DNA of 64,000 bases from Bimuria novae-zelandiae CBS 107.79 (taxonomy: Eukaryota; Ascomycota; Dothideomycetes; Pleosporales; Didymosphaeriaceae), in contig ML976684.1 of NCBI GenBank assembly GCA_010015655.1, positions 448,209-512,208 on the forward strand, written 5' to 3'. The translations under genes and the position numbers were made by a program. Shown in pieces: positions 1 to 64,000 of this stretch. How positions within the stretch are numbered: the first letter of the stretch is position 1; the number at the start of each line of letters is the position of its first letter. The notes beneath the pieces are model-generated. The model saw only the letters and a program-made list of their open reading frames with translations. It was not told the origin of the DNA and ran no database searches.

Positions 1-449
1 GGAATCAAGATGCGCGACTTTTGAAGTTGCTACCCCTGCAGGAATCCCTGCTGCACGTGACGGCCGACTTTATTGAGATTACCCTTTGTAGCATGAGGTC
101 CCAGAACAAAACATCCAATGGCGCATCGTGGGCTGGAAGGAAGAAAGCGGGTCGAGCCAGACGGTAGGCCGCGCTGACGGGGGATCGCTGCCGACTCTAC
201 CCCTAAAGAGGCATGCTAGACACACAAATTATCCGTGCGCCTCATTTCACAGAACTAATGCCCATCTCCCTTCGCGCCTGGGACTCGGGGCTGACCGTCG
301 TCCTGCGCGCGTTTCTCTTAAATCTTCTCTTGCCCTCTTTGGCATCTCGTTTTGCGCCGGCTCGGGTCGTACAGTTCGAAGTGAGACATTAGAACGAACG
401 GAGCCATGTCAATTTCGAGTGCTCTTCCAATTCACGATCCTCCATTATA
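1..449. other. Upstream region of the first gene
   Basis: No convincing gene here. The open frames run through pyrimidine-rich sequence typical of fungal promoters and 5' leaders (for example the stretch at 285-345). I see no TATA box or repeat. It is probably the promoter and 5' UTR of the gene starting at 450. Confidence 0.5.
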
Positions 450-2944
450 ATGGCAGCTGCTCCCGTTCAACGGCTGTCGGGCCTCTCGTCGCCGCGGTCT
501 CCAACACTCAGCGAAAGGTCCTTCGACAGTTCCATGATATTGCCGGGCGACGCGATTCGCAGCATCTCTCCGCCCCTGTACGCGGAGCGACCCCCGTCAC
601 CGTCGAGCTTCTATGCGCATGCGACCCGCTCCACGCACACCGTCACTTTGGCAACTGCGCCGCCACGTCGGTCTCCGCACTTGAAAAGCTCACCACCTCT
701 CTCGTCTCAGAGCTCGCGCTCGACTCTGAGAAACATGAATCCTTCGCAGGCAGCTGCGATTAGTCCCGCGCTGACTGACGATACGCTGGCATCCTCGCCG
801 ACCGTCCAGGATGGTCTGCTACGCCCGGAGCCGAGTGATGGACACAGCCCCTCGCAACGACGGCTGAGCACGACTTCGAGCTTGAACAGCGAAGATTTGG
901 AGATGATCAGAAATAGATGGCCGGGCTTCGATAGCCAAGGCTTCGATGACAGCGGCGTAGACTTGGAAGACGAGGAAACCGAGGACCAATTTCCTGCCAC
1001 AACACCAGATCTTGAGCTAGAAAGTGACCAATGGGGGAGTGGGCACCACGAGGAGAAGGAAAATACATACTCATCCGACCTTTATGCAAAGCGGGCAGAA
1101 ATGATCCTGGCAGACGCAAAGAAGCGGCTCAATGTACGAGACATGACGGCCACACAAGCCCGCGGACCGCTGACAGTGAATAGGTAATGGAGAACAACAT
1201 AAGAGGCGCGCGACAGTCGCTGGTGGTGTCGCCGACGTTCAACAGCTCGAAGATGGCAGCCGAGCTCCAGCAGCAAATCAACGCCGCACGAGAACGAGAT
1301 AGGCGACTATATGCTGGGATAGGTCCCATACCTCCTCGAACCCGAAACTATCAGTCTTCTCCGTTATCTGCGACCGGCAGTCCAATACACGCACGCGGTA
1401 TGAGCGAAACCTCTGTACCCTTACCTTTCTCCTCTCCGACGTACATGGCCAGAGCGCAACAATCCAAACGGGCGTCAAGTGCGATGGGTCATGGGAGCGG
1501 CCCCTGGTCTCCTGAAGGGTACGGCAACGGTCGATTTCCCATAAGGGAGTCGCGAAGTTTCGAGGTGATGCGCGATCCGCGAGGAACTGGTCTTGGCCAG
1601 GAGGACCCCTTACGCACGCATTCCAGGGGGTCTAGGTCGCCACCTAACGTGCTGGAGACGTTACCCGAAGACGAATCCCCGAAACTACACCGCTCTGCAT
1701 CCACTACGAGCAGCCTACGTGACCAAGTGCACGACCTCAAGCACAGAATATCAAACTTGAGGCTGAAAACACAGGAGGATAGTATGCGTCGACGGAGTCA
1801 ACAGAGCTTGCGAGCACCTAGTCCATTCACTTCCGCCGAAACTTGGTATTCTGGCACAGAAGCATACAAGACTCCTGGCTCGCCCATTAACGCCGATGCC
1901 GGCGTAGGGCTCAAGCTAGAATCTCCTACCAGGAAGGTTCTGTATGAAGCCGGAGCTGGCAATTCGGCGTCAAAGCACTCGGACGCTGCAGCCCAACCTG
2001 ATGACGCATATGCCGTGAAGGAAGTTGATCACGAATTTGACCGTCCGACATCCGAGCCTGATGAAGCGTATGATTCCTTCCACTATGACCAGATAGAAGA
2101 ACCCACTGTGGGACTCGGTCTGGATCTGGAGGAAACCGAAGATGACTTCACATCAGCAGCCGAGGATGAGATAGACGCAGGCTCTAGCATCTATGAAGAT
2201 GCCGTATACGAGATGCCAGTCACAGAGCGGCATGAAGACCGCATAGATGCGTTCGATTACGAGAATTTCTTCCTACACAGCGCAATGGGGTCTTATAGTG
2301 CCACTCGCCCTGGGTCTTCCAGCAGCTCGAGTTCGACCGACTCCGTGGCGACGACCAGGCCAGTGAGCACGCTCCTTCACACACGGAACGTGTCCACGGG
2401 CTCTGCGAAGCGGGTGTCGATGCATGCGCGTAATTCGAGTTCAGCATCAATATCAACGGTAGCCTCGTTCGCTACTGCCGCAGAAGGGCTATCCGACGAG
2501 GAGGAGAACCCGCAAATGGACCAGTTCTCCCAGCAGCTATTCCCCAATGCAGACCGTGCGTCGCAGGCCACCATCATCGCGTCTCCGCGCTCCGACTCTG
2601 CACACACCACACCCAAACCCACCGGTTCTGGCTCCCCATCCCAAACCTCCACCACCTCGAGCATATCCCGCGTCTCATCACCCGCTTCAGGCGATATGGT
2701 TACCGGTCTGCAAACCTCGAAGATCTTTTCTATTCTGCTTGAATCGCCAAGAGACCAGCCACAGCTGGCATTGAGCGAAGAGGAGAAGCAGCTCATCTAT
2801 AGCCTCGCAGCCAGCTTTCAGCACGTCGTGGATAACTTGAAGAGCACTGCAGGTGACCAGTACGAGCGAAAAGAGTGGCGGAGGAGGCTGGACGAAGCTC
2901 GAAGGATGCTCAACGGGGAAGAATTCGAGGGCCAGCCATTCTAA
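450..2944 (+). CDS. Conserved fungal disordered/coiled-coil protein, function unknown
   Basis: Two exons, 450..1133 and 1184..2944, give 814 residues. The 50-bp intron (GTACGA donor, CTGAC branch at 1170, TAG end at 1183) joins ...KKRLN to VMENN... in phase 0, so what looks like two overlapping frames is one gene. The ATG at 450 is the first in frame and follows a pyrimidine-rich leader. The protein is rich in Ser, Pro and acidic residues. It has a short helical segment just after the splice (AELQQQINAARERDRRLYAG), a coiled-coil-like stretch near residues 400-430 (RDQVHDLKHRISNLRLKTQE) and a charged helical C-terminus. No catalytic motif or membrane segment is visible. I recognise the type (a large ascomycete hypothetical protein) but not a function. 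Confidence 0.85.
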
Positions 2945-4739
2945 CGCCTACGACGCCCCCTGCGGCCAGCTAATGCACCACCTACCATATCAGTCGTTAT
3001 CCAGACGGTTATGTCGACACATCTAATGTCTATTAATGAGCTGCAGCGTCTCGGCGGCGGTCTGCGCATCCTGACTATACTTTCCTATGTTCTAGCGGTC
3101 AAGATTTATGACCTCTTTTTCAGCTATCCGCTTCGGCGTTGTTACTGTCTTCTGCGATCCTTTTTACTGTTATGTTTTCTCGGACTGATATCCCATAAAC
3201 GGAGTGGCATTCTCGCGCATGTATTGATACCCGGGGCGGAGAAGAAAAGGCCGGCGTGAGTGGGCTCTTCATGTACTTATTAAAGTAATGCTATACTAGG
3301 CTCGACCATGGACCAAACTTGGCCTCGAAAAACACGTCTTGTTACCGGTAGACGTCATGAGTGCACCCCGACATCGCTTTCCAGAAGATCGTGGAAACAC
3401 GAGGGGAAATGGTTACCGAAAGGCTACTTGGACGCCAGGCTCACCTAAGCTCGGAACAGCACGGGGGTGCATGAGGATGACTGGTTGACAACTGGCTATA
3501 TTGGCCCCACCGTCGCCCACTTTGACAGCATCATTGCTGCGATGCACGGTGGATACGTTGTGTGTTGTCTGTCGAGTGTTTTGCCCTTCTCTCCTGGTGC
3601 TAATGCAGCATAGAGACTAGTGCGACGAACAGCTGTCAGGGAGGTTCTATTGGGCCGAGGGCCCTGTGCGAAGGTAATTGCGGTCGCGGAACAGACTGGC
3701 GGTGAGGACGAGGCTCGTGATGTCGTGGCTGGGGCCTGGGCGGACAGCCAATTGCCGGGGTTTCGAGACCACCATTTTGTCCCCATTGATGGATCTCTCT
3801 CGCGCTGGAGTCCGCTGGCCCAGCGTAGATCCGCGGCGGGAGCACCCTATGGCGCCTCAGGCGACGGGTGCAGGGAAACGAGCGGCGGCTTCACGAGGTC
3901 ACCCCTAGCTATGCATGCACGGCGGCATTCACCCACAGAGACGCATGGCAGTGCGGCAGCTAGACCGTCAAATTTTCGCTCTGGCCGGAGCTCTTTAACG
4001 CGTGCCCTCTCGTTGGACTGGCGGCGCAAGTGCGGTTCCGTCCGCTTGTTTACATCCTCATCCTCGTACAGTCCATACCGACTCGCTGTGTCTCGACGCT
4101 CTCGACGCGGGCGTCATCAGAAGGGTTTTCCAGCCCCTCACTTTTCGCCTTCCGGATGTGAATTTCGACGCGGGGCTCATAAGCGCAGTGCGTGAAACGC
4201 CAATCGTTATCAGAGGCCGCCAGATGGCCCCTTCCTTGCCTCAATCCGAGCCTATCTAAGCCTATTCGATCTCGTGTGTGTCGCCAAATACACCCCATTC
4301 ATACGCCCGCCCAGGTCATCAAGAAGGTCGAGCCTTGTGACCACCCGGATAGACCCTGAGACTTTTCCTAGAGCCGGTTCGAGCCCACGCGCCCGCGACC
4401 ACCTGCATACGCCTACACACCTGCATCGTCGCTGATCGCATCGCATCGCCGCGCCCCCGGAGATCGCCTTTGTGCTGGTGCAACTCGTGCACCTGCTGCA
4501 TCACCAGAAATCTGCCTGTTGGAGAGAAGTTCGCCCATCTGTGCCACCACCACCCCGAGCTCGACTGCATCACATCTGCATCACATCGCACCTTCCGCGC
4601 CCGACCAGTTCGCTCCTGCTACCACTGTCACATCGCTCCTTCCCGCGCAATCGCGGTTTCTCGACTTCGCTAATGTGCCCGCCTCGTGCACCGCCCTCTT
4701 CCTGTTTGCGCGCCTCTAGATACCCGGCCTTCTCGCAGG
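2945..4739. other. Intergenic region, 3' UTR and long promoter
   Basis: About 1.8 kb without a supportable gene. Frames near 3620-4195 have no usable start context, no splice continuation and no recognisable protein. The last 500 bases (about 4250-4739) are strongly C/T-rich with CATC and CACC runs, as in fungal promoters and 5' leaders, and probably drive the large gene that starts at 4740. Confidence 0.5.
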
Positions 4740-7700
4740 ATGTGTCCCTCCGCCAACGCACGCCGCGCCGGCGCCGTCGCTCCATATGCGCGACGAAAGA
4801 CTTGGCCGTCATTGAGGACTGGATCGGATGACAGCATGAGGAGTAGGATATCTGGACTCAGTGGGGATACCAGGGTCAGCAGCAATTGGGGAACAAAAAG
4901 TCACACCGGGAGCGTGTCTGCGTGGGAATCTGAAGAGCGAGGGCCGTTTGCGGGACTACTAGAGGGCATATTCCAGGCGCTGGACCGACTAGAGACCCAC
5001 GATACGGAGGAGCGTCGAAAGAATAATCACGGACTATCGGTATGACAGCTTTATTTGGTCGATATCTCACTTCATTTGGTTCTTTGTGCCCCCATGTTTG
5101 TGCTCTGAAGCCCACTCGGCATCAAGATTGCTCCATGTACTGAATTACTCAATGTCACTTTGCTGTGCTAACAGACGCAGAGTGACCATCCTTCGACGCA
5201 GTGGACCGCAGTTCCACCGCCTGCACATACGCCCTCCCGTGACCTCTGGCTGGAAACGCCACATAGTCATGACGGATTACCCCCTCCGTCCTACGACGAT
5301 ACCCTTGCAGATCTCCCACCCGACTACACCACCACGGATGCACTTGCCACAGTGCAGACGCCCGAATATACGCCATTCCCCTCTCTGAATGCGTCCATCT
5401 GTTCCGACGTCCCCAATTGCCTGCGCATCAGCTGCCACACGTCGCCACGTTCTTCTCTCTTCCTAGACGAGAAATCGCTCTACGCAGACATCGATTTCGG
5501 CTTCCATGACGATGGTGTCAGATCGCATGCAAAGAAGAAAGCCAACAAGAAGAATAATGCGCCGTCCAAGAGTCCTTCCGATGAGCCCGAGAAGCCACCA
5601 GAGCCGCCCGCGGAGCCTCCGCCTGCCGAAAACGGTGGCGGCGATTCACCAGCGGATGGTGGGTCGAACGGTGGAGGGGATGGCGGCGACGGGGGCGATG
5701 GCGGGGACGAGAAGAAAGATGATAATTGGGGCGACGAGTGGGGTTCTGCAGCCACCAAGAAGAAGAAGAAGAAGGAAGAGGAAGAGAAAGCCGAGCGCAA
5801 GAAGAAAGAGGAGGAGGAAGCTGCTGCAGCGGCTGCAGCAGCCGCCACTAGTACTGGCGCTGATCTCAGCTGGGCTGATGGCAATGGAGCAGCAGCTGCG
5901 GAGGATGATGGCTGGGGTTCATTTGCGACCGCGGGGAAGAAGAAGAAGGGGAAAAAGGGGAAGGTCCGTCATTTCGCTTGCGTAAATACCACGTTTCATG
6001 CACTAACATCACGATAGGCGGCCGAGACTGCAGCAGCACCACCTCCCGATCCGCATGCAGCAGACCCCAACACGACCTTTGATACCATTGATCTTGGAGG
6101 AGACGGTTCTGCCGCACCCAAGATTGACATGAACTTTGGCGACATTGGCGCGAAAGCATCTTCATTGGGCCTAGGCGGTCTTGGCAATTGGAGCAGTGGT
6201 TGGGGATCGAAGCAAACGTCCTCTTGGAGTTTTGACGACAATAAAGCAGACGAAGGCAAAGGCGATAACCCCTGGGGCTCTGCTGATACGCAAAAGAAGG
6301 AGGGTGATGGATTTGATTTCAACTTTGATGCGTTCGGTGCTGGGGGTGCTGGGGGTGCTGGGGGTGCTGCCCCTCCTCCACCACCACCACCAGCAGCGGA
6401 AGAAAAGCCAGCTGATGATGGTTGGGGATTCAGCTTTGGAAACAAAGCTGACAAGAAGAATAAGAAGAAAAGTGGTATTTCCGCCTTGGTAGAGGAATCT
6501 GTTCCGGAGCCACCTGTCCCCGCCCCACCGCCAGCTGATGATGACTGGGGTTCGTTTTCGTTCGGCAATACATCCAAGGATAAGAAGAAAAAGAAGAAGG
6601 GTGCGGCAGCTGAAGCAGCCCCTCCTCAGCCCGAGCCCGCCCCGGAGCCCGAACCAGCACCCGAACCTCCAAAAGAGGATGATCCTTTGGGAGGATGGGG
6701 TACAGCTGCAACTACTGGCAAGAAGAAGAAGGGAAAGAAGGGTGCAGTTGCAGAAGAGGCACCGCCACCACCCGAGCCTGAAGTCGTCCCTGAGCCCGCG
6801 CCTGAGCCAGTCATAGAGGAAGCGCCTCCACCCCTTCCTGAGGAACCCGCAGTGGATCCTTTTGCTGGACTTAGCAAGGGTCAGAGGAAGAAGCTGGAGA
6901 AGAAGCTGAAAGACGAGGCAGCAGCGAAGGCGAAAGCAGACGAAGAGGATGCTGAGCGCAAGAAGAAAGAGGAAGAGGAAGAGGCTGAGCGTAAGAAGAA
7001 GGAAGACGACGAAGCCGCTGCCGTTGCAGAGGCCGAAGCTGCAACAGCAGCCCCTGTCGAACCCGTGAAGAGTCAGGACTCGTGGGGTGAATGGGGTGCA
7101 GCCACCGCAACTACCGGCAAGAAGAAGAAGAGCAAGAAAGGCAAGGACGAACCCAAGCCAGAAGACCCGTCACCACCACCTCCTCCTCCACCTGAACCCG
7201 AACCGGAGCCTGCACCTGCTGCCGAAGAGAAGAAGGATGATTGGGGTGAGGAATGGGGTTTACCTGCAACGACTAAGAAGAGTAAGAAGGGCAAGAAAGG
7301 CGCCGTCGCGCCCGACCCCCCACCTGTCGTTGAGGCCCCACCACCCGAGCCCGAACCTGCCCCTGAAGCCGAACCTGTTGTCGAAGAAACAAAAGACGAG
7401 TGGGGTAATGAATCGGGAGCGCCGGCAGCAACCGGCACAAAGAAGAAGAAGGGCAAGAAAGAAGAAGCCCCACCTCCACCCGAGCCCGAACCTGAAAAGG
7501 AGAAGGCAAAGGCCAAAAAGGATGAAGATTGGGGGTTAAGTTCTATTTGGGGTGGTGGCAGCAAGAAAAAGAAGAAGGGCAAGGGCGATCCAGAACCGAC
7601 TCCCGAGCCCGAACCCGTGGTTGTGGAATCAGCTCAAGTTCAGGAAGCAGATGGCATTGAGGAGCCGAAGGCGCCAGAAGAAGACGAGTGGGGCACTCCA

Positions 7701-10700
7701 TCGTGGGGTAAGAAGAAGGACAAGAACTCAAAGAAAGACGATCCACTCGACGTCACTGAAGAATTTCCTTCTGCTCCGGTCCAGAAGCCCGATGAAGATG
7801 ACCCTTGGGGAAGCGCTCAATTCAACATCAACAAGAAGACTAAAAAGGGCAAAAAGGGTCTCATTGGAGGGTTTCCTGGCGCTCCCACCCCTCCTGGTGA
7901 GGTCGATCTCCTTGGGGAGCCTCAACTGCCGCCTATGAAGGAGATCGAAGCGCCTCCGGCCGAAGAGAAGGTCGAGGATGACGGTTGGGGCTTCGGCTCG
8001 TCGTCGTCCAAGAAAAAGAAGAAGAAGGGCGAAGAGGATGGCGGCAAGCTAAGCAAGACGACCACGAAGGACTCCGCTTCGAAGTTAGCCAAGGACACCT
8101 TTGAAGACCTCATCAATCTCGACGAACCGCCAATCGAGGAACCGAAATCTGAAGATCCACCTGTTCCGGAAGCCCCAGTATGGGAGGAGTACGTACCTCC
8201 ACCGCCTTCGAAGAACGAGACTGCTACAAAAAAGAAGAAGCGGTTGGCCCAGGAGAAGAAGGATAAAGAACAGTGGGACAAGGAGCAGCAGGAGAAGATG
8301 GATCGTTACGCTGCAGAGTTTGCAGCGGCGGCGGCGGCGGCAGACACCGCCCGTGTCGAAGCAGAAGCGGCTGAAGCAGAGAAAGTTCGTCTTGAGGCTG
8401 AAGAGGCCGAGCGGACTCGTATCGAAGCAGAAGCAGCGGAGAAGGCTCGCGTTGAAGCAGAGGAAGCGGAAAAGGCGAAGAAGGAGGCCGAGTCGAGTTC
8501 CGGATGGGGGTCTTTCTTCGGTTCGTCTAAAAAGAAAGAGACCGCCAAGCAGAAGAGGGAACGCGAGGCGAAAGAAAAGAAGGAGCAGGAGGAGCGGGAG
8601 GAGCAAGAGCGGCTCGAGCGTGACGAGAAGGAGCGATTAGAGAGAGAAGAGCAAGAGCGGATAGAAAGAGAAGAGCAGGAGCGGATAGAGAGAGAAGCGC
8701 AAGAGGAGCAAGAACGCTTAGACAGGGAGCGTGAAGAGCAAGAGCGTTTGGAAGCTGAGGCCAAGGCGGCCGAAGAGGCAGCAAAGGCTAAGAAGGAAGC
8801 AGAATCCAGTTCTGGATGGGGCTCTATTTTTTCATCTAAAAAGAAAGAAACGCCAAAACAGAAGAAGGAACGCGAGGCTCGTGAGAAGAAGGAACGTGAG
8901 GAACAGGAGCGGGCTGAGCGCGAAGCCAAAGAAGCGGCCGAAGCTGCTGAAGCTGCTGCAGCCGCTGATGCCGCTGATGCCGAGGCCGCCGCTGCAGCGG
9001 AAGCGCAGAAAGCGGCGGACGAAGCTGAGGCCGCACGTCTGGCGGAGAAAGCAGCACTTCAGGCCTCCTCTTCTAAGAAAGACAAGAAGAAAAAGAAGAA
9101 GGGTGCTGTCGTCGAAGAGCCCGTACCGCCACCGCCTCCGGCTGATCCTGTTCCTACCGTTGATGACGATCTCCTCGATCTGGTCAAAGACGTTCCTCCC
9201 GCTGACCTTCTTGCTGAACTTGACCAAGACACCAAGAAAGAAGAGTCGGGCGGAGGTTGGGGTGCTGCATGGGGTATTTCTTTGCGCAAGACCAAGAAGC
9301 CTGAGCCGAAACCTGAACTAGCGGTAGAAGATTTCATGATCGATGAGTCAGCTCCGGCTGTTGAGGAAGAGGTCCCGAACCCACCAGAACCTCCGATTGC
9401 TGACGAACCCGAACCCGCTCCCGAGCCGGAACCGGTAGTAATCAAATCATCATCGAAGCTCAAGAAGTCTAAAACCGACAAGTCTTCGAAGAAAAGCAAG
9501 TCCAAAGCCGTAGAGCCCGAGCCTGAACCTGAACTCGTAGTTGTACCTGAGGCTGATCCTGACCCGGTGTTCGAAGACGCTCTTGACGATATCCCGCCAC
9601 CGCCACCACCTGCGCCGCCAGCTGTCGAGGTCGTAGAACCAACGCCGAAGAAGTCTTCAAAGAAGGACAAGAAGGCTGACAAGGCCTCTGCAAAGATATC
9701 TAAGTCTAAGAGGCATATTTCCCCACCGTTGGAAATTCCTGAGCCCGAGCCCACCGTAGAAGAGCCTCCTAAGATCACCACACCCGTACCTGGGGGTTTT
9801 CCCATGGACGACGAGATGGATTTGATCGATCTCGGCATGGCACCGCCTCCTCCACCAGCAGAACCCGAACCCGAACCTGAAGCTGAACCCGTGCCCGAGC
9901 CAGAGCCTGAACCTGTCGTGGTCGTTGAAAAGAAGTCGAAGAAGAAGAAAGACAAGAGCAGTAGGTCCAGGGCCATACCCATTGCGGAGCCTGAACCCGA
10001 ACCCGAACTTGCGCCCGTCGTGGAGGCGCCGCCGCCTCCTCCGGTCGAAGACTTCATGGACGTTATACCAGACGATGAACCTGCGCTAATCGAGGCGGAA
10101 GCTCCTCCAGCTCCTCCTACACCTCCGCCTGAACCTGAAGTCAAGCCCGATTCAGGCAAAAAGCAGCGTGCAAAGGTGGTCCGGAATGGTGCTTCTGGAT
10201 CTTGGGCCCTTTGGGGCACTACTGGTGCAGCCGCTTCCTCGTCAAAAACCAAATCATCCAGGAAACAATCCACTGACGACGGTAGCGCCGCGGCCGCATC
10301 AAGGCCAAGCATGGCTCGCTCCAAATCCGCTCGCGCTCCATCTTCGCGTGAAAAGGACGTAATATCCAGGTCATCGGGATCCGACAAAATGAGCAAGACA
10401 CCGTCGCGATCGAAGTCTACACGTGCTTCTACGGGTCTCGCTTCGTTGTTCGGGGCGGTGCCTCCGCCATCAACTCGCACAAAGTCGCGTCGTACATCAG
10501 CCACGCCCCGCACACTGTCAAGGCGGCCCTCATTTGATCACGACCAGGATGCAGCAATGATGTCGCCTCCCCAAACAGACACAGATGCACGGATGGCTTC
10601 CAAGGCTGCCAAGGTAATGGGCATGAGGGAGCGGGGTTCAGTCAGCCGACGTTCCAGCACTAGGGACAAGGGCAAGTCTCGAGGTAAGCAGCCCAACCAG

Positions 10701-12353
10701 CGGGAGAAGGTTCCAGGTTGGCGTAAGCGGAGAACCCAAGCTAACCGAATTCGCGTAGCTGTACGCGACCCGTATGCCATAGACGATGACCAAGATGTTG
10801 ACATGGGGCTGGACGAGGAGGCCCCACCATCGCCTTCACCTGCACCAAAGATCAAGTCTCGTCGCAAACGCGAATCAAAACACGACTCAGTGTCACCCAT
10901 TAACCCTCTGTTCACAGCTCCGCCAAGCGCCGAGGACCCTGTTGACGTCGATCCGATGGATATCGAGCCAACCCCAGCTGAACCACCCCGCGAGCGCCGC
11001 GAACGACACCGTCGTGAGCGCGGCAACTCCAGCGCCCGCGATACCCTCGCAGCAGCAACAGCCGGCGCGGCAGCCGCAACTGGACTAATGGGCATGTTCG
11101 GGCTCGGCAAAAAGAAAGACAAGGCTGCGCAGCCAGAGGACGACAGGCGCGAGCGCCGCAGAGCTTACGAAACAGAAGACGAGCGTAAACGGCGCAAACG
11201 CTCTTCTGCACGCGATGGGCTGAACGACGATGAAGCGAAACGGTTGCGCCACGAGCGCCGCAGCGTTCGACGCTCTGCGCGCGCGCCCGATGGCGACGTG
11301 GAAGGAGCTGCCGAGCTTGGGGAAGGCGCCAACGGCAGCACCGACGCAGACCCTGAGCGTGAAGCCAGACGCGTCGAGCGCCGGGCGAAGCGACAAGCAG
11401 AGAAGGAGGCGCGCCGCGCAGAGCTCGAAGAGATGGAGGGCAAGGCGGAACGTCGCCGCGAGCGCGAACGCGACAACGAGCGCACCACTCTCGCCGAGAA
11501 GAAGGCGCGACAGATGGCTGAGCTGGAGCGCCGGAACAAGGAGGCCGAGGAACAACTGCGTTGCATGAACGAGAAGGAGGCGCGCCGTGCTGCCCGCGAG
11601 TCTCGCAAGGGCCCGGAAGAGCGCGAACACCGCTCGTCGCGACGCAAGGACAAGGAGCGCGAGCGGTCGTCTCGACCGGACAACGAGAGGCGCAAGTCGC
11701 ACATCGACGGAGAAGATCCCGAGGAGCGTCGGCGTCGCCGTGAAGAGCGCCGCGCTCAAAGACGTAACTCGGAGTATCCTGCAACCAGTGGCAACGGCGA
11801 GCCCATTGCCGACTACTTCGACCCGCGCAACGGCACCACACATCAGTCTTCTCGACACCGAGGCTCGCACCGCTCACGCGAGGAGGAAAACATGCCGTAC
11901 ATCGCCAAGGGCGGCGACAAGACCTCTTCGTGGGTAGACTCGCTCTCCAACGAACCGCCTCTCCCCCCTCCGCTCGCCGAGACCGTCTTCGATCCTCCAC
12001 CAGGCGCTGGTGAAGGGCTCGGCGATGAGGAGTCGCCCTCCGCCGACGAGGAGGTCCGCATGCGCATTCGCCACCCCGGGCGCAAGAGCAGGCGCGAGGC
12101 TGAAGAACCCGACCGCGAAAGGGAACGTGACCGCGACCGCGAAAAGAAGAGTCATCGTCGCCGCTCGACCTACGAAGGTACGAGAGACGAGGAGGAGGAC
12201 AGGGATAAGGATAAGCGGAGGAGACGACAGACGTACGTGCCAGACTATGCGGATCCGCCCGTCCGAACGTGGGATGGCCGACCCGCTGCTGACGGCGCTG
12301 GTGGCAGCGGCAAGAGGGGCTCCTGGTTCAAGAAGATATCCAGCTTTGTCTGA
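4740..12353 (+). CDS. Giant WG-repeat, lysine-run and Pro-Glu-rich disordered protein
   Basis: Three exons, 4740..5039, 5175..5963 and 6018..12353, encode 2,474 residues. Introns are 135 bp and 54 bp, both phase 0 and ending in CAG/TAG after CTAAC. Upstream frames begin only with GTG, so the ATG at 4740 is chosen. After a conserved N-terminal segment (PPPSYDDTLADLPPDY) the protein becomes modular. About 18 acidic patches carry a W-G core (DDWGSF, DEWGSA, SSGWGSFF, DSWGEWG), each followed by a run of 4-7 Lys, and are separated by PEPEPAPEP spacers. The middle has long Glu/Arg/Ala helical repeats (predicted coiled coil). The C-terminal third is R/E/K-rich and ends KRGSWFKKISSFV. Evenly spaced Trp in Gly/Ser/acidic context resembles Argonaute-binding WG/GW platforms, but that is inference. 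No catalytic domain is visible. Confidence 0.85.
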
Positions 12354-13114
12354 AAAGCTTCTTGGCTTCTTGACTAGCGACTTGCACCATTTGGAGAGGA
12401 TGTGGAGGACGATGATATGGACGATATGGTGTGTGCTGCGATTTTACATTTCCGGTTTGGATATTGCATTGCGACGGCGTTTTCTTTCTCATCTTCCTCA
12501 CCCATCTTTACCTACAATGCGATATCCCCTTCCCTCTCTCGTCTCATCCTTCTCTTGTGCGCAGCATCAGTATCGAACCTTTGTAATGCACGTTTTTGGA
12601 TGCGCAAGAGCGAGAGGCTGGTATACCCCTTGTACAGATGGTGTTGGAGAGTATGTATTTTTTGTAGCCGTTGGTTGGTCAGTGTTGCGTTGGTTACCCG
12701 GGTAGTGCGGAGCGAGCGAGGTGCTGGATATGGTAGATACCCTTTCCTTTGGCGGGGATGAATATATTCTTGCAGTACAGTACGTGTTTGTGTACAATAC
12801 AATTCTGCGATACTGTCACGTCTTGTGCATATGGCGAGTCAAGCGAGTCAGGCGAGCGTAAGTGCGGGATGTAGGTTGGGTTTCTCGCGATTCAAATATC
12901 GGCATCAGTTTGTACACTCAAGATGCCACTATCCAACATCTCATCCGGAGCCCCTCGCTATACTAGTCAAAATGCTAGCTTATTCCAATTCAGTGCGTAA
13001 ACGCCCATCGAGAAGGCCTCGCTCCAGTAATCAAAGCGTTTCTAACCCCAGCGTGAATGTATCATACCCCAAACAAAACGTCCTCATCCCATCTTCCTCA
13101 TCATAACCAAATCA
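12354..13114. other. Shared 3' region between convergent genes
   Basis: A 760-bp interval between the 3' ends of the giant WG protein gene and DNA2, which converge. It holds a TTTC/CTTC-rich stretch (12478-12550), a short GCGAGTCA tandem near 12833-12852 and no supportable frame. It should contain both polyadenylation regions. Confidence 0.5.
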
Positions 13115-16100
13115 TCAAATAGCCTCGTTGAAAATATTCTGCAGCACCGGCCTCCCCTCAAGCACGCCCCGCTTCCCCGCCTTAAACACCTTCGCAGGCG
13201 TCTTATACACCGGATTCTTATACCCCTTCTTCGCCTCCGGGCTCGCACTCAATCCCTTCTGGCTGCGTCCCCGCGGTTGCGCATTCCCCTGTCCTCCGGC
13301 CGTGATATCCCCCAGGGCCTTCCGCTTCTTAGTCGGGTTCGGCGTAGGACTCTTACTCATAGCCGCAACCCGCGACGCCGGCCCGGCATTCGCAGACTTG
13401 CCCGTCGTCTGCGTGAAACCCTCGTTGAACGCATGGTCGTCCACCATATCCTGCGTGATATCCAAGACCCAGTTCTTCTCGCGGCAGAGCGCGACGATGT
13501 CGCGTAAGAGGTCGTTTCCCGAGAGCGTCTTCTCGCTGCCGAGGATGACGAGCTTGCTGCGTGCGCGTGTGAGGGCTACGTTCACGCGACGCCGGTCTTT
13601 GAGTAAGTCACCCACCACGCCGTTTTCGTTGCTGCGTACGCACGACACCAGTACGACTTCTTTGTCGCGGCCTTGGAACTTGTCTGCTGTGTGGAGCTCG
13701 ACGGCCGCCATGCTAGCTCCGGTGGCTGGCGCCGCGAGTTCAGAGCATTGTGTCTGTGTGTGTGCGGATGAGAGTGATGTGCGCAGGAGAGCAAGCTGGC
13801 TGCGATAGAGTGCTATGACACCAATCTCAGAGGCGGGGACACCGAGCGAGAGAAGGGAGAGAGTGAGGTGCGTGACGAGGCGCGCTTCGAAGGTGTTGTT
13901 GATGCGCGATCCTGCTGCTGTTTCTAGCTGCGTGGAGACCTTATCCGTATTGATAAACACAACAGGAGCATCTGGAGACAGAGTACGCGAAAGCCAACAG
14001 TTCGGCGATGTAGGACTGGTACACGTTGGCTCTCCACTAGGGTGTGGGAGGTGTGGCTTGTTGTGATGCGCGGACAGGCCCGAAGGGTTGGATAACGTGA
14101 GTTGACGCGATGCCACCGATGGCGTTCCACATTTGAGTCGTCCAGAGTAGATGAAGGTATTCGAGAGCAGCATGATATCGGCGCACATTCGGTACTGGTG
14201 TTCTAGGCTAACGACGGCCTGGGGATGTGCCTCGCATAGCAACTTGAACAAGGAGACATCTAGGCCACCTTCTGCTGCCTGTTTGTTCTGAACAAGAGGA
14301 GGGAGTTGGTAGTGATCTCCGACGAGGATGAACTTCTGCGACATCCGAATAGGTCCTAAGCAAACGGGAAGCGTGATTTGAGAAGCTTCGTCAACGATAC
14401 AGTAATCAAAAATACGTCGATTGAACAACGGGTGGTTGATAGAGAGACACGTCGTGGCTACAACGGGCGGCTTCATCCAAGAATTTTCAAGCTCTTCCAG
14501 GCTGTCCCTTGTTTCCGCTGCCAGGGTAGCAAACTCGCGGACTTCAGGGTGGATTTTGGCAGTTGCTCCGATGCGCAGTACCCCGATGTCATCGTTTCGT
14601 ATCTTGAGCAGGATGTTGTCGACTGCCGTATGCGTATATGAGGTAAGAAGTACGCTCTTGCCCTTGGCGACAAGCGTGCGAATGATGTGCGCGATTGTGG
14701 TGGTCTTTCCGGTTCCAGGCATCCCTAGGACTAGAGCGTAGTCTTTCGCCGACATAACCTTAGACACTGCCGTTTTCTGGTCAGGGTTCATCGACATCTG
14801 CGACGACTCGGGTAGGGATGTACTTGGTGCAGCTAAAAAAGCAGGTGCACGTCCGCCAACGATCAGTGAACGGAGGTCGCGGGCCTTGTAGACGTTGTTG
14901 TCCATGATCTGTATCAAATTGTTGCGAGCCGCAGCCATGCCATTGCTGAATTCATCCTTATCCAAGCGATACAGAACGGGTGCTTCGTCGTTTTGGTATT
15001 CTGGAACCGTCACCGGTTCGTCTTCCTTCGAGACCTCCATGATGCCAGCAAACGTTTGGTTGTTCTGCGAATGGAAGCCAGGGAGCTTGGTGCGAGAGTT
15101 GTGTAAGCGGCGGTCCACAGCGACGGTAATGCGGTGCTTTCGCACGTTCGTTACATAACCATTAGCCAGTGCGAAATGTCCTTGCTCGTCCGATACTACG
15201 ATCGGTTCTCCAATAATGAGCTGTGATTCCGTGAAAGAAAAGCCAGGCTTTGGTCGTTGTTTGATGAAAGTGTAACTGTAGCGATTAATCTTCTGGCCGT
15301 TCTTCTCTTCGTGACCAGATCCAGGCTCCAGTATAACGTCTGAGAAGCACCTACCGAGCTTTTCGCGTTCGGTACTGAGCATCGTCCAAAGCTCACGGCG
15401 GAACTTCATCATGTCAGACTCTTCTTTCGTAAGCAGATCATCCCATTTCTTCATAAATGCTTGATCTGATGGGTCGAGATCCTTGACCATATCGTCGAAG
15501 AGGCCCTTGGCTTTCTTATTGAATAGGTCGCCCTGGCCGTCCTCGACAAGCTTGTGGTATAGGAAACATGCTTCCTTTGCGTAGCAGTTCTCACATTTGT
15601 GATCCTCTTTCAGGATTTCAGGCAGCTCGATGCGGTCCCGCACGTAGCATGCCAATTCGTTGCGCTTGATGATCATATGAATGATGTCATTACGAATAGC
15701 AGGTATGCGACTGGTATCTGAGGTCTCGAGGTAATACAAAATCCCGTATGCAACATCGACATCTACAATGCACAAGGTCAGTTAGGTCTCGAGCAATTGG
15801 GTACGGAGACTTACCGTAGCGGTTAGACAACAACAAATTATACAAAGCTGTCTGTGCCACGTGGGCAGCGTTTGAAGAATTCTTGCCAGTCTTAACTTCA
15901 AAAGGAACTGTGAGAGTACGTTCGCCTTGATCGTCTTGCATGGTCACTTGCACGGTAGCATCGATGTTGCCTTTCAAACCGTACATAGGTGACCAAACGT
16001 GTTCTTCGACATCGAGAAGCTTGTTGATGCTCATGAGCGATTGCTTTCCGTTCCTCTCGCGCACGAGTGCGCCCGGTCTAGGTTTGGCAGATACAAAAAT

Positions 16101-18449
16101 CTTGGCCCAAGACTGTAGCTCTGGCAACTTGCTCCTCATATGTTCTTTGACCTCTTCGCGAGTAGAGTTGATTTCGAGGATCGTTTCAAATTTGGCCGGC
16201 AGAAGTTTGTCAATGGTATCCAAAAGGAAGTCAGTATCCCATTTATTAGCCTTCAAAGCCTCCTGAAACAGTTCATGCAGAAGTGTGCCGTACAGCATTG
16301 GTCCGTTCGCCCTGCTTGTTGATTTGATCCGGTCTTGCAGAACAGCTCGTCGTAGACATCCAAATGAGTCTGCAACCACCGTCGCAGAGATTAAATGGTC
16401 GGGATGAAGAATGAGCATGTTGTGATGATCGTCGATGATGCACTGTCCCGTCTTGGAGAACTCTCCGATGACGTGTACGAATGATTCGGGCGTGCACGGT
16501 GTGTCGTACCATGCTTGTCGAAGAGTAATTGCTTTGAAGAGCTTCGTCTTCTCTTCCTCTACTAGGAGGACCTGCATATGGATTAACATACTGATCCTTT
16601 AGTAAAGGCGTGACAGAAACCTTACCTTCTCTGGCATTTGATACCCTCGATCAGTCATATAGTGGCCTTCATCAACTCGCTTTACAAGGTAGCGTTGAAT
16701 AGCTCTAGCGTCCTGTGCACTCTTCAAGATTCAGCATACATTCATTGATGGGTTCATAGTCTACGTACATCCGTCGCTGGCGCTTGCGTTGCTGCGACCT
16801 CGGCTGCAGCAAACTCATCGGCATCGATGTCATTTCCAAAATCATCATCGTCGTCGTCATCAATCAAGTCAATGACTGGAGGCGCGGATAGAGCTGCTGT
16901 CGCAGCTTGCCTATTATCCATCCCTGCATCACCTAGCGAATGCTGCTCTGGAGAGCGCTCAGCCCTAGCATCATAGAGCGATGCTACATGCTCAAGATCC
17001 TCTGCAAAGATGTCCTCATCCAACCCGAACTCGTCATCACTATCTGCCTCCTTCACGGGTGGGGGCTCGGAAGGCAAACGTGTTGATACCTGCGCAACGT
17101 TGTGGCTGAACTTTGGCGGCTGAGGAAGTAAGACTTCTGGGGCAGTAGCAGTACGCGCAGAGATGTCGAGCGCATCCACCATTTCGTCGTCAAAGTCGAC
17201 ATCACCAAACTCATCGGAGGAGCCTGACGGTCTGCGGTCGTCGAATTCGTCTTCTGCGTCTTGTTCAACTGCGGCAACCTCTCCAAACAGTGTCTCGGAA
17301 GTCTCCTCGTCCTCAACATCGTTGCGTCCACGATTGCGTGAAGGTGAGTCGGTCGGAACATCCCGTCGCTCGGAAGCAGGCAATGGTGACGAGCTGGACG
17401 GTACAAGTGTTTCTGATCTTGATGCCGGCTTCGATTTCGACTCCCGTATCTTCTCAAGCAATTCGGTTAGATTGGATTTTCCCCGTGGTTGCCCTTGGAA
17501 GTTTCCATCTGAGCTGGGCTGATCAGCCAAGTCCTCAGCCTGCTCCCTCAAAACACCAACCGGCGCTTGCGTCCTTCTCCGTTTCCGGGTAGATGCTGGG
17601 AATTCGACACCGCAGCTAGCCCACCTCCGAAGTCCACTTACGCTTCCCGCAGTCGCAGAAGAACGTGGCGAAGCTTCGCTAATGAGATGCGCAAATACTA
17701 TGCCTTTGTTACGGCTGGGAGTCCCCTTGTTGTTCGTATACTGGTTCCAGAGTTCCGTAGCAGGATTGGCTTGAGGGGTCGTGAGTTGCCTCGCATCCTG
17801 TGGCTGTCCTTGTCGGTCATCTTCTTCCGGGGAAGGCGCCGCCGGCGACGAACTTCGTGCGCGCTTTCTCTTGCGTGGTAGTGGCGTATTTATCTGCTGC
17901 GATCCGCGCCAGCACAGTTGTTCCTCTGGCGACGCAACGGTCTTGATCACATGTCGACTCGAATCATCGACGTTACCAACGAGCTCGGCCAGCGGCAAGC
18001 GGGTCCCTGGGGTCGAAGGTGGCGGACATGGTTTGGTGCTCACCGACTTCGGTGTTTGTGCCTTCTTCTCAGTATCTTCAGTGATTCCGGAGTGGTGAGA
18101 GTCGACCCTCTGCTTGGCGGTCGAAGAAGTACTCTCTTTCCTCGCGACAGTGTTCTCCTTGTCCGCGTCAACTTGACCCATATCTTTAGGAGCAGGCGCG
18201 CCTTCTATAAATTGGAACTTCTTGAGCTTCGTTCGTGTCTGACTCGAGGGCATTATAGGTGGCCCAGTGACGATTTGGCGGGGTGCAGGCGCGTTATGCT
18301 GGTCAGCAGTGTTCGGGTTGCGAGAACGATTCGGCCATTGATGAAAATGCTGCGCGGGAATGTGAGCGTGGAGAATAACTATGATCGGCGGCAGTGACTA
18401 CCTTTGGCCTGGGCTTCTGGTCAAAGAAGGACTTTTGACGCGTTGACAT
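13115..18449 (-). CDS. DNA2: DNA replication ATP-dependent nuclease/helicase DNA2
   Basis: Five exons on the minus strand, in transcription order 18449..18402, 18298..16769, 16712..16626, 16571..15815 and 15762..13115, give 1,689 residues. Introns are 103, 56, 54 and 52 bp. The tiny first exon carries the conserved N-terminal start MSTRQKSFFDQKPRPK. DNA2 cleaves 5' flaps in Okazaki processing and resects double-strand ends in the nucleus. A disordered acidic N-terminal half is followed by the RecB-like nuclease: GCLRRAVL with the first Fe-S cysteine, HELF, GNIDATV, FEVKTGK, then CENCYAKEAC with the other three cluster cysteines. Next comes the superfamily 1 helicase, with Walker A GMPGTGKTT, DEAS motif II, QYRM, and a final VALTRARSKL motif VI. 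The C-terminal tail is basic. All key residues are present and the gene looks functional. Confidence 0.95.
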
Positions 18450-18555
18450 GGGAGAACGCGTCGTGGTGAACGGGCGCGTCTCGCCCCAAGCCAATAAGAA
18501 AGGACTCGGTTAGCGGCGTCACGTGCCATCTACCTTGCCCGGCGGGCGGAAGCAG

Positions 18556-18587
18556 TCTCTCGTGTAAAGGTGGAAGTGGGCCACAAG
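18556..18587 (+). repeat. Direct repeat, left copy (promoter side of DNA2)
   Basis: The sequence TCTCTCGTGTAAAGGTGG... ending GGGCCACAAG matches 20006..20037 in the same orientation with only a few differences; the copies are 1,450 bp apart. Its first 14 bases also resemble the loop of the MITE-like palindrome at 26540. It lies about 110 bp upstream of the DNA2 start codon. Confidence 0.6.
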
Positions 18588-18749
18588 GACTCCGATTAAT
18601 CGCCGTTGTGTTACCTCAGGCCCCTCTTTTTCAGTCGAAGAAGTGGGTGTGTCTTACCACTGAAGACGACAGAAGGGATCACTGTCATTGACTCATTGGT
18701 CCCTAGATCACTACTACTCGCGGAAGCAGTAGGCACTTGTTCGTTATAG

Positions 18750-20023
18750 CGGACATGCTTAGTGACTAGCAAGTCATGCGAACCGTGGGGACGTGACGAT
18801 GGCGGGGTTGGTCTTAAGATTCCCGTGCCATGGACGTCTAAGTGGCTGAAGAAGCATCAACCAGGGAAAGAGCACCCCACAACCCAATCTACCGACTTAG
18901 AAGAGAATGATACCATTGAGGAGGAAGATTTACGTCGCAAGCGCCCACGATTGAGCGAATCTTCTTCTATCACGTGTCAACATGACGACACGGCCGGAAT
19001 ACGTGTAAGCCGCTCTGTACCAACTCATCGCTCCCGTAACATTTTGACTAGTCGCTAGGTCTAAATGATGAGAATCTGATCGACGAGACTCCCACCCAAG
19101 GACACCTTTCAGACCGAGGTCACACTCCCACCGTCGATGAGAGCCCGATCGACGTGACTTCCACCCAAGGAGATTTTCCAGGTCAAGACGCAGCTACTCC
19201 TATCCCTAAAGTCAGCTCGTCTTACCAAGACGCCCCAATTAAGGCTCTAGACGCTGAACTCTTACGCGCTGTACGGGTCTTTCTAGGCCCAAGTGGCCGG
19301 ACGCTAGAGAACACCGGCAGACAACCAAACAAAAAAGGTCCTATCGCGATGCACGTAGGAGATACCGTGCTAGCAGCCAGCACACAATACTATGGCATTT
19401 TCGAGACTGATTTCCGACGCTTGCTAGACCAATATCCCTTTGAAGTTGACATCACCCCATACCAGCTTCCCCACCAGGGGAATCAGCGACGCGAGCTCCT
19501 GATGCATATCCTCGTACAAGAGCCACGAGACAACCCAATCTATTATGCTGGTGTGCGTATACTGCACATGATAACCTTCCCTGGTCGCCTTGAGACACAC
19601 GTTACGTGCGGATCATGCAACCTCGAACTACCGCTCTTTGACCAGGGCACTGGCGACAGTAGCACGTCACTATCTGATCATACACACACTGTGCATAATC
19701 AAGTCCCGCTCTATTGTTGGAGGTGCAAAACCCTCGTCTACGGCACCGACGAAGTTATTCGGCATCTGGACCACATCAAGACACCCTCACCCGCTGCACG
19801 GCTGGATCACGTTGAACTGGACAAGAGCGTGGTCAAATTCGTCTACAACATCTATAGCGTGCGCCGCACTATGGGATCGTTTGAACTGCTCGTGGAGCGG
19901 TCAAACGGGACCATCCAATCCTCGTCGCTCTTCGAATTATCGTTTGTTGGATGCATGTTCCCCCACGAATACGCCAGCGAATTAGAATGGAAAAAGGGTG
20001 GGCTATCTCTCGTGTTACGGTAG
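18750..20023 (+). pseudogene. Start-less zinc-ribbon-like protein gene, unknown, probably degenerate
   Basis: An open frame from 18750 to 19006 joins through a plausible 47-bp intron (GTAAGC donor at 19007, TAG end at 19053) in phase 0 to a frame running to the stop at 20023, about 409 codons. No in-frame ATG exists before 19350, and no upstream exon with an ATG could be found, so the 5' end is missing or the gene is dead. The C-terminal two-thirds look protein-like, with CGSCNLE...H...H...CWRCK (a possible zinc-binding CxxC/H/CxxC site) and a conserved-looking helix-strand tail. The N-terminal part has a duplicated 23-residue unit. I do not recognise a family. Direct repeats flank the locus, and the right one overlaps its last codons. 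Confidence 0.45.
19067..19204 (+). repeat. Two tandem 69-bp units inside a coding frame
   Basis: GATGAGAATCTGATCGACGA at 19067 recurs in diverged form as GATGAGAGCCCGATCGACGT at 19136. Both copies are followed by an ACTYCCACCCAAGGA segment. The period is 69 bp, so the duplication keeps the reading frame and doubles a D-E-x-x-I-D-x-T-x-T-Q-G peptide. Confidence 0.65.
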
Positions 20024-20037
20024 AAGCGGGCCACAAA
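20006..20037 (+). repeat. Direct repeat, right copy
   Basis: Matches 18556..18587 in the same orientation (TCTCTCGTGT, then GGT, GAAG and GGGCCACAA conserved). It spans the stop codon of the start-less gene, so that gene's last residues come from the repeat. Confidence 0.6.
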
Positions 20038-20451
20038 GGGCAGAGTTTTATAGCGGGAAAGGGTGATAAGTAACCCTAGGATAGACAAAACAATATCCAA
20101 ACTTCGATTGCGAAGGAAGAGGAGTATAGCCAGGATTCAGCTTTACGCGAGAGGCTATTTCAACAACGTGCCTATATCCAGAATAAAGCTTGGCTCATCG
20201 TATAGCTCGTGATTCTCTTCAGCTCATGCAGCCACCGATGCCGCTCTTGAGGCATTGGCACAGCCTGCACGTGACAAGGAGATAATTGCTTTTGCCGACC
20301 TCACCAATCGTTTCATTGAACGAATCTTTCCATTACACCCTGGTCGATTAGTTTCTTAGCCTTGCGATTGACAACTACATACGTAGCCCTACCTTCCTTC
20401 CTCGCAGATTCGGACAGTAACTGTCGCTAAAGAATCAAGTTTCTGAGCAAA
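20024..20451. other. Intergenic tract with a fossil-like open frame
   Basis: Besides the short MITE relic, positions about 20225-20360 stay open without a start codon and read like protein (ATDAALEALAQPARDKE...), ending in TAG. I cannot link it to flanking exons or a family. It may be a decayed exon. Confidence 0.3.
20126..20159. repeat. Short deletion derivative of the MITE-like palindrome family
   Basis: This segment (AGCCAGGAT, then TCAGCTTTACGCGAGAG, then GGCTATT) looks like the copy at 27013 with its arms deleted: one terminal AGCCAG, the central CAGCTTTACGCGAGAG loop and a closing inverted AATAGCC/GGCTATT. It is recognisable only through the loop motif. Confidence 0.45.
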
Positions 20452-21093
20452 ATGTTATCAGCCTGGGTCGGAATCGGCATAAGCATTGCCGCACTCGTTG
20501 CCACTCTCACCGGCGTGTTTGTCTAGCCGACGTATCTTCGTTGGCGAAGTCGGACAGAAAGATCAGTGCATCCTCTCAGCCTTTCCTTTGCTCACAAATC
20601 AAACCGCGCCTCGTCTCTAACGCGGCTTTAGATCTCCCAACTACAAAGCGAAGGGACCTCGCTCGAGACGAAGATTAACAAAGCGATCGATGAATACGAG
20701 AAAGCACATCCAAAGGCTAGGGACATAGTGTATTTCCGCAACCGGTTGCTAGTAGTGGGGACCAATTTCCATAGGGAGCGAATTGCCGCCGAAAATGACG
20801 AGAGGGCGAAGAAGAGATTGTACGAGCAGTACGTAAATATAAAACTTTTTGGGATTCTGCAGGAGGTGAACGAGGCCCAGAGGGTTGCGGAACAGGCGAA
20901 TCGTGCGCAAGACGTGCATGACGGCGGTTCGCTCGCGAACATGACTGGTATCACGATCACTTCGAGTTCGAGGAATCAGGATACTTTCTTTTCTAACGCG
21001 CGCTCTTTTGTCACCGCTCAACAGCAGCGCGATGAAGAGGATGGTATAGAGCTGCGGCGTCACGCAACGAACCACTCAAGAGGGTTGAATTAA
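20452..21093 (+). CDS. Small protein with N-terminal membrane anchor, unknown
   Basis: The ATG at 20452 opens a hydrophobic segment (SAWVGIGISIAALVATLTG), then a stop in the same frame forces an intron. The best acceptor is CTTTAG at 20631, preceded by CTAAC, opening a frame 20632..21093. With the donor at 20515 (GTGTTT, phase 0) the protein is about 174 residues. A GTTTGT donor at 20517 with a downstream acceptor is the alternative, so the junction is uncertain. The second exon is a charged, probably helical region (KINKAIDEYEKAHPKARD, RERIAAENDERAKKRLYEQY) and a Ser/Gln tail. The layout, one membrane helix plus a helical cytosolic part, resembles small fungal hypothetical proteins. No function is assigned. 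Confidence 0.45.
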
Positions 21094-21451
21094 CTATTTG
21101 GTTGTCAGTTTTTAGATACCTATGGTAACGAGACAAGTACTGAACCAGAGGAGTTGCAGTTTCGCAATTACAAAAGTCTAGTCCAAAATCATGTTGGTTC
21201 AGCCCTATGTTATCGATAGGGGACCGCGTCCGTGCGTCCGATCCACCAAAAAACTATCGCGAACTCGACCCCAGCGTGTTCATGAACCTTTTCTGTTACG
21301 TAGGCCGCCACCAAGACAAAGCCCCGGAACGACCTCGTGGAAGAAACTTGCGTGCGCAACGACAGTCCCGGAAAGATCTAGTGCAAGAAACTTGCGCACG
21401 TAACGACTTCGTCTTCTTAACGACTACCGAACGACTACGGACACAGACAAA
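21094..21451. other. Promoter region of IMP4
   Basis: Short gap with no convincing gene. A direct repeat of AGAAACTTGCG occurs at about 21341 and again near 21387 (AAGAAACTTGCGCACG). The rest is the presumed IMP4 promoter and leader. Confidence 0.4.
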
Positions 21452-22590
21452 ATGATACGCCGGCAGGCACGAGAACGTAGAGACTACCTCTACCGCCGCG
21501 CTCTCACGCTCCGCGACGCCGAATTAGCCAGCAAAAGGGCGGCTCTGAAGCAGTCTCTGGCCTCTGGAAAGCCTTTGACGAAGGACCTCGCGGAGGACAC
21601 ACAATTACGGAAGGACTACAAATACGACGAAAGCCGTGCCGACCGGACGGTAGAAGAGGAATTAGGACTGGACGATGAATACTCGCAGTTGAGTGGGGTG
21701 GTAGATCCCAGGATTGTGGTCACGACCTCGCGCGACCCTTCGTCGAGACTAGTAAGTACCTGCTGTATGTGGCCGACAGCACAGGTACTGACACGTTCAA
21801 GAGCACCTTTAGCAAAGAGATACGCCTCTTGCTTCCAACATCAGTGTAGTGCCTGTCCTCACAAGCTATTGAATGCAGGCTAATGCTTGAAAGGCGTCTG
21901 AACCGTGGCAACATGATCCTTGGGAACCTCGTTACGAGCGCGAAGGGCCAGGGCATGAGTGACGTGGTGCTGTTACATGAGTGAGTACATCCACGAGGTA
22001 GCACAGGACTATACTGATCCTCCTAGACACCGCGGCACGCCCACTGCGCTCACCATCTCACACTTCCCGCATGGTCCAACCGCTTCCTTCTCGCTGTAAG
22101 CCCCCCTTAGACACTTCGAGATTTTGTCTCCTCCGAGCCCTGCCCCGGCCTTTGGAACCACATGTTGCAATGCGTTCGCGGCGTAAGCTAACAGCAGTGT
22201 AGCCACAACGTCGTCCTCCGCTCTGACATACCAAACGCGAGCAGAGGGACTGTCAGCGAGTCGTACCCTCACCTCATCTTCGAAGGATTCTCCACCAAGC
22301 TCGGAGAGCGTGTGGTGACCATCCTGAAGCATCTATTCCCTCCACGGGACGGAACCGCAAAGACTGGCAATCGCGTCATTACCTTCGTCAACAGAGAGGA
22401 CACAGTGGAAGTCAGGCATCACGTTTACGTGAGGACCGGATACCAGAGCGTGGAGCTTGCAGAAGTCGGCCCAAGGATGAGCATGCGGTTGTTCGAGATA
22501 AGGAGTGGGACGTTGGACAGCAAGGAGGGCGATGTGGAGTGGCATCTCAATCAGTACACACGGACGGGGCGCAAGAAGGACTACCTGTGA
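21452..22590 (+). CDS. IMP4: U3 small nucleolar ribonucleoprotein IMP4 (Brix domain)
   Basis: Five exons, 21452..21751, 21802..21845, 21894..21980, 22027..22095 and 22203..22590, encode 295 residues, the usual family length. Introns are 50, 48, 46 and 107 bp with CTRAY branch points. IMP4 is part of the U3 processome Mpp10-Imp3-Imp4 subcomplex, which base-pairs U3 snoRNA with pre-18S rRNA in the nucleolus. Family signatures are continuous across the joins: [18 protein letters not shown] at the start, [41 protein letters not shown] (the Brix core), [26 protein letters not shown], and the terminal [20 protein letters not shown]. It converges on RPA43. Confidence 0.95.
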
Positions 22591-23029
22591 GCAAGGTGCG
22601 CGCTTCTTGGTCCAGGAACGTAGAATGGCATGAAGTGGGTATGGGTAGGCTTGAATTTTGCGATTGTACGAAGTCATTTCCGGCTACAGAAGCAGGGTCA
22701 AATATCAAACAACAAGTGCAGGTGGATCGGGAGAAGAAATGGTGGGAGCTTGGAATTCCTCAGATGTCTTCCCGAAGAAGACTGTCAGTTCGCAATCAGA
22801 GCGAACTGATTGGAGTAGACGAATATATACCCTAGACTTCATGTCGTACATCTCTGACCTTGATGCTCTCCCAAATATCTGCCTCCCCATGCTTGCTCAG
22901 ACAGACGTCCTCTGGCGCGTCGATTCTCGTCGCACTTCGCCAACTGCGGGCGTTGCCGTCTGCCCCTGTAGCAGCAGCGATCATTAGTTCTTTCTGAGCC
23001 GTTCGCAGATTCAAATCCTGGCTCGTGCT
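22591..23029. other. 3' region between convergent IMP4 and RPA43
   Basis: No gene seen. It contains both terminators/polyadenylation regions. A possible TATA-like ATATATACCC at 22823 has no gene behind it. Confidence 0.4.
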
Positions 23030-23818
23030 TCAGTCCACCTCCACAACCTCTCCACTTGCACCATTCCTTCCCGCCGCCGCCTTCCCCGCCTTCCCAGCCT
23101 TCTTCGCCGCCCTGCTCTTCTCTTCTTCCGCAGACAGCAAACTCCCATCCACCTTCCACACGCCCTTCCCCTTCCCCCCTTTAACGTCCCACTCCCTCAC
23201 CCTAACTCTAAACTCCTTCCCTTTGAACACCTCCACACCGTCGCCATCAACCCACGCCCCTCCCTCATCCGCGATCCTGCCGTCAAAACCCTTCTTCTTC
23301 TTATTCGCCTCCTTCGCGCTCCACTCCCAGTCTCCAGGCAAATACTCCTTGAGTATAGTAATCGCAAACGCATTCAAATGACTCAGCGTGATATGCGTAC
23401 CCGACTGATGCGTCACGCTCGCACCGAGATAACACCCCGGCGCCGGGCGCCACACGAGTAGGGACGCGGTAGCCCAGACGTACGGCGCCATGTACTCGTC
23501 CACACACTTCGTCAGCACGACGCCGTCTTCGTCGCTCCCGCCATCGCTGTCGTCGTCGTTGTCGGCTGCGGGTTTTCTTCGTCGGCTGCTGGACTTGGAG
23601 GTGGCAGTGGGCTTCGGCGGGCGGGAGGAGAGCTGCACGTCTTCGTAGGCGAGGACGACGCCTTTGACGGGTGGGTAGTAGTTTAGAAGGAGCGGGGAGA
23701 AGACTTCGGCGCAGATGGCGGGGAGGGCCGAGTTGAGGGCGACGGGTGGGAGGGGCACGTATTGCGATATGCGCTCGATGTGGATGATAGGTTGGTCTTC
23801 GGGATCGATTGGCGCCAT
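23030..23818 (-). CDS. RPA43: RNA polymerase I subunit RPA43-like
   Basis: Single exon, 262 residues. The frame extends upstream to 23899 but only with a TTG, so the ATG at 23818 (MAPIDPEDQPI) is chosen. The N-terminal part (QYVPLPPVALNSALPAICAE, LLNYYPPVKGVVLAYEDV) matches the Rpb7-N/SHS2 fold of the A43 stalk subunit. A Ser/Asp-rich insertion (about residues 80-105) is followed by the OB-like part (YVWATASLLVWRPAPGCYLGASVTHQSGTHITLSHLNAFAITI). The C-terminus is Lys/Ala-rich. In the family this subunit pairs with Rpa14 to form the Pol I stalk and binds Rrn3. It sits next to IMP4, another rRNA-synthesis gene. The insertion makes the central region longer than in yeast. Confidence 0.85.
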   Translation of the reverse strand: MAPIDPEDQPIIHIERISQYVPLPPVALNSALPAICAEVFSPLLLNYYPPVKGVVLAYEDVQLSSRPPKPTATSKSSSRRRKPAADNDDDSDGGSDEDGVVLTKCVDEYMAPYVWATASLLVWRPAPGCYLGASVTHQSGTHITLSHLNAFAITILKEYLPGDWEWSAKEANKKKKGFDGRIADEGGAWVDGDGVEVFKGKEFRVRVREWDVKGGKGKGVWKVDGSLLSAEEEKSRAAKKAGKAGKAAAGRNGASGEVVEVD

Positions 23819-24216
23819 TTTTGGTATTATTGGATGACGTGCACGGTGTGGAGAGGCTTCGCGATCGCGTACTGGTGTCGCAGTGTTGCGAGCTCTCAAA
23901 AAAAGTTGGAGATGTCGGAGGTAGCTAAGAGAAAAAGCCGACGCTAAACCGACAAGGCTAGGGTGCTAGGCAGCCATGTGGACCGCGGGATATCGGGGGC
24001 TGTGTGATCAGGTGATCATCGCTACCTAGGTACTCAGTAATGTTCCAAGGTTCCAAAGTTGAGAGTTTTCGTTCAGTCAACCTGGGGTAACACACTACAC
24101 GGGGCACACTACAATTGCACGACGTCTTGATTAATCATGGTGGTATACAAGTGTCATTACCCGCTGGCCAATAGCACGCTCACGATTGAGTAGTTGGTAG
24201 TCTCATCTTCATCTCT
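23819..24216. other. Interval between RPA43 and PRP43 with a MITE-end fragment
   Basis: Contains the RPA43 promoter and PRP43 3' end. At 24081-24096 lies CCTGGGGTAACACACT, identical over 15 bases to the terminal sequence of the palindrome at 26540. The preceding 40 bases are only loosely similar. It may be a decayed copy. Confidence 0.4.
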
Positions 24217-26794
<2,578 letters not shown>

Positions 26795-27153
26795 CTTCGC
26801 GGGGTTTGGCGGTGACGCGCGGTGGTGATGCACGTCTTCAAAGTTTCTTGCGCCGGCAAAAAGTATGTCCGAGAGGGAAGGCGCGGTTGTTCGCTAGCGC
26901 CAACGCGGACGTGGACATGTGGACCCTTGGCGCGTACCAGGCACACCACACCGACTCTGCCGCGAGGGAGGAGAATAATTTTTCGTCCATAAGGACTAGA
27001 GTAAATAGCCAGTGTGTTACCCCAGGATGAGTAATACAACAGCCAACTCTCAGCTTTACGCGAGAGCCATCCTGGTGTAATTCCGCTTCTTCCAGTTTTG
27101 CGCATCCAATACTTAGGCGTGTAACCTTTACTCACTGTCCCTCCCCCGCCATC
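26795..27153. promoter_or_regulatory. Divergent PRP43/PRMT5 promoter
   Basis: This 359-bp interval separates the start codons of PRP43 (minus) and PRMT5/Skb1 (plus), so it must hold both promoters. It includes the deleted MITE copy (27013-27080), which ends only 74 bp before the PRMT5 start codon and so probably lies in its leader or core promoter. No TATA box was recognised. Confidence 0.6.
27013..27080. mobile_element. Deleted copy of the MITE-like palindrome upstream of PRMT5
   Basis: One full arm (TGTGTTACCCCAGGATGAG...AACTCTCAGCT) and the loop TTACGCGAGAG are followed directly by CCATCCTGGTGTAA, the end of the opposite arm. About 30 bases of the second arm are missing. Orientation is opposite to the copy at 26540, and it shares the AGCCAG just before the arm. 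Confidence 0.75.
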
Positions 27154-29719
27154 ATGGCCGACTCTAACTACAGCATGGAGGAGACGCGCCCCATGTTCTA
27201 TATCGGGGAGCATGAGACCAAGCGACCGCTGCCCGTGACTACAGAGCTCTCGCAGCATGCACAAGACCTTGGTGTAAGTTCCTCAAAGTCTCTTTGAAGA
27301 TTTCGCTTCGTGTGCGCCAAATCTCATAGGCACTTTACGAGTCGAGTTATTCATGCAGAGGAGCGTCTGCTTACAACAAAACAGTATGATATGCTCACGA
27401 CACCCGTCACGAACGGCAATTTCCATTCGCGCGTTCTAAGTCTTCTGAGCTCGCATCTCGATGCCACGGAAGGCTCCGCACAGGCGCAACCGCTGCCCTT
27501 GATACCCGCGCTTGAGAACGTCGATACACCTTTAGTGCCAGACCACCTGATATCTCAGCTGATTGTTTTCACTAGCTCTTGGGTCGACCTCGGCTCGCCA
27601 GATCCCGTCGTCGCACACCTTTCAAGGCAGGTATTCAACCTGGAGGTTGCATATGCTGCTTTCTGCGGAGTGGTCAATCTCGTTGTTCCTGGGCCACGCG
27701 CAGAAAATGGACCCAGCGGAGTAGCTCAGTATGCTCGCGCCATCAAACAGGCTCTGTCCACTGGGGGATACATTCAGTTCCATATCCTGATGCCCGTGGA
27801 TTCCTCCAGAGTGTCCGAGGAAGAGGACTTGGGCGATTTGGCACGTTTTGTTCGACCTGAGTATGTACAAAAAGCAAGCCAGGCGGCCTATCCCTTCGCG
27901 GCTTGGGATACCTGGAACACGATTCGGTCAATCTGCAAATATCATAGCAGGTTAGCAGTTGCTCTCGACATACCCAAGAGACTATCATCACTATCTCTTC
28001 AGGCGCGGTGGTACTCTGAGCCCCTTCGCTTGCTCATTTTGTCCGGAAAGTCATTCATATCCAACGACAAGGGTAGTTGGGTACTGCACAAGACTTTGCA
28101 ACTATTCATCATGCGCTGTATGCGGTTGAAAACCACGCCTTGGCTTCTTCTCGCAAACATCGGCCCGTTACCAGGCGTGGACGACCCAGATGCCATTATG
28201 GATTATCCCTCCGGATATCTCTCGCCGGCCGCAGCAGAAGATGCCCCTAGTCCTGGTTCTTCTGTAACCGCGACCCCTACTCCTGCCGAAGCTGCGCAGG
28301 TGGCTAAGAAAACGAGCAAGAAGAGCAGCAGCAATGACCCGACGCCCTACTTGAGCTATTTGCGTTACATACAGCGAAATCAACCTTCTGCAACGCAAAT
28401 TGAGCGCTTCGGCGACAACTTTCAAGACTATCTTCAGAGTCCCTTGCAGCCGCTTGCGGACAATCTCGAGTCGATTACTTATGAAGTCTTCGAGAAGGAT
28501 CCCATCAAGTATGCATGGTACGAAGAGGCCATTGCTAGAACACTTGAAGACTGGCGCACTCAGAACAAGTCTACGAGTTCCGAAGACGGTGCTGTGGTCA
28601 TTGCAGTTGCGGGATCTGGTCGCGGTCCGCTAGTCACTCGTGCGCTGAACGCGAGTGAACGCACTGGCGTCCCGGTCCGTGTATATGCCGTTGAGAAGAA
28701 CCCCAACGCCTATGTCGTGCTACTCCACCGTAACAGAGAAGTTTGGGGCGGACAAGTCACCGTTGTCAAGACGGACATGCGTGCGTGGAAAGGTCCTGTG
28801 AAAGCTGACGGATCATCCGGCAAGGTGGATATCCTTGTCAGTGAGTTGCTCGGCAGTTTTGCAGATAATGAGTTGTCACCAGAATGCCTTGATGGCGTTC
28901 AGCATGTGCTGAACGCTGACGACGGTATCTCGATCCCAGCTAGTTACACTGCGCACATGACACCCATCGCGACACCGAAACTCTTCGCCGACGTATTGTC
29001 GCGGGCCAACAACAGTGGCGACTCAAGTGCTTTCGAGATCCCTTGGGTTGTGATGTTCTCGCAGTTCGACTACCTCTCGGTACAGCCAAACCAGCCACAG
29101 GTTGCTACTCAACTATCGGACGGGAGGAAGATGAAGGAATTCGACTTGAACCCGCCGCTGGAGCCCATCGTGCACACCGCATGGGAGTTCAGACACCCAC
29201 AACCCCCAACGGTTCTAGCTCAATCTTCGCTTCGTCGCGGGGGATCGGCTATTGGCGGAGGAGGCGGCTTCACAGGCGGAGACGGCGCGAACGAACACAA
29301 CTACCGCCATTGCAAATTAACGTACCCCATTCAAGAACAGGGTGTTTGCCATGGTCTTGCTGGGTACTTCGAGACAGTCCTATACAGCGGTTCGGAGGGC
29401 CCGGTTGAGCTGAGCACGAACCCAGTCACAATGGATGCGAAGAGCAAGGACATGATCTCTTGGTTCCCAATTTTCTTCCCTCTGAAGGTACGTAGACAAT
29501 CACGGACGCTGCAGCTCGAACAGTATCACTAACATCTGCTAGACGCCAATGCATCTCCCCACCAACTCCGAGCTCGAAGTCAGTATGTGGCGGCAGACGG
29601 ACGACAGGAAAGTCTGGTACGAATGGCTTGTTGAGGCTTTCACAATGACCAATGGGCAGCGAATTCGGCTGGGCATCTCAGATCTGCATTCGAGCAAGAG
29701 CAATGGGTGCTTGATGTAG
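27154..29719 (+). CDS. skb1: Protein arginine N-methyltransferase PRMT5/Skb1/Hsl7
   Basis: Three exons, 27154..27273, 27385..29487 and 29543..29719, encode 799 residues. Introns are 111 and 55 bp, both phase 0. Type II arginine methyltransferase that makes symmetric dimethylarginine on Sm proteins, histones and cell-cycle regulators. Seen: the N-terminal TIM-barrel-like domain (FHILMPVD, WDTWNTIRSICKYHSRLAVALDIP), a Ser/Thr/Pro-rich insertion (about residues 370-410), the SAM-binding motif (VVIAVAGSGRGPLVTRAL), YAVEKNPNAYVVL, the double-E active loop SELLGSFADNELSPECLDG, the C-terminal barrel with FPIFFPLKTPMHLP, and the final NGCLM. The catalytic glutamates are intact. An antisense long frame does not change the model. 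Confidence 0.95.
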
Positions 29720-30033
29720 ATGTGTCACCTGTCACTTCGGAAGACAAGCGGATGGACGTGTTCTGTCACTACATGTTCAGCGGCATTGCTTGGTGTCTAA
29801 AGATGACAAATTGGTTCGGTGAATTGGCTCTGATACCAATAGACATTTCCTTGTCATCGTCGTTCGCGTTGTTGTGCAAAGCTGTACATTTACGCAGACC
29901 CCCTCCCTCCAGCTTCCCCATGGAACGCAACGATCTCCACAGCTATTCGAAACTTGGTGGCACTTTGACAGTACTACTAAGCACCTGCCATTGCAGCAAA
30001 GCCTCCAGCCGCACCTGCAAGCTTGCCCTTTTT
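29720..30033. other. 3' region of PRMT5 and of the MGC protein
   Basis: No separate gene is supported. It includes the read-through tail of the small MGC protein (29983-30033) and presumed 3' UTRs of both converging genes. Confidence 0.4.
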
Positions 30034-30171
30034 CTACTTCTCATCCTTCTTTACCTTTGCGTATTGTTCTGCGGCGTAGGCGTCGTAGGTGGGGTTACCG
30101 GCGCCGACTTGTTGCGCAGGAGGGTAGGAAGCGCTAGGGTCGTGGGACGGTTTGGAGGAGGTGCAGCCCAT
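30034..30171 (-). CDS. 45-residue MGC-type (N-myristoylated) protein with in-frame UAG
   Basis: The start MGCTSSKPS fits the N-myristoylation rule (Gly2, Ser6) with Cys3 as a palmitoylation site, followed by a Pro/Tyr-rich stretch (GNPTYDAYAAEQYAKVKKDEK) and UAG at 30034-30036. The same frame then continues for 16 sense codons (KKGKLAGAAGGFAAMAGA-like) before the next stop. A Gly/Ala-rich tail after a Lys run looks like real protein, so the UAG could be a recent nonsense change, a readthrough site, or the tail may be chance. No sensible intron removes it: GTAAAG to AAG would be only about 30 bp. Small lipid-anchored proteins of this type are common in fungi. Function unknown. Confidence 0.55.
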   Translation of the reverse strand: MGCTSSKPSHDPSASYPPAQQVGAGNPTYDAYAAEQYAKVKKDEK

Positions 30172-31712
30172 GTGGGCGGTGTGTTAGAGGGAAGGGGTGG
30201 AAGTATTTGTGAGAACGAAAGTCGAGGCGCGGTAGACGAGGTTGAAGGTGCATAGTTGATAAGTTGGTTGGTTGAACTGGTTAGGTCGTCGCAGGACTTC
30301 TAAAGAAAGTATGTAGGTAGAATATCTGCCGGTTGCTTAGTGTATACGAAAAGACAAGGTGCAGAAGTGGTTATACTTTATTGTTTCAGTAATAAGAACT
30401 ACGCCTGGATTTCCTTCCAGGGGTGTTGACGCAGTGAGGGAATACTTTATTGTACTCCGTCATTTAGGATGCCCTCCACCGTCCTCGCAACGCACACACT
30501 GCATCATCTACTTGGGTGTCTTCATTTTCCATCCTGGATAAATTTAAAGTGGTATAGGCGCTGATAGTCGCCGAGCAGACGCGTCCTTTTGGCCATGTAC
30601 GCAGCCTTCTTCGTACGACTCCAGGGCTATCCAGAAATATGTCACACCGAGCCACTCCAGCGGTACGGTCACGACTCAAAAAGACGGCACGTAGGATGGG
30701 AATGACCTCATGTTCACTCTTCACGCCAATCGATGCAAAGTGCCTGCATCTAACACGCGCACGAACCACAGTTTCACTGCGGAAATTGCCCTCGTTCCCC
30801 TCTTCACACCTGCACATCTCTCTTCGGAAGGTCACAATGCGGAGAAGATGATTGTGTCTTCTGCGCCGCGAATCAGAGTTCCGTCACCTCAACACCACAG
30901 GCAAACTTTCCGATGTCTCGTCAAAACCACACACCACGACGTTGCTATCCAGGTGCCCGGGGGCCTACACGCGCACGTGTTTTGAATATAGCGCTGGAGA
31001 GGGATCACAATGCGCAATCAACAGTCTCCGCCTGCGCCACATACACCCCTCTTTCTACAAGGATTCGAGCCAGCATATCATCCGAATTAATGGCCTAGCG
31101 CCAGCGTCCGACCACTCAACGAGCGCGCACGTGGCTTGGCAGCGCCTCACCGCTAACTCTCCACGAGTAGAGACTTGGATCGCCTTCAACCTTCCCCATC
31201 TTTTCGCCTCTAGATCCGTGAAATTGTTTCATGCGCTACAGCCAGGGCCGAGGATAGTCGTGGGATTGGTAGACCGTTTGGCAGGCGGTACGTAGCGCAC
31301 GGGGCGTAGGGCGACTACGTGTCGTGGCGGCCTTGTGTTTGTACAAAAGAGAGGAAGTTCGTGTAAGGCTGGCGGGCTATTGATTGTGCCCGTCGCTCGT
31401 TATTTAATCCTTCTTTTGAAGTGCTGCAGGTCTGGAGCAGTGAGCACAGCAGGCGCGAACATACTGGCTGGGACTAACGACCCAACACTCGCTCATGTAC
31501 GTGCTACTCAAGCAAATTTGCTAAGAAATTCAACACACCTCTTCGTCGCCATATTATTGTCTGTCTCTAAATTTCCCCTACCGTTGATTTTTAGAGTCAC
31601 GCCCAGCGCTAATACCGAGTGCTTATCAACAGACGGAGAATTTTCAACCAAGCGCTGCGCCGCCTCCGCAACCTCCCTGTCTGGCTTTCGGTTCAAGAAG
31701 AACGGAACCGCA
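30172..31712. other. Intergenic region upstream of the FAD oxidase
   Basis: About 1.5 kb with only short, unconvincing frames. The FAD oxidase frame stays open upstream to 31335, but without an ATG and without family similarity, so it is treated as leader. Nothing else is recognised. Confidence 0.4.
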
Positions 31713-33218
31713 ATGGGCAACAAACCGAGCGCAATTGAGAGTTGTTTGATTTCAGCAGTGGGCAATAGCAAAGACTTGATAGCGGGACAGTCCACCATCG
31801 GGTTCCAACTTTCGCACGTCAAGCCCTACAACCTCGATATACCAGTGAAGCCTGCCGCAGTTACCTATCCAAAAACGTCGGATCAGGTCGCCGCGATTGT
31901 CAAATGCGCTGTCGATAACAGCCTGAAAGTACAGCCTCGCTGTGGTGGACACAGTTACGCAAATTATGGCATAGGCGGTTCGGACGGCGCGATAGTCGTG
32001 GATCTCAAGAACTTCCAACAATTTTCCATGGATAAGAACACATGGCAAGCGACAATCGGCGGCGGCACCCTCCTAGGCGATGTGACAAAGCGCCTCCACG
32101 ACAATGGCAACCGAGCCATGGCCCATGGGACCTGTCCGCAAGTCGGTATTGGAGGACATGCTACGATCGGTGGCCTGGGGCCTAGCTCACGCCTTTGGGG
32201 GTCCGCCTTGGACCACGTTGAAGAAGTTGAAGTAGTACTCGCCAACTCCTCCGTCGTGCGCGCCTCAGAGAAACAAAACTCAGATGTGTTCTGGGCGCTC
32301 AAGGGCGCTGGAGCAAGTTTCGGCATCATCACAGAGTTCAAAGTGAGGACTCAGGCTGAGCCTGAAAAGACGACACTATACAGCTACGGAATACAGGCTG
32401 GGAGTGCACAAGAGAAGGCAACAGCGTTCAAGATGTGGCAGAAAGTCATTTCGGACCCGGATCTTTCGCGCAAATTTGCTTCTCAGTTCATCATGACGGA
32501 GCTAGGTGTGATCATCACTGGTACATACTTTGGACCTCAGTCCGAATTCGACAGCCTGAATATCTCAAGTAGGCTTCCCAACGCTGACGAGAGTGTCATT
32601 GTACTCGATGACTGGATCGGCGTCGTAGGCCATTGGGCAGAAGATCAAGGTAAGCCCACAGCATCTCGTGACACAGTTCATCTTTAGAGACGTTCAGACG
32701 TCTTTCTAGATTCCACAAACTAACTCTTCGTAGCACTCGAGCTCATCGGCGGCATTCAATCCAACTTCTACGCCAAATCCCTCGCCTACACTACGGACGA
32801 CCTGATCCCCGACGCCGCAATCGACCAGCTCTTCAAATACATCGACGACACCGACAAAGGCACACCCGCCTGGTTTCTCATCTGGGATCTTGCAGGCGGC
32901 GCCATCAATGACATCGCGCCTGACGCTACCGCATATGGCCACCGCGACGCCCTTTTCTATCACCAAGCCTACGCCGTCAATCTTTTCGGCCGCGTCGACG
33001 ACAAGATCCGCAATTTTCTCACTGGACTGAACAAGATCGTCACGGATGCGCTAGGACACGATCTTGGGGCGTACGCCGGGTACGTGGATCGCGCGCTGGG
33101 AGACGACGGTCCGAGTAAATACTGGGGAGCGAATTTGGAGCGGCTGCAGCAAACCAAGAAGGTCGTTGATCCGGGAGATGTGTTTCATAATCCGCAAAGT
33201 GTGCGCCCGGCAGCTTAG
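31713..33218 (+). CDS. BBE-type FAD-linked oxidoreductase (glucooligosaccharide oxidase-like)
   Basis: Two exons, 31713..32649 and 32734..33218, encode 473 residues; the 84-bp intron is phase 1. The ATG at 31713 gives the usual family opening (MGNKPSAIESCLISAVG). The FAD domain shows RCGGHSYANYGIGG, with the histidine that links to the FAD 8-alpha carbon, and GTCPQVGIGGHATIGGLG, with the cysteine for the second (6-S) link, so flavin attachment is probably bicovalent. The C-terminal BBE segment ends YWGANLERLQQTKKVVDPGDVFHNPQSV. Relatives oxidise oligosaccharides or lactones with O2, releasing H2O2, and are normally secreted. No signal peptide is visible here; instead MGNKPS fits an N-myristoylation motif. 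Substrate is not predictable from sequence. Confidence 0.9.
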
Positions 33219-33672
33219 GTAGCTAGTTGTGGTGGAGCATCTGCGGTTGGGTGGACGCTTGGGCGTGGGATTTTGGGATGGGTGGCATGGATGGTATTGC
33301 TGGAAGATACCCTGTTTTAGTTATTGGCTGCCTTCAATTCATCGTTTCTTTTCTGATCAGATCCATTTTCGGCTTTTTTAGGTACCTTTGCGGTTTGTGC
33401 GTCGACTTGCGCAACCAATGGTGCTTGAGCTCACCGTCAACGACCGGGCGTTTGCAGCTCAAAGCGATTCGTTGGTCACATCAGGATTTGGTGCCCTTTT
33501 TTCGGGCCGTGTGCTTCACATTGTGCCATTGCCACAAACAGCCTTGCAAACGCACTCCGGCGGAAAGACCGCCGATAAACGGCAAACGAATACTTCAAAA
33601 CATGCACAGCTTACAACCGTATCTGCTTCTCACCTCTCCTCTGACGCAGCTCACTGATAACCGCCCACAATA
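33219..33672. other. Intergenic, promoter of the secreted cysteine-rich protein
   Basis: No gene. A run GCTTTTTTAGGTACC near 33371 and pyrimidine-rich sequence just before 33673 are the only features. Confidence 0.4.
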
Positions 33673-34189
33673 ATGCGCTTTCCCCACGCAGTCACCCTCC
33701 TCGTCCTCGCTCTCTCCACCGCCGTCCTCGCCCTCCAGGGGCAAAAGCCAAAACAGCCGCCGTCTACCTCCTTCTGCGGCTGGACCAAGTACGCGCCGAA
33801 CAACACCGTACCGGACTGCGCGCAGAACCTGCACACCAGCCCCTGTCTCGTCGACAATGGCACCTGCGCCCAGATGCCTGGTCGCAACCAGTCAGGTTTC
33901 TTGAGCGTCTTGAAGGAGTGCTCCTGCGAGTTCTACCAAATGTGAGTATGACCTTGTGGGTGGGCGCTGGTAGATGGAGAGATGATGACTAACTGGGTAT
34001 CGCTATAGTTCCAGCTGCACTGGATTGACTTTGCAAGAATACCACGGCCAAGCTGTGCGGGATTCCCTCATGGGTGGCCCGTTGGCGTACTACAAGTGCA
34101 AGCGAAATGATGGCGGGCGGATGTTCGAGGTCGGCATGGTATCTTTGATTGGGGGTGCCATGTTGGCTATGGTGGCCGTGGGGCTGTGA
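33673..34189 (+). CDS. Secreted cysteine-rich protein with hydrophobic C-terminus (possible GPI anchor)
   Basis: Two exons, 33673..33941 and 34009..34189, encode 149 residues. The 67-bp intron is phase 2 (GTGAGT donor, CTAAC branch, TATAG end). A signal peptide (MRFPHAVTLLVLALSTAVLA) is followed by a Cys-rich body: FCGW, DCAQ, SPCL, GTCAQ, ECSCEFYQ, SSCTG and YKCKR, eight or nine Cys in all, and two N-glycosylation sequons near residues 43 and 61. The last 20 residues are hydrophobic after a charged KRNDGGRM segment, which suggests a GPI-anchor signal or membrane helix. No known fold is recognised. It would sit at the cell surface or in the wall. Confidence 0.75.
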
Positions 34190-35186
34190 AGGTTGGCTAG
34201 ATCGGCCCTGTTCCTAAAGTATGGGTTCAGCAGTGTATAGTGAGGCGACTGGCTTTGTGTGGGCGGTGATGCTTGGATCTCAAACATCCCAATTGTCCAT
34301 GGCTACTTCGGTAGTTAGAGGTACATTTAGGATGCAGCTCTAGATGATTACGACTGGGCGCTCACTGTACAATGTTACCACGGATATATCTGCTTCATAA
34401 GATGAGGAAGATTATGAGGCAATCCCTAGGGGTTACGATTAAGCTCATCTTCTGAACGATGCCATCCACGGTCCACTCCAAATATTGCTAAAATGGTGAA
34501 CAACACGATGGCAAGAAAAGCATTATAGGAGCACGGGAACGTATTTTATAATCAGTGGGTTTCTGCAGGGTCAGATTACGGGCAGTCTTTGCTATCTCAA
34601 TCGACTCTCTGCCAGGACTATGGGATGTTGAAGCGTCAGCAGAGAGTATCATCAAACCGACAGGATCCACACCGAGCTTGCCCTCTTCCTAATTAGGGTA
34701 CATCACTTTGAGTCACCACAACGGCCAACAAATGAGCCGCAATAGTGAACCGTCCGCACGGACTCTGAGCAGCTCAATTCAACTCGGTATTTACATAAGA
34801 TAGTGGAGCAGTCATGGCCAGTTCTCGTTCAACTTCGCGTACGAGTTCGGGACTGAGATTGTCCGTGTTGGTGGAGAGATGCTTTCGGAAGGTGCTTAAT
34901 ATTTGGTAACGGCTTTCCGTAGAAGATGCAAGACTTCCGAACTCGTTTATTGGAGACCGGCAACCACTTCGTTTCCCCTGGAGACGACGCTAGACTCCAG
35001 CGGAAATTTCCACGACTCTCTCACTGAGACTCGCTTAGAGCTTCGAGCATAAAAATTCTTTCTGGAATTCGGCCTCAACCTTCCACACACCCCACTTCGC
35101 CTCGCTCTCGAAGAGTTCTACTTCTCTTTACTCCTGCGGCAGCCACTTCAATCACTCTGCTATACCATTCTTCCGTCACACCCACA
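34190..35186. other. AT-richer intergenic region
   Basis: About 1 kb without a supportable gene. The last 150 bases contain CATAAAAA (35048-35055), a TATA-like box placed as expected for the secreted-protein remnant at 35187, then CT-rich leader. Confidence 0.45.
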
Positions 35187-35548
35187 ATGAAGATCTTCAA
35201 CAAGTTTCTCGTCTCCGTCGTCGGCCTCGCGGCTGTTGCATTCGCTCGTCCGGCCGAGTTCGCGCCGCAGTTTCCTCAAGGCAGCATCTGAACACCTCCA
35301 GTCTTGGAGACTGAGACGTCGATCTTCAATCTTCCCACTCACCTTACCCCTGCGAGCTGGGCCGGTCCGACACCAACTACATCGTGGGCTCCCATCGAAA
35401 CCTGGACCGGTCCGGTGCCGACTCCATCGTGGGGCTCTGGAACGCGAGGCCTGACAATCGTTCCAAGCCCGACGCCGGTGCCAACAACATCGGTTATCTC
35501 GAAACGACAGGAGATTGGTCCCAAATACTTCGGCATATTCCTCGACGT
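35187..35548 (+). pseudogene. 5' half of a secreted Pro/Thr-rich protein gene (reciprocal chimera, left)
   Basis: ATG at 35187 opens a clear signal peptide (MKIFNKFLVSVVGLAAVAFA) and RPAEFAPQFPQGSI, then TGA at 35289-35291. The same frame continues with a Pro/Thr/Trp-rich stretch of imperfect repeats (SWAGPTPTTSW, TWTGPVPTPSW) and SKRQEIGPKYFGIFLDV. At 35549-35551 the sequence switches to AA9 coding DNA in a different frame. In the same frame as this half, the missing 3' half is found on the minus strand at 52710..52408. The gene is thus broken by rearrangement and carries one nonsense codon. Confidence 0.7.
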
Positions 35549-35550
35549 CC

Positions 35551-36325
35551 CGCTGAAACAAGGGCGCAAAGGCCGGCTCCACCGCCACCTACACCGTCAA
35601 AGCCGGCGACAAGATCGGCTTCAAGCTCTTCAACAACGAGTTCATCGAGCACCCGAGCCCCGGCTTCGTCTACGTGTCTAAGGCCCTCGGGTCCGGCGTC
35701 AAGGACTACGACGGCAGCGGCGACTGGGTTAAAGTCTACGGGGCTGCGCTGTGCGGCAGCAATCCCGGCCAGGACGCTCAATGGTGTTCGTGGCAGAAGG
35801 GCCGTCTAGAGTGGACTACCCAGAAGAACATTCCACCGGGAGAGTACCTCGTACGCGTGGAGCATATTGGTCTGCACCAGGCCCATGAGGGCAAGGCTCA
35901 ATTCTACATTGGCAAGTCTCCCGGATACAAAGTGGATGACTTTTTCTTGCAAAAAGAAGGGCCTTTCTTTCGTCTGCTTAAGACATCAACAAGTACTATA
36001 CCTCACTTTTATAAAACTTCACTGACTTTATACCCGCGGGTTGGCAGAATGCTACCAGCTCAAGATTGATGGAGACGGTGGAGGTAACCCGGGGCCTTTG
36101 AATAAGATTCCTGGAATCTACAAAGCTAACGACCCCAGCATTGCGTTCAACAAGTGTAAGTAATGACATAGTCTGGAGCAGTAGCGGTCTCTCGAACGCA
36201 TCCGCACCCTCGAAATCGCGCGTGGAACAATATATCCCATCTTTTGTGACTTTGTTGATCATGTCTCAGGGAACAACCCAAAGTCCTATGTCATCCCTGG
36301 ACCAAAGGTGTGGGATGGAAAGTAA
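35551..36325 (+). pseudogene. 3' half of an AA9 lytic polysaccharide monooxygenase gene
   Basis: Three exon pieces, 35551..35911, 36048..36155 and 36270..36325, read as an AA9 enzyme from the first conserved cysteine region to the stop. The join uses a GC-AG intron (donor GCAAGT at 35912) and a GT-AG intron (36156..36269). Signatures: AGSTATYTVKAGDKIGF, the second copper-site histidine in EHPSPGFVYVSK, DYDGSGDWVKVY, GEYLVRVEHIGLH, the axial tyrosine in AQFYI, CYQLKI and the end VIPGPKVWDGK. There is no signal peptide or N-terminal copper histidine. The codon expected to be Cys (TGC) is TGA at 35554-35556. The missing 5' half lies at 52895..52714 on the minus strand. Confidence 0.85.
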
Positions 36326-36476
36326 ATACTACCCTGAAAATCAGTTGCTAGGCAGTAAGGGCTTGTAAATACACTCTCCTAGCACAAAAGGGCAGTTCAA
36401 ATATCAACCATACCTTCCCAGGGGTATATCTCTACCTCATGAATCCACACCCAACATCACTACTCCACCAGCAACG

Positions 36477-39400
36477 TTACCCACCCAACCTCTCCAATAC
36501 AGCCCTCACCTTCTCTAGTAGCTCTGGTACTCTGAACGGCTTACTCACCACATCATCCATGCCTGCCCTAATCGCCGCCTTCGTCTGCTCCTCCCTCACA
36601 TTAGCCGTGACCGCGATAACCGGCACGTGCCCTTTTAACACACCCTGTTTTTCCATGTCCCTTATACGCCCAATCGCTGTTAGCCCATCCATCTCTGGCA
36701 TTTCTAAGTCCATTAAGATAACCGACAGCGGGCGCCCGCCGGACGTTTGGAAAGACGTTGTGGCGAGCACGTCGAGCGCGAGCAGCCCATTGTCAGCCGT
36801 GTACGTAGTGCAGCCAACTTTTTGGAGCTGCTTAGAAAGCACCTTTTGGTTAACCATGTTATCTTCTACTATGAGAATAGCGAGGTCGGAGTTTCCGGTG
36901 GGAGACGGCTTCAGTGGGGGTGGCGAGGGGATGGCGGCGGGGCTGGAGTTCGAGCGTAGCGAAGCTTGTGCTGTAATCCGCGCTGGTAGACCTGCTAGAG
37001 GTGCTAGACCTAAATCGACCGATCGTTTCGGTGCTTGTGCTCTTCTGCCTTGTATGAAGAAGCCGAAGGTGCTTCCAACGCCGGCCTCCGAGGAGACGCC
37101 GATCTGGCCGCCGTGGAGTTCGGCGAGTTGGCGCGAGATAAAGAGCCCCAAGCCGCTGCCACCGTAAGTTACATGTGTACGATGTGAGGCCTGAGCGAAT
37201 CTTTGGAAAAGTAGACGTTTCTCATCCTCGGTGAGACCGCAGCCGGTATCCTCGACTTTGACGCGAATGTACAGTCGCTCGCCCTCCCCCCATTCTTCAC
37301 CGGCGGTAATATCAATTAGGGAACCCCGTGTCGGAATATGCTCGAAGCCTTCGCTCAGAGGTGGCTCTGTCGCGGCGCCAAGATAGACCGCAATGGATCG
37401 TTGACGGGACCCTGCTGTAAATTTGATGGCATTGGTTATGAGGTTAACCGTTATTTGAAGCAGTCGACTAGGATCTAGATACACCCAATCAACATCAAGT
37501 AAGCTGAGCGATTCGTGCGGATGAAAAATAAAATCAATATCTTTTGCTTGCACCTCTGGCTTGAACATGCTCATGGCGCGACGTATGATATCTGTCGGTT
37601 GTACAGGGACCGGTGTGATTAGTAGTAAATTTGAGTCGAGCTTTGAAACGGTCAAAATATCGTCCACGATAGATTTCTGATGCTGAACACAGAGCGCAAT
37701 GTTGTTGGCGGCGTCGATGCACTCCTCAACCAATTTAGCGTCCGAGTTTGCGAATGGGTGATTGGAAAGCGACTCGCGAATATCGTCGGCACAGATCAAG
37801 ATCGCGCTCAAGGGATTGCGCATCTCGTGAGACGTTATGTCGATGAATCTAGAGAAGTACCAAGTCAGCTAAGCTGGATCAAATCCGCGTTGTCTTCGTC
37901 TTATGCGTGAACTCGGAGTGGAAAATACGCCCGCTGTACAGAAAATGCGCGGCACACATAAGCGCTACTTACTCATTTTGCTGTCGCTTCGTCTCCTCTG
38001 CTTCCCTCAGTTGTTGATCCTGTAGAGCCTGTGCCCATTTGCGATGCGAAATGTCAGCAAGGCTACCCATGACAGACTTGATCTTTCCGTCTGCACCAAT
38101 CTCGGGCTGAGAAGTAGAAAGCACCCAGTACTCGATCGGGTCGCCCGCGAGATCTCGCGGTACGACGTTAGCGTGCGTAAGACGTAATTCCTCTTGTCTC
38201 GGTTTGGAGTCCTTCATCATCTTATTCCACATTGTCTCTGCTCTTCTTCGACTTTCTTGGTCCATTAGGTTTAGGAATGCAAATTGGCTGTCATCGTATC
38301 TTTCATGTCCAGTCATCTCATAGTAACGTTCGTTAGCTTCGAGTAGTACTCCGTCAGGACCAAACAGATACATGCCCAGTGGAGACAGCTCAGTCATACG
38401 TCGCATTCGGCTTGCTTGGAGTGCAAGTTGCTCGCTTAGTTGCGCCCTCTGTAATGTTGCGACCTCTGCTGCATTCCTATTCTTTCGAACCTCCTCTTCG
38501 AAGAGCAAGAAAGACGCGAGTGAGCTCGATAAATGCCGATTGAGCATGTAGACGAAGGCCTTGTATTCTTCATCGTATGCTCTCCGCGGGTTGATACCAA
38601 GCAGTAGGAAAGCACATACATTGTCGCTGTTGGTCGGGTGCACAGGTATCATGATAGCCTCTTTGTAAGGATCTCCGTAACCCCGACATTCAATACCCTC
38701 AGTCAACTCATCCGGCAAGCTTCCATTTCGTCTGTGCAATATCGTGGGTTCGCGAGTTCGCATTGCTTCACGGAAAGCTGGAACGAAACCTTCTTTTGAG
38801 CGCTTCAGATCAAGCTGTAAATCGGATAGGCTTCAAGTCAGTGAATGTCCTAAAAGAGTGGGCGACGACCTAGGTGTATGGTTTTGCTGCACAAGCGAAG
38901 GATATTTCCTCTTTCCTTTGCAGGGAAAAAATATCCACTTTATGGCTGGTAGACTTACCTTTGGCGGTGAAGCGGGGTGGCCGTTGGGGATACCAACAGC
39001 ACCTTCCAAGACACATGACCGACCGGACATGGAACTACCGGACGAATGAGAGGCGGCATCTGTGTCATCCAAATCGGAGATTGAGTACACTTCCCACAGT
39101 TAGTGAGCATAATGAGTGAACGAATGATGCGATAATGCTAATGTGGTAAAAGATTTCACGCCGCCGGGACGCATATTCCTGAGAGATTGTTCCCCCCGGC
39201 GTGGACCTGCGTCTCTTGAGCATTGGTGCGGTGTGTACTTACATAAGGCAAAGGGAACATCGTATGGGTTATTTTGGAGCCCTTCTATGAGGCCTTGCCA
39301 GAACATTTTTATCGTTCTTGTTTCAGCTATCTTCTCCCCAATTTGTCGCAAGGTCTGGAGCCGGCGGTGGCTTATCGTTTGATACGTCGTCTCAAATGGG

Positions 39401-40780
39401 GCATTGTAGAAACCGAGAACTACGATCGTGATAACCGTTAGTCACGGCTGAAATGAATGAACAAAATCGGAGCGGGTGAACAATTCCCGAAACCTCCTTA
39501 TTTTAGTCCACTAAGACAGCTGAATTTGTCATGCATTCGGATGTTAACGTACTTCGTTGTGTACCGCCATACATGGGTGTGAAGGACCAAGAGAAAAACG
39601 TCTCTTCGAGATATCCGTATCTATGGATGGGTAGATAGTCGTTCTCCTTGCGGACGCTTTGTCCGGTTCGAGCGCATTCTCGAAATATTGGAGCTAAGCC
39701 ATTCCAGGTCTCACTGAAAGGCCCAGAGAAGCCGGTGCCCATTAGCTCTGGATGCTTGTTGCCAGCGACCTCGTTTTTATAAGCTTCGTTGTAAAGCATG
39801 GTCAGTTCTTCGCCCCAAAATAGCGAAGCTGGATGAGGGTTTCTCATGAGCAAATTTGCGATCTCGCGGAACTGCAAAGACCAGGTTTTCATGGGTCCTA
39901 AAGGGGTAGCGCTCCAGTCCACACTACGGGCAAAGATCATGTGTTCGGTCAATTGACCTTGCGGATTCGCGACTGTCCAGTCAGGTACCCCATTTGCCGG
40001 CGTCGCCAGTGGAATAGATGCTCCGCTTCTAGATGTTTCGTTGGAAGTGTCTCTTGATGTAGTCGGATTTGACACGCGCCCGTGCCTAGTCTCAGGGTAG
40101 GTAGGCGTAAATGACACTCTTCTAAAATCGAGTTCGGCTTCGGTCTCGAGAGTTGCGCGCGGTGGTTCTTTCGCTATAACAGTAGCCATGGGTTCATCGA
40201 CAGACCGCAAGGGTTGCTCGGTCGGATCCTTTGGGGCGTCCCCTATCAAAGTTGCCTCACTGTGTGGCCCCAGACCAAACAGCTCGGGCTCAGGATTGCG
40301 AGCAACGTTATGCCATTGCATTCCAGAAATAAGTCTCCAACGCTGTCGAGCAGTTGAGCCCGTCCAGAGCAGGCCCTCGTAAAGAAAGGTCTGAGGGAAG
40401 ACATCGCGGGAATCATCAAATTTGCTTACACTCGTAGCCCAGGACCTGAATCGGTTGAACAATGTCTGATCGGATGCCGTGACACCAAACACCGTATTCG
40501 AGCTTGTGATTCTATCCAGCAGTCTGTCGTGCAAGCGTAGAGCCGCATTGCAGAAGATCGGCCGAACACGTTGCTTGTTGTGCCCATAATCAAGAAGATC
40601 CGAGTCCAAGTCGAGCACAAACGTGGGTCGCGGATCCTGGTCAAGAATCTCTTGGAAACTTACTACGCTCAACTCCTGTAAAGCCTCCTGGTTGTGGTCG
40701 TAGTCGTCTTCGGGATCGTCCGCCGATTCGGCAGACGGTGCAGCGTACGGCTGCACCAACGGCAACGGCTGCTCCGCCAT
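36477..40780 (-). CDS. Hybrid sensor histidine kinase (PAS/GAF-type N-terminus, HisKA, HATPase, receiver)
   Basis: Five exons, in transcription order 40780..39553, 39419..39243, 39089..38959, 38814..37973 and 37848..36477, encode 1,249 residues. Introns are 133, 153, 144 and 124 bp. A fungal cytosolic group of hybrid kinases: the N-terminal region has a PAS-like sensor (VDWSATPLGPMKTW, MRNPHPASLFWGEELTMLYNEAY), then a GAF-like segment (YKEAIMIPV), then a PAS domain (SPLGMYLFGPDGVLLEANERYYEMTG). The kinase core follows: H-box FIDITSHEMRNPLSAIL with His about 800, N-box NLITNAIKFT, G1 VEDTGCGLTEDE, G2 GGSGLGLFISRQLAELHGG. The receiver has VEDNMVNQKVL, phosphoacceptor Asp about 1173 in ILMDLEMPEMDG, and SKPF. 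Expected partner is a histidine phosphotransfer protein. No membrane segment. Confidence 0.92.
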
Positions 40781-41262
40781 TTGGGCGGTGGTGTGGGTTG
40801 CTCAGTTCGCAGGATCGTTTGCATGGGCATATTTCCTTGGGACGTCATTTGTCGTTAATGCCTGCCGAGTTCAGCGCACGTGTTCCGCCGCACCTTCCAT
40901 TCCGGGGGATACAAGACTACACGCAATCGATTGTGACACAAATGATGCGGAGGCTACATGGTGTGCTATAGTTTTGCTGCTCCCCACAGCCAGACAACAT
41001 TGTCTAGTTTAAAGTTGCTGTTCGAAATCTCTCAGCGGTCTATTGGGCGGTGTTACTCGTGTTTCGCTCTCTAGTTCGGCTTAATCTGCCCTTGCAAGTG
41101 GGGTTGTCGAAGCGAACCCTATCAAAATCTGTTGTACAGTCAATGCAGAGCGCCAACGAATCTGTGTCATCGATTTTTGGCGAGTATTCGTCGCCTAGCT
41201 GTAGTTTTGCCTTGAATATATCTATTCAATTATTGAAAAAAATTTCATCAACAACCAATCAC
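40781..41262. other. Promoter side of the histidine kinase gene
   Basis: About 480 bp with no gene seen. It should contain the kinase promoter (minus) and the region upstream of the interrupted tRNA. Confidence 0.4.
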
Positions 41263-41457
41263 GGTCTTATGGTGTAAGTGTCTACCAGACGCACATGACA
41301 AGGCCACATGGCTAATTCCATCACAGCTAGAGGTGTAAGTTAGATAGCCATACAAGCATACACATGATCCTAATAGAAACTCAGATGATTCTCGCTTAGG
41401 GCGCCAAGTCCTGGGCACATTTGCGAGAGGCCCCGCGTTCGAATCGCGGTAAGACCC
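41263..41457 (+). tRNA. Interrupted tRNA-Pro (AGG) gene
   Basis: The 3' part is unmistakable. The anticodon stem CTCGC (41391-41395) pairs GCGAG (41423-41427); the loop TTAGGG has anticodon AGG at 41398-41400. A 20-base intron (41402-41421) at the canonical 37/38 site contains CCT that can pair with the anticodon. T arm CCGCG-TTCGAAT-CGCGG spans 41433-41449, acceptor 3' strand TAAGACC is at 41450-41456, and T9 follows at 41461. The matching 5' acceptor strand GGTCTTA plus TGG is found at 41263-41272, but about 100 bases of unrelated DNA separate it from the anticodon arm where a D-loop of a few bases is expected. The 9-base GGTGTAAGT occurs at 41271 and again at 41332, as if part of the insertion were flanked by a duplication. 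It is likely an inserted, non-functional copy. Confidence 0.6.
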
Positions 41458-42007
41458 GTCTTTTTTTTTGCCGCCTTTTCAGAATCTCTTGTGCGTGGCT
41501 ACTTTCTTTTTATATAGGTTGGCAACAATATCTCGCGTGTATGAAGGGTTAGTTCTCGTCTTGGCCGCAAAGTTTAGACCGCTGTAGTCTTTGTGCATTA
41601 CAAAGTGTTCAATCAAGTCAAATGCCGGCAAAATGCAGAGCGCTCTACTGGCGGGTTTCATGGAGGCCTGGGTTGCATTACAAAGTGCTTAGAGTTACAC
41701 CACGATGAAAGCGCAATTAAGAAATGTGCACTCATAATTCGTGGCGGTTTCCGGAGACGGCGTTTTTCTAACAGAAGGCACGCTCGCCCAGTAGATAGCA
41801 AAAATAGTTCTTCAGTATCTTACGCTGTCTTTTCTGATGTTTGCGTTGTCAGCGATACGTTCTTTGCTCCCCTGTTGGGCTTAGAGCAGGAGCCGCCCAA
41901 TCAATCTCCACATGGCGGCCGCGGCTTCCGTCCTACACCAGCGAAACTTTGTAACTCGCCCAACGGCATCGGGCTTTTATTCTGCACACTACATCCGCGC
42001 AGCTAGC
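41458..42007. other. Intergenic, tRNA terminator and ceramidase promoter
   Basis: Begins with the T-run terminator. A short near-repeat GCATTACAAAGTG occurs at 41591 and 41682, both in AT-moderate DNA. No gene seen. Confidence 0.4.
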
Positions 42008-43187
42008 ATGTCCTGGCCCTACGCAGAGAGTCCTGGGCACGGTGCTTGGGGCACGCCAAGCTCGAACCACAAGTCAGTCGGGTACCCCTTTCGTGTAAAC
42101 ATCTGCTAACCGGGCCAAGCTTTTGCGAGGAGGTACACGTTTGCAGCCTCAATGGAAAGAATCGTCTGCTGACTGTTGTTGGAGGACTACGTGATCACGC
42201 ACTATGTCGCCGAGTTCGTGAACACGCTCACAAATTTGACTTATGGTACGCCTGCGACGTGTACCTTGTAGAGGCAAGACTGATCTATTTAGTGATCTAC
42301 GGCATAAACGGCCTTCGAAGAGTCGGGCCTCGCAAAGATGGTGGGTTGTTCTCGACTTTGGCGTTCCCTTACTGGGGTCTCATCGGCGTCGGTGTGCTCT
42401 CAGCCTGGTTCCATGCCACATTGAATTATCACAGTCAAATGGGTACGCTAACATCCACTCTCATTTATTCATTTGGGTTTTTCTTCGTCCCGAGGAGAAC
42501 GGCATTAACAATGTCAGGCGACGATCTTTCCATGTTTCTCGCCGTAGGAGCACTCCTCCACCAGCTCCAAACCTTCAACAAATCTCCATCCGCTCGTCGA
42601 ACCATCACCTTCGTCATCCTGGGCGTGCTGATCCCGGTTTCCATCTACCACTGCTGGGCTGACGAAATCTACGTCCACCAGATCACGTTCGCCACCATGA
42701 TTATCCTATGTGGTCGAAAGACCCGCCACCTCGTCCGCGAACGCATCCCCAGCGCTGAGCAAAGGAGTCGACTGCTCAGTCTGGCGAATTCTGGCTTGGG
42801 TGAGTCTATCGCGTTGCATTTTCGAAAGGGGTGCTAACGTTAGGAAGGGGCTGGGCTGTTTGGGTATTTCCTGTGGAACATTGACGTGCACCTCTGCGAC
42901 TATGTTACGAGCCTGAAGCGTACGATTGGCATGCCGTGGTCGTTTTTATTTGAGCTGCACGGGTAAGTGCTACCTGTCATGCCGCTCCCAACGCCTGCTA
43001 ACAATATACTTTTAGATGGTGGCACATCTTGACGGGCATCGGATCGTACGTAGGTATCGCAGTCGTGGAGTACATCGTCACAGTGGAAGATGGAAAGACG
43101 CATAGAATCGAGGATGGTTTTGTTTGGCCCGTTAACACTGTCCTTCGGGACCTTGAAAGCGCGTCATCGGGAAAGAAGACACAGTAG
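42008..43187 (+). CDS. Alkaline ceramidase (YPC1/YDC1 family)
   Basis: Seven exons, 42008..42072, 42120..42132, 42185..42245, 42293..42442, 42518..42799, 42848..42962 and 43016..43187, encode 285 residues. Exon 2 is a 13-base micro-exon coding NFCEE. The enzyme hydrolyses ceramide to sphingoid base and fatty acid in ER/Golgi membranes with seven helices and a catalytic zinc. Family signatures: FCEEDYVITHYVAEFVNTLTNL, AWFHATLNYHSQMGDDLSM (zinc-site His), and ELHGWWHILTGIGSY (zinc-site His pair region). The intermediate helices are hydrophobic as expected. Every residue I would expect for activity is present. All acceptors follow a CTAAC or similar branch; the exon-6 acceptor is GAAG at 42847, not the nearby TAG, because only it keeps the frame. 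Confidence 0.92.
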
Positions 43188-43873
43188 GGCAGAGAACAAC
43201 CTTTCCTGAAGAGAATTGCCTCATCCAGAGGTGTCGCGATCAAAGCATCGTATCGTTTAGCAAATACCGAACGCCTTACTCATAGTCATAGGAGTTAGTG
43301 TAGATAGCAGCCTCACAATACATTAAGAAGTTCAAGCCGTCTCTTAACTCCGTCCCAGCCAACTTCCGGTTCCGTCAGCTTATACACTCCTTTGGCCAAG
43401 AACAGTCGCCTATCGGACTAGAGCTTTAATCTGCTGTACCACTCACCCGTGAGATTACGTGTTCCAGTGCACCCTTAAAACACCGAGACCGAATTGCCAT
43501 AGAGGCTCTCAGGCGAGTGGTGAGGGCATGGCATTAGCGCGGGGTTCCTCAGAGCTAACAGCGGGGCGAGGCTTAAAGCTCGCTTTGTTGACGTAAAGGT
43601 AGAGAACGCGAACGAATCGCGAGACAGATGCCGACCAGGTAAAAAGTACGTCGTGGGATATATAAAGCGAGAGTGTATCAGAGAAGTTTCTTCTTTCCAT
43701 CTCAAGGTCAGACAGCTTCCATCACGCTACATTCAAACACAGCTGCAACACCGTATCAGGACCACTGTGAGTTGCCCAGGATAGGCAGGACGACGGTCAA
43801 GTGTACTGACTTCAGACTTCAGACTACATCTACCCAGCCAATCTCGCAAAATCCCCCAATCTACCCAGCCACC
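43188..43873. other. Intergenic, AKR promoter with TATA box
   Basis: No gene. TATATAAAG at 43659-43667 lies about 207 bp before the aldo-keto reductase ATG, followed by a CT/CA-rich leader. Nothing else was recognised. Confidence 0.5.
43659..43667 (+). promoter_or_regulatory. TATA box candidate for the aldo-keto reductase gene
   Basis: TATATAAAG, a canonical TATA element, 207 bp upstream of the ATG at 43874. The long CAACAC/CAGACTTCAGACT leader between them supports transcription starting just downstream. Confidence 0.55.
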
Positions 43874-45001
43874 ATGGTCAAGCTCCTCGGCAAAGAAGTC
43901 GGCCAGGTCGGCTACGGCCTCATGGGTATGTACACTTCCCTCTACCCCCAAACCATCACAACTTCTCTAACCCTCCCCAGGCCTAACATGGCGCGCCGAC
44001 CCCCCACCGCAAGACCAAGCCTTCGCCGCCATGCGCGCCGCCCTCCAAAACGGCGCCACCTTCTGGAACGGCGGCGAACTCTACGGTACGCCCTCGCGCA
44101 ACTCCCTCCAGCTCCTCGCCGAATACTTCACCGCACACCCCTCCAATGCGGACAAAGTCGTGCTCTCCATAAAAGGCGGATGCATCCCAGGCACCATGGC
44201 GCAAACCGACGGCTCGCCTGCAAACGTAAGGAGGAGTATCGACGAGTGCCTGCGCGTGCTCGACGGCAGGAAGTTCCTCGATCTGTTTGAGGTCGCGCGG
44301 ATTGATCCGAAGGTACCGGCTGAAGAGTCCATTGGCGTGATTGCCGAGTATGTGAAGGCGGGCAAGGTCGGGGGGATTAGTCTGAGCGAGGTGAATGCGA
44401 ACACGATCCGGAAGATCCACGCTATACACCCGATTTCGGCCGTCGAAGTCGAGTTCTCACTATGGAGCACGGATATCCTGGAGAACGGGGTAGCGAAGAC
44501 GTGCGGGGAGCTGGGGATCCCAATTGTTGCGTACTCGCCGCTTGGGCGTGGGTTCTTGGTATGCATATCCCCCTCCCTGTCTTCCTTTTCTATACCCATG
44601 GATGTGCGGGCGTCGATGTGCTAACGGGAAAACAGACGGGTCAGTTCCAGAAATTCGAAGATATACCCGAGACCTCGATGCTGCGGCACATGCCGCGCTT
44701 CCAGCCCGACGTGTTCGACGAGAACATCAAGCTGCTGCGCGAGGTCGAGAAGATTGCGAAGCAGAAGAACGCGACGCCGGGACAGGTTGCGCTCGGCTGG
44801 GTCATCGCGCACAGCGGGAAGAACGGGTACGCCGAGATCCTGCCCATTCCGGGAGCCACGACGGAGGCAAGGGTCAAGGAGAATACTGCGCCGCTGAAGC
44901 TGAGCGACGACGATATGGCGGTGATATCGGATATCTTGAAGAAGTTTCCTGTGCAGGGTCATCGGTATCCTGAGGCTCTGCGGGGACATCTAGAACAATA
45001 G
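43874..45001 (+). CDS. Aldo-keto reductase, AKR8 (pyridoxal reductase-like)
   Basis: Three exons, 43874..43925, 43981..44558 and 44636..45001, encode 331 residues. Introns are 55 and 77 bp. The opening VGYGLMGLTWRADPPP, the GATFWNGGELYG motif with the catalytic tyrosine, VVLSIKGG with the catalytic lysine, SLSEVNANTIRKIH, VEFSLWSTD, IVAYSPLGRGFLTGQ and the NADPH-binding PIPGATTEARVKEN end place it with the fungal pyridoxal reductase type (AKR8A, S. pombe plr1), a cytosolic NADPH enzyme reducing pyridoxal to pyridoxine. Close relatives reduce other aldehydes, so the substrate is family-level inference. The frames on the opposite strand are shadows. Confidence 0.9.
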
Positions 45002-45220
45002 AGCAATACCGCACCAGGAGAAGAGTCCAAGGACACCGTGTTACTCCGGAGTGGCGAAATATGCGAAAGCTGTAATCTCTCTTTGATTGAGTCCTGCAAG
45101 CTGCAAACGGAGTGGAAGTCATCTTAAAGCAAATGTTTAACTGTGTACACTCAACAATAGGGTATCCTTGCTGTCATCCATAGTCCTAAAAATGTCAAAT
45201 ACAATCCATACCTCCCAAGC

Positions 45221-46501
45221 TCATGACGTTGGTACTGGCATGTCTCCCGCCTGATCTGCCCTGTCTCCCTCGTCGTATTGACTGCGCAGCCACCCCTCCT
45301 CGCGCCACCAAGGTATCGTCCCGGCCTTGGGCTGGATCTGTAGCTTTTTCGAGGGGACAACATCTGCTTCCAGTTGTGCGAGGTAGTCGGGCCCGTCCGT
45401 CTCTCCAGCTTCAAGACGCCTGCGCTTGCCACTCTCGAGCTCGGCTTCCATGACATTCTCCACGAGCAGCTCCTTGGCAGCCCACTCGTCCTTTCGCTGT
45501 TTCTCGAGCGCCTCAGCCTCGGCGCGGAGCTTCTCTCCATCTTGAGTCGCCCAGTGCAGCTGCCGCCGAAGCAGGCGGAACAACTGGTCCGCTGGCAGGA
45601 GGAGCTCCCGCTCAGAAAAGTTCATGTCTGGCGGGAACTCCACCTCGGTCTCGTTGGTCATCGGATTCTGTACGTATTGGATGTTGTCGGACAAGTGGTC
45701 GGGCTCATTGCTTGGAGGAGGGAGAGTTGCGCTGTTCGGCGCATGCGACGAAGGTGAACCCGGCGTAGAGCCTTTCTCGGTGGACCTCTTTTCTTCGCTG
45801 AGAACGAGCTTGACGCGCTGAAACTTATTCGAGGGGTTCGACGAGTGGTGTTTCGGGACGGGGTCCGAGGGCCGCAATGCTTCGGTCTCGTGGACCGTCC
45901 GCATGTGCTTAGCTAGCGCATCAGAGCGTGTGAACGACCGGTCGCATTCTGTTGAGGTTAGCTATATCTGAGAGCTGTGGCTTCAAATGAGGGGCGTACC
46001 CGGTAGAGTGCAGTAGAACGGCTTCTCTCGGGTATGGCTGCGCATGTGCGCCCGGAGCGCATAGCCACTGGCATGCGGTATCCCCTTGCGGTTGCAATCG
46101 CTCCACTCGCAGCTGTACTTCTTCTGCCTCGTTCCGATGTGATCCTCGTGCAGGTGCTCTACTAGCCTGTCCATGTTCTCGAGGTCCCCCGTGTCGCAGC
46201 CGTCCCACTTGCATACCGAGACCTGGTCCTGGCCAAAGTCGTCTTCGGCGGACATGCCAGGATGATGCGGGGACGCGGGCACCGAGCCATCTGTGTCTTC
46301 TGAGAGCTCGCCAAGGTCGTCAAACGGCGGCATGTTGGAGGGCGGATCCGAGGGCGCGCGGGTCTGCAGACGCGGACGCTTGCTTGGGCGCGCAGCGGGT
46401 TCGTGGTCGGGCGTGTGTTCGACGCTGATGCGGCGACCTTTGACTTCATCCGGAAAGTCGTCGCTGGCGTAGTCGGAAAGATCCGAAGCGGGCGAATCCA
46501 T
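45221..46501 (-). CDS. iec1: C2H2 zinc-finger protein IEC1, INO80 chromatin-remodelling complex subunit
   Basis: Two exons, 46501..46000 and 45948..45221, encode 409 residues; the 51-bp intron is phase 1 inside the last zinc finger. The N-terminus is acidic and disordered. Three C2H2-type fingers follow: VCKWDGCDTGDLENMDRLVEHLHEDH, YSCEWSDCNRKGIPHASGYALRAHMRSH, and FYCTLPECDRSFTRSDALAKHMRTVH. The C-terminal half has TEALRPSDPVPKHH, VQNPMTNETEVEFPPD and RLLRRQLHWATQDGEKLRAEAEALEKQR, which is the IEC1-specific segment. IEC1 is a nuclear, Ascomycota-specific INO80 subunit needed for phosphate-response genes in S. pombe. Assignment rests on finger spacing plus the IEC1 tail. Confidence 0.88.
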
Positions 46502-47415
46502 TGTGGCGGCGACGGGGGTGTACGGGCTATGAACGGGCTGGGTGTTGAGAACACTGGACGCGTTGGGTCAGTCGGCACGGTAGCTCCAGGGTTGTCGGTC
46601 GCGCGCACAGACACGCCATTGGAGTGTCGAGAGCTCCACCGAACGCCTGACGAAGTTTCCTCACCCTCCACTGATCACCGAACAATTGACGCCGGCGTGA
46701 ACAATACACGTTCTAGATCGCAGTAAATGACGCTGACTTACTGCGCAGAACTAGCACTCACTGTAAGTAGCACTTCGCACTCTTTCACGTCCCCTGATGA
46801 TTTATTCGAGTTCTGCAATTCCAACGGTAAGCCCTACGGCGAGCCGCATGCGGAGTACTCTTACACTACATACACTTGATCTGATACCTTTTCTCGAGCA
46901 TTCAACATTGCTGCCTTGTGCTTTTTGCATTGCTGACTTTGAGAAGTAGCCTCCCATAAAATACTATCGCTCTCGATCCCATCGAAGCTGGTCACGCATA
47001 AGCCCTTACACACCTACCGCATCGCGTCAATCCGAGATCTGGGGCACGTAGTATCTTATGGAGGGCTTGTCTACATATTGGCTTCAGCTGGGTTCGCCGC
47101 CTGTGCAATTAGTATGCCGTGGGTCAATAGCACCAAAGCCACGAAGTCAACGTTCATGGGTAGTCTTCATTCAAAACAATTCATTATAATACAGAGGCCT
47201 ATGGTTCAAGCGATGCCTCATTCTCAGTGCTAGGAACTTCATGATGTTTCCCGCCTTCAAAAGATATTCAAAAGATATCGCCCTTACGTCGGCGGCCACA
47301 TCTGGCGCTCGCCGAGTCGTCACTTTTGCGTGCGACGACAATGTGCATGTCGCCTGCAGACGGATGGCCTGGTTCTTGCCGTAACAATATGCTTGACGGG
47401 CTCCTGAATCGCCGT
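46502..47415. other. Intergenic region between IEC1 and the small membrane protein
   Basis: About 900 bp, moderately AT-rich. It holds the IEC1 promoter and the 3' end of the membrane-protein gene. No supportable frame. Confidence 0.4.
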
Positions 47416-48103
47416 CTACCTGGCCTTCTTCTTTTCCGAGTGTGCCTGTGTGTTCTTGAAGGGGAAACCGCTTGTCCTCTTGTCTGCACCCGTCTTGCGA
47501 CTGATCCTGCCATCACTACTCGCGAATAGGATGCACCACATTGCAACAGAAAAGAGGAAGCCGCTGCCAATCGCGCCGAGCGCGAAGGAGAAGACACCGA
47601 CTTCGGTCCACATAGCGTAGCCGTAAAAGCCGAGGATGGCGTGGAAGAATGCGGTGATGGTAAGCGTGGGAAGGGCATAGGGTGCTTTAGGATCTTCCGC
47701 TGAAGTTGTTGCTCCTGGAAGCTGTCAGCTGCTGTTGCTAGTAACATCGCGGTGCAATAGTACCTTCCGAAAGTCGACTGCTTAATGGAACAGAGCCCGT
47801 CAAGAGAACGTTGAGTACGCCTATGGTAAGAAGGGCAAATCCGAGAGATCGTGAGAAGTAGACCTCGAGAGCTTTGGAACGGGTTAGTAGGAGCTGCAAG
47901 ACGCTCGTGTAGGAGCAGACGTACTCGTCCCCTCTCGAACTTCTGGCGAAAGGAGCGCCACGATCATGGTCGGCGAGGCGATCATAGGAGCAGCTTGAAG
48001 CGCCATCCAGGCCGCTGTTCCATAGCTGTAAAAGTAGTAAACCTATGCGACGCGACTGTCAGCGATCTCGTCATCCTTTGGCATTGCGGCGCCTTACATC
48101 CAT
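47416..48103 (-). CDS. Small multi-pass membrane protein, fungal family of unknown function
   Basis: Four exons, in order 48103..48098, 48042..47925, 47871..47764 and 47714..47416, encode 176 residues. The first exon is only ATGGAT, followed directly by a GTAAGG donor; splicing gives MDVYYFYSYGTAAWMALQAAP. Introns are 55, 53 and 49 bp. Four hydrophobic segments are seen: MALQAAPMIASPTMIVALL, SLGFALLTIGVLNVLLTG, LTITAFFHAILGFYGYAMW and VFSFALGAIGSGFLFSVAMWCILF, with a basic C-terminal tail (KTGADKRTS...SEKKKAR). I have seen proteins of this wording in many ascomycetes but know no function. The tail probably faces the cytosol. Confidence 0.85.
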
Positions 48104-48969
48104 ATTTACGTCGGTACTTGGCCACACGAGGATTTCTGGGGTTGTGTTGAGATTTGAGGTCAATTGAATGGTAGGGAGGCGTGGCAGGGTCGAGAAGTGT
48201 GAGATTTAAAAGACGTCTGCGAGGTGCCTCAGCTTGAGCAAACACATACGTCATGCGGCCCATTTCGGCGGACACCTTAGAATACGCTTACCCTTCTAAG
48301 CGAGGGGTAAAAGCAAGGCGGGGATCGACTGTCGAATCGAGCCTCATCTCCCACGGAGTCCCACCAAGAGCCAAGGATGGCAACAAAGGAATGTGGTTGA
48401 TATCGTGGTCTTTTCGCGTTTAGGCACAACCTCAATCCGCATCCATACAGACTTGGGTATCGACACATCAGAGAAGCAGCGTCGTGCTGGAGGTGGAAAG
48501 TGGCGCGCGCCACGGGTGGGAGATCATCCACGAAGGCTGGAAGATATATTAAGAGGATGGGGTATGTCGTTTTGGGCCATGCAATCTAAGGAAAACCATA
48601 CAATATCCATTATGGGTATGGCTGTAGTGGACAGTCTGACGAGCCCTGATCAGTGTTTTCGAGCATCGCGCTTACTGATTCCACGTTCAGCGCTCCTTGT
48701 ATGCAGTTTCTCAAGGTCGGCTGTGTGAAGGACGAGCTCTCGCACGATTGTAAGTCACCGGTCACTGATCCATGTACCGTATACGATGTTTGTATAGATT
48801 CATTGATCTCAGGTTACCCATGACCACTGTCTACCGTCTCCCACGCCATCAATCCGCCCTAGAACATACGAGATTCGCCGGCCCTGGGAATAAGACCATA
48901 AAGAAAGTCAATCGTCATTGGGTCGCCCGAGGTGCGAACTTAAGAGAAGGAACGTGCAACCCTCATGCC
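48104..48969. other. Intergenic region
   Basis: About 870 bp holding the membrane-protein promoter and the 3' end of the next minus-strand gene. Frames at 48393-48728 lack a start context and similarity. Nothing else seen. Confidence 0.4.
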
Positions 48970-49591
48970 TCAGCACCAGTCGTACTTCTTGCAGGCCGTT
49001 TTGCACTTATCGAACTTGCCAGTGTCGATCTGACAAAAATTGAAGCAAGACTTTGGATCGAGCCTGCACTCGACCCAGCGGTATGTGGTGCAATGGTCGT
49101 AGTGACGATCACAGCAGCGGCAGTTAGCACAAACGGACGATGAAGATACTTCGGGGTCGGGGTCTGGTACCTTGCACAAGACGCTGATCGGTCCGTCCAT
49201 GTACTCCGCCAGGGTGGCGGGGTACTTGACGCTCCCGGTAGTGGCGTCTTTGCACGCTTTGTCACTAAGAGATACATAGTTAGCAATCTAGGTCTACCGC
49301 GAGAACAATCACAGTTATCTGGCGCACCAGATAGCCGTGCTAGGTGAGGGGCGCTTACTGGTGGATCTCGCAGGTGAAGCCACTCTTGACAACGTTGAGC
49401 TTGGTGAAGGTAAGGCTGGGTCCGGGCAAGTTGTCGTTACTGCTCTTGGGTATCGCAGTGCAACCAGTCGACAAGTCGAGCTTTACTGCATCACCGTAGA
49501 CGAGTGTTGCGACCTTCGTCACTGCAGCGGCGGGGACGGCCACGGCGCTGGCGAGCGCGAGGCCGGAGAGAACGGTGATGAGGAAACGCAT
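48970..49591 (-). CDS. Small secreted cysteine-rich protein (effector-like)
   Basis: Two exons, 49591..49359 and 49264..48970, encode 175 residues; the 94-bp intron is phase 2. A signal peptide (MRFLITVLSGLALASAVAVPAAA) precedes a mature chain with about 15 cysteines: STGCTA, GFTCEIHDKACKD, VLCKV, SVCANCRCCDRHYDHC, VECRL, KSCFNFC, KCKTACKKYDWC. Cys-dense pairs (CANCRCC, CFNFC) suggest a disulfide-knotted, apoplast-stable fold. A TATA box (TATAAAAC, minus strand 49692-49685) lies about 95 bp upstream. No known family is recognised; small secreted cysteine-rich proteins of plant-associated fungi are often effectors, which is inference. It lies inside the proposed inverted block. Confidence 0.8.
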
Positions 49592-51093
49592 GGTGATTGT
49601 CTAACTCGGGTGGTGAAGAGAGCGGTGAGGTGGAGCTGTGGAGAGAAGAGTGGTGAAGCGACGATCGAGGTCCGAGGCGTAAATGTTTTATAGAGACTGC
49701 AGGGTGACTTTTGATATTCACAAAGGGTGACAGAGGCTCGAGCAAACGGGCAAGAGCCTAGCCGCGTGTCTAAACGAAGCAGGGGTAGTCAGAGCCGTAA
49801 TTTGACCTTTTAATTGAGTTGGGGGCACAACGGTTTGAGGCACGGGCCCGACGCGGTTGATACTGAGGCACAGCTCGAACTAGGGAAGGTACGATGCACA
49901 CAGCCGAAGCTTCCACACTTGAGCCTCAGGCCGTGCTAATGCACGTTGTCATGATATCTTGCAGATCAGGCCATCTACAAGTGGAATAATTAAACCAGTG
50001 TCTAAGAGAAGAAAGAAGAATTCAAATATCCTGTTCCATGTTAGGGTCGAAATGTCCAGAGGTAATCTACACGACTACGTCGACAGGAGGGCCCATTCGC
50101 CACCTACCTGACAAGAGCTAAACTAATCACGGAGGCGTAATAGTCTGTTGTTGAGCGGAAAATACAAGGAAAGACTTCCGAAGCTTCTGCTCGTGCCTCG
50201 CAACGCCGGAACGCGTTCCGCAGAGGGAGGAAAGGAGATCAAAGTTGCAGCAATGCTCTGTAGGTGTGCTAGCATGAAGAACAAACTGCTGTGACCTTTT
50301 AGTAATATTTCAGGGTGTTGGAATGCTTGCAACCTGATTCGCCTTTGCTCCTTCCGCGCCGCACGGTTAGTGTGCCTGTAACCCACGACACACATGACAT
50401 GTGCCTCATCGAACAAAACCCTCAATTTTAAAGCCTTCTTATTACTAACGACAATGTTGGACAGTTTATGGTTCGTGCTAAGCCATAAATAGGAGCTAAC
50501 CTTCAAGTACACATGTGAGCCGCAGGAGTGCTAACTAATCGGAAGAGGAGAGCTGTTTGAAGCGTCTGTTAAGGGACCTCGAGAAAGAGAGAAACATGTG
50601 AAGCGAATTCCAACCATCGTCGCGTGGTGCTACCATCAATCAAGATTCAAACAAATTGTTTGGGGGCCCAACTTTGATTTGCAGGGAGTACACAGGCAGG
50701 CCAGGAAACATGTCGAATCTAGCCAACCTGAACCATGAGCACCGCTTTTGGAAGCGCAATCTTACTCTCTTCTGCATCATCCCTTCACCATCTACAATAA
50801 TAGAAGGCCGTCGAAATCATTATCCTCCAGCTTGTTGTTCCTTCGCTCCCTCCGAGGTTTGGTGGCGCTGGTCCATCTCGTTAGAGCTGTTTTAGTCTTC
50901 CGAGACGGAGTGCTCCGATCTGTCCCCAATTAGCGACCACTGTTACCTAATTCTACGGGCACCTACTCCACAAACTGATGGCAGTTGTAGCTCCTGAACA
51001 AAGGCAGGAGATCTCTAACATCATGGTCGTATATTTGATCATATGACCCGACCACCGAATGGCAACCTGTGTCGCCCGCGTCACTGTTCAAGA
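49592..51093. other. Intergenic region, 1.5 kb
   Basis: AT-moderate DNA with no convincing gene. The frames at 50123-50512 and 50656-50933 lack starts in good context and any similarity. It contains the promoter of the gene ending at 48970. Confidence 0.4.
49685..49692 (-). promoter_or_regulatory. TATA box candidate of the cysteine-rich protein gene
   Basis: TATAAAAC on the minus strand, 94-101 bp before the ATG at 49591. Confidence 0.55.
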
Positions 51094-51822
51094 TCAATGC
51101 TCATCCAGACCACTGTTCATGTAAGTTTCGACGTACTTGTAGAAATCGCAATGTCTTCCCGGATAGACGGTCAGGTAGGCAAATTCCTTGGGCATGTTGT
51201 AGTCGTTGCATGTACGGCCGCAATATAGAGGCGTGCTGATTGGTTTACCACCTGGTTTTGTGAGATGGCCACAGAGAGGCGCAGGCACGTGCTGGGACGT
51301 AGCCTCGGGGGATTCCACAGAATCGGGAAGATCACGCTCCAGCTCCTCGGTGGCAGCTTCCTCAATACGTTGAGGTGACTTCACGCACTGGTACGCTTAA
51401 TGATGAGTCCCATCGAACTGATGATCACGGAACGGTCCCGAAATCTGCTCACCGCCGCCAGCGCTGAGGTCGCAGTTCAGCTCGCTGCAAGACCATTAGT
51501 TCTCGAATTATCCACTTCGTATGCGTGTTAGCACACTTACTCGTAGAAGGTGCAGGTGGTGGAAGCGTTTATGTCGAGGTAGTGATAATTCGTCACGTTG
51601 GAGACTATGTATTTTTCTTTGCATGGCAGCCAGATGCCATCCATGAGATTGTGACCAATCACTGTCTTGAGGTGGGCGCAGAAGCTTCCGGCAGGGACCT
51701 GGGAGAGTACCGGGGCGATGAAGAGGGCTGAGACTATGTTAGTTTTGCAGATTCTCCGCTCGATTTGACTGATACAGCTTACAAGTGAGGAACACAAGCG
51801 CCATGGTCAATAGGCAACACAT
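51094..51822 (-). CDS. Secreted cysteine-rich protein, four exons
   Basis: Exons in order 51822..51783, 51727..51541, 51484..51453 and 51395..51094 encode 186 residues; an in-frame second ATG at 51804 would give 180. Introns are 55, 56 and 57 bp. The signal peptide (MALVFLTSLFIAPVLS) is followed by a mature protein with paired Cys: SFCAHL, WLPCKE, TTCTFYDELNCDL, AYQCVK, then PLCGHL, LYCGRTCNDY and RHCDFYK. The two C-terminal motifs (LTVYPGRHCDFYK) resemble YIILEYGVYCDFFP in the broken gene at 52408, so the two may be paralogues. The 32-bp third exon and the AAG acceptor at 51396 are the least certain parts. Effector-like; function unknown. Confidence 0.7.
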
Positions 51823-52407
51823 TCTGTGGATTGGTATGTGGATCAAGAGTTCTCAGAGGCCTGAAGGCAAGTTGTAAGTATGTGGGGAGGGTCGAAGCAA
51901 AGGCAGGGAGGGCCGCATAAAGTAGTCGACCAGCGCCGAGGTTGGATCTCTCAAAACTCGTTCGCCTCTGCGGAGCTAATTTCGGGGAGTTCCGCTTTCC
52001 ACTTTTTGTAATTGTTGATACAAACAGGCATGTTAAAACGGGCTACGAACGAAACGGCGCGATGACGTGGATTCTTATTCAGCCATCACGCAAGACTTTA
52101 TTGGAGACTGAGCTACATCTTATCTTCTGAAAGAAGGGCTTCAGAGCTGCTAAATTTTGGCATAGACATCAAACGAGCGTTTGTCGTGGATACGAATCTC
52201 ACCGTAAGAATGTGACTAACCTCAATTGGACGGGCACACAAGAATCACCGCATATACAGAACTCAACAGGCAGTAACTTTCATTCGATTATCTCATGGTA
52301 TCATGAAGCCACATTGGGAAAGGTAAACCGGTCCATGCTACTGCTAGGACTCTCCCATATCCAATGTAACAAGTGAAAATTGCTCACGTAGGGTGTTCCC
52401 GTCTCTC
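51823..52407. other. Intergenic region between secreted-protein genes
   Basis: No gene seen. It includes the promoter of the 51822 gene and the 3' flank of the broken gene at 52408. Confidence 0.4.
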
Positions 52408-52710
52408 TCAAAGGGCAGGAAGAGTACCGCACTCAAAGTCCTTCCCATGGAACTTCATGATGGGGATGTTGGTGATAGGACCCTTCCATCGCAGAGGCCC
52501 ACCATCGGCGAACGGCTGGCATCCGTTCGAAACACTGTATTCAATGTTAACCAAACGGTTCCGCACAATATCTATGGTATACAGGGTCACTTACGGAAAG
52601 AAATCGCAATAAACACCATACTCAAGAATGATGTAATCGGCGTCATTCGGCACAGCATTCCGCTGACAGACCTCAGGCTCCACGGTGATGTTCTTAGCAT
52701 GGAGGCTGTG
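52408..52710 (-). pseudogene. 3' half of a secreted cysteine-containing protein gene (reciprocal chimera, right)
   Basis: Exon pieces 52710..52595 and 52534..52408 (60-bp intron, phase 2) read HSLHAKNITVEPEVCQRNAV..., YIILEYGVYCDFFP, VSNGCQPF, KDFECGTLPAL and stop. No start or signal peptide belongs to it. Upstream is AA9 coding DNA in another frame. Reading across 35548 on the plus strand into this half, frame and splice phase are consistent with one continuous secreted protein. Its Cys motif resembles the gene at 51094. Confidence 0.7.
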
Positions 52711-52713
52711 GGG

Positions 52714-52895
52714 AGGTCGTTGGAGTTCATGAGCTCGCTGGTGAAGGCGGGGTTGTAGGAGTTGGAGTTCTTCCGCGTGTAGGCGTACTCTCCGCCGATT
52801 GATGCGCCGTTTACAATTAATCTGTTGAAGATGTAGTGTGAGTGAGCGAGGCGCGTAGAGGCAGCGAGAAGTGCTGTTACTGCGAAGGTCTTCAT
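52714..52895 (-). pseudogene. 5' half of an AA9 lytic polysaccharide monooxygenase gene
   Basis: ATG at 52895 starts a signal peptide (MKTFAVTALLAASTRLAHS) followed immediately by HYIFNRLIVNG, where the first His is the copper-ligating N-terminal residue of AA9 enzymes. YAYTRKNSNSYNPAFTSELMNSNDL follows and the homology stops at the CTC codon (52715-52713). The following DNA belongs to a different gene. A TATA box (TATAAAAA, minus 52986-52979) still stands 85 bp upstream. The matching 3' half begins at 35551 on the plus strand. Confidence 0.85.
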
Positions 52896-54310
52896 GATGC
52901 CGAAAATGTAACAGTGCTCTGAAATGGTAACTTTTTAAAGCGTCGAAGAGTGTTGATGGAAGCGTTGTGGTCCACCTGTTTTTATACTTCTCTCTTCCCA
53001 GTCACTTCAGACATAGTGCTCCTTCTGAGCGTCGTTCGATTGGAGGGAATACTGTTTTTCCAAGGTTCTCACTCAAACTTGGCTGTCCTACCTGTTAGAG
53101 TGTTGTAATTTCGTGTGCCTCCTATTCGCCTGCAATTTCACACCCAAAGATATCCGTATTATGGCACAGTGTCGCCAAGGTATGGCCAAGTCCTCGGATA
53201 TTTGAAGGAAGCCTGTCGTTTGGATGCGCCACGATCCGGGGAAGCGTAGATTAAATGCTTCAATACTACTGGTGACTAGGCGATAGGTGCCGAAGCTTGT
53301 GCACTAGTCTGGAGAACATGTCGTCAATGGTACATGAGCAGGATCAATTTACTCGGAGTTACCTCGTGGATTGTTTAGAACTATATATACCCTCCCGTGC
53401 ACTTTTGCATTTGTCAATTGGTCGTGGGCGTCCTTCACCCAGGAAGCAATATCGAGGGATCCATTGGTTGGTACGAAAACCTTTCCAAATTCTGGTCAGG
53501 CTGTGTTGGCCCAGTATTTATCCAGAAGAGTGATATGCGTAACTTGAAAACTGGTGATAAAATAAAGAAACAGGCTCTTCACTACGAGAAAAATTAAGCA
53601 ACATCTTTCCCTACCCAGGAACCCTTTCCCGCATCCCGGAAGTCTCTTGATGTAGAATTTTAGCGTTCAGCATCGTTATGGGTGATTATCTCACACAAGG
53701 ATATGTTGTGCGAACTCGACCAAGTTTTAAACAAATAAGAGAAGATTCTGCCGCAGGGTGCACAGCATCCAGACAATCGCCTTGTGTAGCTTACTTGTAT
53801 AAGCTATAGAAAGTCATCTGTCAGTTCATTCCTAGAGTGCGTGTGTGTTGCATGTCTTGACAATTCATTAAAGACAACAAAAAAGGAATGCCTCGCTCGG
53901 AAGGCTTCAGAAGATTTAAAATACAAGACCGTCTCCTCCCTTTCCAAGTTGTGGGGTTTCTATGAGATATAACAGTTGAAAATGTTGATCTGTTTTCTGA
54001 AGTGCGTCCGAGGAGAGAAAAGCTAATTATGAGAGCTTCTGAATGCATCTTCTCGCAAATGACCGATGGAGCTGTTCCAAAAGAAAATCTGTAGTAGTAG
54101 ACCATATGATCAAAGCAGAAAACCATATCACGTTAACCCAATTTAGCCGTTACAATATGCCGCCCAGCACGATCACGACAGATATATTAACGCGCTAAGC
54201 CTCATCAAGGCAGCCTCCACTCTACACTAGTAATGTGTTCAGCCTAATAACCTTAAGGTCTATCGTGGCTTGTAGAGCGCCTCCTACACCTATCGAATCT
54301 CCGCTCCGTC
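52896..54310. other. AT-rich intergenic region, 1.4 kb
   Basis: Low-GC stretch compared with neighbours, without a supportable gene. The minus frame 53821-54126 lacks any similarity. It contains the AA9 promoter remnant at its left edge. Confidence 0.4.
52979..52986 (-). promoter_or_regulatory. TATA box of the AA9 5' half
   Basis: TATAAAAA on the minus strand, 84-91 bp before the ATG at 52895. It is intact although the gene is broken. Confidence 0.55.
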
Positions 54311-55245
54311 ATGGCGTTCACAAAAGAAGGAACCCACGAAGAAGAGGCTTTCTTACCAAACCGTCACAGCGACCATGACTACGACCGACCTCCAGCCCAA
54401 ACACATTGGCGAGCACCTCATTTCATCCGTTTGCTCATAGAACTCGCAATGGCGAGTACAATACTCCTCCTCCTCATCCGCCACTCCTCGACCAGCTGCT
54501 CGCCTCTCCGCAGAACGCCTGTCCCGCGCTGTACGCCCCCACCACCTAACCCCCTAAAAAGCCCTCACTAATGTTCTCAAAGTCCCTCGGAAAATCTACA
54601 CTTTCCAGAGTAACCCACACTACACGCCGGACAACATGTTCACCAACCAATCCACCACGCTCCGTGCGCTGCACAACTGGATCGAGCTCTCTAGCCGTAC
54701 TCCCCTCTCCTCCCTTTCACCTACCCATCTAACACGCCCCCAGCAAGCCGCGGCTACATCATCGCGCCTCCAAACTCCTCGCTACACAGGTACGCTCCCC
54801 CCACCGCCACCCCCTTTAAAAACAAGATCCTATAAGAACACTTAGTAGTACCCTACCTCCATTAACCCATCCTCAAAGCTACGACCTCCCGACCCCCTAC
54901 ACCATCGCCCTCGACCGCCACACCTCGGGCCCGGGCTACATGGTCTCCGTCTTCCACCAACTCCACTGCCTGTCCTACCTCGCTGTGCACTTCCGACAAG
55001 GCTACGACGGGATGCCGCTATCCGACGAGGTAGCGCAGCACGCGGTGCACTGCTTGAATTATCTGCGGCAGGGGATCACGTGTAGTGCGGATGTGACGCT
55101 GGAGGGGCAGACGGCGGCGGGGCCCGGGGAGGGGAGCGAGCACGAGTGTGTGGATTATGAGGCTGTGCTTGAGTGGGCGGGTGGCGAGGGCGTGGTGGGG
55201 ATGCGGTGGAGGGAGGGGTTGTTGCCTGAGGAGGGGACGCTGTAG
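54311..55245 (+). CDS. UstYa-like (DUF3328) oxidase-type membrane protein
   Basis: Four exons, 54311..54530, 54583..54696, 54744..54789 and 54879..55245, encode 248 residues; introns are 52, 47 and 89 bp. The N-terminal cytosolic stretch is followed by one membrane helix (LIELAMASTILLLLIRH). The lumenal domain carries YTPDNMF, the two histidine motifs HQLHCLSYL and HAVHCLNYLRQGITC, and a C-terminal tail with HECVDYEAVL. The HxxHC motifs are the DUF3328 hallmark and are thought to bind copper. UstYa/UstYb homologues oxidatively cyclise RiPP peptides in dikaritin clusters or act as halogenases/oxidases. No precursor peptide, Kex2-repeat protein or UstQ lies nearby, so this looks like a stand-alone member. 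Confidence 0.85.
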
Positions 55246-55383
55246 GCTCGCTCTGTCCTACTGAACGATGAGATGGGGGTATGGAGTTTGTACATCATAT
55301 GTATATAGGAACGGGGATCCGCAGAGCTCACGGTGAGCATGTTGTATAATATATTAATGTTTACCCTCTGGGAGGGAGGGGGT

Positions 55384-57607
55384 TCATGAGGCATCAGTAA
55401 GCACCTTCGTCCAATCGAACTTCGCCCAGCGTTTCCTGAACCCCTCGACCCTCCTGTCCCCCTTCACCCATCTGCCCTGCCTCTTCACAATCTCAATGTC
55501 CACATCCAGCATCCCACCCAGCGTTTCCCTTGCAAACAAGTCGCTGCGCGGCCATCTGCGCTCGTCTTCGACAATGTGCCCCATACCCCCATCGAGCTCG
55601 AACCACACGTGAAAATACGGCATCTCCTTCGCCAGACTCCGCCGGAACGCCGCTTTGCCCAATCCCGCACGCGACGCCTTGAGCGTATCGATGATGGGCT
55701 TATGCTGACTCCACTCGTTATCAGACGTCAGGATGGCCTCGCGGAAGAAAGCGGGCGCCGTCTCGCCGAGCTCGAAGGGGATGGGCACCGCGTTCATGGC
55801 GGCGTGCAGCTTGCGGCCGGGGTTCGCGGCGTTCTCGTAGAAGGCGACGTCGCGGCCCTGGTCGTGGTACATGCGCGTGAGGCACTTCATGAAGTTGCGG
55901 ATTTCTTCCCACTCGTCGTCGTCGCATTCGAGGAGGTTGGTGTGGTGCTGGATGGGGACGATGACGGCGCCGCCGTCGCTGATTTCGGGCTCCGTTGGGA
56001 GTGTGAGGAAGACGCGGGTCGCGAGGGAAACGATGGGGGCGATGGGAGGCTGGGGCGGTGATTTGTCCTCGTGATGACACAGAGGGCAGGAGTCGAGGAT
56101 GCGGTTTGTGCGTTGGTAGTCGGAGATGGCTTGGTTGCGGAGGTTGATGGTGGACTTTGGGGCGCGGGTCGCGAGTTTTTCGGCGTTTTCGTCGATGTAG
56201 TCGAGGTCATTCTGCAACTGTTAGCATAGGGATGTGTAGCTGGGAATAGGTTAAACTTACGTCGAATTTAGAATCTTTGGCAATCTTCTCTGCCAGCGCC
56301 ATGCCTTCACCTCCAGCTTGCGCCCTGGTACGTCTTTCTTGCCTCACCATGTCCTCGATAGACATGTCGTCATTCTCTACGACTAGACCACGCTCCCGCC
56401 CTCGCTTGTTGGTCAGTTGCTTGACTTCTCCCTCACGACCGCCTGCCAGCATGCGATTGTCCATTGCGTTGAGAACAACGACATCCGGCTCTAGGCGGTT
56501 AGCTGCACCAGATATGGCAGCGTTATACTGGGCCTCCAACTCGGCAGCATTGGCAGCTCCCTTCATCTTGGCCTTCATCATCTGCGCCTTGAGTTTGTTG
56601 AGCTCTGTCTGGCTGAGCTTCACGGTATTCGCTGCCGGTCGAGGATCAGGGACAACTTGACCTTGGGGTAAGTCTTCCGGGTGAGAAAATTCACGAGGAC
56701 GTCTATGGATGCCTGCCTTCAATTTCCTTTCTTCCCAAAGCTCGCCCGAGGGTTTCTCTTTCCCAACGTACTCTCGGCCATACGTGTTTCTCCGCTCAAC
56801 TTCAATCTCTTCTTCACGAGCGTCGTCAAAGTCGCGTAGGTCACCGTACTTCTCGAGCGCAACGTCTTCCACCGGCCGGCCCTCCTGCTCCGCGATCTGA
56901 TATACGCCTTTTAGCTTCATCATCCGCCATTGTGAACCGGAGTCGCCGAATGTATACGACACTTCCCGGTGTTCTGGCTCTTCCTCGCCGGCAGCGCTTT
57001 CTTCTCGTACGTCTTTCAGATGGTGGTTCAGCTCGGCCTGATGTATTTTGAGCGCGTGCTTTTGCTCGGCAGATGCGCCCACAAAAGTGCTCTTGTCCTC
57101 CCGTTTCTTTCGCTGCACATAGTCAACGTCCATGGAAGAAGGTGCCTGCATCCAGTCGTCGCGCTGCAGGTTTGCGTCGGCGGCTTCTTCGAGCTGGTGG
57201 TCTAGGAAATCATCACCAGGCGGTGCGTAGTCCTTGTCCATTGGCTCATCATCTGAGGGTGAATCCTCCTCGTACATGGCATTTCGAGATTTGCGCTTGC
57301 TTGTGAGGTGGTCCTCGTCGCTAGAAGGCGCCTTCTCCTTGCGCCGTGAGCGGCCACCTCTGTCTTCGTCGCGTTCGTGTCGCTTCCTCTGCGATCGCTC
57401 TTCTGACGTTTCTCGGTGGCGTTTCGAGCGTTTGCTCTGGTGTCGTTCTTCGCCGTCGTCGTCATGGCGCGATGAGTGATGGTGCCTGTGTTTGTGGTCT
57501 CGATGCCTGTCGCGACTGCGGCTGCGATCGCGTTTCTTGTGCGAGTCTTTGCGCGATTCTTTTGCCTTGCTCGCAGCAAGCTCGCGCTCGAAGTCCTCGA
57601 GGCCCAT
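55384..57607 (-). CDS. cwf19: CWF19-like spliceosomal protein
   Basis: Two exons, 57607..56261 and 56211..55384, encode 724 residues; the 49-bp intron is phase 0 and joins KDSKFD to NDLDYID. An N-terminal RS/RH-rich domain (residues 20-110) is followed by an acidic region and helical segments (NKLKAQMMKAKMKGAANAAELEAQYN). The C-terminal CwfJ_C1 and CwfJ_C2 domains show DSCPLCHHE, PIQHHTNLLECDDDEWEEIRNFMKCLTRMYHDQGRDVAFYE and HVWFELDGGMGHIVED. Cwf19 belongs to the intron-lariat spliceosome and works with the debranching enzyme Drn1/Dbr1, in the nucleus. It is divergent from GPN1 with only 237 bp between start codons. Confidence 0.93.
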
Positions 57608-57844
57608 GTTGTGCGCGATGTGTTACGAAAAATCGACCAAGGAAGTCGGGATCGATATTCAGGGCTCAGCGACGTACAGCTGCAGCTATGACCACCCCGA
57701 CATCACCACTTTCCCCGCTAAAGAATTTCTGTCCAAACATTCACGTCCGCGTCGTGCCCCACCCGCCCACAACATTCCTTTGGCCACCCCACACAGACGC
57801 TCTCTCCACCACATTTACTACCACTCACTCCCCAGCACATTGAC
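57608..57844. promoter_or_regulatory. Bidirectional CWF19/GPN1 promoter
   Basis: The 237-bp gap between divergent start codons must drive both genes. The GPN1 side is C/A-rich (CCCACCCGCCCACAACATTCC) as in many fungal leaders. No TATA box is seen. Confidence 0.6.
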
Positions 57845-59140
57845 ATGGCCGACGCAACGCCCGCCTCCGAATCGCCTGTGGCCATTGTCTGCGTAGGCAT
57901 GGCGGGCTCTGGAAAGACGACCTTCATGCAGCGCCTCGTTTCCCACCTCTACACTCACGCCGATCCCACACAGAGCGAGCCTTCTACATCGAAAACCCCA
58001 CAAGCGCCGCCGTATATCCTGAACCTAGACCCCGCCGTGCATTACGTGCCTTTCACCCCCAACATCGACATCCGAGACTCGGTCAACTACAAAGAGGTTA
58101 TGAAACAGTTCAATCTGGGGCCTAATGGTGGCATTCTCACCAGTCTAAACTTGTTCGCCACCAAGATCGACCAGGTCGTTGGCTTGCTGGAGAAGCGCAC
58201 TGCTCCGTCCGAGCCCGCCGAGCAGCCCGAGCAAAGCACAGTCGAGTTCATGACAAACTCAGGCAAGAGTGCTTCGCCCGCACAGCAACCGCCGCAGGTG
58301 AAGCACATTTTGGTGGACACGCCCGGCCAGATAGAAGTTTTCGTCTGGTCTGCAAGCGGGGAGATCTTGCTCAGCAGCTTGGCGAGCACCTTCCCAACCG
58401 TTGTTGCCTATGTCATTGACACGCCGCGCACGACAAGCACCTCGACCTTCATGTCTAATATGCTCTATGCGTGCTCTATATTATACAAGACGAAACTGCC
58501 TATGATACTGGTCTTCAACAAGACAGACGCCCAGGACGCTGAATTCGCGAAAGAGTGGATGACGGATTTCGAAGCTTTTCAGAATGCTTTGAGGAACGAG
58601 GAGGAAGGTGGGAGCTTTGGCGGCGAGGGAAGCGCCATCGGTGGGGGCAGTGGGTACATGGGCAGTCTGTTGAACAGCATGTCGCTAGTCCTGGAAGAGT
58701 TCTACAAGCATCTGAGCGTCGTGGGCGTCAGTTCAATGACGGGTGACGGCATGGACGACTTCTTCAAGGGTGTACAAGCCAAGAAGGAGGAGTTTGAGCG
58801 CGACTACAAACCCGAACTTGATCGACGGAGAGCCGAGCGGGAGAAGGAGAAGGCCGCCGCACGACAGAAGGAGCTGGATAAGCTGATGAAGGATATGAAC
58901 GTCGGAAGTGCGAGCAGGACCAAGAGGAGCAACGACGAACCCGAGACTGTCAGCGATGCCGAAGACAACAGTGACCAGGCCATGCAGGAGGACGATGACG
59001 ATTCCGAAGATGAGGAATACGATAACTCAGAGAACGGACTCGAGGCGCGCTATCAGCAAGCATTGGACGACTCTGCCGGGGGCCCATCCGGAGAGGATTT
59101 CAGCTTCGCGCGTTACATACACCAGGCAAAACTCGGCTGA
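57845..59140 (+). CDS. NPA3: GPN-loop GTPase GPN1/NPA3
   Basis: Single exon of 431 residues. Walker [10 protein letters not shown] (18-26), [34 protein letters not shown] with the Gly-Pro-Asn loop at 92-94, [28 protein letters not shown] (G4) and [13 protein letters not shown] (G5) all fit the GPN1 family, a homodimerising GTPase that imports RNA polymerase II into the nucleus. A Gly/Ser-rich insertion ([18 protein letters not shown]) lies near residue 260, and a basic coiled-coil-like then acidic C-terminal tail ends [11 protein letters not shown]. The tail length is typical of GPN1 rather than GPN2/3. Confidence 0.95.
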
Positions 59141-60019
59141 GCTTGAATCGACGCTTCTTCGAAAGAGCATACCGCCCCAACTCGTTTGGGCGCGAATGCA
59201 TGAGCCGGATATTGTTGAGCAAAGTTGAAGGGCCTGCGGAATGGATGCAGATGGTTGAATTGTGTGGTGATCGGCCAACCTCGCCAGCCATCTCCCCCAT
59301 CTCGCGCAAAGACATGGTACACTGAAACATCTAGCGGCAGCTTTGCAGAAACGACCAGAGAGACAATGCAGAAATGAGGCCGAATCTAGTCATTGTCTTG
59401 AACACAGCGGTAGCTACCACTCAACTGGAGAATCCTGCTGCTCTAGGTCGGGCATCAAAACTTTGTTTTTCAGTTATACTTAGCTGCGAGTCAGCTGTAC
59501 TTCACGAGATTATCGGCTTGGTCTTGCAAGCGTCCCGATGCAGCAGTTCCCCTCCACTTGTACTACACGCCCGCTTGCCACTCACGTAGATCAACCAGTG
59601 ACAGCCGTTGGTCAACGTATACCTGCATATCTGCAGTGAGCCATCCCCTGCCCCTTGTTGTCGCTCGCTACCAGATTCTCCGCAGTCTTTACAGGGCGCG
59701 GTCGTACAGAAGGGTTTCTGCAGTAGGTGTGTTGTCCAGACAGACGCCATAAGGTACACGATATGCAACGAGCCTTTCTCGTCGGATGGAGCACAACATA
59801 TCAGTTGCGTGCTGTAAATGGGGATGACTGCTTCAAGGGTGGGGTCAACACCTTGATCTGGAAGATAATAGTCCCGAAGGTCTTCTGCGGTTTCCGTGGC
59901 AGCGTGAGACGGTACAACCCTAACCGGGCGGCCCGCTTCTGGTGTTGCACACACACATGGCGCCTGTGTACCGCGTGTGAAGCGAGTGCTACACTTTGGA
60001 GACGAAGCGAAGTCAGACG

Positions 60020-60052
60020 AAAAAAAAAAAAAAAAAAAAAAAAAATTTTTTT
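60020..60052. repeat. A26T7 homopolymer tract
   Basis: A run of 26 A followed directly by 7 T, flanked by ACG and CGAA. It is one of the longest low-complexity tracts in the window, likely unstable or an insertion-tail relic. Confidence 0.85.
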
Positions 60053-61468
60053 CGAACCCTTGTTTCCCATCACGGAACTAGAAGAATGTTCCATCTTCAA
60101 CGCTCTCACGTCTATGCGCATTTGCGTCCTTTCCCACCCGCACCACATGCACCTCGCGTAAACACCTAGGTCGGGGAAGAACAACCCGTCCCGCTGCATA
60201 TACACGAGACACGAACCTGAAACATGGGCTGTCGCTTCACAGACCATGCTCACCTGCTGGTCAGGATATTTTGAGATCTGCGGGCAGATTGACGAACGTC
60301 GCACTGCAGGAGGGCTCACCGCATGGGTTGGCGAATCAGACACACAAAAGCAAATTAGGGACAGGCGTTCCCGGTCAGGGACACTGGCCGTTGGGCTTCG
60401 CCGGGCTTCGCTGGGCTTCGAGCAGCTGCAAGCTTACCTTCTTATACCCGTGTCACAGCATGGGCGAGACGCGTGGCCGTTGGGATATGAGTCGTGCGGT
60501 GCGGTGCAGCGCGCAGTCTCGACTCATGAGTAACAACTGGGATGACCATAGGGGTTGTTGTTAACACAACTGCCTACGACAGGCAGAAGAAGTGGTATCA
60601 TCGTCTTCATACATCCGATGGTAGGAAAAATCGCAGAGAACTCAAGAGCCGAGACCTCATCTCGCGCAGATCAACGGATCCTCGTATTCCAATCTCGCGT
60701 GGCTTTGTGCACCGACTACACAGCAGCGCAGAGTTATCCTGTCAGAGAGCATGGCGTTGCCGCAGGGAGCAAACCTCTGTGGCGACGTACAACCATGTCG
60801 TGTCCACTTTCCAAACTCTACCTCCCAGGCCCTATATTCAACATCCGTCGTGCTGGTCGCGAGCACCCCGGTCCTCACGAAGAGAGTTTGATTCACCTGC
60901 AGGCTGGCTTTACGTGTGAAATTGAGAGTCAATCGTATACTCGTACAATATGAGATAGGATTGGACAACGGGAAGCAGAACCGTGGGTGGCTGGACGTCG
61001 GCGCAGTACGTCCGCACTCCTGCACCGAAGCGGGGACAAGGACCTCCTTGATGCAGCCGCGGTGACAGCTCGAGACTACACGCCCTCCGCAACCGTCATC
61101 ATCACGACAACCACACAATGACCATGCTGACAAACACTATGCCTACAGGGACCCCCGACGCGCCCGTTATCGAGCTCCCAGCAGTTCCAAACTTTGGGCA
61201 AGCGGAGCCTGGCCCGCCAATCACTCGCCCTGGCGCAGATTCCTCCCGTAGCCGCTAGACCTGCACCGTCGCTCGAAGCGTTATGCAGGGTCCTGGACCT
61301 TGTCTTGTTCCCGTGTGTCTATTGGGTGGTTGTCGTACCCTGAGACCCCGCAGGCATTGAACGGTAGCGTTGAACGGGCGGATGTATGCGTAACGTCGGT
61401 CTACACACGTCCTATATCGCTACGGTATGCGTCTCCCCGCTCCCAGTCATCTCAGAACAGAACAGAAT

Positions 61469-61489
61469 AGACCAGACCAGACCAGACCG
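61469..61489. repeat. (AGACC)n short tandem
   Basis: Near-perfect 5-bp repeat AGACC (about four units), next to AGAACAGAACAGA, in the non-coding interval. Confidence 0.7.
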
Positions 61490-62333
61490 TCGCTTGTACG
61501 CACCTGTGACCTGTGGCTTCTGTTGGCGCTCTCACGCATAGTCGCCCATGGCTCGTGTTGAATGCGCTCAGTCACAGGAGAAGCAGCGGAGGGCCTACGA
61601 GTACTCTAGTGGAATTGAATTGGGTGGCACGGTGACGGCGACCCCTTCCTGTCCCTTTTGCGCTACCATAGTGGGACTTTTGTCTGATGGTTCGCCCTTG
61701 TAGTGTGGCGGCTATGTTTCCCGGCGTGCCCTGCGCCTGGCGGACGACCCTCCGAATTTTCATGTCGAGTTATTCTGTAGGAGGGCTGCCGGGTACGGGT
61801 GGGTGCGGGGCGCCGGTAGCTACTCTAGAGGGCTAGGAAGGTGTTCTTGGGGAGGCTAAGCTGCACAGCCTGCACAAGGCAGTTGCAAATGCAGACAGCT
61901 CATCGCAACTCATCTGCCGCGTTGAAACTGTTGGGATTGGGACTGAGCTGTCATTTCGTGAAGCATGCAGGTAGTAATCACTAAATGCCGGGAATGCAAA
62001 ACCAAAACCAAATAGGACACATCACAATGAAAGCGGAACGAAGTACAGGGTCAAAACTCAAATGTATTTGTTGAGCGAGCTCTCTAAAGTCTGATATGAC
62101 TTGGCTTTTTTCCTGCTTCGACCCAACCATCCACACGTACTGTAACATGCCTCCATCCGTGCGGTCGGTTGCTCCGAGAAGCGCCACTGAGCGCTCGCTG
62201 ACCTCGTCCCCGCACCGTTTGTAAAAAAAAAAAAATAAGGTTACTATGAACCAGAAAGAAAATTGTTTGCACCTTTTGAGAAAGGGCGGGGTATCCATGT
62301 TTGCTTTGCCCTAACGTCCTGTCCTGTCATGGC

Positions 62334-62358
62334 TGACCTGACCTGACCTGACCTGACC
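62334..62358. repeat. (CTGAC)n short tandem
   Basis: Five perfect units of CTGAC in the non-coding interval. Confidence 0.85.
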
Positions 62359-62876
62359 TATTACCCCTGATCAATGAAGCCAGCCGGCCCGTTCACAAAG
62401 AAAAAAAAAAGGTAAACACCCAGTTACCCCACACCTCGGCTCAGTCCGCCACCCTCCCTAACAGGCACCAAAAAAGAAACAAGAACGTAATGTGATAAAG
62501 CCCGCCGGAGCGGATAGGATAAGCATACCGAGGTAAGCCCGTGCGGCGGCGGTCGACGTGCAAGAGCGCAATAATACAAACAAGAAGAGAAGCGAAGAAA
62601 AGACCCAATGGGGTGAAGGATAAATGCAGTATGTCCGAATCCGGTTGAAAAACGCCTCGTAGATTCGTAGCCCTGACGGCTAATGCGTCTCGTTACGTGA
62701 ACCCCGGTATATTTTGAGAGTGATAGGAAAACGGATGGATGGGAACCCATGGAGCGGGAACCTTTGGATGAAATTGGGTTTGAAACGGCGAACGACGCGG
62801 GCGGGTAGGAACCGTGCGGTCGTGTCAAACAAGGTTTTGCAGATGTTGAGATGAGCGGGGTCGGCGCTGTGTAATT

Positions 62877-63833
62877 CTAGCACTCGTACTTGCGCTTCTC
62901 CCCGCTCGCGGCGATGGCCAGCGCGTCTAGGCCGTATGATGACCCAGGGTTGAAGGAATGCGTCATTGCGTACGCAGTGGGGTCAGGATATGGCGACCGT
63001 TGGGAGAAGTCGGCGTACGAGTCTGCAGGCTGGACGGCGGGCGCCATGAAGCTCTGGGAGGGGCTGACGGGCAGGTTCGGGTCCATCATTGACAGATCCG
63101 AGAGCGTGGGCAGGTTGGACTGCAGCGGCGCGGGCTTGGGCCGCTTGGCCTGCGCCTTTGCCTTCTTGATCGTGTTGTCGGTGCCCTTGCCGGCGTTGCG
63201 CCCGCTCTGGTGTGTCCGGCGGTGCTGCTCCATGTTGTCCTTGCGGGTGAAGGCCTTGTTGCACTCTGGGCAGAAGGCGTCTTTCTTGCCAGTGTGCTTC
63301 TTTGCGTGCCGTGCCGCGTGACCCGAGGTGGTGAAGTGGTCGCCGCAGTTGTACTGCTTGGCTACGGGACACGGGTAGCTGTTTTTCTTGGACCGTGGGT
63401 TCGCAGTCGCGGGGCCATTGTTGCTCTCGGTAGGCTGCTGCGGTCTAAAGTAGACGGCCTGTATGCTGTTTGAGGGGTAAGGTAGCGGGCCAGCCGGCTG
63501 GGAGAGTGGTGGGTAGCCCGAGACTAGCTCTTTCTGGGTGGGGAAGAAGCTGTTCTGGTTGAAGACGGGCGAATTGAGGCTTTGGGGTGGCAGGCCGTCG
63601 AAGCCGAATTCTGGGGTGACTGGCGACGGCGTATGCATGGTCGCTGTCGAGTCGCTCGAGTCGCTGCGCACGAGCTGGGGCGTAGCAGGCGAGCCGATGG
63701 GCGACGATGTGTAGCTGGAGGTGCGGGAGCGAAGTGAGGGTGCAATCGAGGGTAGGCGGACGTGGTGTTGAGGTTCTGCTGCGCTATCGTTCAAGAGGGA
63801 GATTCGGCGGCCGGAGGAATTCTTGCCGTCCAT
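62877..63833 (-). CDS. flbC: C2H2 zinc-finger regulator, FlbC-like
   Basis: Single exon of 318 residues. The frame stays open upstream to 63851 but only with GTG, so the ATG at 63833 (MDGKNSSGRR) is used; a spliced upstream N-terminus cannot be excluded. The Ser/Pro/Thr-rich N-terminal half is followed by tandem fingers: YPCPVAKQYNCGDHFTTSGHAARHAKKH and FCPECNKAFTRKDNMEQHRRTH, then HQSGRNAGKGTDN, a basic stretch and a short C-terminal end KRKYEC. The finger wording is that of FlbC, an Aspergillus fluffy-type activator of conidiation acting upstream of brlA. The target genes in this organism are not known. Symbol by similarity of the finger block only. Confidence 0.75.
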   Translation of the reverse strand: MDGKNSSGRRISLLNDSAAEPQHHVRLPSIAPSLRSRTSSYTSSPIGSPATPQLVRSDSSDSTATMHTPSPVTPEFGFDGLPPQSLNSPVFNQNSFFPTQKELVSGYPPLSQPAGPLPYPSNSIQAVYFRPQQPTESNNGPATANPRSKKNSYPCPVAKQYNCGDHFTTSGHAARHAKKHTGKKDAFCPECNKAFTRKDNMEQHRRTHQSGRNAGKGTDNTIKKAKAQAKRPKPAPLQSNLPTLSDLSMMDPNLPVSPSQSFMAPAVQPADSYADFSQRSPYPDPTAYAMTHSFNPGSSYGLDALAIAASGEKRKYEC

Positions 63834-64000
63834 GGTTTCCTTAGTGGTCACTCACGGGCCCAGACACACGCGCCAGTAGTAGGGGAACGAGGAATGCAGC
63901 CAGACTTGGTGCGGCCAAGCGGAGCACGTGAATGCACGGGTAGTGCACAGAGTGTACAGTGTGGTGAGAGGGGAAGCTGCTATGGACGGGCAGCGGTACG
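63834..64000. other. Promoter region of the FlbC-like gene, window edge
   Basis: Short edge segment with no gene seen; the region continues outside the window. Confidence 0.3.

Follow-up and report, generated by a model that had tools for sequence, protein, structure and literature searches.

Inversion breakpoints that fall inside genes are a known cause of gene disruption: two genes are cut, reciprocal chimeras are left at the two ends of the inverted segment, and function is lost. In the Dothideomycetes, frequent inversions are the proposed cause of the scrambled gene order. Hane 2011 (PMC3219968) suggests that they occur frequently in meiosis. Ohm 2012 (PMC3516569), in its passages on breakpoints, describes simple repeats as over-represented within 500 bp of inversion breakpoints in closely related Dothideomycetes, infers the inversions themselves from whole-genome and scaffold comparison, and states that their exact mechanism is unknown. 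The locus described here resembles the mesosynteny inversions of those two sources (Hane 2011, PMC3219968; Ohm 2012, PMC3516569), as far as their consulted passages describe them, in that it lies within one contig of a dothideomycete and keeps genes close together though in a new order and orientation. Unlike them, it spans only about 17 kb, is resolved nearly to the base, and has both of its junctions inside genes. Compared with gene disruption by an inversion breakpoint in general, it is an event of the same kind, differing only in that both exchange points can be read. The kind of event is therefore already known; what is unusual is that the junctions are readable, almost to the base.

Bimuria novae-zelandiae is a soil saprobe. 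It belongs to the Didymosphaeriaceae (Pleosporales, Dothideomycetes), and Karstenula is placed in the same family (NCBI). In its lineage, an inversion of ~17.16 kb has very probably exchanged the ends of two genes, one encoding an AA9 lytic polysaccharide monooxygenase and the other a small secreted protein. The window, by which we mean the whole 64,000-base stretch of DNA that was analysed, is C29:448209-512208 in a genome of 77,445,255 bases and 191 contigs. Table 1 lists the features of the two junction regions. The coordinates and features given for both loci by an earlier, sequence-only reading of the window proved right when the sequence was read again.

Table 1. Features of the two junction regions and of the segment between them (positions are those of the window)
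Feature	Position	Strand	Remarks
Secreted-protein gene, 5' piece	35187..35549	+	signal-peptide-like start, Pro/Thr-rich, KR site, 121 residues
Left junction block CGACGTCCC	35543..35551	+	8/9 bases in common with right junction
AA9 3' piece, exon 1	35551..35911	+	Pfam AA9 match
AA9 intron, GC-AG ends	35912..36047	+	136 bases, dispersed repeat
AA9 3' piece, exon 2	36048..36155	+	aligned with relatives
AA9 intron, GT-AG	36156..36269	+	
AA9 3' piece, last exon and stop	36270..36325	+	aligned with relatives
Putatively inverted segment, about 17.16 kb	35552..52709	.	ends uncertain by C-run length
Secreted-protein 3' piece, last exon and stop	52408..52534	-	stop at 52410-52408
Secreted-protein 3' piece, intron, GT-AG	52535..52594	-	60 bases
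Secreted-protein 3' piece, exon 1	52595..52710	-	
Right junction block CGACCTCCC	52711..52719	-	8/9 bases in common with left junction
AA9 5' piece	52713..52895	-	signal peptide, N-terminal His of HYIF, last residues NDL

On the plus strand, the 5' piece of the secreted-protein gene is open up to the left junction apart from a single in-frame TGA at 35289-35291. The frame switches at 35551, from where the 3' part of the AA9 gene runs to a TAA at 36323-36325. The codons at 35551-35556 fill the two places between the AA9 pieces: the first encodes Arg, and the second, codon 2 of the 3' piece (35554-35556), is TGA at a place where the relatives printed have Cys. The sequence-only reading had the AA9 frame resume with CGC followed by the expected Cys codon; the CGC is there, and the codon at the Cys position is itself the stop. 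On the minus strand, the switch lies at 52710, where the 3' part of the secreted, Cys-containing protein begins; this 3' piece encodes four Cys. Introns with GT/GC-AG ends are kept in the 3' pieces of both genes. Public annotation contains the AA9 3' part alone, as P0003 ("hypothetical protein BU23DRAFT_466377, partial", Bimuria novae-zelandiae CBS 107.79), which begins at the codon after the TGA and differs from the window's 3' piece only in its choice of intron, which is not the GC-AG one.

Searched alone, the AA9 3' piece (172 residues) had 253 candidates, of which 228 proteins reached E<=0.001, and its exon 1 matches Pfam AA9 (PF03443) with 89.2 bits against a cut-off of 27.8 (E=4.6e-25, profile positions 51-164 of 207). 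The best 120 of the 228 relatives were used further, and the 5' piece was compared with them separately (blastp, E<=1e-3). Within this set the 3' piece matches 120/120 and the 5' piece 115/120, the five without a 5' match being P0003, which is the window's own annotated fragment, together with four proteins beginning inside or beyond the break region. When the gap between the two pieces is projected on the relatives (best 120 listed), it measures exactly two residues in 112 of 115 and one residue in the other three, in agreement with the earlier claim that the AA9 halves abut at the same codon. Both pieces also have the same closest relatives among the best 120 of 228, namely P0021 (Pseudopithomyces) and P0004 (Karstenula), to which the 5' piece is 87-88% and the 3' piece 80-84% identical, depending on the aligner.

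Taken by itself, the AA9 5' piece has no Pfam match at E<=1 or E<=5 and no PDB match. Its HYIF lines up with HYIF in the relatives printed, and we take the His, which directly follows the signal peptide at a presumed cut site, to be the AA9 copper ligand. Measured against the AA9 lytic polysaccharide monooxygenases P0004 and P0021 (PF03443), the parts of the domain are also present here, but in two places, and the locus is split and stop-bearing. With its pieces 17 kb apart on opposite strands and a TGA at 35554-35556, it is a broken member of the family rather than one continuous gene.

As read from the sequence, a single inversion with its ends near 35550 and 52712 is supported as the simplest account of this arrangement. 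Before the event, the secreted-protein gene (plus strand) and the AA9 gene (minus strand) would have stood in opposite orientations, and the inversion would be later than the divergence from Karstenula, which has a continuous AA9. At each of the two junctions, which face in opposite directions, one gene's 5' part now continues into the other gene's 3' part. This reciprocity is established for AA9 by 112/115 relatives and for the secreted protein by frame only. The single inversion had been proposed from the sequence alone, and the AA9 halves that abut in relatives, their opposite orientation and the failure of the genome searches to find a second copy all bear it out.

Both junctions lie within CGACSTCCC (35543-35551 on the plus strand, 52719-52711 on the minus strand), and the run of C that follows the T has three members at the left junction and four at the right. 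Since 112/115 relatives leave two residues between the AA9 pieces, the AA9 gene requires a C-run of two. Without any gain or loss of bases, the run in the other gene would have been five, one of the lengths at which that gene stays in frame, a fit that would otherwise be a one-in-three coincidence. In this accounting 3 + 4 = 2 (AA9) + 5 (other gene), no gain or loss of a base need be supposed, and the earlier explanation of the run lengths by exchange inside the run would hold with the frame kept. Both breaks would have been made and rejoined inside the common CGACSTCC stretch, with microhomology end joining as the likeliest mechanism. Agreement at 8/9 bases has a probability of 0.0009 for random pairs of window points, for a block that was chosen after seeing it. 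The window contains CGACSTCCC itself 4 times; 100 shuffles gave a mean of 1.39, and none of them had 4 or more. Neither chimera should be active: in one the frame ends after 34 residues, and in the other the AA9 His1 is present while the second His and the rest of the domain are absent.

The AA9 break looks young, because the AA9 pieces have drifted little beyond one stop codon. For each piece we took the 40 nearest among the relatives with 90% coverage or more (of 119 used, 113 reach this for the 5' piece and 116 for the 3' piece). In the resulting sets of 41 sequences, the 5' piece has changed at 0/27 near-invariant columns and the 3' piece at 4/87, the latter being tied with three others for the most changes. 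With 12 outgroups as the reference, the changes unique to the mature 5' piece number 0-1 versus 1-2 for Karstenula, and those unique to the 3' piece 7-15 versus 5-13; with P0021 as the sister, the corresponding figures are 0-2 versus 0-2 and 7-16 versus 4-12. These rates stay close to those of the sister. The pattern hints that the AA9 3' piece may be under relaxed constraint. As for the decay that the sequence-only reading described, each gene does have its one stop, but other changes in AA9 are few.

The same stops raise the question of order. Both genes could already have been dead, with the stops arising first and the inversion merely passing through two pseudogenes; each gene does carry one in-frame stop, and a single genome is compatible with either order of stop and break. 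We nevertheless consider this unlikely, given how little else has drifted in the AA9 pieces and given that 3 bases separate the AA9 stop from the C-run of the exchange, which may point to a link between this stop and the repair.

The two non-AA9 pieces appear to be one secreted-protein gene, as judged from the frame (1 in 3 by chance), the intron, the C-run accounting and elimination. Among 1142 word-sharing database candidates, the 5' piece (with X at its stop) matched none at E<=0.001, and in its own genome it found itself plus one meaningless match (E=0.37). The 3' piece had no genome match but itself at E<=1, and it has no solved structure at E<=1 and no Pfam match at E<=5. Codon usage places the expected frame first among the three forward frames for each whole secreted piece or exon, a weak signal whose scores are equalled by 6-10% of random windows. 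After the TGA of the 5' piece another frame scores higher (4.5 versus 1.4), and in exon 1 of the 3' piece one reverse frame is slightly higher (9.6 versus 8.0). What had been claimed earlier for this second gene thus stands as regards the frame fit and the C-run accounting, and stands less firmly as regards its unity, the 5' piece being without a relative at E<=0.001.

It is here that a more complicated history could enter, in which the AA9 gene was split in several steps (two overlapping inversions, or an inversion and a later loss) and the non-AA9 pieces are not one gene. Such a history could draw on the weak codon signal of the secreted pieces and on the lack, at E<=0.001, of a relative of the 5' piece that would confirm continuity. 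The frames nonetheless fit, the C-runs add up with no base gained or lost, and both non-AA9 pieces are open up to the junctions except for the one TGA, all of which makes a multi-step history distinctly unlikely.

Just inside the right break, 50966-51822 on the minus strand encodes a tandem pair of small Cys-containing domains, the first following a signal-like start at 51822-51820 and each with an apparent intron after C-x-F-Y. These introns resemble the one after CDFF in the secreted 3' piece, to which the domains are 19-24% identical. A TAA at 51399-51397 stands between the two domains, in the frame that runs from one to the other, and in a genome search at E<=1 each domain matches only itself. 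The two domains could be tandem siblings of the secreted-protein gene that the break disrupted.

The arrangement is known from one assembly only, and a false inversion in the public assembly, whether from assembly or from library construction, would be very improbable indeed: the junctions lie in single-copy sequence with nothing longer than the 9-base block in common and no long inverted repeat, the same break would be needed twice, reciprocally, and both of the split genes carry a stop codon, which is not a product of a misjoin. We regard the inversion as real and probably young, with the AA9 gene split by it and very likely the secreted-protein gene also.

When the DNA of 34500-37800 and 51600-53800 was searched against the genome, the window itself was the sole match over the length. 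Of the 9 further short DNA matches, seven fall on the AA9 intron, one on DNA upstream of the secreted 5' piece and one (89 bases) in the neighbouring kinase gene. A duplicated or hybrid genome, an idea that came from the size of 77.4 Mb, was considered as the source of an intact second region and rejected, as the window alone matches over its length. At the protein level, the best other genome match of the AA9 5' piece is 39% identical (E=0.012), and those of the 3' piece are 34-45% identical over longer stretches, with one 32-residue match at 59%. A Pfam AA9 search of the genome gave 50 matches, which fall into 34 places, this locus included, when starts within 2 kb are merged; the count is a lower bound. 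By these genome searches the locus appears to be the only close member of its AA9 group, though far from the only AA9.

A rival origin of the two AA9 halves, as partial copies made independently of each other from an intact AA9 gene at another place in the genome, is barely credible even with a family of about 34 places to draw on, since the DNA search found no second copy, the nearest genome proteins reach 39% (5') and 34-45% (3', longer stretches) as against about 80-88% in the closest other species, and the pieces end and begin at adjoining codons; the intact paralogue that the sequence-only reading had itself named as a counter-case did not turn up in the genome searches.

Two repeats lie near the left junction. 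The AA9 intron at 35912-36047, a dispersed repeat, has 7 further genome matches of 74-83% identity; they occur in either orientation, and some extend over part of its length only. The element could be a MITE-like introner by which a new intron arose; in a test for terminal inverted repeats it scored 27, within the range of 200 shuffles (maximum 32). Upstream of the secreted 5' piece, 34808-34955 is a 148-base repeat; contig C6 (L010) carries a copy of it at 89% identity.

With respect to mechanism, ectopic recombination between inverted repeats was considered and set aside, the long repeats expected at both breakpoints being absent. In 33500-54500 there are 8 inverted pairs of at least 16 bases, none with arms at both breaks; the nearest (23 bases, 83%, 34190-34212 / 50707-50729) lies 1.3 and 2.0 kb from them. 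TRF (score 30) reported no tandem repeat in 34500-36600 or 51700-53700, about 1 kb on either side, and by set thresholds neither break has a perfect simple repeat within 500 bp. The nearest such repeats are about 5.9 and 1.75 kb away, and 23% of random window points have one within 500 bp. The break pair fits microhomology end joining better.

In this respect the breaks differ from those treated in the breakpoint passages of Ohm 2012 (PMC3516569), having no simple repeat within 500 bp, although a single pair of breaks is no test of a statistical association. The sequence-only reading had seen in the event the process behind mesosynteny; with breaks that are free of the simple repeats associated with such inversions in the literature, that link is less secure than the inversion itself. 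More broadly, small end-joining inversions of this kind, free of simple repeats and transposons at the breaks and placed inside genes at very short common stretches, might be a regular source of gene loss and of gene-order shuffling in the Dothideomycetes, and the present inversion might still be polymorphic in the species, with intact and split alleles; we put this forward as a doubtful extension.

A young inversion whose exchange points lie inside genes offers a direct sample of end joining. The sample seen here has a block of 9 bases with a single mismatch, breaks without repeats and, if our inference holds, no net loss of bases. More such inversions could be collected by looking for reciprocal gene halves that abut in relatives. 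The effect on the fungus is probably small, because about 33 other AA9 places remain, none of those found being a close relative of the broken gene.

Well to the left of the junctions, at 6129-12353, the window holds an unbroken frame of 2074 codons that is very repetitive, rich in Lys, Glu, Pro and Ala, and carries many short tandem repeats.
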